Positions 1 through 64,000 of a DNA stretch of 64,000 nt are shown piece after piece (position 1 is the first letter of the stretch; the number at the start of each line of letters is the position of its first letter). The translations under genes and the position numbers were made by a program. Source of the stretch: Thelonectria olida (lineage: Eukaryota > Ascomycota > Sordariomycetes > Hypocreales > Nectriaceae). The stretch is taken from contig JAGPYM010000057.1 in the NCBI GenBank assembly GCA_020736575.1, forward strand, positions 78,360 to 142,359, read 5' to 3'. The notes under the pieces were generated by a model. That model was not told the DNA's origin and did no database searches. It was given only the letters and a program-made list of their open reading frames with translations.

Positions 1-1722
1 CATGCGCTGAAGGGTGTCAGATTTTATGAAGGTTCCAGTCATTCGCACTCTTCGCCTACCTTCGTCTAGAACCACGCGGTGCCAATCATGTGAGAAGACT
101 GGAGATTGCTCCTGGTCTTTCCACTCCTTGGCAAGCGTGGAGTAGGTCGTGAGGACAATGTCATGAAGGCTCACATGACTGGTGTCCTGAATTCGCTGTC
201 GTCCATGGTGACGCCGCCAAGCAAAGTGCTCTGCAGATAAGTGTCTACGCCGATTAGCATTCGTTTTTCCACTGTCAAGTGGGACTAGACTGACCTTGAA
301 AGTTCCTCTTCCCAGTTATTCAGCACTCATTAGTTAGCGATTTGCTTCCATGTGCTTTGTGAAAAGTGACTCACAAGAAGGGGGCAGAACTAGGAGCGTG
401 CCTCTGCCTGGGATCCTGCCACTTGACTTCACAGGTTTTAACTCGTTTCCTAGGACTTTATCATGAGCTATGAGTGATATCATGCTGAGGGCCTTTCCAA
501 GCCCCATGAGGTCCGCAATAATCCCCCTCTAAAACTTGAAGGCTGCGTGTAGTGCAAGGATGAGTCAATGTTGTTGATGTACCTAGAACCATCAGTTCAT
601 TGCCCCTAAGTCTATTGGACATACTTACGTTGTACGATCAAGATTGTCATTGGATTGAGACCAGACGTCCTGGCCATTGTCGTGCAGTCTCCAGCCTGAC
701 TCCCGACGGATCATAAAAGTGAGGCCTTGCTTCTGGTGGCTGAGTGCTGTTAGCTTCTGTGTTCACGATCATGGACATTATTCTGTCCTCTGACCTCATC
801 AGTTCGGTCAAAAGATATAGCGATCCCGGCGTCTCAGGCAAAGTAGACTCAGCAGTGAGGCTATCCAATACGTCTGTGACCACCAAATCCTCGTCCTTCA
901 CCGTTGATATCTGTTCACGATTTGAAGGGGTCGCCTGGAGATCGGAGGTTCGGATGGCTGGCTCATTGAAGAAGCGCTGCGGGTTGAAGTACGCGACGTC
1001 TCTTAGCGCGTGCATTGGATTCTGCAAGTACAGTTCAAGATTCCGGAAAAGGTTACCGAGGTCCGGGGCAAGGTCTCAAGGTCCATAAAGGGTAGCCCAC
1101 ACCGCAGCTTTCTTCTCAACCTCAGTACCTTTCTGTGGTCGCGCTGGCATCCACAGGAGTTCAAATTCAATGCCCTCGCGGCTGAACAAGTCCAGCAACT
1201 GGGTATCACGAGTCTCCAAGGTACCCCAGGTAGAGTCGAAATGCAAAGACTGGAGTGTGCCATTGCTACCCAGCCTCAGCGGCGTTCTAACTGGGCAAGA
1301 CCGTCCATCGTTGGTTTCAGTGATAGTGACGGCAATTAATAAAGTCAACTTTTCGTGTCAACCTGACTGTATTGCATAAAATTGCTGGGAGGGATATTTC
1401 ATACCGTTCCGAAGCAAACAGTTTCATCGCTATTGTTAGGTTCGATGGAAGTGCTGATTGCACATGTATCGTCCACCATGACTGGTCCTTGGCAACCCTG
1501 TTGTGAAGTATGGCTCTCCAGACTGGACAGGGCTCCATTTGTTGTCCAATTGTTGTTGTTGTCGGTGTACTCCGGAAAGCTTCGTGAGTTTCCGTCCCAT
1601 ACTTCGAACCTGGGCAAGGACCCGTATTGTGACGTATTCGGGGTCAGATCGCGCGTGTGAGTGAATGAACTCGAGTCCTCCAGTCGTCTTCTCTTGGCCG
1701 AATGATGATCTGGCGCGGCCAT
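1..1722 (-). pseudogene. SNF2-family (HLTF/RAD5-like) helicase, 5' part, probably decayed; runs off the left edge
   Basis: Read on the minus strand from an ATG at 1722; the N-terminus has a basic AKRRRLE nuclear-localisation-like motif. The frame then gives the usual pre-helicase region, the LSHQKQGLTFMIRRESGW motif (about 690-745), a Walker A region ADLMGLGKALSM (about 485-515), DIVLTTYSTLAKEW (about 125-165) and VVLDE at the Walker B box. Canonical introns are visible at 583-628, 326-374, 245-294 and 7-59. The last splits the DEAH box (DEA/H) and restores it. Against function: the run of five Gs at about 522-526 (minus strand) puts the Walker A exon out of frame, another frame break lies near 740-830, a stop follows CFGTV near 1396, and the Walker A Thr/Ser is Ala. 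The family couples ATP hydrolysis to chromatin remodelling or repair in the nucleus. The C-terminal helicase half lies outside the window. Confidence 0.7.
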
Positions 1723-1889
1723 TGCGGTCGACGCTGGTGGCAGTTGAGGGTAATGGGCGGTGCCCGAGTATCTGGGAACGGTGGGCAGTTTTGGAGGTTG
1801 TGTTTGTGAATCGTTCCATTAAACTAGATGGGTAAGAAGCAGAATTGCAATGAACAAATTTTGCGATGGGAGGCCACCAACAGCCTTGG

Positions 1890-4800
1890 GAGATGGAAGT
1901 CCTTATGCAATTATCAGCTAATATGAACAGCTTGGAAAATCTTCTTCTCCTCCGCGTGGGGGCGATTCGAACATCGTTTCGGTGATCTTATCGAAAGCAT
2001 CACCAGAGTTAGTGCGCTGATCGACAGGGAGGCTGCATCCCTTGATATCCACCATGCAAACGAATGGAGACGGAAGGCACTGGAAGATTCCACTGTCCGA
2101 GAACAACGGTGGGAATCGAAGCAGGCTCAAGCCATCATGAAGTAGCTTGAGACCGGCGACAACGACCAGGAACTTAAGTTCGAGTGGCCGAAGGAGCATT
2201 GCTGTCCTAGGACGGGTCGCTGGATCATTCAGAATGAAAAATTCAGGTCATGGCTTCAAAGGGGCCGGGGAAGTCCTGTCATGTGGTTATATGGGAAACC
2301 GGGCTCTGGTTGGTGCAAAACCGAATCGTCTTAGGAGTCCAATACTCACCGTTAAAGTCAAATCAGTTCTGGCCTCCCAGATCATATCTTTCCTTCGCTC
2401 GAAGAGAGACACTCGAGTCTTGTTCTTCTTCTGCGATTACCTCTCAACCCCCAATGCAAATACGGCTCGCATCTTCAGGGCCTTTGCCGCTCAGCTGATG
2501 GGAATCGCCTCGGAGACAATACCCTTTTTCTACGATGAGTATCTCGCCAAGGGACGGCAACCTTCGGCATCTGTCCTGAAAGGGGCACTCGCCAAAGTTC
2601 TTGCGGAATTCGACGATATTCGTCTGCTGGTGGACGGTATTGATGAACTTCCGGCAAGTGAACATAAGACCCTAATCAACGAGCTCATACAGCTGGAAAA
2701 GGCATCCAACCACTCCTGCAAGCTCTTGATTTCGAGTCAGGACCTTCCAAGTATCCGCCCACATCTCTCCCACAAGCTCCCCCAAAAGTGCACACTGTTT
2801 CTCGGAGATGAGAAGAGCGCGATAGAGAATGATGTAGAGATCATCGTCAAAGATTCGTTAGAAGACCTGAATCAGAACATCGACATCGCCATAGGTCCAT
2901 CCCTTATTGAGGAATTGCGGAGCAAAATACTGCAGAAATCCGAAGGTGAGGGAGTCCCCAATGTCGCAATTTCGTGTTGGCCTAACCAGTTGAGCCCCGC
3001 GGTCAGGCATGCTCCTCTGGGTTCGCCTGGTTCTGAGTCTGCTTGAGTCGTCAGCAAACCTAGCAGAGTTGCGCTCAAATGTTGATTCCTTGCCTAAGGA
3101 TCCGGAAGCAGTGTATGTACCAAATGCCTGGCGAGACGGCTCTCAGGAATGTTAATTGACTATAGATACAAGAAAATCCTGAACAACATCCAGGACCGAT
3201 GCTCGCCCAGCAGCCTGGCAAGGGTCAAACGCATTTTTGGGTGGCTAATCTTTTCAAACGAAGGAAGCGGTATCATGAAGCACGAAGTTCTCATCGGAAT
3301 GAGCCTTCACGAAGGGTCAGACAGCCTCAATCGAGATAACCGCCCTTTTTCCAACGCCCTCGAGATCTGCAAACCCTTGATAGAAGACGGGCCAAGGGGT
3401 ACTGCCGCAATCATACACTCTACAGTAACTGAGTGAGTATTTCGTTCTAAATTCTACCGCCGCCGATACTGACACGTTATGATAAGGCATTTGTTGAGCA
3501 TAGTTAGTGGACCGTTTATATCGAGTCTTACCGCCCACCAGGACATTGCTTTTGCTTGTATTTCGCAGCTGATACAGGTTCTGGACCACGTTCACAGCGA
3601 TATCCCACGCTCGGACTTGACAACGCGGACTGCCCTCGGTATTTTTGGACTCCAAAGCTACGCAAACGAGCATTGGATACAGCATTTTCTCCAGATGTTC
3701 GAAGACAGCACGCCGCCATCAACCGTCACTCGGGGTTCAGTGGTGAGACAAGCATTGCGACTATGTGCAAAACACTCGCAACTTATGCAGTCTTGTGACA
3801 TGGCATCATCAGCCATTTTCAAGAAGACACGTCTATCGGTTTGGACCCGCGCCTCGACAGACTAGGTTCCATGCCAGAAATCCAGCAGCTGATCTGCGAG
3901 GTGCTTAATTTTCGGAAAACATTGGAGGATCAACAAGCCAAGAATAGACTAGGTAAGAAGTTCCTTCAACCCGTAAACCTATGAACAATCCTCGCTGACT
4001 AGCTCTATTCCCAATACTTCCAGATGTCAACTCCCTTGAAATGGACAGAACCCTATTCTCACGAGCTGATGAAAACTACCAGCGAGATGTCCAGCATCTT
4101 TCCCAGAATATTGACTCCTACCCAGGACTTAGCCAAGAAGAGCTGCTTGCCTTCCGCTCTAATTACGGACACACTGCATTCAGATGTCCCATCAGGAGGC
4201 CAGGGCGGAATGATTCACAGATTCCCTCGACACCGTATGCTGCCCTGGCTGGCCAACAAGCACAAAAGATTGCACAGGTCCAACAAGAAACAGCTGCTCC
4301 TCAACAGTCGCTGCAGAATTCTCAAGGGGCACAGACTCAACAGCAGGCCGAACGGCCAGTGAATATTGAGAACCAGCAGCAACCACAGAGGCCTACGAGC
4401 CTCCCGGACTTTACACCTCAAGAACTAGCCAGTCTCACTCCGGAGCACCGAGCCCAGTACGAAAAGCTTGCCAAGATACGAATGGACGGGCCTATTGCTA
4501 GGCCCGGAGACAGCGTGTCTCATCTTCGAGCTTTAAGTCAAGAGGAGGCGGGCCAATCTCTCATGGAGGTTTTACCAGATATCCCAATGAGCCCTCAAGA
4601 GTTCACCGACACCAGTAATAAGCTCCAGCGCTTTGTGGTGGATATGAGTAAAATTGGGCGCGGACTTAGCAAGTGGTATTCTATCACTCGAGATGATGCA
4701 CGCGCTAAGATGTTTTTCCGAACTGCAAGTTACTACAGATTATCTTCCCCAAGTTTTTATTTTAACTAATCTAGTATAGCGATTGCGAATAATGAAACAG

Positions 4801-4971
4801 TTTAAGGATGGTGAGAAGATGAACCAGCTGAAGCCCCTGTTTAGCCTTCGTGCCTCTGAGATCGACCAGGCTCTAGAAATGCTGGAGAGCATGGCGAAGG
4901 ATCTCGCTACTAGTGTGTACGGACCGGGAATGATGAAGAACAGCCAGCAACAAGCCACTCCTAATAAGTAA
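1890..4971 (+). pseudogene. NACHT-type fungal NLR (STAND) relic with a Q-rich MED15-like 3' end
   Basis: Fungal NLR landmarks appear in order: the helical N-terminal linker (FGDLIESI, about 1960-2000), WIIQNEKFRSWL and the P-loop MWLYGKPGS (about 2270-2308), VLFFFCDYLS (about 2430), LLVDGIDELP (Walker B, about 2625), then the post-NACHT helices to about 3860. Introns at 2309-2357, 2946-3006, 3113-3165 and 3433-3486 all join conserved segments. The spliced P-loop reads GKPGSVKS, so the last Gly is Val. Breaks: TGA near 1923, TAG at 2143-2145 (where relatives have Trp) and a frame slip near 3790. After an intron ending at 4023 the frame runs through the NLR C-terminal linker (YPGLSQEELLAF) straight into a Gln-rich stretch and a segment like fungal mediator subunit 15 (about 4400-4971). 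That segment uses a GC-AG intron at 4725-4779. NLRs are intracellular incompatibility or immune-type receptors. This copy cannot give a full-length product. Confidence 0.7.
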
Positions 4972-5451
4972 AAGTTCCTTTGCCGACTGATGGACGAAAC
5001 AGGTGGCACGGTCGCGAACAGTTAGGAACGATTCGCAAAGCCCTATGATCTCTGCCAAAGAGTCAATGGCTGGTCCTCGTCGTCGCGAGTTTCTCTTTGA
5101 CTCTAGATCTCAGGCTCCAAGAATGTGTCCATCAGTCAAGTAACTTCCTATCTTCTCGTCGTCGAGTAATTATGCAGCGAAAAATAGATCACTGAGGGTC
5201 TCGATTCTACATTCTCGTTTCAGTCTCCTCTCTCCGTGCTTGTTTCTGGTTCCCTGTTTCTCTTCGTCTCGTATACCTGCGATTGGCTCTTTGTTGTTAG
5301 TTCCTTATTTCCAGTCTCTCAGTCCCGAGCTTCAGCCCTCACTCTCTAGTTTTCGGTCTTTTACTGTGACGACCACCAAAAGCAACGAGACAGACTTTAC
5401 TACTCCTACAAGCGCTACGAGAGATACGACACAAGTCTCCCCGCGTCTCTC

Positions 5452-5685
5452 ATGCTCCAAACGCCAAGCCAAGCACTCGCTGTGAGGCTTATCCTGGCCC
5501 AGAACGCTCTGCAAGAAAGGAAGGAAGTGATGGGCTGTTTCTACACCATGCCACACCTGATTGAAGGACACAAAAAACGCATCGAGTTCCTTCAGCGGGA
5601 GGTCACTGCCCTCAAGATGATGCTCATGAACCTCAACTACCACCTCGCACTGATTCGATCACAACGGCCCCCCCACTACCGTTAG
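5452..5685 (+). CDS. possible small protein of unknown function, 77 aa
   Basis: An ATG-started frame of 77 codons with GC-rich third positions. The product is predicted to be helical, with a heptad-like stretch IEFLQREVTALKMMLMNL near the C-terminus that suggests a short coiled coil. It follows a strongly pyrimidine-rich stretch (about 5130-5350) of the kind that precedes fungal transcription starts. I recognise no family. It could equally be the 3' exon of a longer gene or a chance frame. Confidence 0.35.
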   Translation: MLQTPSQALAVRLILAQNALQERKEVMGCFYTMPHLIEGHKKRIEFLQREVTALKMMLMNLNYHLALIRSQRPPHYR

Positions 5686-6385
5686 TGCATATGAGCAACC
5701 CGCTCATCGTGTAATACTCTCGCTGTTACCCAAGGCAGCGAGTACCCCCCGGCTATCAATAGACCCTCCTAGCTCGGAAGGGCTGCAGCCTTTTTTTCTT
5801 CGCAACATTCCCTGTCGGAGGGCTACGACCCCGGGTATATCTGGTGGTGGATAGTCAACATGATGATACGGGGGTCAAGACTTGATGTTTTCCTTGAAAT
5901 GGTGTCGTTCAACCACCGGCTCTCGGGATGTTGTTATGGAAAGAATCTATGGGCGTCTATCTCTAGGGTGGTACGTCGACGCATTATGATTAACACAACT
6001 TGGATACGAAGGTTACAAACGTGGGGGAAAAAGATATTCCATGTGTTCATAAGTATTACCCTGCTCTTATAGGCACCCCATATTTAGAATTAGCCTTTGT
6101 TTTTTCTATTTTTTGGAGGTATGATGTTTAGAAGAAAGGACTTTTGACTTGGGATTGGTATATCGATAAATCAATTGTTATATTTTTATGGCTATTCCAA
6201 CTCTTAACTCACACGCTGACGATTGATCTACTTTACCGATGCTTTTATCTGTTATTCTTAGCAGTGCTTTCGTCCCATTTGTCGACACAGCTTATCTCGA
6301 TAGTAGGCTCGGCTTGGCCAACTTACTACCATATTCCGCGCTTCTTTAGTCGCAGGAAGGCTCCCAAACTAATGGAGACATGCTC
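5686..6385. other. intergenic, no gene seen
   Basis: Short frames only, with no recognisable domain or splice structure. Base composition becomes AT-richer from about 6050 to 6260. Confidence 0.6.
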
Positions 6386-6502
6386 AGATTATAACAATCA
6401 ATTTTGTTTGTTTGTTTGTTTGTTTATTAACGTCCTGAGAGCGCAGAGGGGCTCACACTATCCCCAGCGGGGCAAAAGGATGTGCTAGATTATAACAATC
6501 AA
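6386..6502 (-). mobile_element. 5'-truncated LINE-like retroposon insertion with target-site duplication
   Basis: A perfect 16-bp direct repeat, agattataacaatcaa, sits at 6386-6401 and 6487-6502. Between them is an 85-bp insert (6402-6486). Read on the minus strand, the insert has a short GC-rich body containing the self-complementary GCCCCGCTGGGG and ends in TTAATAAACAAACAAAC-type repeats, that is, an (AAAC)n tail directly abutting the duplication. A simple-repeat 3' tail plus a long target duplication is the signature of target-primed reverse transcription. The insert has no coding capacity and may have been mobilised by a Tad-type LINE. The family name is inference. Confidence 0.75.
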
Positions 6503-7099
6503 GAAACAGGGCAAGGAAGACTGCAGGGTAGCAAAGACGTGGGGACTGATCCCTCTCTTGGCAATGTTTGGCATTGAAGGTCATAGAATCGGTAATGTCA
6601 GACCGGATCTCCCTGCGGTCGAGACTGACGGCCTCCTGCTCACCAACCTCGTTTCCTGCGTGGCCGGTTTGTTTCTCCATATACTTCTCAGAAGCTCTCT
6701 CCAGTGATGAGAAGATTCGCGAATCTTGCCTCCTCACCCTTAGCTCCTTTGAATTATTGTTCATCTTGTCACTGGACCTCTGTCCCTTGGCAATCACAAA
6801 AGATTATTCATACAGTTGTAGTACATGAAAGTAATGAAAATGTTAGTTCCTTGGTAGCTCTTCATGCCCCGCTGTTGTATTGCCCGGCGAGGTAGCTTCA
6901 AACAAACGTTCAGTGGCATTGATCGTTGCCTATCACGGCAATTTGACTCCTCGACTCATCAAGATGATCCATTGGGGGGGGAATTTATTTATTGAGAAGA
7001 GTTAGGGAGAGTTCAAAACCAATGGCTACCATCATTCAAGCCTGCGATTGCCCTTCGACCCAACTTCAGACAGTGGCAGACGTTGCAGCCATCATGTGG
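6503..7099. other. intergenic, no gene seen
   Basis: Frames in both directions between 6500 and 6830 translate without a recognisable domain. The convergent end of the acetyltransferase gene lies at 7100. Confidence 0.5.
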
Positions 7100-7877
7100 C
7101 TAAGAGTTGGTCCTGGGCCATTTCCAGAATATATTAGCACCCTCGACATCTGCCAAAGGATTCCCGTCACCCTGTCTGGCGCTGCCGTATTGCTCGTCAA
7201 ATCCGCATTTAGTGTAGAAACCATCTTTGCCCAAGGCGCTGACCACCGACGCGCAAATACCCTCAGCCTCAGCCTGCTCGAGGCCATATTGCACAAGCTT
7301 CCGGCCTACATTTCTCCCCTGGAAATCTGGGCGCACTGCTAATGCTTCGAGATACCACGATTCAGCGCGCTTGCCGCTCCATATCGTATCGAAGCAAGGA
7401 TACGCCCGCTCCACGATGTCCTCCTCCTTGGGGTCGCTTGCACGACTCGGCCAGGCCCAAGCATGGATTTTCATGGCAACAGAAGACAGAGGCTTGAGCA
7501 GATTTCCTGGTTCGATGGCTTAGCTTCGATGAATAGCCTTGGGGGAAACGAGATGGCAAGATGTACTCACGAGGATCCAAGTACCAGCACTCCAGCTTCT
7601 GGCCCCCGTCTCCCAATCTTGCCCATTGCGCAATCCCGGCAATAACCTCGCGGCCACTCTCGTCTTTACCCACGGCGACGAGCCATTTCCAGCGGTAGTC
7701 CCAAAAGTTGACGCGTGCCCGCCGCAGCCAGTACAAGTCTACATCGCCAGGATGCTCGTTGCGATGAGGGTGGATAAGCTGGCCAAACAGGTTATCCTCC
7801 CAAAATGCATTTGACATCACGTGGGCAATCTCGGGAAGTTCAGAGTAGCGCGCACCGCGCAATACAATCTCAGACAT
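7100..7877 (-). CDS. GNAT-family N-acetyltransferase, 237 aa
   Basis: Two exons, 7571-7877 and 7100-7506, with a 64-bp intron (7507-7570, donor GTGAGT, acceptor CCAG). The splice joins WYLDPR to NLLKPL in frame. The product has the GNAT fold: an N-terminal strand/helix (IVLRGARYSELPEIAHVM), a central strand segment, and motif A LEALAVRPDFQGRNVGRKL with the QGRNVG acetyl-CoA pyrophosphate loop, followed by FYTKCGF typical of motif B. It should transfer acetyl from acetyl-CoA to an amine. The substrate cannot be told, and the dissimilar fungal relatives are mostly uncharacterised small-molecule acetyltransferases. An in-frame ATG at 7970 would add 31 residues that do not look like the domain, so 7877 is preferred. 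Confidence 0.85.
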
Positions 7878-8433
7878 GTTTTTGCACGAGTAGCAAGTGA
7901 TGGTGGCAAGATGTATGACTGTATGATCGAATGACGGTGCTGCTTGGGAAGTGTCTCGTTCTCCAGACATTATATCCTCCACATGCAGGTTTCAGGGGCT
8001 TATGTTCTCTCCAACAATTGGCCAGTCATCCGGTGAAAATTTCATTCCACACCGTATGCTATTGACTTGAAATGGCATAGAGGTGGCGTATGTCACGGCG
8101 ACTTGTCAGGGTTCCCCTCACACTTTTCTTGGTCCGATTGGACCGGGGCATCTCGACCCTGGTTACCCAGCTCAGCTGGGCCTGTCAAGGCCCGAAGCGA
8201 GGTTAGGCCAGGTGCAACGTCGGAAGTGTTACGCCAGACTAATCCACTTGCACCGACATAGTAGCTTCGATCAGAAACGCTCACGCCACAGCTGAGCCAG
8301 AAGCCAAAAGTGTTGGAAGTGGAAATGGAAACCTATGAACCTATGCTACTTCCGTCCCAATGACACGTCCCATCCCGCCCAGTCCATTGCCCATCGACGA
8401 ACAATTCTGCCAAACTAGTACTCCGCGATTCAT

Positions 8434-9825
8434 CTATTGGGTATCCTCATAGGTGACGTTCCACGCCACCTCCTTATTGATGATCATATCTTGACTGCCA
8501 GTCCTGGAGCCTCCTGCTTCTTCTGATAGATTCTCCTGGTCATTGCCGCCGTGGTAATATGCCGCTGTGGTTTGATTCGAGACCTGGTCCAGCCTCCAGT
8601 TGTGCGGTCCGCCACGGGGCTCGCTTTCAGAGTGATTATGGGCCGAAACGGACGTCGATGCTACTGCAGTTGCCGCTGCTGCAAATGAGGCAGCCTTAGA
8701 ACGATGGTTCTGAAGTGACTGAAGGGCGTACACATTACTTGATCCGTACATGGTGGGGTCGGAGGCGAGTGGAAAGCCCATGCCTATGGAGAATGATTTC
8801 AAGAAGTTCCTCAGATTTGGCACAGTGGCAGAAACGAGGGACCAAGCAATCATGGCCTGTTGAAAGAGCAGACTGTTTGTGATGGCAAATTGAGGCTCAG
8901 TAGAGCCTGGGTATTTGCCGAAATACGCCAGATGAAGGGCTGAGAGGGCGATGAGCGGTATGCGGAATGAGAAGGCCGTGACAACCTGACACTTGCGGGT
9001 GAATGACATACTGACGGTCCAGGACAGTTGTACAACGAGGAGCCAGGTAAGGAACTCGGTGAAGATGTCAATCGCCGTGATCACGGCCCAACGTGTATCC
9101 TAGAATGAATTCTCTGGTTAGGGATCTGATGATGAGGCTCCAAGAGTTAGACGCGTTTCCTTCGTACCTGGTTGGGGCATTGCGTGACGTTAGTCAGAGC
9201 CAATAACGCATCGGCGCGGCAGTTGACTAGTAATGCCACGCAGGAGCCAACACCCCATGCCGTACTGAGCACCATCAGTCCGATGCAGAATGGTTTACTG
9301 TTTCCTGGCCTGGAGCCAATGATGCGTAGGATGAGGGCGAGGACAGAGCATTTGGCGAGGCTCAGGGCCAGAAGGCAGAGAATAACGGCTGCGAGAGTGG
9401 ACTGGCAGTAGACTTGTTAGCTGATGACAGTAGTGGCCGCGCTCGGAGGCTTACTTTTGAAGTTGTCGCCCATTGTTCCGTTGGCGTAATAGAGTTAAAC
9501 TTGCCGAGGCCATTACTCAAGCCAACAAACATAGCGATCGATTGGGCTAAATGTAGGACCTAGGTAATGATTACTTCATCAATTTTGATACCGAATGCCA
9601 TCCAGGTGAGATCAGCTTCCTTACCATTGCTAAAGCAATCAGGATGTCATCGAAACCGAACATCTGGTATTTGATGTACGCCCTTGCTGTAGCCACAAGC
9701 GAGCTGTAGATCAGCGACAAGATTGTTACAATCCACAACTGTCCGGCATGGTCGTTGAACGCAACAGGCGAGAACCGAGGCAAATCACCGTTGGAGGTTT
9801 CTGGATCCATGGATATGGGAGCCAT
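8434..9825 (-). CDS. fungal rhodopsin-domain 7-TM integral membrane protein (PTH11-like, no CFEM), 401 aa
   Basis: Four exons: 9625-9825, 9455-9559, 9168-9401 and 8434-9099. The introns are 53-68 bp, and phases close exactly at each junction. Seven hydrophobic segments are visible: WIVTILSLIYSSLVA, ILIALAM/VLHLAQSIAMFV, TLAAVILCLLALSLA, CIGLMVLSTAWGVGSCVAL, FTEFLTWLLVVQLSW, FRIPLIALSALHLAYF and the FQQAMIAWSLVSATVPNL segment. The conserved VGLSNGLGK loop after TM2 and VPNLRNFLKSF after TM7 are hallmarks of this fungal family. The tail (about 100 residues) is Ser/Ala/Asn-rich and probably cytosolic. There is no signal peptide or Cys-rich CFEM domain at the N-terminus. Family members are plasma-membrane proteins of mostly unknown role, sometimes discussed as GPCR-like. 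The ATG at 9825 is preferred, but MDPET at 9810 is also possible. Confidence 0.85.
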
Positions 9826-10675
9826 GTAAGTCCAGCTCGAGAGAGGCGAGTGTTGATAGCATTGCACGACTGAAAAAAAAACGCGGAACAGACGTTCTCA
9901 AGAGGCAACGAATGGCCATTAATCGCTTTGTTGCACACTTGCGGCGTAGCTCATCTACGACATCAGCTTGACGTAGTGAAGGGTCTGACGCCCATGGATG
10001 GGTGTGTGTTCAGGCTTTAAGATGACGCCATGGCATATTTGGCTTTCAGTGTCATGTTGCACAAGATCCTGGGGGCACACGAAGGGCTGAGGGAAGTGGT
10101 GTTCGGTCAGATGTTGCGGAACAAAAGGATTTTGCCTCTTTCCAGTGCGTATCATATGCACGATGGTGGCGAAGCCTGGCCAGGTCCGTTGCATTCAGGA
10201 TCACAAAAGCAAAAAGCATTCACACCTTTTGAAAGGCTCATTTCGGAATTTACTCATGACCCGAAAAAGTCCATTCCTGGCCGGAAGCCACATCGTAGGA
10301 GGAGTCTGAGCCCCCTGCAGCCTGCGGCACAGCACGGGACAGAGGTTGCATCAGGACCAACACGCCGCACACCAAGCCACATTGGAGGGGGCTCGAGCTG
10401 ATGTGTCAGATGTGATTCAATCCCACACCAGGTTGCCGCTATCCCTTATCCTGTTGCAATGTTTGGACACAACACGGGTACCTGGGTATTTCTTCTCCTC
10501 GTCGTGACTGTCTGGCCATGCATGTCTACCGCACGCATTCCTGTTCCTGCATTACCCATGCGAAGCCAGCTATAGCTTCATTTTCACATCTCTCTGCCCC
10601 TTTTCTTTCTTTCTTTTCTTCCCTTCTTTTCTGGCGGATCCAGTGCTGCCAGAGGGACTAGGAAACACCGCGAAA
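9826..10675. promoter_or_regulatory. shared upstream region of the divergent 7-TM gene and permease gene
   Basis: No gene is visible in these 850 bp. A strong pyrimidine tract (ctttctttcttttcttcc, about 10600-10632) lies 45-75 bp before the permease ATG at 10676, a common feature just upstream of fungal transcript starts. Confidence 0.4.
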
Positions 10676-12446
10676 ATGCCAATTGACGATAAGGAAATCC
10701 CCGGCGTGCACGATGCCGCCATCGGCCACAATGACGATGTCGCCGATGAGAAGAGAGGAAACGCGGCCGACCGCGCGGATATGTACCGTATGGGCAAGGT
10801 CCAGGAAATGAGGGTTTGTGCCAGCAACTGTTGACATTTGGCCTGTTGAGTTTTGTTAACGCGACATTGCACAGAGGAATTTCCGCTTCCTGTCCATCTT
10901 TGGCTTTTCTATGATTCTCATGGCGTCGTGGGAATTCTCACTGAGGTAAATTATGCTGACGGAACTCTCTGCGTGCCTTAGCTGTTGGTCAACTAACTAA
11001 GCCTGTTGCTCAAAGTGTCGCTACTATCGGACTTATCAATGGCGGCACCGCCGGTTTGATCTGGATGTTTTTCATCTGCTGGGTGGGCTTCCTTTTGGTG
11101 AACTCATCGATGGCCGAGATGGCTTCAATGTGAGTAGTCTCCAATCTGAAAAACGCCCTCTCTGGACGTGCATCACCAAATCACTAACATCAACATTCTA
11201 CAGGGCTCCCACAACCGGAGGACAATATCACTGGGTATCCGAATTCGCGCCGCCACAGTACCAGAAGTTCATCAGCTACCTCATGGGATGGATGTGTGTG
11301 CTCGGCTGGCAGACGTCCTGTGCCTCCTCGGCGTTCATTGCTGGCACGCAGATCCAAGGCCTCGCCGTCCTGAACTACCCCGACTATGTCCCCGAGGCCT
11401 GGCATGGCACGCTGCTCACTGTGGCCGTTGCTGCTTTCGCGGTGCTCTTCAACACCGTCCTGGCCAGAAAGCTGCCGTTGATTGAGGCTCTGGTCCTCAT
11501 CATTCACATCTTCGGCTTTTTTGGCATCCTTGTCGCTCTCTGGATTCTCTCGCCGAGAGCCGATGCCAAGGCTGTTTTCACCGAGTTTAGTGATGGCGGA
11601 GGTTGGGGCAGCCTGGGAGGCTCAACCCTCGTGGGCATTCTTGCGGGCATATTGCCACTGCTGGGTGCCGATGCTGCTGTCCACATGTCCGAAGAGCTGC
11701 GCGATGCCAGCCGTACTCTGCCCCGTTCCATGATCTTGACAACCGTCTTCAATGGCGCTTTCGGATGGATCATGGTTATCACGTTTTGCTTCTGCATAGG
11801 CGACCTCGGGGAGGTGATCACGTCACCAACCGGCTATCCCTTCATGCAGGTCTTCTACAACTCGACACAGTCAGCGAGCGGTGCTACCGCCATGGCCGTG
11901 TTCATCGTTGCCATGACAGTCTTCTCCAATCTGACCATGGTGGCCACGTCGTCGCGCCAGCTCTTCGCATTCGCACGAGACCATGCTGTTCCCTTCAGTC
12001 CTTGGTTCTCCAAGGTGCCGGCAGGATGGGATGTGCCCATCAATGCCATTCTGACGACTTTCCTCATCTCAAGCCTTCTTTCCCTCATTAACATCGGCTC
12101 CGCTGTCGCGCTGAACTCGATCACTTCTCTGGCAACAACATCGCTTCTCTCCAGCTACATCGTCTCCATTGGCTGCATGATCTGGCGGCGATGGACGAAG
12201 AGTCCGCTTCTGAGCTCCAAGTTCAGCCTGGGTCAGTGGGGTCTTGCCATAAATATCGCCTCCGAGGCCTTCCTCGTCGTGATTTTCGTCCTGGCATTCA
12301 TGCCTGGTAATCCTAACCCGACGCCATCAGAGATGAATTGGAATATTCTGATTTACGGCGCCGTTACACTGTTCTCTTTGGCATACTACTTCTTCCGTGG
12401 AATTCACCGGTATGAAGGTCCAGTCGCCTATGTCAGAACCCTTTAG
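10676..12446 (+). CDS. APC-superfamily amino acid / GABA / choline-type permease, 521 aa
   Basis: Four exons, 10676-10813, 10875-10945, 11016-11129 and 11204-12446. The introns are 61, 70 and 74 bp, and the total length divides exactly. The hydrophilic N-terminus (about 46 residues) is followed by 12 likely membrane segments. Diagnostic motifs of the fungal amino acid/choline transporter family are FSMILMASWEFS, TIGLINGGTAGLIW, APTTGGQYHWVSEFAP and the VHMSEELRDASRTLP loop. Yeast relatives (Uga4, Hnm1 type) import GABA, polyamines or choline across the plasma membrane with protons. The substrate here cannot be assigned. It lies divergent to the 7-TM gene. All domain landmarks are intact, and I see no sign of decay even though an AT-rich block begins about 35 bp after the stop. 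Confidence 0.9.
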
Positions 12447-12479
12447 CTGTAGGAGGAGTATAGCGAGCCGCGTCTTTAT

Positions 12480-12835
12480 AAGATGGCCATCCAAGTTTGA
12501 AAGTATAACTTAGTTTAAAAAGAATTTAAAATAACAGGCTTGTATTATAGAAATAGTTCCAAGCGAAATATTAAATATAATACTTTCCTACCTATTAAAA
12601 CTATTTTAATACTTTATAAGTAAGTAATTTAGTATTTAAAAGCTTATTTATTAAAAAATGTTTTAAAAATTAAAAAAATTAAAAAATTAAAAGAATTTAT
12701 AAATTTTTATTAATTAATTTCTTTACATATAAAATTTTAAAATTGTTTAATTTTACTAATATATAAAACTTAATATAATTAAATATTAAATAAAACTTAT
12801 ATTAGTTAGATTTTATATTTCCGTTCTCTTATAGT
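12480..12835. repeat. short AT-rich, RIP-like block
   Basis: About 350 bp of nearly pure A+T with TA-rich runs, sharply bounded by normal-composition sequence on both sides. It is compatible with a RIP-degraded repeat remnant. No termini can be recognised. Confidence 0.6.
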
Positions 12836-12839
12836 TGTT

Positions 12840-13799
12840 ACAGTGCCTGGGACAAATAGACTAACTGTATCAATCGTCCCGGAGCCTACCGGGAGTCAGC
12901 TCAGTTACTCACCCTGACATGGTATCTTTTCGGCGTCAAAGCCAAGGTTCCGTTAAGCTGTCAACTTGGCATTGGTTGAGTGGATACATGTAGATCTGAG
13001 TGCAGAACAAGCTGATCTATCGCCGCAGGCTTGCAAGATTCGAATTCAGGAACTACGACCCCACTATATGCGAGAGAACATTTCAGAGTACCTGCAGCTG
13101 GGAGCAGTTAAGGCATTCTCCAGTTTATCACATCTATACGACCTAGTGACTATCCGACCTCCCCTTGGAAAGTGAGATTAGAAGATTCACTTCTATGCCT
13201 TCAGAATGGGATAATGAGCCGCTGAATCTTATTACCCTGGACGATTATAGCTCGCACCTTAGGTGTTCCTCATCGATTTATTCAATCACCATCAACTATC
13301 TGGACTCAGAAGCGAAACTATTCCGGTGGCTGAGTTGGCAAGCTCAGGAGGCGTCTCCGGTTCAACCTGATGCGTGCGGGGAGGAGCAGTGAAAGATACC
13401 AAAGGAGAAGTTGTCAGAGAATATCGTCCAGTGTTAGCCGACACCCATCACGAAGCAGTTCAGACGTGGCTAAGGGCGTAGGTCTCTCATTGCGCGTGTA
13501 TAGTATCAAGAGGGGCCCAGGAAGGGAGCTTGCACAATCAGCTAAGACATATGGTGTGAACTGGATGAATAGGGTCGCAAAAAAACAATTGGAAAGATGT
13601 CTACTTCAGACAGGCAGCGGCTTTAGAGTCCTATCGATGGGGGTGTCACACCAGAGGGGATGGCCATCTGGGATGGCGTCCACAGCATGCTTTGCGACTC
13701 GAATCGCATCTTCGAGGGTGGCCATTTCTCTCACAGCAAGTCTGTCTTAGAGAGTGAATCTCGCGGCGCTTTGAGATGAAAGGGACTATTCTTCGCTCT
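12840..13799 (+). other. no supported gene; short broken frames
   Basis: Frames of 60-125 codons occur (12966-13175, 13165-13392, 13370-13750) but do not join by plausible introns and show no domain I recognise. The stretch may be an unidentified decayed gene between the AT-rich block and the NLR fragment. Confidence 0.4.
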
Positions 13800-14440
13800 T
13801 AAGGAAAATGCCTCGCATCACAGCTCGACGAACTTTACTCGCCCATTCTGCAGAGGGTATCTATCGGCCAATCCTCCGAAATGCTTCCCCAGTTTCGACA
13901 AATCCTCAGCGTCATTGTCGTCCTAGAAATTCCGCTGCCAGTATCCGCCCTAGCACGCCTTCTCGACGTTTCTCGCAACGTGGTCCATGGTCAATTGAAC
14001 ATGCTCCACTCCGTCTTTGATATCCCAACCTCAGGTGTATTACCCGTACAAGTCTATCACTCATCTTTTCGACAGTTCTTGCTCGAGCCAAGTAGTGAGT
14101 GTCCCGTGGATGTGAAGTCTGCCCATGAGTGGGTAGCGACCAGCTGCCTGCGCGTCATGAGCGCTTGCCTACGACGCAACATTTGTACTGTATCAGAGCC
14201 AGCACGAGATCGTGCGAGTATCAGTCCCAGCTCCGTCAATTCTTGCATTTCCCAAGAATTACAATATGCCTGCCGTTACTGAGCTATTCATCTGCAACGG
14301 GCAGGTGCACTTGAGGATGATGACGGACAGGTTTTCAAGTTTCTCAACCATCATTTTCTTCACTGGCTAGACACACTAAGTCTTATTGGAGATGCCCCAA
14401 AAAGCATCGTTATTATCCAGACCCTACAAGCACTAGTAAA
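13800..14440 (+). pseudogene. fragment of a NACHT-WD40-type NLR (post-NACHT region)
   Basis: The frame starts abruptly at LDELYSPILQRV (about 13828) and continues through FRQILSVIVVLEIPLPVSAL, LLDVSRNVVHGQL and VYHSSFRQFLLEP. These match the winged-helix-like region that follows the NACHT domain in fungal NLRs with WD40 repeats. A TGA at 14280-14282 (after YACRY, where relatives have Trp) interrupts the frame, which resumes with FKFLNHHFLHWLDTLSLIG. It stops at a donor-like GTGAGC near 14441. There is no NACHT domain upstream and no WD40 repeat downstream, so this is a truncated piece. It is not the missing part of the NLR relic at 1.9-5 kb. Confidence 0.7.
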
Positions 14441-14977
14441 GGTGAGCCATTCCTGAAAGGAGCGAAACAAGACAAACTCTATTATAATGATGCTCGGTCA
14501 GATTCAACAAGATGGCTTCTAATGCAGATAGACCGCTGTAGCTCGCTTCCATCCCAAGGTGCCAGCGGTCGAGCGCTAGCTGTCAGATGGGCTGTCCTCG
14601 TCTAAGGGCCAAGCGCAACCTGTCAGCCCAGCTATACGAGCCGCCTTGTGCCCTTTGCAAGCTAGCCCGCTCTGATGCTAGCTATGTGTGACATAACACC
14701 ACTTCTGGTCCACAGCCCGATTTAGGGCCTTCGTTACCATGTTAGCACACGAGGCATTATAGTATGTTAGGTTGTAGTTCATAGGGCATTATAGTACATG
14801 CTGGCGTAGTATAACGAATGTCATAAAGTAATATACTAGTATATCGCATCACATTATGTAGTGTCGTAGCACACAGGATATACTCGTAGACATATCACAG
14901 TGTAAACTATATCACATCACACATGTCATGAGCGAACTCCGAAGACAAGAACAGGCCTATTTCCTCAACATGAAATG
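14441..14977. other. intergenic, short degenerate repeats
   Basis: No gene seen. From about 14745 to 14935 the sequence is built of loosely repeated words such as gcattatagta and tatatcrcatcaca. A similar style of degenerate word repetition (gcgcatttcatmgtag) occurs near 19535-19620. Confidence 0.4.
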
Positions 14978-16635
14978 TTATAGCTCCACAGCAAAACGCT
15001 CCCTAAGCCACCCTCCGTAACGATAGAAGAAAAATGGCACTGGAAGAAAAGCCACGCCTATAAAACCTAGGACGCTATTCCCCCACCCAAGTCCTAGGTC
15101 TGCATATAAAGACGGCCCTGCCAAAGGAATGAAAGCCGCAAAAAGAAGTCGGAGAATCACGTTCGCAGCCAACGCAGAGGCAGCAGCCTCAGGGCCAAAA
15201 GCATCCACCATGTAGAGCTGAGTTGGCATTATGACCCAGAGAAAGCCGAATCCAAAGAAGGAGGTGCCGATGATGGGCACGATCCAATGAGTCTGCTTCT
15301 CGGCTGCCCAGCCATACCAGAAGATGCCGACGGGCACGGCGGGCATGACCCACATCATGGGCTTCAGGCGTCCTTCAGGTTTGGGCGAATCTCCAAGTGC
15401 CTTTTGCAGCTTGTCGCTCACGGTGGCAAAGGCTCCGAGAGAGACGGCCATTCCAATTCCAACGCCGAGATATGACAAGCCAGAAACGCCGGCGGAGAAT
15501 TGGTATTGTTCCTCAAAGACGGTGGGAAACGTGGTGAACAGCATAAAGAGGAGGCCGAAAACGAACGCGCACAGGAGGGAAAGGAGGAGCACGATTGGCG
15601 ACAGGATGAGAAGTTTTGTTGGTCGAGTAATAGCGCGGAAGAATAGCTGGCGGGGGGTCAGGCCTCGATCCATCTTCGAAACCAGAGCAGCATTGCCAGT
15701 TTCTTTCCGGAGGCGAGCAGCTTTCCATCCTAGCAGCACGGCGGCATTGGTTTCGTGGAGGAAGAAGATTGATATGGTAAATGATACTCCTGCCTAGGTC
15801 GAACCGTCAGCGACTCGAGAATAGTAGGGATTGTGCTCTACTCACTAGGATTATGATGATCCAAAAAGTCCATCGCCAGCCAATTGATTCGGACATAAAG
15901 CCACCAATAACTGGGCCCAAGACCTTGAAGGATCGTCAGTGTCATTACGGTTTGCGTGGGGTAATTCCACCTACTGGTCCCAGAAGTGGTCCTATGAATA
16001 ACAGAGACATTACCCTCCCACGTTGAGCTGGCGGGACGACGTCGGCGACGGTTCCTCCGCCAACTGTCAATGGGCCCGAAGAAGCACATCCGGCAAGGAA
16101 TCGAAAAACGAGAAACATGGCGGTGTTTTTGCCCAGCGCACATCCGATGATGAAGCCAATGTACATGACATTGCAGGTGTGGTAGATCACAAGGCGTCCG
16201 TACAGTTCGGATAGCGGTGCAATGAACATTGGCCCAACGGCGAAGCCGCAAAGGTAAATGGACACGGTGAGACTGACAATGGTGGAACTAGTGATATGGA
16301 ACTCCTTAGCAAGCGCGGCAGCTCCAGGTGCAAACATTGTCGCGGCGAGGTTGCTGTGTGTGTATTAGTCAGTACAGGATTTGCTTCGCCAAAGGAGCGC
16401 AGGGACTGCCTTACGCAGTGAGCAAGAAAGCGCTGGCGAGGACGACTTGGGTCATGCGTTTCCATTCTGGCCAGTTCTGCGGATTTTGGGGATCGTCTGG
16501 CCCATCCCAGTCGACGACATTGTCCTTTGTCTCTTGTTCAATTGCGGTTTGGTCAGGCTCGCTAGATTGCTGGTCATGGTGGCCGTCTTCCGATATGGCC
16601 GGCTTCTCATGGGCGGATTCCAAGTCGGCTGCCAT
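14978..16635 (-). CDS. MFS multidrug-type transporter (DHA1 family), 497 aa
   Basis: Four exons, 16415-16635, 15975-16353, 15846-15923 and 14978-15793. The introns are 61, 51 and 52 bp, all in phase. The N-terminal tail contains the DWDGPDDPQNPQNWP signature of fungal DHA1 drug:proton antiporters. Next come the A motif region SELYGRLVIYH after TM2 and motif C LLGPVLGPVIGG in TM5, formed only after splicing the 15924-15974 intron. About 12 membrane segments follow, ending in an intact C-terminus. The role is export of small toxic or secondary-metabolite-like compounds at the plasma membrane, driven by protons. It is transcribed divergently from the Zn2Cys6 regulator at 17153, a common arrangement in which the regulator controls the exporter. 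Confidence 0.9.
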
Positions 16636-17152
16636 GATATGCTGTCGAGGGTGGTGTGACTCTGGGATATTGGCGCGTGTTTGTTCACTGGTGCCAGGCT
16701 TTGCTTGCTATATATACCTATGAAGGTCGAGTAGGCGGCCGGACAACGCCCGGATGAAGAAGGCCGCGTGGAGGAGTCATAGCTGTAGTTCTTTGGGCAA
16801 GGGCTAATTACGCCAGCTACTAAATCCGCAAAATGGCCCGTAAATACGGAGCCAAACTGGACATTTGCTCAATAGAAGGGGAGCTTGGAGAGCGAGCGGA
16901 CGCGGAGGGTCGGAGGAGCAGGCATCGTGGGCGGCGCACGGACCCTCAACGCGGAGGGTCGGACGGTCGGATGGTCGGACGGTCGTTGCTTTCTCCATTG
17001 CCTCTCGGTTTGCGCCGCCAGACATCTTCTTTCTCTTCTTGAAGTGGCCGCGAACCTGTTTGAGAGCGGACCAGGGGACAGTTCCGCTTTGGGTATACCC
17101 AGATTGCCGTGTACGAGGTTGAGCTCCGCGAGCGCCCCAATCCAGTCACACC
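16636..17152. promoter_or_regulatory. divergent promoter between exporter and Zn2Cys6 regulator, with CGG-rich repeats
   Basis: The 15-bp word acgcggagggtcgga occurs twice (16900-16914 and 16949-16963). GACCCTC/GAGGGTC (16941-16947 and 16954-16960, 6-bp spacer) is a perfect inverted repeat. An 8-bp unit, ggtcgga(c/t), is tandemly repeated 3.6 times at 16957-16985. Zn2Cys6 factors bind CGG half-sites as inverted, direct or everted repeats, so these are plausible operator sites for the neighbouring regulator. That last step is inference. Confidence 0.5.
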
Positions 17153-19432
17153 ATGGCCGACAATGCTCAACGTCCGCGTCCGCCGCCAAATCGACGCAGA
17201 GACAAAGTCCAGCTTTCCTGCGACCCTTGCAGACACCGAAAGTACGTGCTCGATAGCCATCACAGAGTCGTCCACGCTTAACTTTGCCAGGCTGAGGTGC
17301 GACCGACAGCACCCATGCGGAGCTTGCTCAAGGCGTGGCCTCACCAGCTCCTGCAATTATGCGACGACATCTTCTTCTACGCCCGATGCTCAGCGGTCCG
17401 TTGCTCCGCGACAGTCCGCCAGCCTCCATGGCAGAATCTCTGAGCTGGAGAGCCTTGTCGTGACGCTCATGAAAGGCCAATCACTCCCAAGTCCGCCCGC
17501 ACCGAAATCGCCGGGACGAAGCTCGCTATCATCCGCAGATGTGTTCCCTGAGATCCGAAGACCAAAGAAATCCCAAGATGAAGCTGCATCTCCGGCAGAC
17601 CCTGGCACCCTAGAGGTGCGTGAGTCTGGAACCAGTTATGTCCAGAGTGTCCATTGGGAGGCCATTCTTACCAAAATCAGAGGACTGAAGGAGGACTTGG
17701 TCACTGATAACGAGGCTCCGCCCGGCTCACACTTGTTCTATGGCCCGAACCGTCACGCAACTCGAGACGAAATACTGGCTGCTGTTCCTCCTCGCCCAGT
17801 TGTTGACCGCCTCATGGCCCTTCACTTCGATTCCTACATTATCACTCCGTGTCAGTACATCTAACACTTTCTTTCCGCTCTCAGAGGCATTGACTGTGTG
17901 CTGTAGATCTCATTCATGGCAAGAAGTTTCTCCGAGAGGTGGGTTCTTTCTAACCTGGCTGATTACAAGCAGTCTGACATTTGACCAGTACGAAACCTTC
18001 TGGGAAGATCCGTCTGCAACTTCTATCGCTTGGATCGGTCTCATGTTCTCCATGTTATATATTGCTGCGCAGTTGCAGACCTTCACCATTGACTTCCCCG
18101 ACGGACGAGCCGAATCGCTCAACGCGGAATATCTTACCATGAAGGATACCTTCCGGGAGAAGGCCGTTCAGTGTCTTATTCTCGCCAGGTATACGACGGG
18201 AGGACCATATATCCTGGAAACCCTCATAACGGTCCTTACTGGAGAGTACATACTCTTGAAAGATGGCGCTACCGATGGCTGGCTTTTGATCAGTATGATA
18301 CTTCATCTTGCAATGCGCATGGGCTATCACCGGGACCCAGATCACTTTCCCGGAATATCTCTATTCGAGGGTGAGATGCGTAGACGCATCTGGACTACAA
18401 TCCTTCAATTAGATCTCGGTCTCTCCTTGGAGATGGGCCTTCCTCGAAGTGCCACAGATACCCACATCGATACAAAACAGCCCCGTAATCTGCGCGACTG
18501 CGATTTTGAAGAGGACACGACCGAGATGCCTCCGCCGAGGCCAGAAACAGAATGGACGCCGGTGCTCCCTCTCATTGCAAGGGGGCGACTGATAACAGCT
18601 CTCGGCTTGATTTGCGACGTCAACACCGATATTAACCCCCCTTCCTACGACGATGTCATCAAGGTCGACGCACTTCTTGAAGACGTGCACACTCGTGCTA
18701 TTCCGCCCGTGCTGCGCTGGGACACTATGCCACACCCCATCACGGATAGTCCAAACCTTGTGGTACAGCGGGTGAGTGTAGAAACGACCTACTACAAAGC
18801 ACGCATCCTCCTGTACCGGAGAGCTTTGATCAGCTACCCAGTTCGACAGTCTCAAGAGCGGGGCAGGGAGTCGGTGCGAATTTGTTTAGATTCCGCACTC
18901 AAGATTCTATCGTTTCAACAGATGCTTCACGAAGAGTCTCAGCCATTTGGTCGTTTGTGTCAGCTTAGATGGAAGGTCACCCATATTTTCAACCAGGATG
19001 TTCTCCTCGCAACGAGCGTGCTCTGTCTCTACCTTCAAGACGTCGATAAATTCGAACTGCCTGAGACTGCAGGACAGACAACGTGGTCGCCTAGGGCCGA
19101 AGAGATTCGACAACAACTAACGATCTCGCATAAGATTTGGCTTCAAATGAGTACGGCATCTGCGGAAGCTGGAAAAGTAGCGAAAGCTCTGAGCATCGTC
19201 CTTGGAAACACAGAAGCGTCTGCTGAGGACGGTAGCGGGCCCGCTTCTTACGACTTTCTGCCGGATTTTGATGCCATACCTCTGAATGATGGCGCAACGT
19301 TCAACAATCAATGTGAGAAGCACACTCGGTCATGCCGATTGCAACTAACAAAAAGACTTATCAGATTTTCCTTCTAGCTTCTACTCTCCTCTTTCTTTCT
19401 TTGATAATATACTGGAAACTCGGGGGACATAA
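17153..19432 (+). CDS. Zn(2)-Cys(6) fungal transcription factor, 690 aa
   Basis: Five exons: 17153-17241, 17291-17850, 17907-17938, 17989-19312 and 19365-19432. The introns are 49-56 bp, and the total coding length divides exactly. The first intron splits the zinc cluster. Spliced residues 23-51 give the six cysteines in the pattern C-x2-C-x6-C-x5-C-x2-C-x8-C, preceded by an Arg-rich arm. A linker and dimerisation-like helix follow (ISELESLVVTLMKG). The middle homology (fungal-specific) domain is recognised by LIHGKKFLREYETFWEDPS, the ARYTTGGPY segment, RMGYHRDPDHFPGISLFEGE and RRRIWTTILQLDL. It should act in the nucleus, binding CGG repeats. The candidate target is the divergent MFS gene. 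Confidence 0.9.
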
Positions 19433-22400
19433 ACGTATGATTGTTTTGCTGTCACTATGGTCGTTACAGATAACATTCCACGAGCGCGCGACAATCAGAA
19501 ACACACCTCCCCGCAGCACTCTTCACTGCAGCGCATTTCATAGTAGTACCACTCACTGTCGCATCCTCCTCTGAGTACACACTGCCCTTTTCATTCTGGC
19601 GCATTTCATCGTAGCGCACTTGGCTAGCAGCAGAGTCCGTTGTATGGTCGTAGCACCTTTCGCTGTAGCACTGGCCCCCGTACTGCGCTCAGCGTCGATT
19701 TCATCTAGATAGGTGAAGCAGCGAAGAAGGATAGTCGGGGGTGTGAAGCGACAAATAAACTGGTAAAGAACAAAGAATGTTGAGTGACTAGTTGATAGCC
19801 TTCAGCGCTGGGTGACCCTGGCGAGTTGGTGCGTGATAAGAACTTTGAGGGTGATCTTGAGATCGAATGTCGTAGCCCAATCTCAGATCATTGCAGATTC
19901 CGCCATAACCTCGCGACCATAAAGATAATAGCGGCTATAGCTATAAGCATTATGACGCCCCAAATGGTCCGCACGAATCGGTGACCTGCATCGGCTATAT
20001 GGAGGGTCTCAGTCGGAGACGGGAGGGAGGCAATTGTTGATGTAGGAGGATAAAAATATCCCTGGATGAGAGCCGGATCGTCAATTGAATCTCAAGTCCG
20101 GGCCAGCGGCCACCATCGTCGCCCTCAAGTAGATGCAGCGAATGTGATAGACCCGTACAAGGCACTATTTGCGGTGAATCTGTTGCAAGAATGAGACATA
20201 ATTCCCGTTAGCACCGTTCAGCCACTCAACGAAGCAAAAAACGACGAAGCAGGGAGATAAAAGTAGGCAAGGACAGCCAGAAGAAGAGCGGGGATTCCTT
20301 CTATGAATCGTCACCTACAGGACAAAGAATGGCTCGAGATTGGTTCCAGTCTTCACCCTGCAATCTGCCCAACCCGCCGTATCAAGATGGTATAACCATG
20401 CAGAGGAGTCTGATGCCAAGCCCGCAGCGGAGACCAAGTCCGAGAGCAAGGAGGCCGGACCGAGGCCCCAGATCCTCGTGTATTCCCGCATTGGACCAAA
20501 GGATTCCCTCTCCCGGCTCTTGGCTGCGTTTTATCCTTCTGTAGCCACCGAGCAACAGGAGATATGCAGGTCAAAAAGCAAAGGCCGGGCCATTTGGTCG
20601 GTGGAAGTGTGACGAAAAGTATTCGGGAGGAACTCCTGCGTTCGGTTTCCCCGAGGTCTCGTAAAGCCCACAGACCGTGTGAAGGTAAATGGTTTGTATG
20701 GCGTGGCACCTCAGCTGAAGGCTACCAAGCACATCATTTGTCCACATACGTAATACCACTATCAGTCACGCCCATGACAGAGGGAGAGAGTAATATCAAG
20801 GGTCGAAACGATGTGAGTCTAGGCGTCGTCTCGTGGGAAAGATGGCATAAAAGTGGGCGAGACATTCATCGTTACTCGCCCGCATAGGCTCTGCGAGAGG
20901 CGGCTGAACACCTGGACGCGGGCAACTCGAAGAATAGAGACAATCCACAGCAAACTATTGGCGCAACCCGGGAGTTGAAGTCGGAAGAGGCACAGACACG
21001 AATGGCGACTTCTCCAACGGTTCGCAACGGCATTCGTTGCTTGACGGTAGAGATATGGTCGAGGAAGCTGGGTTAGGTATTTGTAGAGGGCCTCGTGGGC
21101 CTGTTTAAAGACGTGCAAAGGGGTCGTCTTTAAGATATGGTACGTTGACTGAGAAGGGGCGGCGTTGGTTTCGTCGGTTTCCTTGAGACATCCGGGCCTC
21201 GTGGAAAAGATTCTTCCCAGTCGTGCCGCCGCCAATATCCTTATTCTAGAGGAAGTGGCCTTTGTTGTTTTAGCCCATGAGAACAAAATTAATACAGCCG
21301 CTATTCTGCACGAAATTGCACCTCTCAATTGACCGATAGTATAGAAAATGTCTGCCTACTGATATGAATTCCATTCTATACTAGTTGCAATCTTGAAATG
21401 TAATCCTTCAAGGACCCTGCCATATCATTGTCCACAGTGTCTTCGGTTTGTCTCAATACCAACACCTCGCCCTCATCCCCATTATTTACTATTTTCAAAC
21501 ATCGATCCCAGTCATTCTTACAAAACGGTGAGATTTTAATAAGCTTTAGCACCTTGACTAGAATGATAAGTCGGCAACATACATATGGAAAAACTTGCAA
21601 GATGACCGGCGTTGGTTCTCATGTAATCTTTCTGGCGCCTGATCACATCAGAACTGCAATCGAGCCGTGGTCAACCAACTGTAGGGTGAGCGCCCATCAG
21701 ATTTGAGGCTTCACCTTGCGGAACCTCGCGAGCTTATCCTAATACGCCTGAATGGGGCATCGACTCATAGCGTTACCGATAGTCTATCCTTGGCATAGGT
21801 TCTAGCGCGTCGTCAGCCAGCCACTCCCGCACCAAGTCCGTGTCGTGCCGTGCCGTGCCGTACGCTAGAAGGCATGGCGAACGAGCAAATTTGGATTGCC
21901 TCTGCTAATAATGTTCTCATTCAGGGGGTCAGGCAGATCGCAGCTTTCACTTACCATACACGAGGTCTGCCGCTCAATCTAGGTCGCATCTACTCGCGAC
22001 TGGATCTGATGGTTGAATGTACTAAATGTAAGACATTGCGCACCTTTAGCCGCCTCATCCTGTCGAACTCGCCATACTATTCCAATAGTCTGGCAATAGT
22101 CTCGAAATCTCCGTTCTTCTCCACGAACAAGGGATCTGCGATCATTTGCCGATTGTACAGTACAGGTCTAGAGGTGAACTGGAACTAGTAAAGCTGCATT
22201 AGACGACCCAACTGAGACACCCCGCATCCAGTGATGGGCGTGGCTAGCAACCGTCACGGAGCGTAGTGTGGCATGGCAATGGGTGCCTTTTTGCTTTTAG
22301 GGCGCTTAGAAGCATTGAAATAATCCTATCATACCGGCCCCGAACTGCACAATAGTCTCTGTGTATGTACTCGAGAGCACCACGCTTCACATCGTTTGTC

Positions 22401-22845
22401 TTTCATTAAAGTCGGTTTAAGTCGAGCAGATGGACTACAATATGAAGAGCATGCATGAGCCGTGCTCCCGTCTTTCAAGCTACCCTGTCGCAGTTCGTGA
22501 TCCTCACCCCCTCGCTAGCCAGCCTTCTGAAGGATCAGCTCAAGGAATAAGCCTTTCAAGATGAGGCACCCTGCCATCGTCCCGACAATGCGTGAGTCAA
22601 CCAGGCCAAGCACCGATGCATCTGATAAAAGCCCGTCGTAGGTTTCACAGTCAGCGAGTTCGCCTCAGAAAGACTTCTTCAAGCCTCGTGGTAAAAGTCT
22701 TTGTTTATACATTTCATCAACTACCCGGCATACCCTGAAATTATCTTAGGACATCGGCAGACAGGATTCGAGCCGCCCACTACACGCCATGTATCGTTTC
22801 TCAAGATCACACTCGTAATGTTTTAATGTCACATCAAAACCTTCT
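19433..22845. other. 3.4-kb stretch without a supported gene
   Basis: Only short frames occur. The longest unbroken ones (20340-20612 and 21850-22188, plus strand) show no domain, no clear splice partners and no start context worth trusting. There is a small GTGCC-type tandem repeat at about 21842-21862 and word repeats near 19535-19620. Composition is normal and not RIP-like. Confidence 0.5.
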
Positions 22846-24108
22846 CTACTTACGCCAATACTGCTTAGCCTTCCTCGAACGACCAATTCCCAGAGCCAAA
22901 CGGGCTTCAACAGACTCATGCTTCGCAAGGCGGTCCCATAGCGCCAGCACGCTTGTCTTGATCTCGGCAACATTGTCTTCGGAAACTTTCGGGGGATTCT
23001 CAGGGTCAAGAAAGCCCGCGTTTCGGAGTTGCTCGTCGTGGCCCCCAGGCGACGCCCGACCAAGAGTGTTGGGGTCGCAGGCATATGCCAGGATGTGGCA
23101 TAAATCCGACACCTGCTCTGTCTCCGATTTGTTCTTGAACTTCTCGTTGAGGGACTGGAGAAACAACGGCGACGAGAGGGAGTCATCACTTTGTTTCCCC
23201 GTCTCAAATAGATAGCCCACAATTGAGTGCACAATAGGATACTTGGTCAAGTTTGTCTGATCAGACTTCCAACCGTCGAGAGCTGCACCCAAGGCACGCG
23301 AGTTATCGATCTTGAGCTGCTGTAGTACGTACAGCAACCACGAGAGAGATCCCACACGGTAGTTCTCATTTGCAGAATCATGGGGCGCGTACTGCTGCAC
23401 AAATGTGCCAACCTCGAATTGGCTGGCAAAGGGGCGTGTCTGATTGGCGATACGGGTTTCCATGGATGCCTTGAGCTGGCCAAGCATGACCTCGCCAGTT
23501 CGCATAAGGCCATTGATGCCATCTAGCATGCGGACCTCTTCGATTGAGAGTGCACCATTCAGGGTCTTGTAGGCAAGATCATGGTTGACCTCTGACCAAG
23601 CATGCATGAGGAGGGACGCAACCTGGATCTCAATCTTGGAAGTAGCGTACTGTTGTTGATCCTCTGACAGGCGGTCTGCTCCGAGTTCAAGGCGAAGATG
23701 AGTTGCTCTGTACCCAGCAAACTCATTACGGTATTGCCCTTCCTCCTCCGTCAGGGTGGATTCACATGTATGGCCGGCCAACCTCTTGATGTTGGCGTTG
23801 GCAAAGACCTGATCCAGCAGCAGCTCGACTTCGCGTCGCTGGCTTGGAAAGTACAAAGCAATGCGGACGCCAGAAAGGTCTACAAGATCTTTCTTGATGT
23901 CGTCCACGGTTTGGTAGTTCTTCTCCTTGTGGCGGTTCTTGAGCTTTTCGAGAAGCCGGTCGGGCCGCTTTGCCCGGGAGGTGATGATGGCCGGGATGCC
24001 GCTCTCGCTGAGAACCTTGCGGCAGCGCTCTTCGGCGAGGGTGGCCACTTGGGTGTAGAAGGCCAAGTCGTAATTATCGACAAAGTCGGAAAGTAAAGTA
24101 AGAGACAT
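22846..24108 (-). CDS. RelA/SpoT-domain protein, (p)ppGpp synthetase-like, 420 aa
   Basis: Single exon. The N-terminal half matches the RelA/SpoT nucleotidyltransferase domain: TSRAKRPDRLLEKL (the basic substrate loop), DIKKDLVDLSGVRIALYF (core strand with acidic residue), GYRATHLRLEL (the G-Y-x-x-x-H loop) and KIEIQVASLLMHAWSEVNHD (catalytic strand and helix). The HD hydrolase, TGS and ACT domains of long bacterial enzymes are absent, so it resembles a small alarmone synthetase. The C-terminal 180 residues are helical and of unknown role. In bacteria such domains make ppGpp from ATP and GDP or GTP. The fungal function is unclear. A TATAAAA box at 24209-24215 places transcription start near 24180, making the ATG at 24108 the first usable one. 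An in-frame ATG at 24180 is less likely. Confidence 0.85.
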   Translation of the reverse strand: MSLTLLSDFVDNYDLAFYTQVATLAEERCRKVLSESGIPAIITSRAKRPDRLLEKLKNRHKEKNYQTVDDIKKDLVDLSGVRIALYFPSQRREVELLLDQVFANANIKRLAGHTCESTLTEEEGQYRNEFAGYRATHLRLELGADRLSEDQQQYATSKIEIQVASLLMHAWSEVNHDLAYKTLNGALSIEEVRMLDGINGLMRTGEVMLGQLKASMETRIANQTRPFASQFEVGTFVQQYAPHDSANENYRVGSLSWLLYVLQQLKIDNSRALGAALDGWKSDQTNLTKYPIVHSIVGYLFETGKQSDDSLSSPLFLQSLNEKFKNKSETEQVSDLCHILAYACDPNTLGRASPGGHDEQLRNAGFLDPENPPKVSEDNVAEIKTSVLALWDRLAKHESVEARLALGIGRSRKAKQYWRK

Positions 24109-24208
24109 TTTGGGATGAAGGATACCAGGAAGATGGCGATTGGGTTCTGGAGGTTGGAAGATTGAATGAGGATGGGCCATTCTAACAGTCAAGGGACAGA
24201 CTGCCTGC

Positions 24209-24215
24209 TTTTATA
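24209..24215 (-). promoter_or_regulatory. TATA box of the RelA/SpoT-domain gene
   Basis: TATAAAA on the minus strand, about 30 bp before the expected transcript start and about 100 bp before the preferred ATG. It was used to choose between candidate starts. Confidence 0.45.
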
Positions 24216-24936
24216 CGCATTCATTGTTCATAACCAACTCCACTTTCTCTTCGAAAATATCAGTTCCCAATGTCTTTCAGGCTTTAGATTCCCCGCCGCT
24301 CCATCAGGCCAAAAGTTACCTTGATTAGATCCGAGTGCGTTGATAGTCCCGAACCATCGTTACAGCGGTGCAGGCTCAGCTAGCCACTTTATTTGAACGG
24401 CACGCGCTCTGATACCCAATACGGTATGGCAACAGCTGTTCGAGACCCTGCGGGGAAAGGAGCGATGTGGGCGTTTGGCCCCTGTCAAGACGACTATCGG
24501 CAAAAAACATCATCCCCACATGCACGACTGGAAGACAATGACGCGAACTATTGACGCGAACTAGTGCCATAATGTGATACACTCTCAGCTGAAGATCGTC
24601 TAGGATCCAGGGTCCCGAACGGGGTAGTCTATTGGCAATAGACCAACACATGGGTAGCTGAGCATTTCAACCCGGTATATGGCTGCACCTGGTCAGTCAT
24701 ATCAGTCCTTGACGACCGAGCACTGGCATTAATTAAGACTACAACTGGATCAATACCAACCATTTCTACACTCCAACGATGGCCCACACCTGGTTGTTGA
24801 CATATCCATCGCTGTGCTCCCTGCAGCGAATGGGTGATCTATGTCGTACAATTAGCAATGACGTGAGCACGTGAGTAGTCTCGGGCCTCGACTTCGCCAC
24901 TCTTAATGTCAGCAGCTGATCATCTCATAAACCGGG

Positions 24937-25152
24937 GTGCCGTCTTGTCAAAGATGTCTCAAGCCTGGGCACATCTGCCGGGGATATGACATGCCGTTGC
25001 GGATGATCAACACTGGTCTCGTTCACGGAGCCCAAGCATCCTCACTGGCACTTATTCAAGATGTGCCCGATTCTTCCCATCCGTTGCGGGCTCATCGCAC
25101 ATGGTCCGCCCTGTTTCCAGCCGTTGCCCCTTTCAGTGCAAAAGCGCCATGA
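24937..25152 (+). pseudogene. fragment of a Zn2Cys6 transcription factor
   Basis: The frame begins PSCQRCLKPGHICRGYD, the second half of a fungal Zn2Cys6 cluster (the PxCxxC-x6-C part) with the usual GYD that follows it. The first three cysteines are missing: upstream the frame meets a stop about 10 bp away and I find no exon supplying them. The frame continues about 50 codons without a recognisable regulator domain and stops. This is a relic. Confidence 0.6.
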
Positions 25153-26416
25153 AAACAGTGTCGTACAGAGCCCCAAACATTCTACACGTCAGGTTCCCGG
25201 AGGCCTACCAGGGGGAAACCTTTTAGAAATTTTATCCCAGTTTTCTGATTCCTCAGTGATTGTGTTTCAGAGTGCCCGAGCCTGGTTCTCCTCAAAGTAA
25301 TTACAATAGCTCTCACCTACACACGATCAAAGACTAAATTAGGGATTGCTCGCACGGAGAACATGACTCCAACACTATGATTGAGGTAGACTCCCCAAAA
25401 AGCAGCTCTTAAACGATGAAAGAATTTCAGACGAGCTGTATCAATCTACCTCAACATACATCCGGTGGAATGTGTAATCGAGGACATGAGCGTGGGCAAT
25501 GACGGGCAGCAGATCGTTGTTTCTACGACTGGAGAGCCTGTCAGAGTAAAAAGAATAACTGACGGTAGCAGGGTAACGCAATTTGTTGGATCAGCTTCGG
25601 ACGAATCTTTCCAGCTCTACCTCAACACACAAGCGAAATGATAGCCCCAGAAACGACAGGCAATAAAGATAGCTTGGTATACCTTCGCAAGTGCTATTCA
25701 AGAAAAAAAAAGCTCACATGAATAATACCGGAAGAATTGGCAAGCAGAGGCGAGCGCAAAATGGTAACAACTGGTCATGGTTACATTGATCGGAATCTGC
25801 GCCAGCTGGTCTTATCCATTCAATTCTATATTTCTCAGGTTAAGTGGCAGGGAATTTTGGATTCTTCATGACGTCTCGGCTCAGTCTATAATCAGCATTG
25901 GGCACCTGGAAGGGGGAGACTGGCATTAAAGCAGGTTAAATCATGAGTGCGGGGGGTGTCAGACAATTGGCTTCCAAGGGGATCATTGATGGCACCAGTC
26001 AATTGATGAGTTTTACCTAAGGAGCAGGAACTCAATGACAAGATGCACTGAGTTGTGCGGCTCTTTATACATAAATGAAAGAATCGCCTGTTTAGGCAGT
26101 AGCAGCTGCATGCGTGGGGTATGGTATGGCTGATATACGACACTATGGTAGTACAGGAGGCACCGATCAGAGTGGCTCAGGAGAACTCAAAACATGACAC
26201 TATGGAAAAGAATCTATAAAGAATGATGCCGGTTGATCAATGTGCACGGGTCTTCTTCCCGGGGCTGACAGGCAAAGACAAAGCCATGGACAACAACACG
26301 TTATGAAAGCAGGATGGTGGGCTCAGTATCCTTTCTCCATCCGGAAGCTTATGCTATTTTTTGAGATGCCTGAAGAGCAAATACAGGCATATTTTGACCT
26401 ATCTAATACGACAATC
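25153..26416. other. 1.26 kb without a supported gene
   Basis: No frame above about 85 codons. A 65-codon plus-strand frame at 26240-26437 has a helix-turn-helix-like look (FDLSNTTISRIRAA) but overlaps the 3' end of the next gene and has no support. Confidence 0.5.
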
Positions 26417-29400
26417 TCACGAATCCGTGCTGCCTAGCGGTTTCGTCAAGAGCAGAAATCCCTCTATCGACGTGTATGGCGCCGGATCCAGCCGTAGCTT
26501 ACCATCTATGTTTGGAGTATAAATCAGCACATCAATCATGACACGAGGTACATATCCCGTGTAGAACGGAAAAGTGTGCAAGAAGGGGACCGAAAAACAC
26601 AGCTTGGATCTCAAAATAGAGCCAAAAAAAAGAAAAAGAAGTCCCTTACCGTCCTCGCCCACATCCAACGCATTATACCTCCTCGCCTTCTCTCCGTCTT
26701 CCCCGTCGACAGGATACGGCTGCAGCCACGACCACACAGCCTTACTTCCGGCGGCCCGGATCGGTAGCCGCAGGGCTGCCGTGTCCGGCTGCGTGTGGAT
26801 GTTCTTCTGCGTTTCCACCCATGTGTCTGCTTCAAGTGGATGCGCTTCGTCATACGTTGATCGGACGTCACGAGACACCAGAATAGGTCCAAGGTGGAAG
26901 AAAGCGCCTAATCGAGGAAGCTTTTTAGCGATTCCCAGGGAAAAGAAAGAGAATGTTGTATGTCGAAGCGAATTCAAGAGATAGAAAAACACCTACTCAT
27001 CTTTTGGAGAGCACGTTGAACAGCCCAGGCTGGCATACGAAGAGATTTTATCGGGAGGATCGGGCTGTATATGTGGGTTGAACTGTATGGGTCGATGAGC
27101 ATGGTCTTGACTAGGTATTTCGTAGCATGAGAGGCTCCAAAACTTCCGTTGTTCAGCGGGCTGACGGGGTCTACATAATAAGGGCTTATGCTCGGGAAGT
27201 TTTCAGGTAATATAGGAGCTCGCGGATCACCGGACGGGGTGGCTCCCGACGCCGGGAAGTACGTGTAGAAGGTGTCCCATGTTGTGGCGCCGGATGTGTC
27301 ATTTTCAGTATCAAAGTAGCCTACCATTCCATCGAACGGCCTCTCTTTGTCACCAATTTTTATTGGAAATTTATAGGAGAATAGAATGTCAGCAGCGGAA
27401 GGTGTTGTTGGGACACGACTAGGTGGCCGTGCGGATTGAGACTCCAGCGGTGGGAGGGCCAATTCGAGGCTGACCCCGACGTTCACAAGGGCCAGCGGCT
27501 TTCCGACAATAGATGTGGAATAGGCGGCGTAGTCGGCTGGAGCATATGGCATGGTCTCCACTGCGTCGACAACCACCTCATACAAGGCCTGTAGATACGC
27601 AGGGCCGGTGACCGGTTCGGTCATTTTCCCGATGAGCTCCACTAGCTGAGGGGATACTGGAAAGGAGTTGTTCTTGGGAGGATCAAAAGGTAACCATTTG
27701 GGTCTTGCAATGCTTCCCATTGGACCCTAATCACCCACATCCATACATTCAGCGGGAGAAACGAGACAGCATGGTCAGGATACTTACCCCAAGGGACAGC
27801 TCAATGTAGAAGGTGCCATCGGAAGTAAAGAATTGCAGGCCATAGTCTGCGTAGTTTATGATGATCCTACCAATTGTCGTCAGATCCTCGAACTTCATGA
27901 CAATGACAACCGGAATAGACGTAACTCACCATCCCCATGCCGGCTGGTCCCAATCTTCGGCTGCCTTCCATCCGGAAAATGCCTCGTCACTCCCCGTCGG
28001 AGAAAGGAAGTCGAGATTTATTCTCGTAGCCTGGTTTATTGCCGGGGTGAGCTGCACAAAGGGACATAGCGGATATCCGCTTGGGAAGTGCGGGTCCGCC
28101 TCCGTCAGAGGCGCAACCGTGTTCAGGTGATTTGTGCCTTCGAGAAGTCCAGGACAGACCTGGTCGCCAAGACAAGGGTACATTGTTTTGGGTAACTGGG
28201 TAGGCTTGAAGAGTGGAGGGTCTGGGTCGATGCCGCTGATGACCTGGCCGAATTTGTCGACGATATTCATCTTGGTGAAGTACAACTGCCCGTGTGTGAC
28301 GCCCTTGAATGGCTGGTTAGCGGCCTGGGAGAAGTCCACCAGATTTCCATATGGAGTCTGAGCGGTCTCTCCCGCTATCCTCCGCATATCCGCTGGTCTC
28401 ATTCCGATGGGGGTCACAGCTGTCACTCCCGGTCGCAAGGGGATTCCATTCGCTTCACCGGGGACGCGCAAGTTGGGCTGAACGTGTGAGCCCTCAAAGA
28501 GCGTCAGTAGATTGCTAGTCAAGCCGCTAATGTCTGAAGACGCAAACTTGAGTTTGCCGACATTATCCAGAAGCTCTTGCTTTTGCTCTGGAGTGAGCGC
28601 GACTCCCGGGGTATCGATTATCTGTTCAACCAGTGCTTTCAAGTTGACTGAAGGCTGAGGGAGAAGAATGATCCGGCCAGCCACAACACGCTGATCATCG
28701 AGATTGGAAGGATCATCCGCAAGTGGCTCCTTGACTCCGTAGCGCACCTGGGCGTGATTGTTACCGACAGGAGAGTTCAGGATCTGGAGAGACCATTTCT
28801 CAAAGGCTATATCAAAGTAGATTGCCTCCCATTCGATGAACAACGGGACCCAAGGCTGGCCGGACCATTTCTTAAAGCCGATTTCAGCGCTGTGATCGCC
28901 GGCAGAGAGGGCTTGATGAAGTAGAAAGGAAATTCCCTCGGCGATTCTGACATCGCCAATCTTCTCGGCATTGACGCTTGGTTGGTATCTTCTGTCGGTG
29001 ATAAACCGGGCAGGAATGGTTTCGAGATATCTTGGATCCCATCCCGAGTCCATTCCAGCGATGCAGAGAGTCGGGTCTGACTTCTGGAAAAATGTAGGCT
29101 GCGGTATACGTCGAGCCTGGACGAGTGGCGGTAACGTTGTGCCTTCGTCTTTCCGGACAATCACCTCGATCTGATCCTGGAGACCGGTGGTGGGATTTGA
29201 AATCAGGTCTACCAGCTCAATCAGCTGCTTTCGAAGGACTTCTACTTGCGTCTGGTAAGACTGTTGAAGGGCGGCGCTTGCATTATTTGGCTCCGATACA
29301 AACTTCCACCAAACCGCAAACAAGGCCCAGCGGGTGTGCCGCAGCTTTCGGGTGGCAGCGTCAAGATGGAACTGCAAACCATTTACGGCGATGAGATAGT

Positions 29401-30805
29401 CCACTTCGGTTTTCCCGTTGGCGTCCTTGTCCACCGCGTTCGGCTGAGCAGGGGCGCCGCCGGGAGGAGCTTTGCCATCATACTGCCAGGAATTTCCTGC
29501 CGCCGTGGGTTGGAAGTTGTGTGCGTAGATTAGATCCGCCGCCTTGACACGGGAGTCGTAGCTGTCTTCGCTGGCATACAGCAGCTCGCTGAGGTTGAGA
29601 ATCTCCCTGGCCACCGAATCTGCACCGTCTTTATGGGCTTCCAGAAAGCTGAGAATCGCATCCAGCCCCGTGGTCCCGACAGAAACAGGCTCCATGTTCA
29701 CGCTCGAAGTAAACAAATCTGCAAGTTTCTCTGCGGGAATGTCGGGCTTCTTGGATCGGTCGAACCGAACGTCGTATATCGTGCCGAAGCTCAACAGCCT
29801 GGTGGCATCCCGGGAGGCCAAGTAATCGGCAGGCGTCTTTTCGTCAAGCTCGCAGAACAGAGCGAGCAGACGGTCAACCATGGTGGCCTTGTCGGGATTC
29901 ACGCCGAGCGGATCTGACTCCTGGGCCGAGTGCCAGCCAATGACGATGTACTGGCAATTTGCCTGTCTCAGGAGAAACTTTTTGCCCTCCGCCGTCTCCG
30001 CCTCGAGGTTATCAATCATGGAGAAGACGTTGGCGTTGTGCATGGTGTTGTCGGCGAAGGAGAAGTTGGAGGAATTCATCGCAGTCAGCGGGACGCGCGG
30101 GACAGCGGTGCCTCTCTCGGTCCACGTTTCGACGGGAATCTTCTCGCCAATGTACACGGCGGCCTGCTTATTGAGGACATTTGGAGATCTTTCGTCGCCG
30201 GACGTGTAATTCACGTACGGGGACACATCCGTCTCTAGGTCGACATCCGGGCCCAGCTCGTCGACATCCCACAGCCTGTCGCTTTCCACCACCCAGCCCG
30301 TAACCTGCTTGTCTTTGGGCACGACGGGCGTGGAAGACTTGATGGAGCGGGCCACGAGCCAGCGGTTGGGCACTGGACGGAACGTCGGGTTGGGAGAGGC
30401 ATTTTGGTTCGTCCTGGGCGGTTTGGTGCCATCTGCTGCCGCCGTTGCAGCGCGGTATAGACGCGGGAGGCTCCAGTGCAGATGCACGCCCAGGCGGTTG
30501 ATGCGGAGCGGCGGCGTGACAACCTTCTCTGGCTGCGAGGGATCCAGGACCGAGAAGTCGGTCGTTTCGGTGGCAGAAATCCGTGCGTTCAGCGAAGCCG
30601 GCTGGGCGCGGTGAACATCCACGGGGGGCAGAATATCAGCCCGTATTTCAGCGTTGTCCGGACGGAGGCCGTGATAGTCGGGCTGTGTGACGGGGGCAAT
30701 GCGAACTGGACCCGTGTCACACACCTTGTCGTTCAAGATGAAGGCGTCGAGATCCATGGGAATGTAGACGGCCGGCAAGAAGCTTTCGCGCACGAGTGGC
30801 TCCAT
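26417..30805 (-). CDS. large protein of unknown function (bacterial-type family), 1343 aa; member A of the 26-43 kb locus
   Basis: Five exons: 27930-30805, 27788-27866, 26997-27726, 26650-26907 and 26417-26505. The introns are 63, 61, 89 and 144 bp, and all phases close. The first exon holds 958 codons without an intron. The start is the ATG at 30805; upstream in-frame codons offer no ATG. Recognisable motifs are GVHLHWSLPRLYRA (residues about 106-119), PVPNRWLVARS (about 145-155), WVVESDRLWDVDELG, then MSAFFHLGPILVSRDV and WSWLQPYPV near the C-terminus. I recall these signatures from bacterial proteins of unknown function, usually next to homologues of protein B. There is no signal peptide, membrane span or known catalytic motif. 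It lies divergent to gene B, with 694 bp between the ATGs. The function is unknown and I do not propose one. Confidence 0.85.
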
Positions 30806-31125
30806 TTTGGATTTGATATTGTTTGTTCTGGTGGTGCTGCAGTTGCTGGGGACTGGGCGCAGGGCGATTTCCAGCAGCGCCAACGCCGAAATGCAAACTG
30901 TAGCCCGCGACGTGAGAGGCGGAGATGGAGAGAGAGTTGTGGGCAGCCCAGTGGAAAGCAGCGTAACTAATGGTAGTTAGGCATAATTATCATTAACATT
31001 TCTTTGGCGGATGCAGCTGTAACTGGCTACTGCGCGGCTGAAGGCAACTGTTCTGGATGGTGCATCGGGGTTCAGCTGCCAGCCACGGCCGCCCCCCAAG
31101 CACCAGGGGGGGGCAGAGCTCCCAC

Positions 31126-31147
31126 CAATCAATCTGTCGATTGATTG
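31126..31147. promoter_or_regulatory. inverted repeat with CCAAT in the divergent A/B promoter
   Basis: Perfect 9-bp arms caatcaatc (31126-31134) and gattgattg (31139-31147) flank TGTC. The left arm begins inside a CCAAT box (31125-31129). It lies about midway between the two divergent ATGs (30805 and 31500) and could be a regulator or CCAAT-complex site shared by both genes. Confidence 0.4.
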
Positions 31148-31499
31148 ATTGTTGTCAGCTCTGTCGGGAGGGCCGCATCACTAGCTGAACGCCGTTGATG
31201 CTGCCTCCCAGCCACGCCGGCCATCGGGCCACGTAAGACGGGAGAATAGGGCTGCTAATGCGACGCGGAAGTCTGACGCTGTTGATTTCATCCGCTGAGG
31301 GGCTTTGCTCTGGTACTGGACCCACCCGCCAACATTCAGCCCTGCCGGCCGCTGCTTGGTTTGTTTGCACGGTTCTTTGATCATCTGCCGACGACCTGAC
31401 TGACTGCCTTTCTTTCACCTACGGTCGTCTTTCGGGTCTCTGGGGCTTCTGTGGGCGATGCTGCTTTGACGGTTCTTCTTGCTAATCCAAATCATAGCC

Positions 31500-34400
31500 A
31501 TGGCGAGATCTTTGGCGGATCACATAGTGAAAAGAGCCATCGCTACCGCCATCGGAGAGCCGCCAGCAGATGGCAGCGACTTGCCCTTGGGCCACCAGAA
31601 ACTCTTTACCTTTTGCAGGCCTTCGCTAGATCCAGGCGTATATGGCATCGAGGCAATCCAGGAGATCCACGCTCCAAACGGCGAGACACTCTCGGTCTTC
31701 AACTATGACAGCACCGCGAGCTCCCCCCAGCCTGTGTCGTTGCAAACCTTCACCGTCATCGCTCCGCAGTTCCAGCTCGATCCAAAGGATATCAATTCCT
31801 ATTACCCCCCGGACGGTCACGTTGACGAAGGCCGAATCCTGCCTCACATCGTTTTCAATGATCCCCATGTGCCCTGGCAGAGGCCGGCCTTCTCGGCCAA
31901 CTATGCAAGACGGCTTCCCTATCAAGTGCCTTGGCTGGCCCTGATTACATTCGACCCCGAAGAACTTGCCGTCACCGCCGAGGAAGCCCTTGGATTGGGA
32001 ATCCCTGATTTTGATCTCAAACAGCCGCCCAGCTCGGGAGCGTATCCCATGAGCGTGGGTCAATTCCTCACCAAAGTCAAATCCAGAGCCAACTACGAGG
32101 TCATCCAGCGCCAGCAAAACGGCAAATCCATCTGGAAAAACCTGAAGAGCTCGCCTGATCCGACCTCGGTCATATTCCCTCCCATATCCGTCATCGAACC
32201 GCTGTTCCCAAAGGACTCTGTACTGGGCGTGTTGCTGTCTCATGTGCGGGAGGCCAATGTGACTGGACTTCCAGATGCCACGCATGGGAAGAGCGGTCTC
32301 TATTCCATCATCATCAGCCAGCGGAGCGGTCCGATGGATCTCACCGCCCCAAAGAGCCAGGTTGTGCACCTTGTCAGCGTCGAGCACATGGCTAGCACGA
32401 ATTTTGACGATATTCGATCCTATGGCCGCATAGGGATGGTGTCGCTATTCAGCTGGCGATATCTCTGCGTGCCTCCAAACCCCACCAGCGTCATCAGCAT
32501 AATGAAAAGGCTCGGCGATCAGAAGCAGATGCTGCGGCCACCGCAGCAGCTGATCTCGTCCATTCGCAGCCAGCCTGGAAACCAAACTGACACAGACACA
32601 GACCCTCAGAACGGCCCAAGGCTCCTCGCAGAACGCCTGTCGCTGGGCTATTCGATCTCACGATGGCGCGTCGCAACAGGAGAGGAAACAATTTCGTTCA
32701 TACGCGGCCCTCTGGTTCCGACTTTGACGCCCCGGGAGCCTTCGAACGGCGCAGACTGGCCCGACTCGTCGAACTCGGGAAAGGACTATCAGATTCTGGA
32801 CCGAGACCTGGGTGTCATGGACAACACATACTCGTCTGCCTTTCAAATCGGCAAACTCATGGCGGTGTCGGATCCAGTGTTCGCCTCCGCTCTGTTTCGC
32901 TTCCGTTCGCTGGTGCAGAATCGGGCGGCCAGCAGCGCGAGAATGACGGTCAATGGCGTTGTCCCAGCGAGCACCGTCATCAACGACGCTTTCAAGGCCG
33001 TGGCTGAGATTCGCAGAACCACCAAGGGAAACTGTGTGCCCGCCCGCATTGTCCTTCCGAGCTCCAGCGCGGTGGCTCCGCCATTGCGAGATCCCAGCAT
33101 TCTCCCCACGTTCCAACGTGCGATCAAGTCTGCGGTGGCCCTGCAGACTTCGGCAGGGGAGGCCATCTACAGCGACTACAATCTGGGGAAGTCGAACAAC
33201 TCGGACTGGGAGATCATCCACAAATGGATCAGTGACAAGCTGTTCCTCGCAGGCATCCCAGCGCACTACTTGATCACCGACCCCAGCCATCTGTCCGGCC
33301 TGCCTGTCGATTACGACGAGGGACAGCCCATAGCCTTGACCTCCGAAGCCCTCCGCTTCTTCTACATCGATGACGCCTGGATGGATTGCTTCATCGATGG
33401 CGCCCTCTCCGTTGCGAACCATCTCGATCCCGGAGACGATTTTGTGCGGAGGGAGATCAAGGAGGTCTACAATGTCTACTTGAGGAACACGATCGATCCT
33501 GCGCCTGTGAAGCCTCCCATCCCACGGTACGGATTCATCATTCGCTCTCTAGTCATCAAGGCTATTCCTGACCTCCGGGTGACGGTCCGATGCCGCAAGG
33601 CTACGGGGCCCGGAGTCTACGACATTGACGATTCAAGAGCTCCGTTGATTCGTCTCACCAAGATTGATGACTTTACTCTCCTCGCGCTGCTTGATTGTTT
33701 CCCCGAGCACATACACGACATCACCCTGTCCCAGCCGCCACATCAACAGCGATTCACCGCACCCACCTCGCCGACGGAAGGCCTGGCCTTTCCGGTGAAG
33801 CAGCTGTTTACCAGCGGCGCACCGGATGGACCATGGCCGATTTGGCCAGACAGCCGGTTTCCAAACAAAGCCCAGTGGTTTACGCCCGCCACCCGCATGC
33901 TCAATCTATTGCCCATGGCGCAAGACTTGAACAGCGGCATGAGATTCTCAGAGCCCACTCGGGCCTTTGCCGCCAACATCGATCCGGCCATCTTCAGCGT
34001 TATCCTGAACGACGACAACTTCCAGCTCACCATTCTCCCTCCTCTACTCAGCGCACCAGAACCTTACCCTCCGCCGGACCGCCAGCTATGGGCGAACCCG
34101 CCTCCTGCCACACCAATCTCTCCTGCCGCCGCAGCCCAACGCCAATCGCACATTGCGTCCCCCGACGACCTCAACTCCGTCACTCCCTCTGTCCATCCCC
34201 TCTCCATGCTGCAGCCAATCCTCTCCCACCCACCCTCTCTCAACCCATCCGCCACCCCCATCACCATCGCCTCGTCCGCCGCTCTCCCCACCGCCGCCAT
34301 CTCCAGCGAATACATCATGTCCATCCACCCAGACTACCGTGGTCCCGCCCCGCGGCCCTTCACGCCCGTCTTCCCACCTCAAAAGATCTACTCGGCGCGC

Positions 34401-34928
34401 GACTACCTCCCGACCACACCCATCCACCGCCCAGACCTCATCTTCTCCATCCACAAGAACCCGTCCGCTCCCGCCCGCGACGCGCTGCTCGTCTCTCTGG
34501 AAGTCATCATCCCCACCAACACCACCGCCGGCAGCGACGAGCCACTCCTCCAGACGCCATACGTCGGCGCCGGCGCCAGGATGATCCACAACCACCGCCT
34601 CATCACGCTGATGAGCGCGCCCGCAGGCGGCCAGGATCTCCGCGTCAAGATCGCGCCCCGCAGCGCCGCGCTGGGCCAGATGGTCGGCCTGTCCAATCTG
34701 GCGCTAGAGGACGCGAGCTTCAAGCTGGCGGCTTGCGCCGTGGCGCCCACCCGTACGCCCAGGGCGGTGCAGGTGCATGGTCTCGGGCATGTCATGAGGG
34801 GCGTGTGCAAGGTGCTGCTAGTGGAGAGGTGGGCTTTTGCGAGCGGGGCCGAGGAGGAGGCGGTCGGAGAGGTGGATGTGTTGAAGAGGGAGGGTGGCGA
34901 TGTCGATGGGTTGGGGAACGAGGTGTGA
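31500..34928 (+). CDS. large protein of unknown function (bacterial-type family), 1142 aa; member B of the 26-43 kb locus
   Basis: One uninterrupted exon of 3.4 kb. The ATG at 31500 sits in a strong context (agccATGg), and no earlier in-frame ATG exists. Motifs are: an N-terminal domain with FTVIAPQFQLDPKDINSYYP (residues about 84-103), LPHIVFNDPHVPWQRP (about 114-129) and PWLALITFDPEEL (about 144-156); SGLYSIIISQRSGP and VHLVSVEHM in the middle; a long Pro-rich linker (encoded at about 34040-34300); and a small C-terminal domain. I recall the LPHxVxN-x-xxPWxR and PWLALLxFD motifs from bacterial proteins of unknown function that lie beside homologues of protein A. There is no signal peptide or membrane segment. 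High GC and lack of introns are unlike the flanking genes and fit transfer from bacteria, which is inference. It converges with the subtilase-like gene (276 bp between stops). Confidence 0.85.
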   Translation: MARSLADHIVKRAIATAIGEPPADGSDLPLGHQKLFTFCRPSLDPGVYGIEAIQEIHAPNGETLSVFNYDSTASSPQPVSLQTFTVIAPQFQLDPKDINSYYPPDGHVDEGRILPHIVFNDPHVPWQRPAFSANYARRLPYQVPWLALITFDPEELAVTAEEALGLGIPDFDLKQPPSSGAYPMSVGQFLTKVKSRANYEVIQRQQNGKSIWKNLKSSPDPTSVIFPPISVIEPLFPKDSVLGVLLSHVREANVTGLPDATHGKSGLYSIIISQRSGPMDLTAPKSQVVHLVSVEHMASTNFDDIRSYGRIGMVSLFSWRYLCVPPNPTSVISIMKRLGDQKQMLRPPQQLISSIRSQPGNQTDTDTDPQNGPRLLAERLSLGYSISRWRVATGEETISFIRGPLVPTLTPREPSNGADWPDSSNSGKDYQILDRDLGVMDNTYSSAFQIGKLMAVSDPVFASALFRFRSLVQNRAASSARMTVNGVVPASTVINDAFKAVAEIRRTTKGNCVPARIVLPSSSAVAPPLRDPSILPTFQRAIKSAVALQTSAGEAIYSDYNLGKSNNSDWEIIHKWISDKLFLAGIPAHYLITDPSHLSGLPVDYDEGQPIALTSEALRFFYIDDAWMDCFIDGALSVANHLDPGDDFVRREIKEVYNVYLRNTIDPAPVKPPIPRYGFIIRSLVIKAIPDLRVTVRCRKATGPGVYDIDDSRAPLIRLTKIDDFTLLALLDCFPEHIHDITLSQPPHQQRFTAPTSPTEGLAFPVKQLFTSGAPDGPWPIWPDSRFPNKAQWFTPATRMLNLLPMAQDLNSGMRFSEPTRAFAANIDPAIFSVILNDDNFQLTILPPLLSAPEPYPPPDRQLWANPPPATPISPAAAAQRQSHIASPDDLNSVTPSVHPLSMLQPILSHPPSLNPSATPITIASSAALPTAAISSEYIMSIHPDYRGPAPRPFTPVFPPQKIYSARDYLPTTPIHRPDLIFSIHKNPSAPARDALLVSLEVIIPTNTTAGSDEPLLQTPYVGAGARMIHNHRLITLMSAPAGGQDLRVKIAPRSAALGQMVGLSNLALEDASFKLAACAVAPTRTPRAVQVHGLGHVMRGVCKVLLVERWAFASGAEEEAVGEVDVLKREGGDVDGLGNEV

Positions 34929-35204
34929 ATTTTTTTTGGGCGTCTTTTTTTCTTTTTATTTTGGACTGTTTGGGAGAAAGGCTTTGGGAAGTAGGTTGGT
35001 CGGTCAAGATGGAGAGGAAGGCACGTTATGGGAAAGACTCCATAGATCTATTCCTCTCTCTCTCTCCCAATGGAAACGGACGGAACTTGGCACTTGAAGT
35101 TTTAATCTTTAATTTTCCATTCAAGGATAAAACTGTGTTGATCCTCTCGAATCAACGTGATATTGCGGTGTCATCATTCCATTTTCTTAAGCAAACAAAC
35201 TATT

Positions 35205-37523
35205 TTACATTGCCGAGCCCTTCAAAAAGCAGCACCAGGCCACGGCAAAGGGTGTGAATCCTGTTCCAGAGACCAAACGTATGGCGATACTGTATTTGTG
35301 CCCAGGGAGAGCCGGGAAATCAATCACCTCGTAATTGTTGTCGAAACTGGTTGACGACGCGATCTCCTTGCCGGCTTCGTCCAACAAAATGAGGTCAAGG
35401 TTGAGCGACAACACGGAAGATTCTGCATTGGCCAGGTTGCGCGGCATGCCTCTGAATTCAAAGGTACTGATCCACGCAAGGGTTGCACGCAGATTGAGTT
35501 CCTTGAGGATTTTATCGTCGGGGGGCGTGCTGGGGTCGGCCGAGAGAGCCGGGACCTGGATGAACCAGCGCTTCTTGGACAATTTCCTGTCGCCCTCGAA
35601 GTCCGCGGGCTCCAGCCCAGAGCGGTCCCAGCCGAGGGCGCTAGGAGGCGAGGGTGCCCGCTTGAGATTCTGCGTGATTCTCACCGCGGCCAGGGCGTCG
35701 AGGGCGCCCGCGCCGTCCTTGCCGTCCACGCGCTGCGGCTCGGGCAATTTCTGGGTGCTGAGGTCCGCCCACCACCGGTTGCCAAAGGCGTTGCGGCCCG
35801 CGCCGGCGAGCATAATGGCACGGCAGGCTTCGGGCCGGATGATCAGGTCTTTGTTGGTGCTCTGCAGGATGGCGACGGTGCCGGCCACGGCAGGTGCGGC
35901 AAAGCTGGTTCCCGTGTGCGAGCTGCCCATATAGTAAACTTTGATGCCCGGCGCAACTATGTCCGGCAGCTCCCGGTCGTGGTGCGGGCTGGATGGGTTC
36001 CGGTAGTTGACCCATTGCGGAATGTTTTTGCTTGGGTCTTTGGTAGACAGGTAGGTAATGTGCGCTCCGACGGTCATGATGTTGAAGGCCTTGTGGACCA
36101 CGTAGTCGGTGCTGGGTGGAAGGTTGTCGTACGTTTCGGGAGGGTCGGCATCCTCGTTGATCCTTGGTTGGCCCCCGGCTGTGACGAAGGTTGGGAATGG
36201 GTGAGTCGCAGAGAGAAAGTCCATCTGGACGTCTCGTGCCGACATGGTCGACGTTGTGGCCTCGGGACGTTCGTGCGAGCTGACACAGACGACGGAGCAT
36301 TGATTTGTTATTACCCATTCCAAGGACTCGGTTTTGCCCCGGTCGGTTTTCACTCGGTTGGCTAGATATAGCGTACATCCAGGTGCGTAGCCGTTGACAA
36401 CATTGGTGCCTGGCGGCTGTTTGTTCTTGATGATACCGCAGACGGCTCTTGCGTGCTCATTTTCGGACCTGGTAACCCCCGAAGTGTCGGTTTCCAAGCG
36501 ACCGGCCAGCTCCAGATGGGTCACGTCCGTCGGGCCTCTTTCCCAGAGAACGGCCACCTTGATGTTTTCGCCGTTATGGCCTTGTTCCAGCGCCTTGGTG
36601 CCCCTGGCTAGGCCGATGGATTTGGGAATAACCTTGTCCCCGTCGTCATCGCCATCGCGGTCCACGCCGGCCGTCTGCAAACATGGGTATATCTTCCCTA
36701 CATGCTCTGATTTCGCCAATACCCTAATCTGCGAGACCGTGAGACGGGTCGAGAAGGACGGTAGCAGAGAGTGATCCGCCACGTCGGCGCCGAAGCCGGT
36801 TACCAGACCGATCAGCTCCTCCTTGGGAGTTCGATACGCATCCCTGACAGAGCGGCCGTCGCCCTCCTTTCTCACCAGGAGAGGGTCGAACTGCAACAGC
36901 GGCCAGACGGTGACTTCAAACGCGTCTGATTCCTCGGCAGCCTCGAGCTCATGCCACAGCGTCTCATGGATGTGGCCGAACTTGGCGAGGCGTCGCTCGT
37001 TGACCGCCCGCAGGATGGCCTCGCCATCCACGTCGTTCCCTTGGCCATCATAGGAAAGGCAGCAGGGGACCAAAGTGTCGTGATGGACCGCTTTGACGCG
37101 CGAAAGGTACTGCGTGCCGGAGGGTGCCTTCTCTCCTGGCTTGAGCCGTTGCGTCTCCAGCTCGCCGACCGCGAGGTGGATGGCATGCTCCACGCGCAGA
37201 TGCTTGGGGATGGAGCTGGGGAATCTGCGAATGCATACCAGCCGGGATGCAGGATGCGAGGTGACTGCGTTTCCCGCGCCATCGACGAGTGCGTCGACGA
37301 TGATCCTGTACAGGTCCGAGGCCAATGCATGCGTGGACAGTTCCGCCGCGGTGGCATTGGCATCTGCATCGACTCGGATGGGCACGGCGATGCGGTGGCT
37401 CCCAGCCTCAACGTGGATCGCTTTCCTGGTCGCTACGGAATCGACTCTGCGCGGTAAGGTGATACGGATTGGGGCTCCGGGGGCGAGCACCTCTTTGGAG
37501 AAGAACGAGAACTCGACGGCCAT
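35205..37523 (-). CDS. subtilase-like (peptidase S8 family) protein with altered active site, 772 aa
   Basis: Single exon. The first ATG is at 37523 in good context (gccATGg). The N-terminal 300 residues are a non-catalytic region. The S8 domain spans about residues 315-640: IKVAVLWERG at the strand that normally carries the catalytic Asp, NEHARAVCGII with the catalytic His (H357), and HTGTSFAAPAVAG with the catalytic Ser (S540). The usual Asp of the VAVxDxG motif is not there (Leu-Trp-Glu), and D333 a few residues later is the only nearby candidate. The oxyanion Asn of the AAGN motif reads TAGG. There is no signal peptide, so it is probably cytosolic. It may be a degenerate or specialised protease that processes or binds its neighbours. 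It lies divergent to the DUF6603 gene (600 bp) and convergent to gene B. Confidence 0.85.
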   Translation of the reverse strand: MAVEFSFFSKEVLAPGAPIRITLPRRVDSVATRKAIHVEAGSHRIAVPIRVDADANATAAELSTHALASDLYRIIVDALVDGAGNAVTSHPASRLVCIRRFPSSIPKHLRVEHAIHLAVGELETQRLKPGEKAPSGTQYLSRVKAVHHDTLVPCCLSYDGQGNDVDGEAILRAVNERRLAKFGHIHETLWHELEAAEESDAFEVTVWPLLQFDPLLVRKEGDGRSVRDAYRTPKEELIGLVTGFGADVADHSLLPSFSTRLTVSQIRVLAKSEHVGKIYPCLQTAGVDRDGDDDGDKVIPKSIGLARGTKALEQGHNGENIKVAVLWERGPTDVTHLELAGRLETDTSGVTRSENEHARAVCGIIKNKQPPGTNVVNGYAPGCTLYLANRVKTDRGKTESLEWVITNQCSVVCVSSHERPEATTSTMSARDVQMDFLSATHPFPTFVTAGGQPRINEDADPPETYDNLPPSTDYVVHKAFNIMTVGAHITYLSTKDPSKNIPQWVNYRNPSSPHHDRELPDIVAPGIKVYYMGSSHTGTSFAAPAVAGTVAILQSTNKDLIIRPEACRAIMLAGAGRNAFGNRWWADLSTQKLPEPQRVDGKDGAGALDALAAVRITQNLKRAPSPPSALGWDRSGLEPADFEGDRKLSKKRWFIQVPALSADPSTPPDDKILKELNLRATLAWISTFEFRGMPRNLANAESSVLSLNLDLILLDEAGKEIASSTSFDNNYEVIDFPALPGHKYSIAIRLVSGTGFTPFAVAWCCFLKGSAM

Positions 37524-37589
37524 GGCTCCTGTCTGTGGTCGTCGTGGCGGTGGTGGCCGTAGGAGGGAGAGGCTCCGTACCTTACACCC

Positions 37590-37637
37590 GCTGCTGCTGC
37601 TGCTATGTGGTGGTGGTGGTGGTGCTGCTGCTGGTGG
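37590..37637. repeat. trinucleotide microsatellite (CTG/TGG) in the subtilase leader
   Basis: Runs of CTG and TGG (gctgctgctgctgct, then tggtggtggtggtgg, then gctgctgctgg) lie 67-114 bp upstream of the subtilase-like ATG, probably in its 5' leader. The same stretch is open in the gene's frame but has no ATG. Confidence 0.7.
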
Positions 37638-38123
37638 CTCTCTGCCCACCAGACCAGCAAATGCTATCTAACCTCCCAATGCTTTGGAATGCCCATGCTG
37701 TCTTCTTCCGCCCCCGTATCGGCTTCCACACCAGGCTGTTGGGGAAATGGATGCCTCAGCTGACCGAGGGGTTCCGCAGCAGCAGGGCCAATCACGGCAA
37801 GTGATGCGAGGTGTTGCTTGCCCGGAACTCTCAGCCGCACCGCTTAGGAGGCCCGCATTATAGGGTTTCCGGGTGAATCCGCTGATAACGGGGGCAGGAA
37901 CAATCGCGATTGGGTACTCTGCAGCTTTCGGCCAGGCTGAGAATGGCGCAACGTCACACAGTGACTTGGGGGGAGACAGATGGGGGGGAATCATGTGCGT
38001 TTTCATCGGCCGGTTCAACAACAACCACATCCACGGCGAGTGCATCTCCGCTCATGGACTGTTTGATACACGGGCCTGGCCTCGCCCGTTCAAACGGCCG
38101 CATATCCGTCTGGAAGAAAAACC

Positions 38124-41100
38124 ATGGCCTTGGTGCCCCCGCTGGATGGCTCGACCGGAGCGCTCAGCACCTATTGGACCCAGCGGATCCTCAATGAGCC
38201 CCTGCAGGTCGATGTGCAACCGCCTCCGGCACCCCAGGCGATTGCAGTAAAGAGCCGCTTTCTGTGGGATCTCGTCTTCACCAGCCAAAGCAATACGGTC
38301 AAGTTTGGTCCATCATCGCCGGGCACCGCCGCCGTGTCACCCACGTCGCAGGATGCCGTCCTAGGGCTGGATCCAGCGTCGTTCCCGCTGTCGCTGACGT
38401 TTGCATCTGTCGCCTCCAAATTCATCGGCACCACCGCTGCATCGACCGAACTGGCTGCGTTTGTCACTGCCGTCGACAGCCCTCCAGGCAGCCTGATTCT
38501 CTCCCTGGACACCGCGGTGGCCAGCAGAAGCGCCCTGTGGGCCATCGCCTCCGATGAGTATCGCACAATCGTCACGCTCCCCTTCGAAGCACCTGGCGCG
38601 GCCACCGACGCCATCCAAAGATTCACCAACGACTCCTTTGGCACCACAGTCCAGCTGGTGAACCCAAAGGTGCGGCTCTCCTTCACCCTAGCTACCATCT
38701 ACGTTCCCGATCCTGGCACGCCAACCGTCCTTACCGCCTCCTCGTCCTGGCAGCTGGACGTCTCGCTTGCCGCTGACACTTTTGAAGTCGTCCTCCGCTT
38801 GTCTCCCTACGGCGCCAATCTCCTCATCTCCAATCCCCAGGGCATTCCTACCCCGCCTGGCTCGATTTTGGACCGCCTGAGCAATGCCATCACAGGCTCC
38901 AACCCCTCGTCTAGGGCTCCGAAAGCTGGCGATCTTCCCTCTCCAGGCCAGGGCAGCGGTGCCTTCAATGCCTTTTTCTCTGGCATCAGTCTGTGGTATA
39001 TCTGCCTCCAGCGCTCCAGCGAAAAAACAACCCTTCCGGACGGCACCGTTGGAGAGACGCCTGGGCCTGTGTACTGGCGAGTCAATTTGATAGCCGATTG
39101 GACCACCAGGTCCGACGTCCTCCTCGGACTCGAGTTCGACTCCAATCTAGACTCGCTGTACGGCAAACTTCTCTTCAGCAATGATGCTCCCCCCTTGTAT
39201 GCCAATCGTCGATTCGACTATGACTGGCAACTGGACGTTTCCACTGCCGTTCGAACTCCCCTGCCGCTGTATTTGGACATCTGGCAGCTCTTCAGCCCGA
39301 ACGCGAAACCACCGCCCCAGATACCCTCCAAGATCATACATGGCAGTGTAGGCTTCCGCAAAACCGCCGGAACCGACTCCGCCTTCAATTTGTCTGCAAC
39401 CATTGTCTCGGAGGCTTCCTTTTCTCCTCCGCCAAAGAATGCCAGGTCCGCCCCCGATGGTTTTTCATGGGACGTGGTCTCCGTAGACGCCATGATCCAA
39501 AGCGGCGCTTCTGGCCCGCTGGTGACTCTTGGGCTTTTCACCGAGTTTACTCTGACCCCACCCTCCGGGAGCAGCTTCTCTCCCGCTACTTTTGGCATCG
39601 ACATCCAATGGAACTCGGCTGGATCCTGGGTTTTGCACGGCTCTGTTGGAGATTTGTCTTTGGGCATGCTGGCTGATTTCTTCGACGGCGGTGTTAGGGA
39701 TGTCGTGGCTGCCCTGGTTGGACCTCTTGCCCTGGAACAGCTCGATGTGGTGTACACCTATGATGCCGACGGGGAAGCCTCGTCCTTCTTCATCCGCGGC
39801 GTCATCCTTCTTGGAACGCTGGAGCTGGATCTCTCCTACGAATACGCATCCGGGCTGTTGGAAGCTGGTGTGGACTCTGCATCAACCATAGTTCGAAAGC
39901 AGAACGGAACTGAAGCATCCAATCCTCCTCCGCTGCTCGGGCCAGTCGTCGGAGGCGTCCGCCAATCCGTGTGGACATTCACCGCTACCCTCGGCGCCTC
40001 TTCTCCAAGCTCCACGATTGGCTCCATGCTGCAGTCTATAACCGGAAACGCTGCCAATCTCCCGGATTTTGTGGCATCAATCCCAGTCGGCGAAGCTTCT
40101 GGCCCGCAATCCGCGGTGAAACTCGTTCTTCGCGGAACGGACGCCTATACGGCTCTATCCATCGCAATAACCATCGGTGACTTCACCCTCACTTTTATAT
40201 CTCTTAGCACCCCGAGCTCTACGCATGCTAAACGCATCCTCCGCGTACAGGTCGACCAGATCCCGCTGGTGAAAGACATCCCACTTATCAAAGAACTCCC
40301 ACAGCCTTTCGACAAGCTCGTTTACTTATGGCTGGACGATGACAGCGGGAAAGGCATGTTAACAACCGAGCTGGCCCATATCAATGACGAGCTCGACCTT
40401 CTCTCCATTCCGAGAGTTGTTGCCAAGGACACCAATAACGCCGACCCTATCTTGCCTGTCCTCCGACCTGGCCACCATTTCATGGTGTTGAACAAGGGCG
40501 GTGTAGTCCTTGATCATGTCTTTGGCGACAGTGCTGCCAATTCTGGTAGCAACGATGCTCAAGCCACTGCCACAACTCCGAGCGAAGGCCCCACGAAAGG
40601 TGGGCTTCAAGTGCAGCTACCATTCCTCACCATATCCGGAATAGCGCTGGATTTCAGAGGAGGCTCTATCGTGCTGGACTTTGACGCTGCAGTCAAGCTT
40701 GGTCCACTCTTCTTCACGTTGGTCGGTTTCTACATTGGAATCCCTCTGTCAAGCATCAAACTAAACGATCTCTCTCACATCCATGTCGATTTTGGCCTAC
40801 ATGGCCTAGAAGTGGCCCTGGATCAGCCTCCAGTCACACTAGCAGGAGTGTTTATCCATGATGGGATCATAAATCTAGGCGGCATGCATCTGGACAGCTA
40901 CCGAGGCGGCATCAGCCTGGGATTCCAGGCTTGGAAGTTCATCGCCATCGGACAATACGGCAAGGACACCGACACCGACTTCAAGACAGTCTTTGTCTAC
41001 GCCAACCTTGATGGGCCTCTCGTGACCCTAGCCTTTGCATCCATCACAGGAGTGCGAGTGGGCCTGGGCTTCAACAGCATGATACGATCTCCCGCGATCA

Positions 41101-43281
41101 AGGAACTTCCCGATTTCCCATTGCTGGACAACTCGGCAGCCTCTAGCTCGGGTCAAAGTCCCCTCGCTCTCCTAAACAAGTTCCTGGCTCCTTCGACGGG
41201 AATCCCGTGGGTGGTGCCCAAGGAGGATGCGTATTGGGTCGCTGCCGGCCTGACCTTGACGGCATTTGGCATCCTATCCGTCACAGCAGTCCTGGTGTTC
41301 GGCGTTCGGGACGGCGGCTTCGTGATATCCGTCTTCGCAAACGGCATCGCGCGAATGCCCCCTACGGCGCCGCCCGAAGCAACCCTCTTCTACGTGGAAA
41401 TCGGAATGCTTGCGGAAATCAACACCGTGGACGGCTACTTTACCGTTCAAGCCGCCCTGGCGCCCTCGTCCCATGTCCTGGTTCCTTCATGCCGACTCAC
41501 CGGTGGGTTTGCTCTTGTGAACTGGTTCAGTCCCAGTCCTCACTCTGGAGACTTTGTATTCACAGTTGGAGGGGTATGTGTTTTTTCTTTCTCACACGCC
41601 TTGGTTCGCCTGAACAGTGTTACTGACTGGTGCAGTTTCACCGTGCCTATTCTCCCCCACCCTGGTATCCCGTTCCGGATCGTTTAGGCATCTCCTTCAC
41701 CCTTGGGAGCATGATTAACGTCACAGGGAACGTCTATTTCGCCATTACTCCAAAGTGCGTCATGGGAGGAGGCGGTCTGCATCTGGGTCTTGATGTCGGG
41801 CCCGTCAGTGCCTGGCTGGATGTCGCGCTGGATGTCTTCGTCCAGTTCAAGCCGTTCCATTACATGGCGGATCTCAAAGTCTCCGTCGGTTGTGCAATAT
41901 CGATTGACGTATGGTTTGTGCATATCCGGGTGACCGCGAGTGTAGGAGCAAACCTTCACATTGAGGGCCCTGATCCTTTTGGTGGAGTAAGTAACCCCAG
42001 GCTCGATATACTCTTTGGACTTCATGATGAGCTGACCCCCCTGCGCAGACGGCCACCGTGGACTTCTATTTGTTCTCATTTACCATCAACTTCGGCGAGA
42101 GGCCGCCGCCGGCCCCGCCTATTTCGCTCGTCGAATTTTTCAACATGGTCAACGTACCTGGGCCGGCTCCAGCTCCTTCCACGTCACCAGACCCCGTCGA
42201 TGCCATGCTGGGAAGAATACGGTTTGTTGTCTCCACGGGCCTGTATCCCAAGCTACTCCCACCCTCATCAGGGGGTCCTCCGAGCGGACCCTTCCCCAGC
42301 ACCGGGGTCGGCACACCTTGGGATATCAAGGTTGGGGCGTTCAGCTTTGTAATCGGTGTTGACTTTGCACTTTCATCAGCGACAGTTACGAACTCGTCGT
42401 CCTCTGCGTCTCCAACCACGCCCATTTTAACGCCAGTCACAAACACCGACCCGGACCATTTCTACTCCAAACCCATGCACATCAACACCCCCTTCACATC
42501 CTCTCTCAGCATCACCGTCTACAATATCGACGATCCAGGCAATCCCCTCATAAAGGACAACTTCACGGGCGAAATGGTCCTCAAAGACGTTCCCGCTGCC
42601 CTCTGGGGCCCGTACTCCACCGACGAAGACCCCACCGTATCGCGGAACCCTCAAAAGCTCAAAGATGGCAACAACCCAAGCATGAAGCTGTGCATGGGCG
42701 TGACGATATTCTCTCCACCATCCACCTTCGGCCCCTGCCCCGTTCAATCCTTCAACCCCACCATCGCATTCACCACCAAAATCAAATCCAGCACGGACTC
42801 CGACTTCTACCTCCCGGACATCGAGGGTCCGCAGGACACCTTCCTCGCCGGCAGTCCCATCAAACCGGACGACCCCCCCGCGGATCGCTGGTCTGACTTC
42901 AAAGACGAATGGAGCAAGGCGGCGGAGTCTGGGAAGACCGCGCTGGGGAACCCGGCTGTGGACGGATCTCAGCCGGATGGGATCCTCAAGCTAACTATTG
43001 TTTATTGCCGAGTGTATGATTGTTTCCCACATAGTGAATGTCACTTGCTTCTAAACTGTCTCCATTATCGCATACTGCAGAGGGCGGACACAGGGCTGCA
43101 GTTAAAGTCCTTTTGGCCCGAAGCGACATGGAACCCGACACAGAGGATAACAACGGTCGGACGCCACTTAGCTATGCCGCCGAAGGGGGGCACAAGGCTG
43201 TCATCAGGATGCTTCTTAGCCGGAGCGCTGATATCAAGTCGAACTATAGCCTGGGCCAAACCTGCTTTACTGGGCCGCTAG
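38124..43281 (+). CDS. giant DUF6603-domain protein, about 1677 aa as read, with disrupted C-terminus
   Basis: Three exons, 38124-41573, 41636-41986 and 42049-43281, with two 62-bp introns in phase 0. The start accATGg is strong. The first 800 residues are beta-rich and unfamiliar. The DUF6603 region (about 825-1310) is recognised by the repeated beta-strand motifs FLTISGIALDFRGGSIVLDF, LDQPPVTLAGVFIHDG, FKTVFVYANLDGPLVTLAF, YWVAAGLTLTAFGILSV and CRLTGGFALVNWF. After splicing come FHRAYSPPPWYPVP and YFAITPKCVMGGG. The strands alternate small and hydrophobic residues, suggesting a long amphipathic beta structure (inference). From about 43000 the frame runs out of register over an ankyrin fragment, so the last 90 or so residues are probably not native. 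DUF6603 proteins are known from bacteria and fungi and have no established function. No signal peptide is seen. Confidence 0.8.
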
Positions 43282-43528
43282 GGAAGGGCACCTGGCAGTC
43301 GTGGAGCTACTACTTGAGAATGGCGCCAATGCCGAGACGAAAAGCACCTCTGGACTGACGCCGCTCAGCTTTGCTGAACGGCGTCGGCATAGGGCCGTTG
43401 CGAATCTGTTGAAGAAGTACTGCGCTGATGTTGAGTCGAGGGTCAACTCCAGCGATACACTAGGTAGCCCAAGCAACGTCTGGCAGCCACAACCAGCGAC
43501 ATTACAACGTCGTTTCAGTACTAATTAG
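43055..43528 (+). pseudogene. ankyrin-repeat fragment
   Basis: Two frames give typical ankyrin repeats: PLSHTAEGGHRAAVKVLLA and TPLSYAAEGGHKAVIRMLL (to about 43240). After a frame slip near 43250-43280 come WAAREGHLAVVELLLENGA and GLTPLSFAERRRHRAVANLL, ending at a stop at 43526-43528. About four repeats in all, with no start codon or other domain. It abuts, and partly overlaps out of frame, the 3' end of the DUF6603 gene. Such repeats are common C-terminal parts of fungal NLRs, so this may be an NLR scrap that truncated the DUF6603 gene. Confidence 0.75.
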
Positions 43529-43975
43529 TAATAACTCTTGTGTGTTTCCATCTTTGAGGATATATCAATTTACACCTTTCATAATTTCCTGGTATCTTCT
43601 GCGTATTCACATAGTTGCCTCATTTTGTATTTGGGTTGAAGGTGCAGACGCCTGCTACGACATTGTGGCCGTGGATCGGTCCGTGGAAGATGCCGAGTTT
43701 CGGAAAAGCTGGCCTGGTCTGAAACCCTGCAGAAATCTTGATTTAGCCTCGTGACGGCAGGAAGTCACGCCACCATGAAGTAGGGGAATGTTGGGGCTTT
43801 GTTGCATCGGCTCTAGCTGTCACCAAGCTTCGACCACGGCATCTTCTGATTGGCATTGAATGATGAAGCCACGGCAGATGGAGAACCTCAACATGGTTTG
43901 ACATGTGCGCTGCCCTAAGGAAATGATGTGAACGATTGCGTAGACTGCAGTCTTCCCGTTGTTTCCGCTGGGACT
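43529..43975. other. intergenic, no gene seen
   Basis: No frame with domain features. It lies between the ankyrin scrap and the isomerase relic. Confidence 0.5.
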
Positions 43976-44775
43976 TTATTTCCTCAGTAGCTCGACGTCC
44001 TTTTTGCTATGCGTCTGGAAAGTCATGGCGTGGCAAAACAGATCAATGCCGCTCATATCGACACGAGGACTACAGAGTCCTGAGACAATCATATTATCCC
44101 TTCGTGCCATACATTCCAAGATTTCCCCACCGACATATACCTGACTCCCATCGGCTGGGATGAAGAGCGCTTCGCCTGGTTGAAGGATCATGTAGTTCAT
44201 ATACAGCAGCGCCACCAAATATCCGGGGTCGCGAGTCGTGACTACCGTGCTGTTCTCGCAACATGGGGAGTAAGTTGATCATATCAGCGCAGTTGCCAAG
44301 CTCTTCCCTAGGCGACTTTGCCAGTGCATCGTGTACATGCTGGATTTTGCGTCGTCAGCATGGAGGATCACGCGAACGACGCCGCGTACCGTCTTGTCCG
44401 TCCATAATGAGATGTCCTCTGGGACGAAACCAACGAGGGCGGGACTTTTGAATATCTTCTCGATATCCAGAAGCGGCTTCCAGGCAACAAAAGCTTTGAA
44501 CTCTGCAAGAGCTATGGCGATTTCTGGCTTGTGGTTTGGGTCACTGAATTGAGCTGGGTCCTGTTGGTAAAGAAGTTTGGCCAATTCTTTGTTGGGGTGA
44601 AATTGAAGCGGAAGGAAACTTCTCACAGAACCGATCTGGACGTTTTATTTTTGTTAGTCAAGGGTGGAAGGGAAGGCAGAGGAGAGCTCACCTTGGGCAA
44701 AAATGGCAGATGACCATGAAAATCTCGAATAACTCTCTCCCCCAGCAGGCGCCGGAGTGTTTTTGATACGCAGCG
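43976..44775 (-). pseudogene. type I mannose-6-phosphate isomerase relic
   Basis: On the minus strand, an exon ending DFHGHLPFLPK (about 44697-44775) is followed by an intron (donor GTGAGC, acceptor CCAG). LPLQFHPNKELAKLL and DPNHKPEIAIALAEFKAF follow, the Gln-x-His metal site and conserved PEI/E region of the family. After a frame break near 44270 comes LVALLYMNYMILQPGEALFI then GGEILECMARRDN, the second half of the active-site jelly roll. The N-terminal 90-100 residues are missing, and several conserved positions are changed (HAY to SQVY). The intact enzyme interconverts fructose-6-phosphate and mannose-6-phosphate for cell wall and glycosylation. This copy is dead and is presumably a duplicate of the housekeeping gene. 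Confidence 0.75.
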
Positions 44776-45058
44776 GCCTGCACCACCACAGAAGAAACTC
44801 GGAGCGCTTATAGGGGAGATGAAAAAGACATCGACGGCTGTCTAACTAACGGAATCAAACCTGGATGAAACAGATAGTGAGAAAAACCCCATCGCAGCTG
44901 ACGAATAGGACCCTATCCAAGGAAGGATAAACAGACCAGCTTCGGTCACTCATTTGGTAATCAAGAGCTTTAATATAGTTAAAATCCGCTGTTAAATGTA
45001 ACACACTGAAAATATGGGACACAGAGAGTTCATTAACATTAACACAAAGCTATAACTC

Positions 45059-45477
45059 TCATCTAGGTAGTAGTTTGATTCCGTTGGTGATGGGCATGTA
45101 GAGCCCGTCGCTGATTGCCGGCAACGCGCCGCCGTTCCACAACTCTCCGTACTTCAGGAAGCTATTATTCAGATACATCAGCATGGGACCATTCTAAGAG
45201 GAATAAACCCCATTATGGGGCGGGAAAAGAATGTAGAAACGAGGATTAGGACTGCCTACTGATCGACCGCTGTTTCAAACCCGGGCCTCACAGCTGTCAC
45301 CGCTCGACAGTAGCCCGCTTTGAGGAAGTCTTTAAACGATGGGTCAGAATCAAAGAAGGCGATGCGGCTGGGCCACTCTTTCTTTCGGCCCCAAAAGTAC
45401 GGATATGTCAGCCACGTCATCTCCTCCCACTCGAACGCCTGCCCGCAGAAGCGCACGTACGCGCCCTCGGCTTCGTT
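45059..45477 (-). pseudogene. 3' remnant of an unknown bacterial-type gene (YPYFWGRKKEW motif)
   Basis: The minus-strand frame opens at a splice-acceptor-like CAG (45478-45480). It reads GQAFEWEEMTWLTYPYFWGR, then DSDPSFKDFLKAGYCRAVTA and VRPGFETA. After a probable intron (about 45192-45268) it ends with FLKYGELWNGGALP and a stop at 45059-45061. The FEWEEM, YPYFWGRK and VRPGFE motifs resemble bacterial proteins of unknown function that I cannot name. Upstream the gene is cut off by an AT-rich repeat at about 45483. It is only 1.8 kb from the DUF6603 gene and could be a broken member of the same transferred set (inference). Confidence 0.6.
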
Positions 45478-45482
45478 CTGGT

Positions 45483-45690
45483 AGGGTTAAATAGAGAGGT
45501 ACTTTTATATTAGAGGCCCGGAATAAGGTTCTTTTAGTATGGTTTATTTAGTGGGGATTTTCACCTTAAAACTAACTGCAAGCCCTATTAAGAAGCTTAT
45601 TATAATAGATGTAAGGCTAGGGTTTGGCTTATATCGACCTCTATTATGTGCCTAGATTATCGGCTCTTTTAATACAAATAAATATCGCCG
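45483..45690. repeat. interspersed repeat R2, least-decayed copy
   Basis: About 200 bp including aagcttattataatagatg and taaggctagggtttggctta. The same words, more AT-converted, recur near 60330-60430 (plus) and, inverted, near 60110-60210, 61065-61170 and 62735-62865. It truncates the unknown gene remnant at 45059-45477. Confidence 0.6.
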
Positions 45691-45800
45691 AGGGTTAGCT
45701 GTTCATCATTTGGTATATTCGGCATGTGAGCTATCTGCTACTAGCTGTTCTGCTGCCCGATTACTGCAGATGCCCTAGTGAAGATCGAAAGACGGCTGTC

Positions 45801-47431
45801 TCACCATCTGAGAGGGCGAATGGTAGGCCCAACGATGTGGCTAGCGCCGTGCTCGTGAGCTTGGTCATGTTTGAAGTGCGCCCCGTACCAGATCACCACG
45901 TCCTTATCCTTGACTAGCTCTCCCGTCAAGAACATGTCTATATTCGCCTTCGTTTCCGACGCTGAACCACCAACGAGACTTACACCGTCGTCTAGCTCAT
46001 TTCCGTGATACCTGACCACCCAAATATCTCCGACGCCGTACGAATCACTCGTCCCGTCGTTCGTGCCTGGAATCAACGAGTATGCATTGCCGGTTCTCGT
46101 ATTCGAAATTTCCCAATGCCTTTGGTGGGACGCGTCCTTTGGCCTGCGAATCTCATACGTCTTGTCGTGGTAATTCGAAGAGCCAAAAAGCGGCGGCTTA
46201 TTGAACTCACGGACGAGATTATTGCCTGGAGTGCCGATGTCGAAGTCGAGCCTCCAATAAACGTGATGGTGATGCACCTGACAGACACAGAACGGGGGCT
46301 GATAGACTGCCCCGAATCCAAATCTAGGCCTAAGTGTACCGTCAACGTGAAATCTCCATTCGGACACATATCTGTACCACCCAGCCCTCAGCTGAGACTT
46401 GAGGACGACCTCTTGTCCCTCGACATAGACAGCGACTCCTCCGAAATCACCACCATCCCTGTTTGGAGGATCCAGAATTGTCTTCGCTGGGGAATCGCAC
46501 ATCCTAAAGCCGGGGGCGACGTTTCTTCCAGTGCACTGGAGGGGATATTCCTCATTCTGCCAGTCCCTGTAATAGGGGCCGCAGCCGGCAGCCAACGGCG
46601 GCTTGTACTCCACGTTCAGAATGGGCACATGGGCGCGGTAAAGGACAGTCTTGCCCTTGTATTTGACATGTCTCAACTCGATTCCAGAGCCCTTATGTCC
46701 GGACGACGCTGCAGGTCGGACAGCTTGGAGAGTCCAAAGTTCTGTCCCCCCTGCGTTATCCTGATCTTGGCTGTGCCAGGGGTTGATGTGATCGACTGTT
46801 GACCTGAAGGAGGCGCGGCCGTACATGCCAAGAGTTCCTCGGAGGGACACTGGGAAAAGTCCACCGTTCCATTATTCATGTTCACGTGAGCCAATCTGCT
46901 TGAACTTTTGCCGATGATGGCGATGTTCAAAATTCTGTGCGAGGTGCCATTCGGGAAGTCATATGTTATGAATGGAGGCATTCCTCCAGTCACAATCTCG
47001 TCGGAGCGTGCTCCCGCCATCCTACCAGCCTCGGCGAGTTCCTCTGAGATGACAGGTGGCTGAATGTTCGCTTCAATAATAGAGGCTGTCGTCGGGTCGA
47101 AGGGGACGCCACTCAGGAGAATGGATCTACCCCCAGTGTAGTCATATATCGCCGCCTCGAACATGTCGTCTGTAGTCTTGGCATGACCATGCGGTTCGGA
47201 TTGAAAGCCTGAAAGCAGGACTCTGTGCCTGCTGCTGTTCAAAAGCGAATGAACTTGGCAGAGATTCAGCGCCTGGGCAACCGTTGCGTTAAGATCATCA
47301 TAGCTGCGGCCCTCCCCTTCAATTGACACACTTGGGGTTGTCGGAGCATCTAGGGCGATCTGCTGACAGTCGACTGCCAAGGGAACTAGGGATGCGAGGA
47401 GCGGGTAGAGCAGCGGGAAACGGAAGTACAT
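45801..47431 (-). CDS. secreted copper-amine-oxidase-like protein, 525 aa
   Basis: Two exons, 46804-47431 and 45801-46750, with a 53-bp intron (46751-46803) whose removal joins APPSG to TELWTLQ in frame. The first ATG is at 47431. It starts a signal peptide (FRFPLLYPLLASLVPLA, cleavage near VDCQ), so the protein should be secreted. The C-terminal half aligns with the copper amine oxidase catalytic fold: the strand QLRAGWYRYVSEW, with a Tyr (codon 46374-46376) where the topaquinone precursor sits, the copper site VHHHHVYWRLDFDI (about 46255-46280) and a third-His region DVVIWYGAHFKHD then GASHIVGPT. The usual Asn-Tyr-Asp/Glu of the cofactor motif is Trp-Tyr-Arg, so oxidase activity is uncertain. 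Classical members deaminate primary amines with O2. Confidence 0.75.
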
Positions 47432-47449
47432 CTCGCTAACAGGGTGCAC

Positions 47450-49139
47450 CCGTTTCTCCTATGTAGTTAAATTTGAAAATACCTTGACCAGGTCTGAGGT
47501 TTGATCGCAATGCTCCGAATGTTTCTGATGTTTGAACAATAGTTGAACTTTGATCTCAGATATCGATTTGACTGCAAAGATACTATGTATATCAGGCTGT
47601 CGTACGCTCTAGAGACTTGGCGGGAACACCCTGCCTTTAACGACTTCAGATCCTGGAAAGGAGAGCATCCGGTGTGTAAGGGGAGAGAGGCAGAACATTG
47701 CCGGAGGCTGATCGGACAAAATTCAAGGTACAGGGCTCCTGAAAGTTTTCTTTGAGATGAACCCCAGCTGTTGTACACCGCTGCCTCGTATATGCAGCTG
47801 CCTAGTATTTAGAAGACTTACTATGTGTGTTTTGCTGAGTCAACAAGAGGTCACACCATCATAGCCCGGCCCAGTGCTTGCACAATCTCCGCGGCCAAGG
47901 CCAGCTTATTGCATGCTACTCGCCCGCACGTCTCCCCCTTGTTCCCACTTACGGTGTCATGACGCTGCCATTCGTGATAGGCAAGCGGCGCACCGCAGCC
48001 CACCTCACGATAGTTGGCGGCATAAGCCGTGCGGATAAATGCCGTACCAATAACAAAGCCGAATAGTTGCATCTCCGTCCGCTCTATATTAACCACGCCG
48101 TTATTATCCCCGTGCCCAGGTCCAGCCTAATGGATGCACCCCACCCGCACATCTCCCCAGCAGTGATGGCACTGCTAATTGTAACGGTTCGTAGCGGGCC
48201 GCTGCGGCTGATGATAGTTCTCAGCAAGAGCCGTACGGAGAATGCCGAACCAGTAACGAGGCTGAAGAGACGTACTCCGTTAGCCCTGCAGTCGGAACCC
48301 GCGAACCTTGAGGAACGTCCACTAATGGCTGCTGATTTGACGTTCAGTAAATCGACCTTTTGACTATAGGCTATAACACAAGTTTGGGGGAGGTTATCTC
48401 ATTCCAACCCCACAGAGTACGAGGTAACGCACTTCGCATGGTACATATGCACGGGGTCAACGCTACAGAGTCCATTGCGGTAAGTTCCGTAGCAAATAGG
48501 ACATTCAGTTGAGGAGAAGCGATGAAACGGGTCAGATTCGCAATGCTGGCCCCCATGACTCATTCCAAGGTGACTCCAATCGCCGGTATGTCGGTACATC
48601 GATCATGATGACGCAATAAATAGCATTATATTTCCAATAGAAGAAAGAACTCTGGTTGCAGCAGCACTTCTATAACGTGTAACGCATCTCGTGCAACACG
48701 AGTCTTGCCACAAACGCGACCATCCCAAGGCCCAGGCCCCGCAACAGATTTCGCATCTAGCGATGTTGAAGGCCAAGCAGATGAGACTGCATCTGCCTCT
48801 CCGTCCCTAGGTCCGGTGGTTCGCCGCCGTTCCCATCGTCAAGCCGCGTCTAAATTGATACACTATGACGATGATAGATGTCATGGCTCATTCATTCCCA
48901 GAACAATGGACGATGTATTCCTTTCATATCGGCCTCTTGCCCACGGACAAGGCTTAGAGCGAAAGATGTCAAATTGTGTCGTATCGACGACTTGACGAGG
49001 TCAATGTGTTGAGGGGTTTGTACCGATAGATAGGAGGAAGCCTAGCGAATTCGCCCTTCAATAATAATGAGCTGTCTCCAATGCCCACTAAGATTTATTT
49101 AGTATGGCTCATAAGAACATTTTGCGGCCCGCTTAAAAG
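47450..49139. other. 1.7 kb without a supported gene
   Basis: Short frames only. A minus-strand frame near 48399-48599 contains CPICYGTY and VHMYHAKC, which is reminiscent of a RING finger but too short and incomplete to call. Confidence 0.5.
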
Positions 49140-49480
49140 TTGAATCGTTTGATTAATAAGAAGGGGCGTTGCCGCTAGGGCAAAATTCTTATATAGGATA
49201 TCAACTATAACTTTTAAGATATTATATAGTTTAAAAAGAAATATAAATTAAATTTTGTTTAAAGTACAAATATAGGAAAGAGATAAAATCCCACTTGTAA
49301 ATATAAAAGTTTTTATATAATTATTATAAATTTAATATATTTAATAAAAGGTAAAAAATATAAAAAAACTATATAGCTATTTTATATTTTATATAAATTA
49401 ATATAATATGAAATTATAACTTAAAAATTATAATATATATTACTTTAGTTACTATTTTTTTAAAAAAGAAATTAAGGAAT
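49140..49480. repeat. AT-rich, RIP-like block
   Basis: About 340 bp of nearly pure A+T, sharply bounded. No recognisable termini. Confidence 0.6.
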
Positions 49481-49805
49481 TAATACTTCTGCATATTGGA
49501 ACCAAGTTGGTTAATAACACGCGTGTTATATAGAAGATGCCGGCGGAAAAGCTCTCTGTTAACCTTAAAGATGGAGTTTGAAGTAAGAAAGTGTTTCTCC
49601 ACTCCTGTAAGCCTACCCGCGGTTCTCTGCGACGCATTGCACCTCAAGTCATGTCACCTCGGGCTGCCATCACATTTTGATTCGTTGTGGCTGTGCGACA
49701 ACGAAACATACATACATATCGATGCCTGCCACAGTGACACGACTTTCGACCCCGCACTCTCCCTGACTCTTTCACGCTCAGGCATCAAGCTTTGGGTAAG
49801 AAACG

Positions 49806-52346
49806 ATGGGTGACAGAACTCACTTTCCACAAACAAGCCAGCTGGAAGAGGACTGGCGATCAAGAGTGCCGTGCCGGTTCTTTGCTCAAGGACAATGTCG
49901 AAGCGGCCAAAATTGCCCGTTTTCGCATGCGACAACAACCCAGAGGGAGATACGAGTCGAGCCAGCATCTCAAAACACAAGTCGGCCGAGCGATTCCACG
50001 CCGCAGAATGCCACGCGCTCACAAGTCCCGTGTCGATTCTTCCTGCGAGGAGGATGTCAAAAAGCCGACGTGTGTCCATTTTCGCACGCTGAGCGCAATA
50101 AAACCTCGTCAACTAAGGCGCCAGCCATTGCAGATGTCCGCACTGGCACGACGGACACGGGAGAGTCGAGGCCAGAGAATTGCCACCGAGAGATCGGAGG
50201 CGCCTTGGTCTACTTCGAAGATGGGGCTACCGTCACGAAAGTGAGCCTTGCTTCGGATTTCTCAGCGGTCCGCATCAATCGTCTACCTCGGGACACAAAC
50301 CCAGCCTTCGTAGTCGGTTTGCTCTCCAAGCTCGGTTTCGACGTTGCGACAGAGTGCGTTCGCATTCCACCACGGGAGGACAACCCTTACTGCTGTGCCG
50401 ACGTAAGGGTCGAAGACGCTCAATTCGCGAAAAGGCTTTCCGCCGCCATGCAGAGCCATGGTGATTACGAAGCTATTCCCATCAACGCCACGATTCCCCA
50501 GACGACCAATTATCGTCGAGTGGATGCGAAGAAGGTCTATTGTTCATGGCACAAACCAAACAGGACGGCATGGCTGAACTTTGGCAATAGAGATATCGCT
50601 GCAAAGGCCGCATCGAACTTCTCAGCCGGTATCTACAGGGTCCTCGGCCAAAGAGTCAGTTGCGAAGGCCCTACCCGAGGCGCAGGTTCTTGGAACCCAT
50701 TGGCCTGGACTGTCAGGATCTCAGACGTTCCAGCACACTCCGAGACATGGCACGTCACCCGAGATATTCCTGCCACTCTACGACCTCGCCATGTCGAGCT
50801 AGGTGCTTTAGGCTATGGGACAGATCTACCGCTGGCAAACACAATGATAGAGTCGTTGCTGCTCCAAGCTGGGCCATTGGAGAAATGGGAGGGGAGCTCA
50901 GAGACATCTGGCAAGCGCTTCAAAGCCAAGGCACGTTTCGTCAATGAAGCCGATGCGAGACAGGCGGCCAAGTTGTTCAATAACAAGCCCGTGCCCTTCA
51001 ATAAGAATGGCAAGCTGACAGTGCAACTTGTGCATTCAGCAAGGCTGAAAGTATCAGACTTGATCTACAAAGCCGTTGAGCACGAAATAAACACTCATAA
51101 GCAAGCCTGGATTTCCCAACATTTATTCTTCACCGCATATCCTCCAGCTCACGGATTCAGAGTCCTCAAGATCGAAGGGGAAGTCAGCAACGATGTCGCC
51201 AAAGCAAAATCTACTGTAGAGGACATTCTCGGTGGCGAATTGATGACCATGGACGGAGAGCCTATATGGGCAAATTGTTTCGCCGGTAATGGTCCTGCTT
51301 ATCAGAGAATCAAGGGGATCGAGCATGATCTCGGTATTGCCATCGTTCGTGATAAACGCAGATCTCAGCTTCGCGTTCTGGGTGCCCGATCTCAATATGA
51401 CGAGGCGAAGCGAGCCCTTGCCAAGCTTGCTCAAGAAAACTCATCCTCCGTCTTTGTGATTGAGCTCGACGCCGAGAAAGTTTCATGGGCTTTCAAGGGC
51501 GGCTACCGGGCCATCACAACTGCCATTGGCGGTGAAAAAGTCACCTTGGACATCGTATCCAATCCCCGTCGCATCGTCGTCGCAGGATCCGAGGCGGACT
51601 TTTGGGTTGCACGAGAAATCATCGAAAGCGGAGAAAGGGCCTTAAAGAGAGAACCAGAAGCTCCTTCGAGCGAGAACTGCACCATCTGCCTGACGAAAGC
51701 CGAGGATCCGGTGCACACGAGCTGCAAGCACTGCTATTGCGCTGGATGTTTCGAGGATCTTTGCCTAGTAGACTCGTCAGCCTTTGACCCGAACCCTTGC
51801 ATCCGATGCCATGGAGACGTCGGTAAATGCGGCGAACAACTCTCACTGACAGATCTTCAAGAACACCTTTCATCTGCATCCCTCGAAGATGTTCTCGAGG
51901 CGGCTTTTGCATCCTATATGGCCCGTCATCCAAGCCATTTGCGATACTGCCCTACTCCCGACTGCAGACAGATATACCGCGCGACAAATCCATCCAGTTA
52001 CAAAGACAGTCAGATCCTGTTCACATGCCCAGCGTGCTTGGTACCCATATGCACCACTTGCCACATCTCCCACGACGGGCTCACCTGCAACGAGCACCGT
52101 GAGCATGCTACCGGTGGTTACGAGGCACTGCAAGAAGCTAAGGAGAAGCTTGGAATCAAGGATTGTCCAAAGTGCGGTACCATGATTGAGAAATCTTTTG
52201 GCTGCAATCATATGACATGTGGCGTCTGTAAAACGCACATCTGCTGGGTGTGTATGAAGACTTTCTCGGTAGGAGATCTCGTATACGCTCATATGAGGAA
52301 GGAACACGGCGGCATTGGCGTGGAGTATTACCCGAATTTGATATAG
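49806..52346 (+). CDS. RBR-type E3 ubiquitin ligase with two N-terminal CCCH zinc fingers, 846 aa
   Basis: Single exon. Two CCCH fingers near the N-terminus (VPCRFFAQGQCRSGQNCPFS and VPCRFFLRGGCQKADVCPFS) suggest RNA binding. The middle 500 residues hold repeated alpha/beta modules, probably divergent RRM or KH-like folds (inference). The C-terminal RBR unit has RING1 (CTICLTKAEDPVHTSCKHCY), IBR (RYCPTPDCRQIY with CPACLVPICTTC) and RING2 (CPKCGTMIEKSFGCNHMTC), where Cys800 is the expected thioester-forming residue. RBR ligases accept ubiquitin from an E2 on that Cys before passing it to the substrate. The whole frame is clean although RIP-type DNA begins about 150 bp after its stop. Confidence 0.9.
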   Translation: MGDRTHFPQTSQLEEDWRSRVPCRFFAQGQCRSGQNCPFSHATTTQREIRVEPASQNTSRPSDSTPQNATRSQVPCRFFLRGGCQKADVCPFSHAERNKTSSTKAPAIADVRTGTTDTGESRPENCHREIGGALVYFEDGATVTKVSLASDFSAVRINRLPRDTNPAFVVGLLSKLGFDVATECVRIPPREDNPYCCADVRVEDAQFAKRLSAAMQSHGDYEAIPINATIPQTTNYRRVDAKKVYCSWHKPNRTAWLNFGNRDIAAKAASNFSAGIYRVLGQRVSCEGPTRGAGSWNPLAWTVRISDVPAHSETWHVTRDIPATLRPRHVELGALGYGTDLPLANTMIESLLLQAGPLEKWEGSSETSGKRFKAKARFVNEADARQAAKLFNNKPVPFNKNGKLTVQLVHSARLKVSDLIYKAVEHEINTHKQAWISQHLFFTAYPPAHGFRVLKIEGEVSNDVAKAKSTVEDILGGELMTMDGEPIWANCFAGNGPAYQRIKGIEHDLGIAIVRDKRRSQLRVLGARSQYDEAKRALAKLAQENSSSVFVIELDAEKVSWAFKGGYRAITTAIGGEKVTLDIVSNPRRIVVAGSEADFWVAREIIESGERALKREPEAPSSENCTICLTKAEDPVHTSCKHCYCAGCFEDLCLVDSSAFDPNPCIRCHGDVGKCGEQLSLTDLQEHLSSASLEDVLEAAFASYMARHPSHLRYCPTPDCRQIYRATNPSSYKDSQILFTCPACLVPICTTCHISHDGLTCNEHREHATGGYEALQEAKEKLGIKDCPKCGTMIEKSFGCNHMTCGVCKTHICWVCMKTFSVGDLVYAHMRKEHGGIGVEYYPNLI

Positions 52347-52750
52347 GACTCAGGAGACATGTTTAAGTTGGATCACTAGTCCATAGAATTGAGGTCAAGC
52401 AGGCATTGCAAGGTGGTGGGACGTTTGGCTAGTAGTAATTTTGCTAGGGTATGCTTAGTATATTTCCACTACGTTCTAATTAAGGATTCTATGCTAAATG
52501 TAGTATTTAGTTATAAATTTAAAATAACTATTAATTTATAATATTAAATTAGTTATAAAAATAGTTAAATACTATTAGATTAGTAAAAGCTAAATAGTAA
52601 TATAAATAGTAAATCTTTTAATTTAAAAAAAAAATACTTATAATATAAGGCAAGCTTAATATTAAAATATAATTATATAAAAGTTATATAAATAGTATAA
52701 AATAGTTTATTATAATTAAAAGCATTTTAAAAGCTTTTATAAAAGGTTTA

Positions 52751-52898
52751 TTCTAGCTTAAAATATAATAGTATATTTTTAATTATAATTAAATTAAACC
52801 TTTCAAATTAGAAACTTAAGTTAAGAATGGAAAAAATTATAATTAGTTTAATTTTAGCAGTTAGCAGCTAGTTAAGTGCAAGTAATTTTTATAATACT
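52751..52898. repeat. repeat U, copy 1, left part (interrupted by the LTR element)
   Basis: Begins ttctagcttaaaatataata and runs to ...tttttataatact. It continues after the LTR element at 59473 with atacttttaaactatata and aaagggctttctaattggc, as the uninterrupted copies do. Confidence 0.6.
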
Positions 52899-53116
52899 TA
52901 TTAAACTAAATATAAGTTGAATTTTATTATATTAATTATAATATAAGATCTAAAGTAACTATTACCCCTCTTTTAGCTAATACTTTATACTATTTCTATT
53001 TAAAACTTATAATATTAAGTAATATTACCTTTACTTATTTTAAGTTTTATTTAATAAGAATGCCTTATAAATTCTTATACTATTATTTATATATATATAA
53101 TAGCTCTAGTTTAATA
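52899..53116. repeat. left LTR
   Basis: 218 bp. It shares with 59268-59472 the words taagatctaaagtaa, tattacccct, tatactatttctattta, ttataatattaagtaatatta and tatataatagctctag in the same order. The next bases, taccccctta, would hold the primer-binding site. Confidence 0.75.
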
Positions 53117-56100
53117 TACCCCCTTAAAGTGGAAAGCTTTAACACTCTAATTATTTTAAACTTATTTAAAAATATATTTTATATTATAAAAGTTATCTTT
53201 CTTATTATAAATCTCCTTTTATAATTTATTTACTATTTTTAAATTATATTATTTATATTATATTTATAATTATTATATATTTATACTAAATAATAAGCAA
53301 TTAGTTATATTTTTAAATATAATTTACTATTAAAATATATAATAATAAATAGTACCTTATAATAAGGTTTCCTTTTCCTTTTCTCTCTTTTAATATTATA
53401 TCCTTAATTAGTATATTACCTTATAAATTTACCCTTACTATTACTTTTTTAAGTTTTATTTTAATCTTTTAAGCTACTTTTACTAATTATTTTATATTAA
53501 ATAGATTTTAATTATTTACTCTCCTATTACTACTATTAAAATATTATAAGTTATTTTATAATTTATAATTTTATTTTAAAACTTAATTAGCTAATATTAG
53601 ATATAGTAAATCTTTTAACCTTTTCCCTACCCCTTTTAAACTTAAGTAAGTTATTTTAAAGCTTAAATATATAAAATAAGGTGCTAATTAGCTTATAGTA
53701 AGTTTAATACTTCCTTTTAGTTATATACTACCTACTACTATTATATTTAAGCTAAATAGGTAGCTAATACTACTATTACTATTATAATTATATATATTAT
53801 ATTTTATTTTTAAGTTTTACGCCTTATTCTAACTTATTTAATAGTAAGGCTAAAAGGCACTAGGTTTCCTACCTAGCCTATTTTAATAGTGCTCTAGTAG
53901 GCTAAAGTACTAGTAAGTATTAGGCTAGCTAGGGCTTATACTACTATAAGTAGTATAACTCTAGTAGCTGATACTAATTAATATATATAATATTTTATTT
54001 TATTTTTATAATTTATTTTACTAATTTAATTCTTATAGCCCTATTATTACCCTTTTAATAGTTTTATTCTTTTTAAATTAGTAGGATAAAATTATAATTA
54101 AAAAGAAGGTAAGTTAGTTTTATAGTTTATTTTAACCTTTTAAATTATATTAATATATTTAAAATAGGAGAAAAATAAGTATTATATTATAATTAAGGTT
54201 ATATTAAAAGGTCTTTCTATTAAAATATTTCTTTTAGCTAGTAACTTTTATCTTTTATAAATAAAGGTTATATTTTTAATATAATATTTATTTAGTTTTA
54301 TATTTTATATTTTAATAGTTTAGCCTTTAGGCTATTAGTTAATTTTAAATTTTTATATAGCGCTTAATAACTTATATATTCATCTAATTATAATTTTATA
54401 ATTATAAGCTTAAAAGTATTAAAATAATACTTATTTATTATATGTATAATTTATTTAGGATTTTTTTAATTGTCCTTTTATTTAGGTTTTTATTATATTA
54501 TTTTAAAATATACTATTAAATATTTATAAGTCCAAATTGCTTATAACTTTCCTTTTATCCTTAGCCTTATAATACTTTTATAAGCCTATTTATTATAAGT
54601 TTTAAGCTTTTTAAATAGCTAAGGGAGATTATTTTCTTTTAAATATATTATTATAGCTAATAGTTATAAATATTAATATATTAGAGTTTTATTTTTAGCT
54701 TTAGTAAAGGATTTTTTAATAGGCTAATAGTTTATTAGTTATTACTAATAAGGTGTAAATTAGTATTTTATATTTTATATTATAAGCTTTATAATAGCTG
54801 TTATTAAAATAGACCTTTTTTTATAACTTATATAAGTTTAAATAGCTTTACTTTTATAATTAAAATTATTACTATATTTTACTTATTTACTTACTATTTA
54901 ATTAGGCTTTTAAAAAGTATTATTATAAATTCTTATAAGCTTTTCTAATTAATTATATTATTTATAAATAAGGTATTACTATAAACTATAAGGGCATGTC
55001 TAAGTTTAAATTGCAAACTATAAAAATAGCTTATATATAGGTAATTAAGGACTTAATTAGCTGCTTAAATATACTTTTTACTAGAATTATTTATAAATTA
55101 GGCTAGTTAAAAGGTAGTAAAGGTAATATCCAGTCTACTAATAATATTTATAAAAAAAATTAAACTAATTACTCTTTATACTAATTAATAGTTTTTCTAT
55201 TTACTATTTTTTATTTAGAAAAAGTTTCTTTTTAGCTATTAGAGACCTATTTTATATTTCTATAATTTATAACTTATATATCTTTTTTAAATATATAACT
55301 TATATAATTTAAATGCGCTTTATATTATAGTCTTATATAATCTCTATTTTAAGAAACTATTATAGCTTATATTTTTTAATTAACTAATATTTCTTTTTTA
55401 AAAACTTAATAGCTCTAAATATAGCTCTTTTATTCCCTTTTTTAAATATAATAATTATATTATTTATATAAAAAAATATAAAAATTCTATCCTTTTAGTA
55501 ATAGTATAGCTCTTCTAGTACTAGTTACTAATTTAAGCTTTAGAGTATAGTTTTAAGCTTAGTTTACTATAAAAGTAGCACGACTTATAATTTATAAAGT
55601 GCTTTATAAAAAAGTAATATTTAATATTTCTTATACCCCCTCCTAAAGCCTAAAGGCAGCTTTATAAATATATTATTATATAATTTTATATTTATAAATA
55701 CATTTATAATATTATATTATATTAATTTAAGGTTAAACTTTATTAAAATTGCTAGTAGTATTTAAAATAATTTTTTAATAAGGGTTATAATATAAGTATC
55801 TTTAGTATTTAACTTTTATTATTAGTTTTTATATATAATAAGTCTTATTTTATACTTTTAAAAGTACTTATACTTATTAAACTTATATTTAAATACTTAT
55901 ATATAGTTTAGTATTTATAAGTTATAAACTTATAAATTATAGCTTGTAATTTCTAATTATAATAATATCTGCTTATAGCTTTTTAAATAATCTTTTTATA
56001 CTTATTTATACTCTACTTTAAACTTATATCTAATTAAACTATTATAAAAACTTAAAACTTAAAATAGGTTCTTTTAATAGTATTTTTATCTATTAGATTT

Positions 56101-59100
56101 AAGGTTTATTAAAATTATTCCTGCCTTATATTTAAGCTTTAGCCTTTTAAAAATATATTACCTTCTTATTACTTTTAATACTAATACCTTTTCTTTCTTA
56201 TTATAAGTACTACTATTATTTCTATATAGAATGCTTAGTTTAGAGCTAGTAGGTTATTTACTAATTTACTTATATTAGCTTTAAAATAGTTTATTTGTAT
56301 TTTAATTTAAGTAAGAAAGCTTAAAAATAGGCTTTATAATAGTATTTAAAAGGGCTTGAAATGTGCTTAAGTGTGCTTAAAGTTATTAACTAGTAGGTCT
56401 TTTTATAGCTCTTACTTAGCTATTAGTAAGTTTTTAATAGAACTTTTAAAGCTTAAATCTAGTATTTTCTATTTATTAGGGCTTTATACTAGGTTTATAA
56501 CCTAATTAACTTATTTAATATTAAAAAGAGCTTATAAGCATTTTTAAATCTTTTTTAAAGTTTATTTCCTAATAGTTTCCTTTATTTATACCTTATTAGT
56601 ATTAAAAAACTCGTATTTATTAAAAATAATATTTTAAATAATATAGATTTATTAGTTAATAGATTTTATATTTAAAAGATATTTTAAAAATTATATCTAA
56701 TTAGGAACCTAATTTAAGCCTTTAGGCTAGTTTTTAATTAAAAGCAATTATTCTTTTATTATATAAGTATAGTAAGGGAAATACTTTATATTAATTATTT
56801 AATATAACTAATTTAAAGCTAGTTATTTTCTTAAGTATATAAAATGCTTAAAAGGAAGCTCTTATATAGTATTTTCTATTATAATTATTATTTTAAAGTT
56901 TAATTAAAGAGATATACTACTATTCTTACTATTTCTAACTAAAGCTCTAAAGGAGTTTACTATTAATTAGTAAAAGTTTTAACTTCTTTTTTACTACCCC
57001 CTAAAATGCTCTAAAGCTATTTTACTATTAAATATTTAATATACTTTTATTTACTCTAATTCCTTTATAAATAAGTTATAAATAGATTAATTTAGCCTTT
57101 TATAGCTTACTATTTATTTTTATAATTTAAAGCTTAATATTATATATTATATTAAGTATTTAAATAAAGTGTTTTAATATTATAAATACGCTTTCTTTTT
57201 AATAATTTATAAAATAATAATTTTAAATAAAATTTAAATCTTAGTTTATAAGAATTGTATAAAATATATAGTTATTTATACCTTTTAAATAGTTATAAAA
57301 GTCTAATAAAACTCTTTTACTAGGTTTTAAATCTTATATTTATAGTTTATAATACTCTTATTATTTTATTTTTACTAGGCTATAGGTATTATATTTAATA
57401 GTTAGTAGTTTTTTAATTTTTAACTTAAATATATAATTTACTAAATGTTTTAAGCTTTTAGGTTCTAGGTATTTTAACTAATAATGCTAAATTATTACTT
57501 AGGCTTAGTTAGGCTTTCTTATAGTTTAAGAATTATAATATAAGTGTCTTATAGGAAATATAGCTTAATTAACTATTTTAGGGATATATTTTAATATATA
57601 CTAGTTATACTCTAGCTGCAATTTATATAAAGTTTAGCTATTAATATATTTAATAATATTTTTATTATACTTTTAATTCTACTAGTATTTGATTTATTAT
57701 AATTTATATAAAAATATTAGATTGGTTTTATATTTAAATAGTATATAATACAATTTAAAGTGAGTATTTATAGCTTATTTTAAAGTTTTATATTTTAATT
57801 TCATATTATTATATTTAAGAATTAATAGGAATTTTAAGCTAGTAAATACACTTTTATTATATTATATATTTCTTAATATTTTAAATCTGGTTGCCTTATT
57901 AAAAATATATATAATAGTTTTTAAGTTTAGGATTAATAGGTTTTATAATAAGTATTTACTATTTAAGGCTAGAAAGGCAGTTGCTTTTTTTAAAATATAA
58001 TATTATAAATTAGAAAGTTAATTTAACTTTTTTATAAGTTGCTACTTTTAAGTTATAACCTTTTATAAAGTTTTTAAACCTTTTATTTATTTTAAATATT
58101 ATTTAAAAGATCTAGTTATATTTAAAATAGGTAGAACCTTTTTAATACTATTTTTAAAAATACTATTTAATATAAAATAGAGTTTAGGTTAATATATTCC
58201 TTTTTATAAAGTTTATATTACTTTTATATTCTTATATTTAGTATTAATATTTTATAAAGCCTTCTTTTAAATCTTAATTTAAAAGAGGACTTTACTTTTA
58301 GTTTTTAAGTTTAAAAGTTAAAAGCTATATTTTAAAGCTCTTTTAAATACTTAATTAGTTAAGCTTTTATTCTTTTAAGTTTTTTATTTTAAATCTTTTA
58401 TTAGAATTATATAATAAAGTCTATTAGAAAGTAATTTCTAGCTTTAATTTCCTTTCTATATTAGCTTATTTAATCTAAATAAAGATTTTAAAATATTATT
58501 TTAAAGCTTATAATAGTTATTAAATTAAAAGAAAGAGTATTATATTTTAACTACTTTTTTAAGTTTTATAATTTAAATTACTTACTTTTAAAAGGTAATT
58601 AGTTATTTAGTTTATTTTACTATTTATAGCTATTTTTAGCATTTTAAAATAGTATTTTTAAGTTTATATTCTTTTTAAAAAGTTAGTAATTTTATATATA
58701 GCTTTTAAATTAATAAAAACTTTAAAATATTATTATATTCTAATAACCTATTTATTACTAGTAAGTATATTATAATATAATATAAATTAATCTTTTTAAT
58801 TATCTAATTAAATATATTTTAAATACTATTTATTTATTTATTAAATTATTAAAGTTATTTTAATAAATAGTTAATTCTATTTATATAATTTTAATTAATT
58901 AAAGTATTTTAATATATAAATTATAATACTTTTATTTAATTAAACTTTAAACTTTATATTCTACTTTTAAATTCTACTTTTATAAATAGTTACTATTTTT
59001 AGTCTTTTTAATTCTTTTATATAAAAGGTATTAAATTATTTTAAATTAATAAGTTAACCTAATTTAAATACTTTTTAATAGTAATTTTTATAAGGTAAGC

Positions 59101-59267
59101 CTACTTAAAAGAGTTTAATTTTAATCTATTAAGGAGGTAAGTTTTTATATTTATAAATAAGGACATTTTATTAATATAGGGTTTATTAATAATATTTATT
59201 TTATTATTTTATAGTTTGTTTTAAAGTTATAGCTGCTTTAAAAAAGTACAATTTTAAGACTTTTAAT

Positions 59268-59472
59268 TATTAAATTAAATATAAGTTAAATTTATTATAT
59301 TATTAATATAAGATCTAAAGTAATTATTACCCCTTTTTAGCTAATACCTTATACTATTTCTATTTAAGACTTATAATATTAAGTAATATTACTTTACTAT
59401 TTAAGTTTATTTAGTAGAATGTCTTGCGGATTCTTATATACTATTTATATATATAATAGCTCTAGGTTAATA
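59268..59472. repeat. right LTR
   Basis: 205 bp, colinear with the left LTR. It retains a few bases (gtcttgcgga) that are AT-converted in the left copy. The target duplication ATACT follows immediately. Confidence 0.75.
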
Positions 59473-59540
59473 ATACTTTTAAACTATATATAAAAGGGCT
59501 TTCTAATTGGCTTGCGCTATATAAATATATAAATAGTTAA

Positions 59541-59770
59541 ATTTTAGCTTGGGGTATAATAGTATGTTTCTAGTTATAATTAAGCTAAACCTTTTATATT
59601 ATAAACTTGAGTAAAAGTAAAAAAAAACTATAGTTAGTTTAATATTAGTAGCTAGTAGCTAGTTAAATATAAATAATTTTATAATACTTTTAAATTATAT
59701 ATAAAAGGGCTTTTTAATTGGCTTATATTATATTAATATATAAATAATTAAATATAATTAATAGATTTTC
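59541..59770. repeat. repeat U, copy 2 (uninterrupted)
   Basis: Contains cttggggtataatagtatg, agtagctagtagctagtta and tataaaagggctttttaatt in this order. It is the best-preserved copy here. Confidence 0.6.
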
Positions 59771-60329
59771 TAATATTATAAAGCTAAAAGCTAGTTTTAA
59801 AAGCTAAAATATATTATATTAGCTATTAGTTAGTTAATTATAAAGTTATATATTATAGCTAATTACCTATAAGAGCATTTAATTTTATATATATTTAAAG
59901 CTAAAAGTTCTTTTTTATAATTAATATAAAATAGGGCTAGTTATAAAAGATATAAAATATTATAAATAGAAATAATTAAATATAATTAGTAGACTTTTCT
60001 AATATTATAAAAGTTAAAAGCTAGTTTTAAAAGCTAAAATATATTATATTAACTATTATATTAAATTAATTAGTTAATTATAAAGTTATATATTATTATT
60101 ATTTAAAAAGCTAATAATTTAAATATATAATAGAGGTTAATATAAGCTAAGCTATAGCCTTATATCTATTAAAATATGCTTTTTAATAGAGCTTAAAATT
60201 AAAAGTTTTATATAATAACTAATTACTTATAAGAGTGTTTAATTTTATATATATTTAAAAGCTAATAGTTTTCCCTTTATGAATAATATAAAATAGAGTT
60301 AATTATATAAAAATATAAAATAGTATAAC

Positions 60330-60430
60330 TAATTGTAAGCCTTATTAAAAAGCTTATTATAATAAATATAAGGCTAGGGTTTAGCTTATATTAACTTCTA
60401 TTATATATTTAAATTGTTAGCTTTATTCAT
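60330..60430. repeat. repeat R2, AT-converted copy
   Basis: Reads aagccttattaaaaagctta then taaggctagggtttagctta, matching the copy at 45545-45660 base by base except for mostly C-to-T and G-to-A type differences. Further inverted copies lie near 60110, 61065 and 62735. Confidence 0.55.
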
Positions 60431-60714
60431 AATAATAAGATTAATAAAATGTTATAAATAATAAAAGTTTATAATTATTATATAATATAAAGAAATATAT
60501 TATATAATAGTTAATAATAATTTGTTTATATATTAAAAAATAGAAATATAATAAAAGTTAATATAAAGTAAAGATTAAAAGAGAATTTTAAAATAAAATT
60601 TAAAATATATATTATAATTAATTTTAAAATATAAGTTTTAATTAAATAAACTTATATAAAATGTTTTATTTTAAACTTTTAATATATATATAATATTTAT
60701 AAAATATTATTATT

Positions 60715-60930
60715 AAAGTTCTAATTTAAAATATAATAATATATTTTTAATTATAATTAAATTAAATCTTTTAAATTTAAAACTTAAATTTAAAATAAAA
60801 AACTATAATTAGTTTAATTTTAATAACTAGTAGCTAGTTAAATATAAGTAGTTTTTATAATACTTTTAAATTATATATAAAAGGGCTTTTTAATTAGCCC
60901 GCACTATATTAATATATAAATAATTAAAAA
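60715..60930. repeat. repeat U, copy 3
   Basis: Colinear with copy 2: taactagtagctagttaaat, then tataaaagggctttttaatt and agcccgcactatattaat. Confidence 0.55.
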
Positions 60931-61904
60931 TACTTAATAGATTTTTTAATATTTTAAAAGTTAAAAGTAAATTTAAAAGTTAAAACATAATTTATTAGTT
61001 ATTTATAACTTAATTATAAAGCTAAATATTATAATTAAATACTTATTATTATTAAAAAAGCTAATAATTTAAATATATAATAAAGGTTAATATAAGTTAA
61101 ATTTTAATATTATATTTATTATAATAAGCTTTTTATTAAAATGTATAATTAGTTTTAAAATAAGAGGTTTTATTAAATAAGCCTTATATAAAAAACTGTA
61201 TTTTAAACTTTTTATATAAAGTACTTACTTTTTCTATTTAAGTTTAATTTATATAACTTAATTAATAATATAATATATAATAGTTAAAATGCTTAACTTT
61301 CTATTAATTAAATATAATATAATTTAATTAAAAAAGAGTTATATAACTATTTATTATATATTAAAATATATAAATATTTTTAAAGATATTAAACTAATAA
61401 AAGATTTTAATAGGTATTTAAAAAAGTTAAAACTTGTAAATATTTTTATACTATTTAATATAAATATATTATTAAATATTAATTAATAAATTAATTAAAT
61501 TATTTTAAATTATAAGATTTTAATTAAAGGATTTATATATATTAGTACTATTATAACTCTTTTAAATAAAAAGTTAAAAACTTAATATAACCTTTTAAAT
61601 AAAATAAATAATAATAATAAGCAATTTATTAAAATAATCTAAATAAATACTTATAAGCTATAGTTTTAAAAGCTATTATATTATTTATAACACTTTATAT
61701 TTTTTATAACTAGCTTTATTTTATATTATTTATAAGGGAAAAGCTTTTAGCTATTAAATATACTTAAAGTTAAATACTATTATAAGCAATTAGCTATTAT
61801 ATATAGTTTTATAATTAACTAATTTAATTTAATACTTAATATAATATATTTTCGCTTTTAAACTAGCTTTTAGCTTTTATAATTTTAAGAAAATCTATTA
61901 ATTA

Positions 61905-62125
61905 TATATATTTATTAATATATTAATATAATATAAGCTAATTAAAAAGCCCTTTTATATATAATTTAAAAGAATTATAAATATCACTTATATTTAACTA
62001 ACTGCTAGCTATTAAAACTAAACTAATTATAGTTTTCTTTTATTTTTAACTTAAGTTTTTAATTTAAAAGGTTTAGTTTAATTATAACTAGAAATATACT
62101 ATTATACCCTAGGCTAAAAGGAGCT
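61905..62125. repeat. repeat U, copy 4, inverted
   Basis: Reverse complement of copies 2 and 3: aattaaaaagcccttttata, then aactaactgctagctattaa and actattataccctaggct. Confidence 0.55.
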
Positions 62126-63858
62126 ATTATATATAATAGTAATATTTTAAATAGTTATTTAAAAAGCTATAAAAGAAAGTTTAAAAATAAAATGTAAGTT
62201 TAATAGATATAAGGTTTAAAGGAGTAGGGGCCTAAAAAGGGTAAATAAAAAAGAAAAGTTTTAAAAAGATTAAAATAGATTTAAAAGTATTTAAACTAAT
62301 AAAAATAAAAGAAGGCAAGTAGATTATAAAATATATTAAAAGGTTTGTATAATAATAAAAATTACTAATTATATAAAGTAAATACTTATAAAAGTATTTA
62401 ATTTTATATATATTTAAAAGCTAAAAGTTTTTCCTTTATAAATAAAATAAAATAAAGCTAGTTATAAAAAATATAAAGTGTTATAAATAGTATATATATA
62501 AATTGTAATTAATAATATAATATATTATAATTTAAAATAGCTTAATATAAGTTTATAATAAGTAAAGAATTTAAATAAGTATATTAAAAGTTTTAAGTTT
62601 TAAATATATAATAAAAATATTATAAATTATTTAATTACTTAAAGCTATTTATTATATTATTGTTTAAATATTTTAATTATTATTTAAGAAGTTTTATATT
62701 ATATTTAAGCTTATTATAAATATTAATAGTATTAGTAAAAAGCTAATAATTTAAATATATAATAAAAGTTAATATAAATTAATTCTTAGCTTTATATTAA
62801 TTATAATAAACTTTTTAATAAAGCTTATAATTAGTTTTAAAATAAAGGTTTCTATTAAATAAACCTTTTATAAGAAATTATAATTACTAATAAAAATAAA
62901 ATAAAGCAATTAAATAGTAAAATATATTAAAAAGTTTATATAATAATAAAAGTTACTAATTATAAAACTAATAAATAATATAACTCTTTTTTAAAAAAAA
63001 AACTATTTTAATAATAATACTAAGCAATTTATTAAAATTGTTTAATTATATACTTATAAGTTATAAGTTAAAAGCTATTATATTATTTATAATATTTTAT
63101 ATTTTTATAACTAGCTTTATTTTATATTATTTATAAAAGTAAAACCTTTAACTTTTAAATATATATAAAATTAAATATTTTATAATTAATAATTTTTATT
63201 ATAATATAAACCTTAATATATTTTACTAACTAATTGCTTTATTTTATTTCTATTAGTTTAAATACTTTAACCTATTTAACCTTTTTAAACTTTTCTTTTT
63301 TATTTAACTTTTTTAGTCCCTTTTTTTTTAACCCTTATATTTATTTAACTTACTTTTTATTTTAAATTTTCCTTTATAGCCTTTAAATAACTATTTAAAT
63401 TATACTATTATATATAATAGCTTTTAAAACTATACTTATAACTTTTAATTAAACTATTTAATAAATACTTATTATTATTATTAAATAGTTTTTCTTTTCC
63501 TTTTAAAAGTATATAAGGTTTTTATTTTCTATTTAAAAAATTTATAAAGTATTAAATATATTAATCTTTTAATTAGAATCTTATAACTTAAAATAATAAA
63601 ATTAATTTTTAATTTATATTAATATATTTATATTAAATAGTATAAAAATATTAAAAGTATAACTCTTTTAAATACTTATTATAAAAGCTAGAGCTATAAT
63701 AGAAAATAAAAGTTAAAAGCTTTAAAAGTAAATAGAAAAAAAGGAATAAAAAATATAAATTCTAATTAAATATTTAAAATTGGCAAATTAAAATAGTTAT
63801 AAAACTATAAAAAAGGTTTAAACTAATAGAAAGTTTATTATAAATTAATTATTAAATT

Positions 63859-64000
63859 AGGTTGGATAAGGGGAGGAAAACTCTTATCTTTTATAATAAT
63901 ATATTAGGTCCTATAGCCCTAGGTAAAAGATAATATATTAGATAAAAGCTCTATTATTCTCTATCTAATAGTATTTAAAATACTTATATAAGTGCATTTC
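63859..64000. mobile_element. possible LTR start of another element at the right edge
   Basis: Composition recovers slightly. The sequence gttggataaggggaggaaaa followed by ctcttatcttttataataat resembles the 5' end of a Copia-type LTR (TGTTGGA...). An inverted word pair, cttatctttta and taaaagataat, lies within it. The second LTR, if any, would be outside the window. Confidence 0.3.

Follow-up and report, generated by a model that had tools for sequence, protein, structure and literature searches.

Tc toxins and extracellular contractile injection systems are modular toxin-delivery assemblies, and Lamassu and AVAST type 1 are examples of defence systems whose effectors are swapped. One study has reportedly dealt with pairs of a nuclease and a protease in antiviral immunity. 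The locus described here lies in a 64,000-nucleotide stretch of Thelonectria olida DNA (the window) and comprises four large genes, A, B, an S8 subtilase-like gene and D; A, B and D have counterparts in a bacterial operon that usually also holds a fibre-like gene, C. The D protein is a member of DUF6603 (PF20248), a family named by no paper found in a full-text literature search; this operon differs from the DUF6603 entry in that the partners B, A and C and a changing gene upstream of D appear in no matched Pfam or NCBIfam entry. The likeness to Tc toxins and contractile injection systems is limited to the way of working, with body proteins of large size, a part resembling a fibre and an exchangeable enzyme; nothing in the operon was recognised as a sheath, tube or RHS component. 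The exchangeable upstream genes might or might not correspond to the toxin domains of polymorphic toxin systems, being separate genes, and no adjacent immunity gene recurs among upstream clusters of at least three loci. An upstream metallo-hydrolase of the operon resembles the LmuA and Avs1a models of Lamassu and AVAST type 1, whereas D, B, A and C (locus L050) match no PADLOC model. In PHROGs the best value for A was 0.097 and B and D had no match, B matched none of 50,697 phage records, and no relative of A was confirmed in IMG/VR. Any novelty lies in the core proteins; exchange of effectors next to a constant core has precedents.

The features of the locus are as follows.

Gene A, 30805-27930, 27866-27788, 27726-26997, 26907-26650 and 26505-26417, minus strand: 1343 aa in five predicted exons.
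A/B intergenic region, 30806..31499, no strand: common to the divergent genes A and B, candidate two-way promoter.
Gene B, 31500..34928, plus strand: 1142 aa, intronless.
S8-like gene, 35205..37523, minus strand: 772 aa, intronless, subtilase fold (Pfam PF00082), adjoining D.
S8/D intergenic region, 37524..38123, no strand: common to the divergent S8 and D genes, candidate two-way promoter.
Gene D (DUF6603), 38124-41573, 41636-41986 and 42049 to at most 43281, plus strand: about 1600 aa (Pfam PF20248), 3' end unsure.

The preliminary description had seen four large genes (772 to about 1600 aa) side by side without an ordinary fungal gene between them, arranged as the divergent pairs A/B and S8/DUF6603 with B and S8 convergent, and our gene models, coordinates and list of open reading frames agree: 694 bases separate the starts of A and B, 276 bases separate B from S8, 600 bases separate S8 from D, and no further long frame lies between the four genes except those overlapping them. 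The locus is also GC-rich, as had been stated (0.570 vs 0.502 in the left flank and 0.496 in the right). The genes had further been called intron-poor, which holds for the intronless B and S8 but not for A, in which four introns, all in the final third of the gene, are predicted from splice sites chosen by eye from consensus and reading frame. The flanking frames sampled are ordinary fungal genes on both sides, and the last frame of D, read by eye, continues into ankyrin-like debris at about 43080-43530.

Profiles made from bacterial proteins alone match A (1e-85), B (1.3e-76) and D (2.1e-70) in the window so strongly that these matches are not due to chance. The A profile matches A exons at 1e-85 and 5.7e-25 and the D profile matches three D exons at 2.1e-70, 1.1e-44 and 6.2e-11, the latter in line with the earlier statement that bacteria and fungi have DUF6603 in common; against PF20248 itself, two exons of D score 241.7 and 140.8 bits (1.8e-71 and 6.9e-41; cut-off, 27 bits). 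Neither A nor B matches any Pfam or NCBIfam entry, and one C protein is likewise without a Pfam match. The bacterial homologues of A are full-length, whereas the counterparts of B are, as one gene, shorter (about 700-980 aa) than the fungal protein of 1142 aa. A hydrophobic-stretch test was positive for 24 of 95 A proteins, whose conserved hydrophobic N-terminus is not clearly a signal. Structures were predicted for B and D, and the fold-search matches of the modelled D, with large rmsd and low TM, indicate arrangement rather than kinship.

In bacteria, D, B and A lie on one strand in that order in 72 of the 79 loci kept from an A-based genome scan, and the remaining seven are interrupted by a contig end; the scan kept 80 of 265 confirmed stretches, so that these loci are part of all matches. 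The intergenic gaps are typically -4 bases, and 68 of these 72 loci have C after A. Homologues of A, B and D are thus neighbours in other genomes, and the complete absence of such neighbours, which the preliminary description had named as evidence against its proposal, does not apply to these three; its impression that A and B carry signatures of neighbouring bacterial proteins was likewise well founded. Among 20 extra loci, 16 have D-B-A and three more have D and B; in one of the extra loci (L180), D was identified by profile and B was also matched. All nine DUF6603-bearing genomes in the Pseudomonadota sample have B adjoining, and in the Actinomycetota sample D occurs in 4 of 198 genomes and the B profile in two. 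The large plasmid of Streptomyces clavuligerus has D and B as direct neighbours. B is patchy: with the seed genome included each time, it is present in 8/296, 10/398, 1/299 and 3/199 genomes. In four diverged DUF6603 loci (L198-L201), D is followed or accompanied by different large proteins (about 1000, 1600 and 550 aa), placed by position and size except in L201, the sole one with a B-profile match (5e-7). DUF6603 is also found with other partners, and tandem copies of C occur. Judged from their names, many hosts are filamentous fungi or bacteria that live in soil or are multicellular. As far as sequence comparison can tell, A, B and D of the window almost certainly represent, kinship included, the fungal form of the bacterial operon core D-B-A. 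A conserved set of four large, uncharacterised families that are tightly linked in distant bacteria and common to fungi is a rare find, and DUF6603 gains its first context, namely fixed partners and a changing adjoining enzyme.

The preliminary description had proposed that all four genes were acquired jointly from bacteria, with gene trees and co-occurrence as checks. In unrooted, quickly built trees with long branches, all fungal A proteins fall on one side of a single fully supported branch, and so do all fungal B proteins, each forming one group apart from the bacterial copies; the A tree holds 134 of 164 collected rows, with fungal rows of at least 1200 aa (48 of 96 plus the window), and the B tree holds fungal rows of at least 900 aa and thinned, single-frame bacterial rows. 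The term fungal here covers the A matches ranked above the first bacterial one and all matches of the B search, many of which are metagenome proteins. Of the 20 fungal B matches on long contigs, ten share the contig with A and the other ten have no listed A, the A search having listed the best 120 of 269 matches among 7996 candidates scored and the B search having scored 7993 candidates, which limits any absence accordingly. A second D/B pair lies elsewhere in the T. olida genome, the one genome covered by the fungal D comparison. The breadth of occurrence, several bacterial phyla vs Pezizomycotina, points to transfer from bacteria to fungi. The account that fits these sequence data best, and one we hold with good confidence, is a single uptake of the core in one piece, by an ancestor among the filamentous ascomycetes (Pezizomycotina). 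After uptake, the core would have been rearranged into two divergent pairs; the fungal layout A(-) B(+) S8(-) D(+) differs from the overlapping, one-strand D-B-A of bacteria, although A, B and D still adjoin within 17 kb of the window. C would have been lost from the fungal version: a six-frame search of the window with its profile gave no match at a threshold of E 1, though introns or divergence could hide one. The proposal of joint acquisition is therefore supported for A, B and D, but a bacterial descent of S8 is not supported.

The gene directly upstream of D varies between bacterial loci and is often an enzyme; neither it nor C figured in the preliminary description. Not all loci show a recognisable enzyme there: a gene was called upstream of D in 82 loci, and it shares the strand of D in 61 of these and lies within 150 bases in only 40. 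A metallo-beta-lactamase-like family occupies this position in 16 of its 16 cases, and one such protein matches the PADLOC models LmuA (8.5e-8) and Avs1a (0.0017); by our own reading, further families are HNH-like (five loci) and zinc-ribbon-like (six loci, opposite strand). Several upstream genes lack a Pfam match, those of L016, L018 and L022 among them, and some genes called in GC-rich loci may be spurious. Among upstream clusters of at least three loci, there is no recurrent small immunity-type gene and no family at a fixed second place; the lack of the former makes a simple antibacterial toxin less likely.

In the window, S8 sits next to D, where bacteria carry the changing enzyme. Residues 345-590 match PF00082 (4.3e-16; 59.5 bits vs a cut-off of 21.8), PHROGs gives a match to a phage protease model (1.1e-10), and the protein resembles S8 subtilases in fold and in its serine motif, GTSFAAP; it differs in having Glu for the catalytic Asp. 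Its single non-self relative among 7992 candidates scored is P0181, whose contig equals in size the contig carrying an A homologue. In an alignment, the catalytic Asp position reads Glu in the window S8, P0181 and both S8 proteins of L198, Ser is kept in all four, and His, by our reading, is seen in all but P0181; three other S8 proteins (L084, L021 and L063) keep D-T-G. The Asp-His-Ser triad of the window protein is thus incomplete: the earlier label of a protease-like component holds for the fold, but a working protease is doubtful, and the protein may have little or no protease activity and act as a binding part. Bacterial S8 genes adjoin D in two loci, L084 and L198 (two tandem genes), and in L021 and L063 they are located elsewhere, not directly beside D. 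The called genes of L009-L087, L119-L126 and L163-L182 include no bacterial S8 with a phmmer match to that of the window, and BLASTP to an L198 S8 beside DUF6603 was not significant. In profile comparison, the window S8 with P0181 reached 22% probability against the two L198 proteins vs 81% against L084 with L021, so the common Glu may be coincidence, and a special kinship to DUF6603-adjacent S8 proteins is not supported, the profiles being no closer to these than to ordinary ones. The L084 S8 may be a chance neighbour of D, with a start that by eye resembles an export signal and a 139-base gap. Plasmid relatives of the L198 S8 have no DUF6603 neighbour annotated.

Taken as a whole, the best explanation of the sequence data may be that the core was acquired as a block and acts as an effector complex in biological conflict, to which we give a probability of roughly 0.5; that D-B-A is a modular effector complex is itself a best guess at about even odds. 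In this complex, D, B and A would form a large soluble body, to which C would add a fibre for attachment. The effector, whether nuclease-like, protease-like or of another kind, would be exchangeable and encoded next to D, and the complex would carry, position or release it; in T. olida, the S8-fold protein would fill the effector position. The long amphipathic beta-meander of D might meet or cross a membrane, or wrap lipid. A fuller version is less likely than not: D-B-A-C would be an undescribed class of machine in several bacterial phyla, which filamentous ascomycetes acquired as one block and which brings the upstream-encoded effector through or onto a membrane via a beta-barrel-like or lipid-wrapping D. 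Membrane-crossing delivery as such is rather unlikely. If real, the effector machine would represent a conflict system of a new type, at least three genes of which passed together across the boundary between bacteria and fungi.

The swapped nuclease-like and protease-like partners would also suit an internal immune system, in which the complex senses an invader (a phage or, in fungi, a virus, plasmid or non-self nucleus) and activates the neighbouring enzyme with no delivery to the outside. The resemblance to LmuA and Avs1a, the absence of an apparent export signal in the hydrophobic-stretch test of A proteins and of an immunity gene in the upstream clusters, and one Streptomyces plasmid on which the operon lies near genes annotated as a CATRA conflict system and a CHAT domain are consistent with this. 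We nevertheless consider it unlikely, as the operon proteins match no PADLOC model, the upstream clusters beside the operon hold no recurrent NTPase or nucleotide-signalling enzyme, and C is fibre-like, with tandem copies that suggest an outside target. Large, soluble-looking, beta-rich proteins in hosts that are often soil-dwelling, multicellular or filamentous could alternatively build a non-conflict assembly of filamentous or spore-forming organisms, such as a coat, a matrix or an enzyme-processing complex, with the upstream genes as substrate-processing enzymes; the patchy occurrence of B makes this improbable, and so does the swapping of unrelated genes at a single position, a pattern typical of conflict systems. 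That the four are unrelated, vertically inherited fungal genes and neighbours by chance could apply to S8, given its lack of specific kinship, and the ten B contigs without a listed A would fit; for A, B and D this is contradicted by the bacterial adjacency, the single branches for fungal A and B, the repeated contig sharing and the second D/B pair, which leaves it very little probability. Bacterial contamination or an assembly error, suggested by the raised GC content and the intronless B and S8, is contradicted to the point of being negligible by the fungal-type introns in A and D, by the ordinary fungal genes on both flanks and by the closest relatives of A and B among the matches listed, which are from named fungi at 41-54%.

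The large window genes A, B and D, the last encoding a DUF6603 (PF20248) protein, have their bacterial counterparts in a compact operon. When an alignment of bacterial A was scanned against 84,980 bacterial and archaeal genomes, 265 stretches were confirmed and 79 loci were kept; after gene calling, 72 of the 79 carried D, B and A on one strand and in that order, and D is absent from the other seven because the contig begins inside or just ahead of the operon. A fibre-like gene, C, lies downstream of A in 68 of the 72 complete loci, and the median gaps are -4 (D-B), -4 (B-A) and 21.5 (A-C). The hosts include Actinomycetota, Bacteroidota, Bacillota, Pseudomonadota, Acidobacteriota, Gemmatimonadota and SAR324. 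In one locus (L029, 14004-22306), five copies of C stand in tandem downstream of A, alike at the start and diverse at the end, in the manner of exchangeable fibres.

Retrieval through A favours complete operons in this count, and D and B were therefore searched for separately. In a Pseudomonadota sample, D was found in 9 of 388 genomes; all nine belong to the 10 genomes, out of 398 searched, that have B, and D and B lie side by side. Twenty extra loci retrieved through B comprised 16 with D-B-A and three more with D-B; in several, B is two genes and D exceeds 3000 aa (L176-L179, L181 and L182, with D of about 3000-3260 aa). B was present in all seven plasmid records with D, the best places being adjacent in six, and GenBank labels the plasmid operon genes 'DUF6603' and 'hypothetical protein'; B had no match among 50,697 phage records, and A had no confirmed relative in IMG/VR. 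The operon is infrequent: with the seed genomes counted in, B occurs in 8/296 Bacteroidota, 10/398 Pseudomonadota, 1/299 Bacillota and 3/199 Acidobacteriota, and the Actinomycetota sample gave D in 4/198 and B in 2/198. In Actinomycetota, D is also found beside other large proteins in operons that have diverged; L198, L199, L200 and L201 are DUF6603 operons of this kind, and D of L198 ends in C-terminal Kelch repeats. On a Streptomyces plasmid (L197, 948-6004), annotations of a CATRA conflict system and a CHAT domain lie a few kb from the operon.

Similarity clustering of the neighbouring genes placed most clusters, such as regulators, at scattered positions; a few are confined to the place directly upstream of D. 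All 16 members of a metallo-beta-lactamase-like cluster occupy it, as do all five of a second family and all six of a third, which lies on the opposite strand. The HxxxDH motif is present in all 13 metallo-beta-lactamase-like members checked, and four of the eight scanned with Pfam passed the Lactamase_B cut-off, the other four matching below it. Elsewhere the same place holds endonuclease/exonuclease/phosphatase-like genes (L031, Pfam 0.0038, below cut-off; L050, NCBIfam MnuA 1.9e-12, below its cut-off), a trypsin (L073), an S8 (L084), two tandem S8s (L198) and sub-threshold matches to RIP (L021) and GIY-YIG (L169). The upstream gene called in 82 loci is on the strand of D in 61 and within 150 bases in 40; an operon-like gene thus fills this place often, not always.

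D is predicted to fold into about 20 amphipathic antiparallel strands, an arrangement that in fold comparison resembles both outer-membrane barrels and the apoB lipid belt, with large rmsd in each case. C has a weak beta-helix match and occurs as tandem copies in several loci, and a crude test found no export signal in B or C. Together with the intact catalytic motifs of the changing upstream gene, these sequence and model features suggest that D, B, A and, where present, C might form a complex put together in the cytosol and holding an exchangeable effector. The data fit delivery of the effector and immunity inside the cell alike.

In the fungal window, the genes of the operon core are arranged differently, and an S8 subtilase-like gene stands among them.

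Features of the window locus and its surroundings
22849-24210, minus strand: open frame adjoining the locus and matching RelA_SpoT (Pfam 2.6e-11), an alarmone domain of bacterial type, here in a fungal genome
26417-43281: four long genes, A (minus), B (plus), S8 (minus) and D (plus), modelled from consensus splice sites
43080-43530: ankyrin-repeat-like debris in shifted frames, read by eye, just past D or within its 3' end
about 52500-64000: strongly AT-rich block, its GC of about 0.16 in abrupt contrast with the remainder, perhaps mutated repeats

These models predict 1343 aa for A, 1142 aa for B, 772 aa for S8 and about 1600 aa for D, with four introns toward the 3' end of A and two in D, whose 3' end is uncertain. 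GC is 0.570 across the four genes and about 0.50 in the flanks, where the neighbours sampled are genes normal for a fungus and encode permeases, a copper amine oxidase, a fungal transcription factor, and NACHT-type, CCCH/IBR and RelA/SpoT-domain proteins. Pfam and NCBIfam scans matched S8 to Peptidase_S8 and D to DUF6603, with no match for A or B; PADLOC and PHROGs gave none for A, B or D, apart from one chance-level match of A.

Among the matches listed for A, the 96 top-ranked are 28-72% identical, and the organisms named are all fungi, including Squamulea, Patellaria, Cadophora, Exophiala, Baudoinia, Fusarium oxysporum and Orbilia; below these 96 stand named bacteria at 22-29% identity (E down to 1e-31), and the aligned bacterial proteins span the full length of fungal A. 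B had 58 non-self matches among the candidates scored, those with names being fungal, and its bacterial relatives were recognised as neighbours of A (phmmer 2.8e-40). In quick, unrooted trees, a single branch with SH-aLRT 100 separates 49 fungal from 85 bacterial rows for A and, likewise, 55 from 48 for B. Ten of the 58 fungal B matches lie on contigs of exactly the length of one that carries an A match, as do ten of the 20 on contigs of at least 100 kb, and locus tags place A and B two genes apart in Squamulea and Exophiala xenobiotica. The window's genome (52.5 Mb, 165 contigs) has a second D/B pair, its B 31% identical, and fragments of A, B and D at further places. The simplest reading is that the core was transferred once into Pezizomycotina, a direction we infer from the breadth of occurrence, and then underwent duplication and decay. 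In the second pair (L119-L121, contig C111, 501001-531000), D is on the minus and B on the plus strand, A was not found beside them, and an 819-aa frame upstream of D, without a Pfam match, may be the N-terminal part of D.

Among the candidates scored, S8 has a single relative, P0181, with 34% identity from end to end; its contig is equal in length to that of the A homologue P0012. Glu replaces the subtilase catalytic Asp in the window S8, in P0181 and in both S8s beside DUF6603 in L198; three other S8s compared keep the Asp. Profile comparison gave the window S8 no special kinship to those of L198, and its membership in the locus is therefore positional; S8 was perhaps recruited independently.
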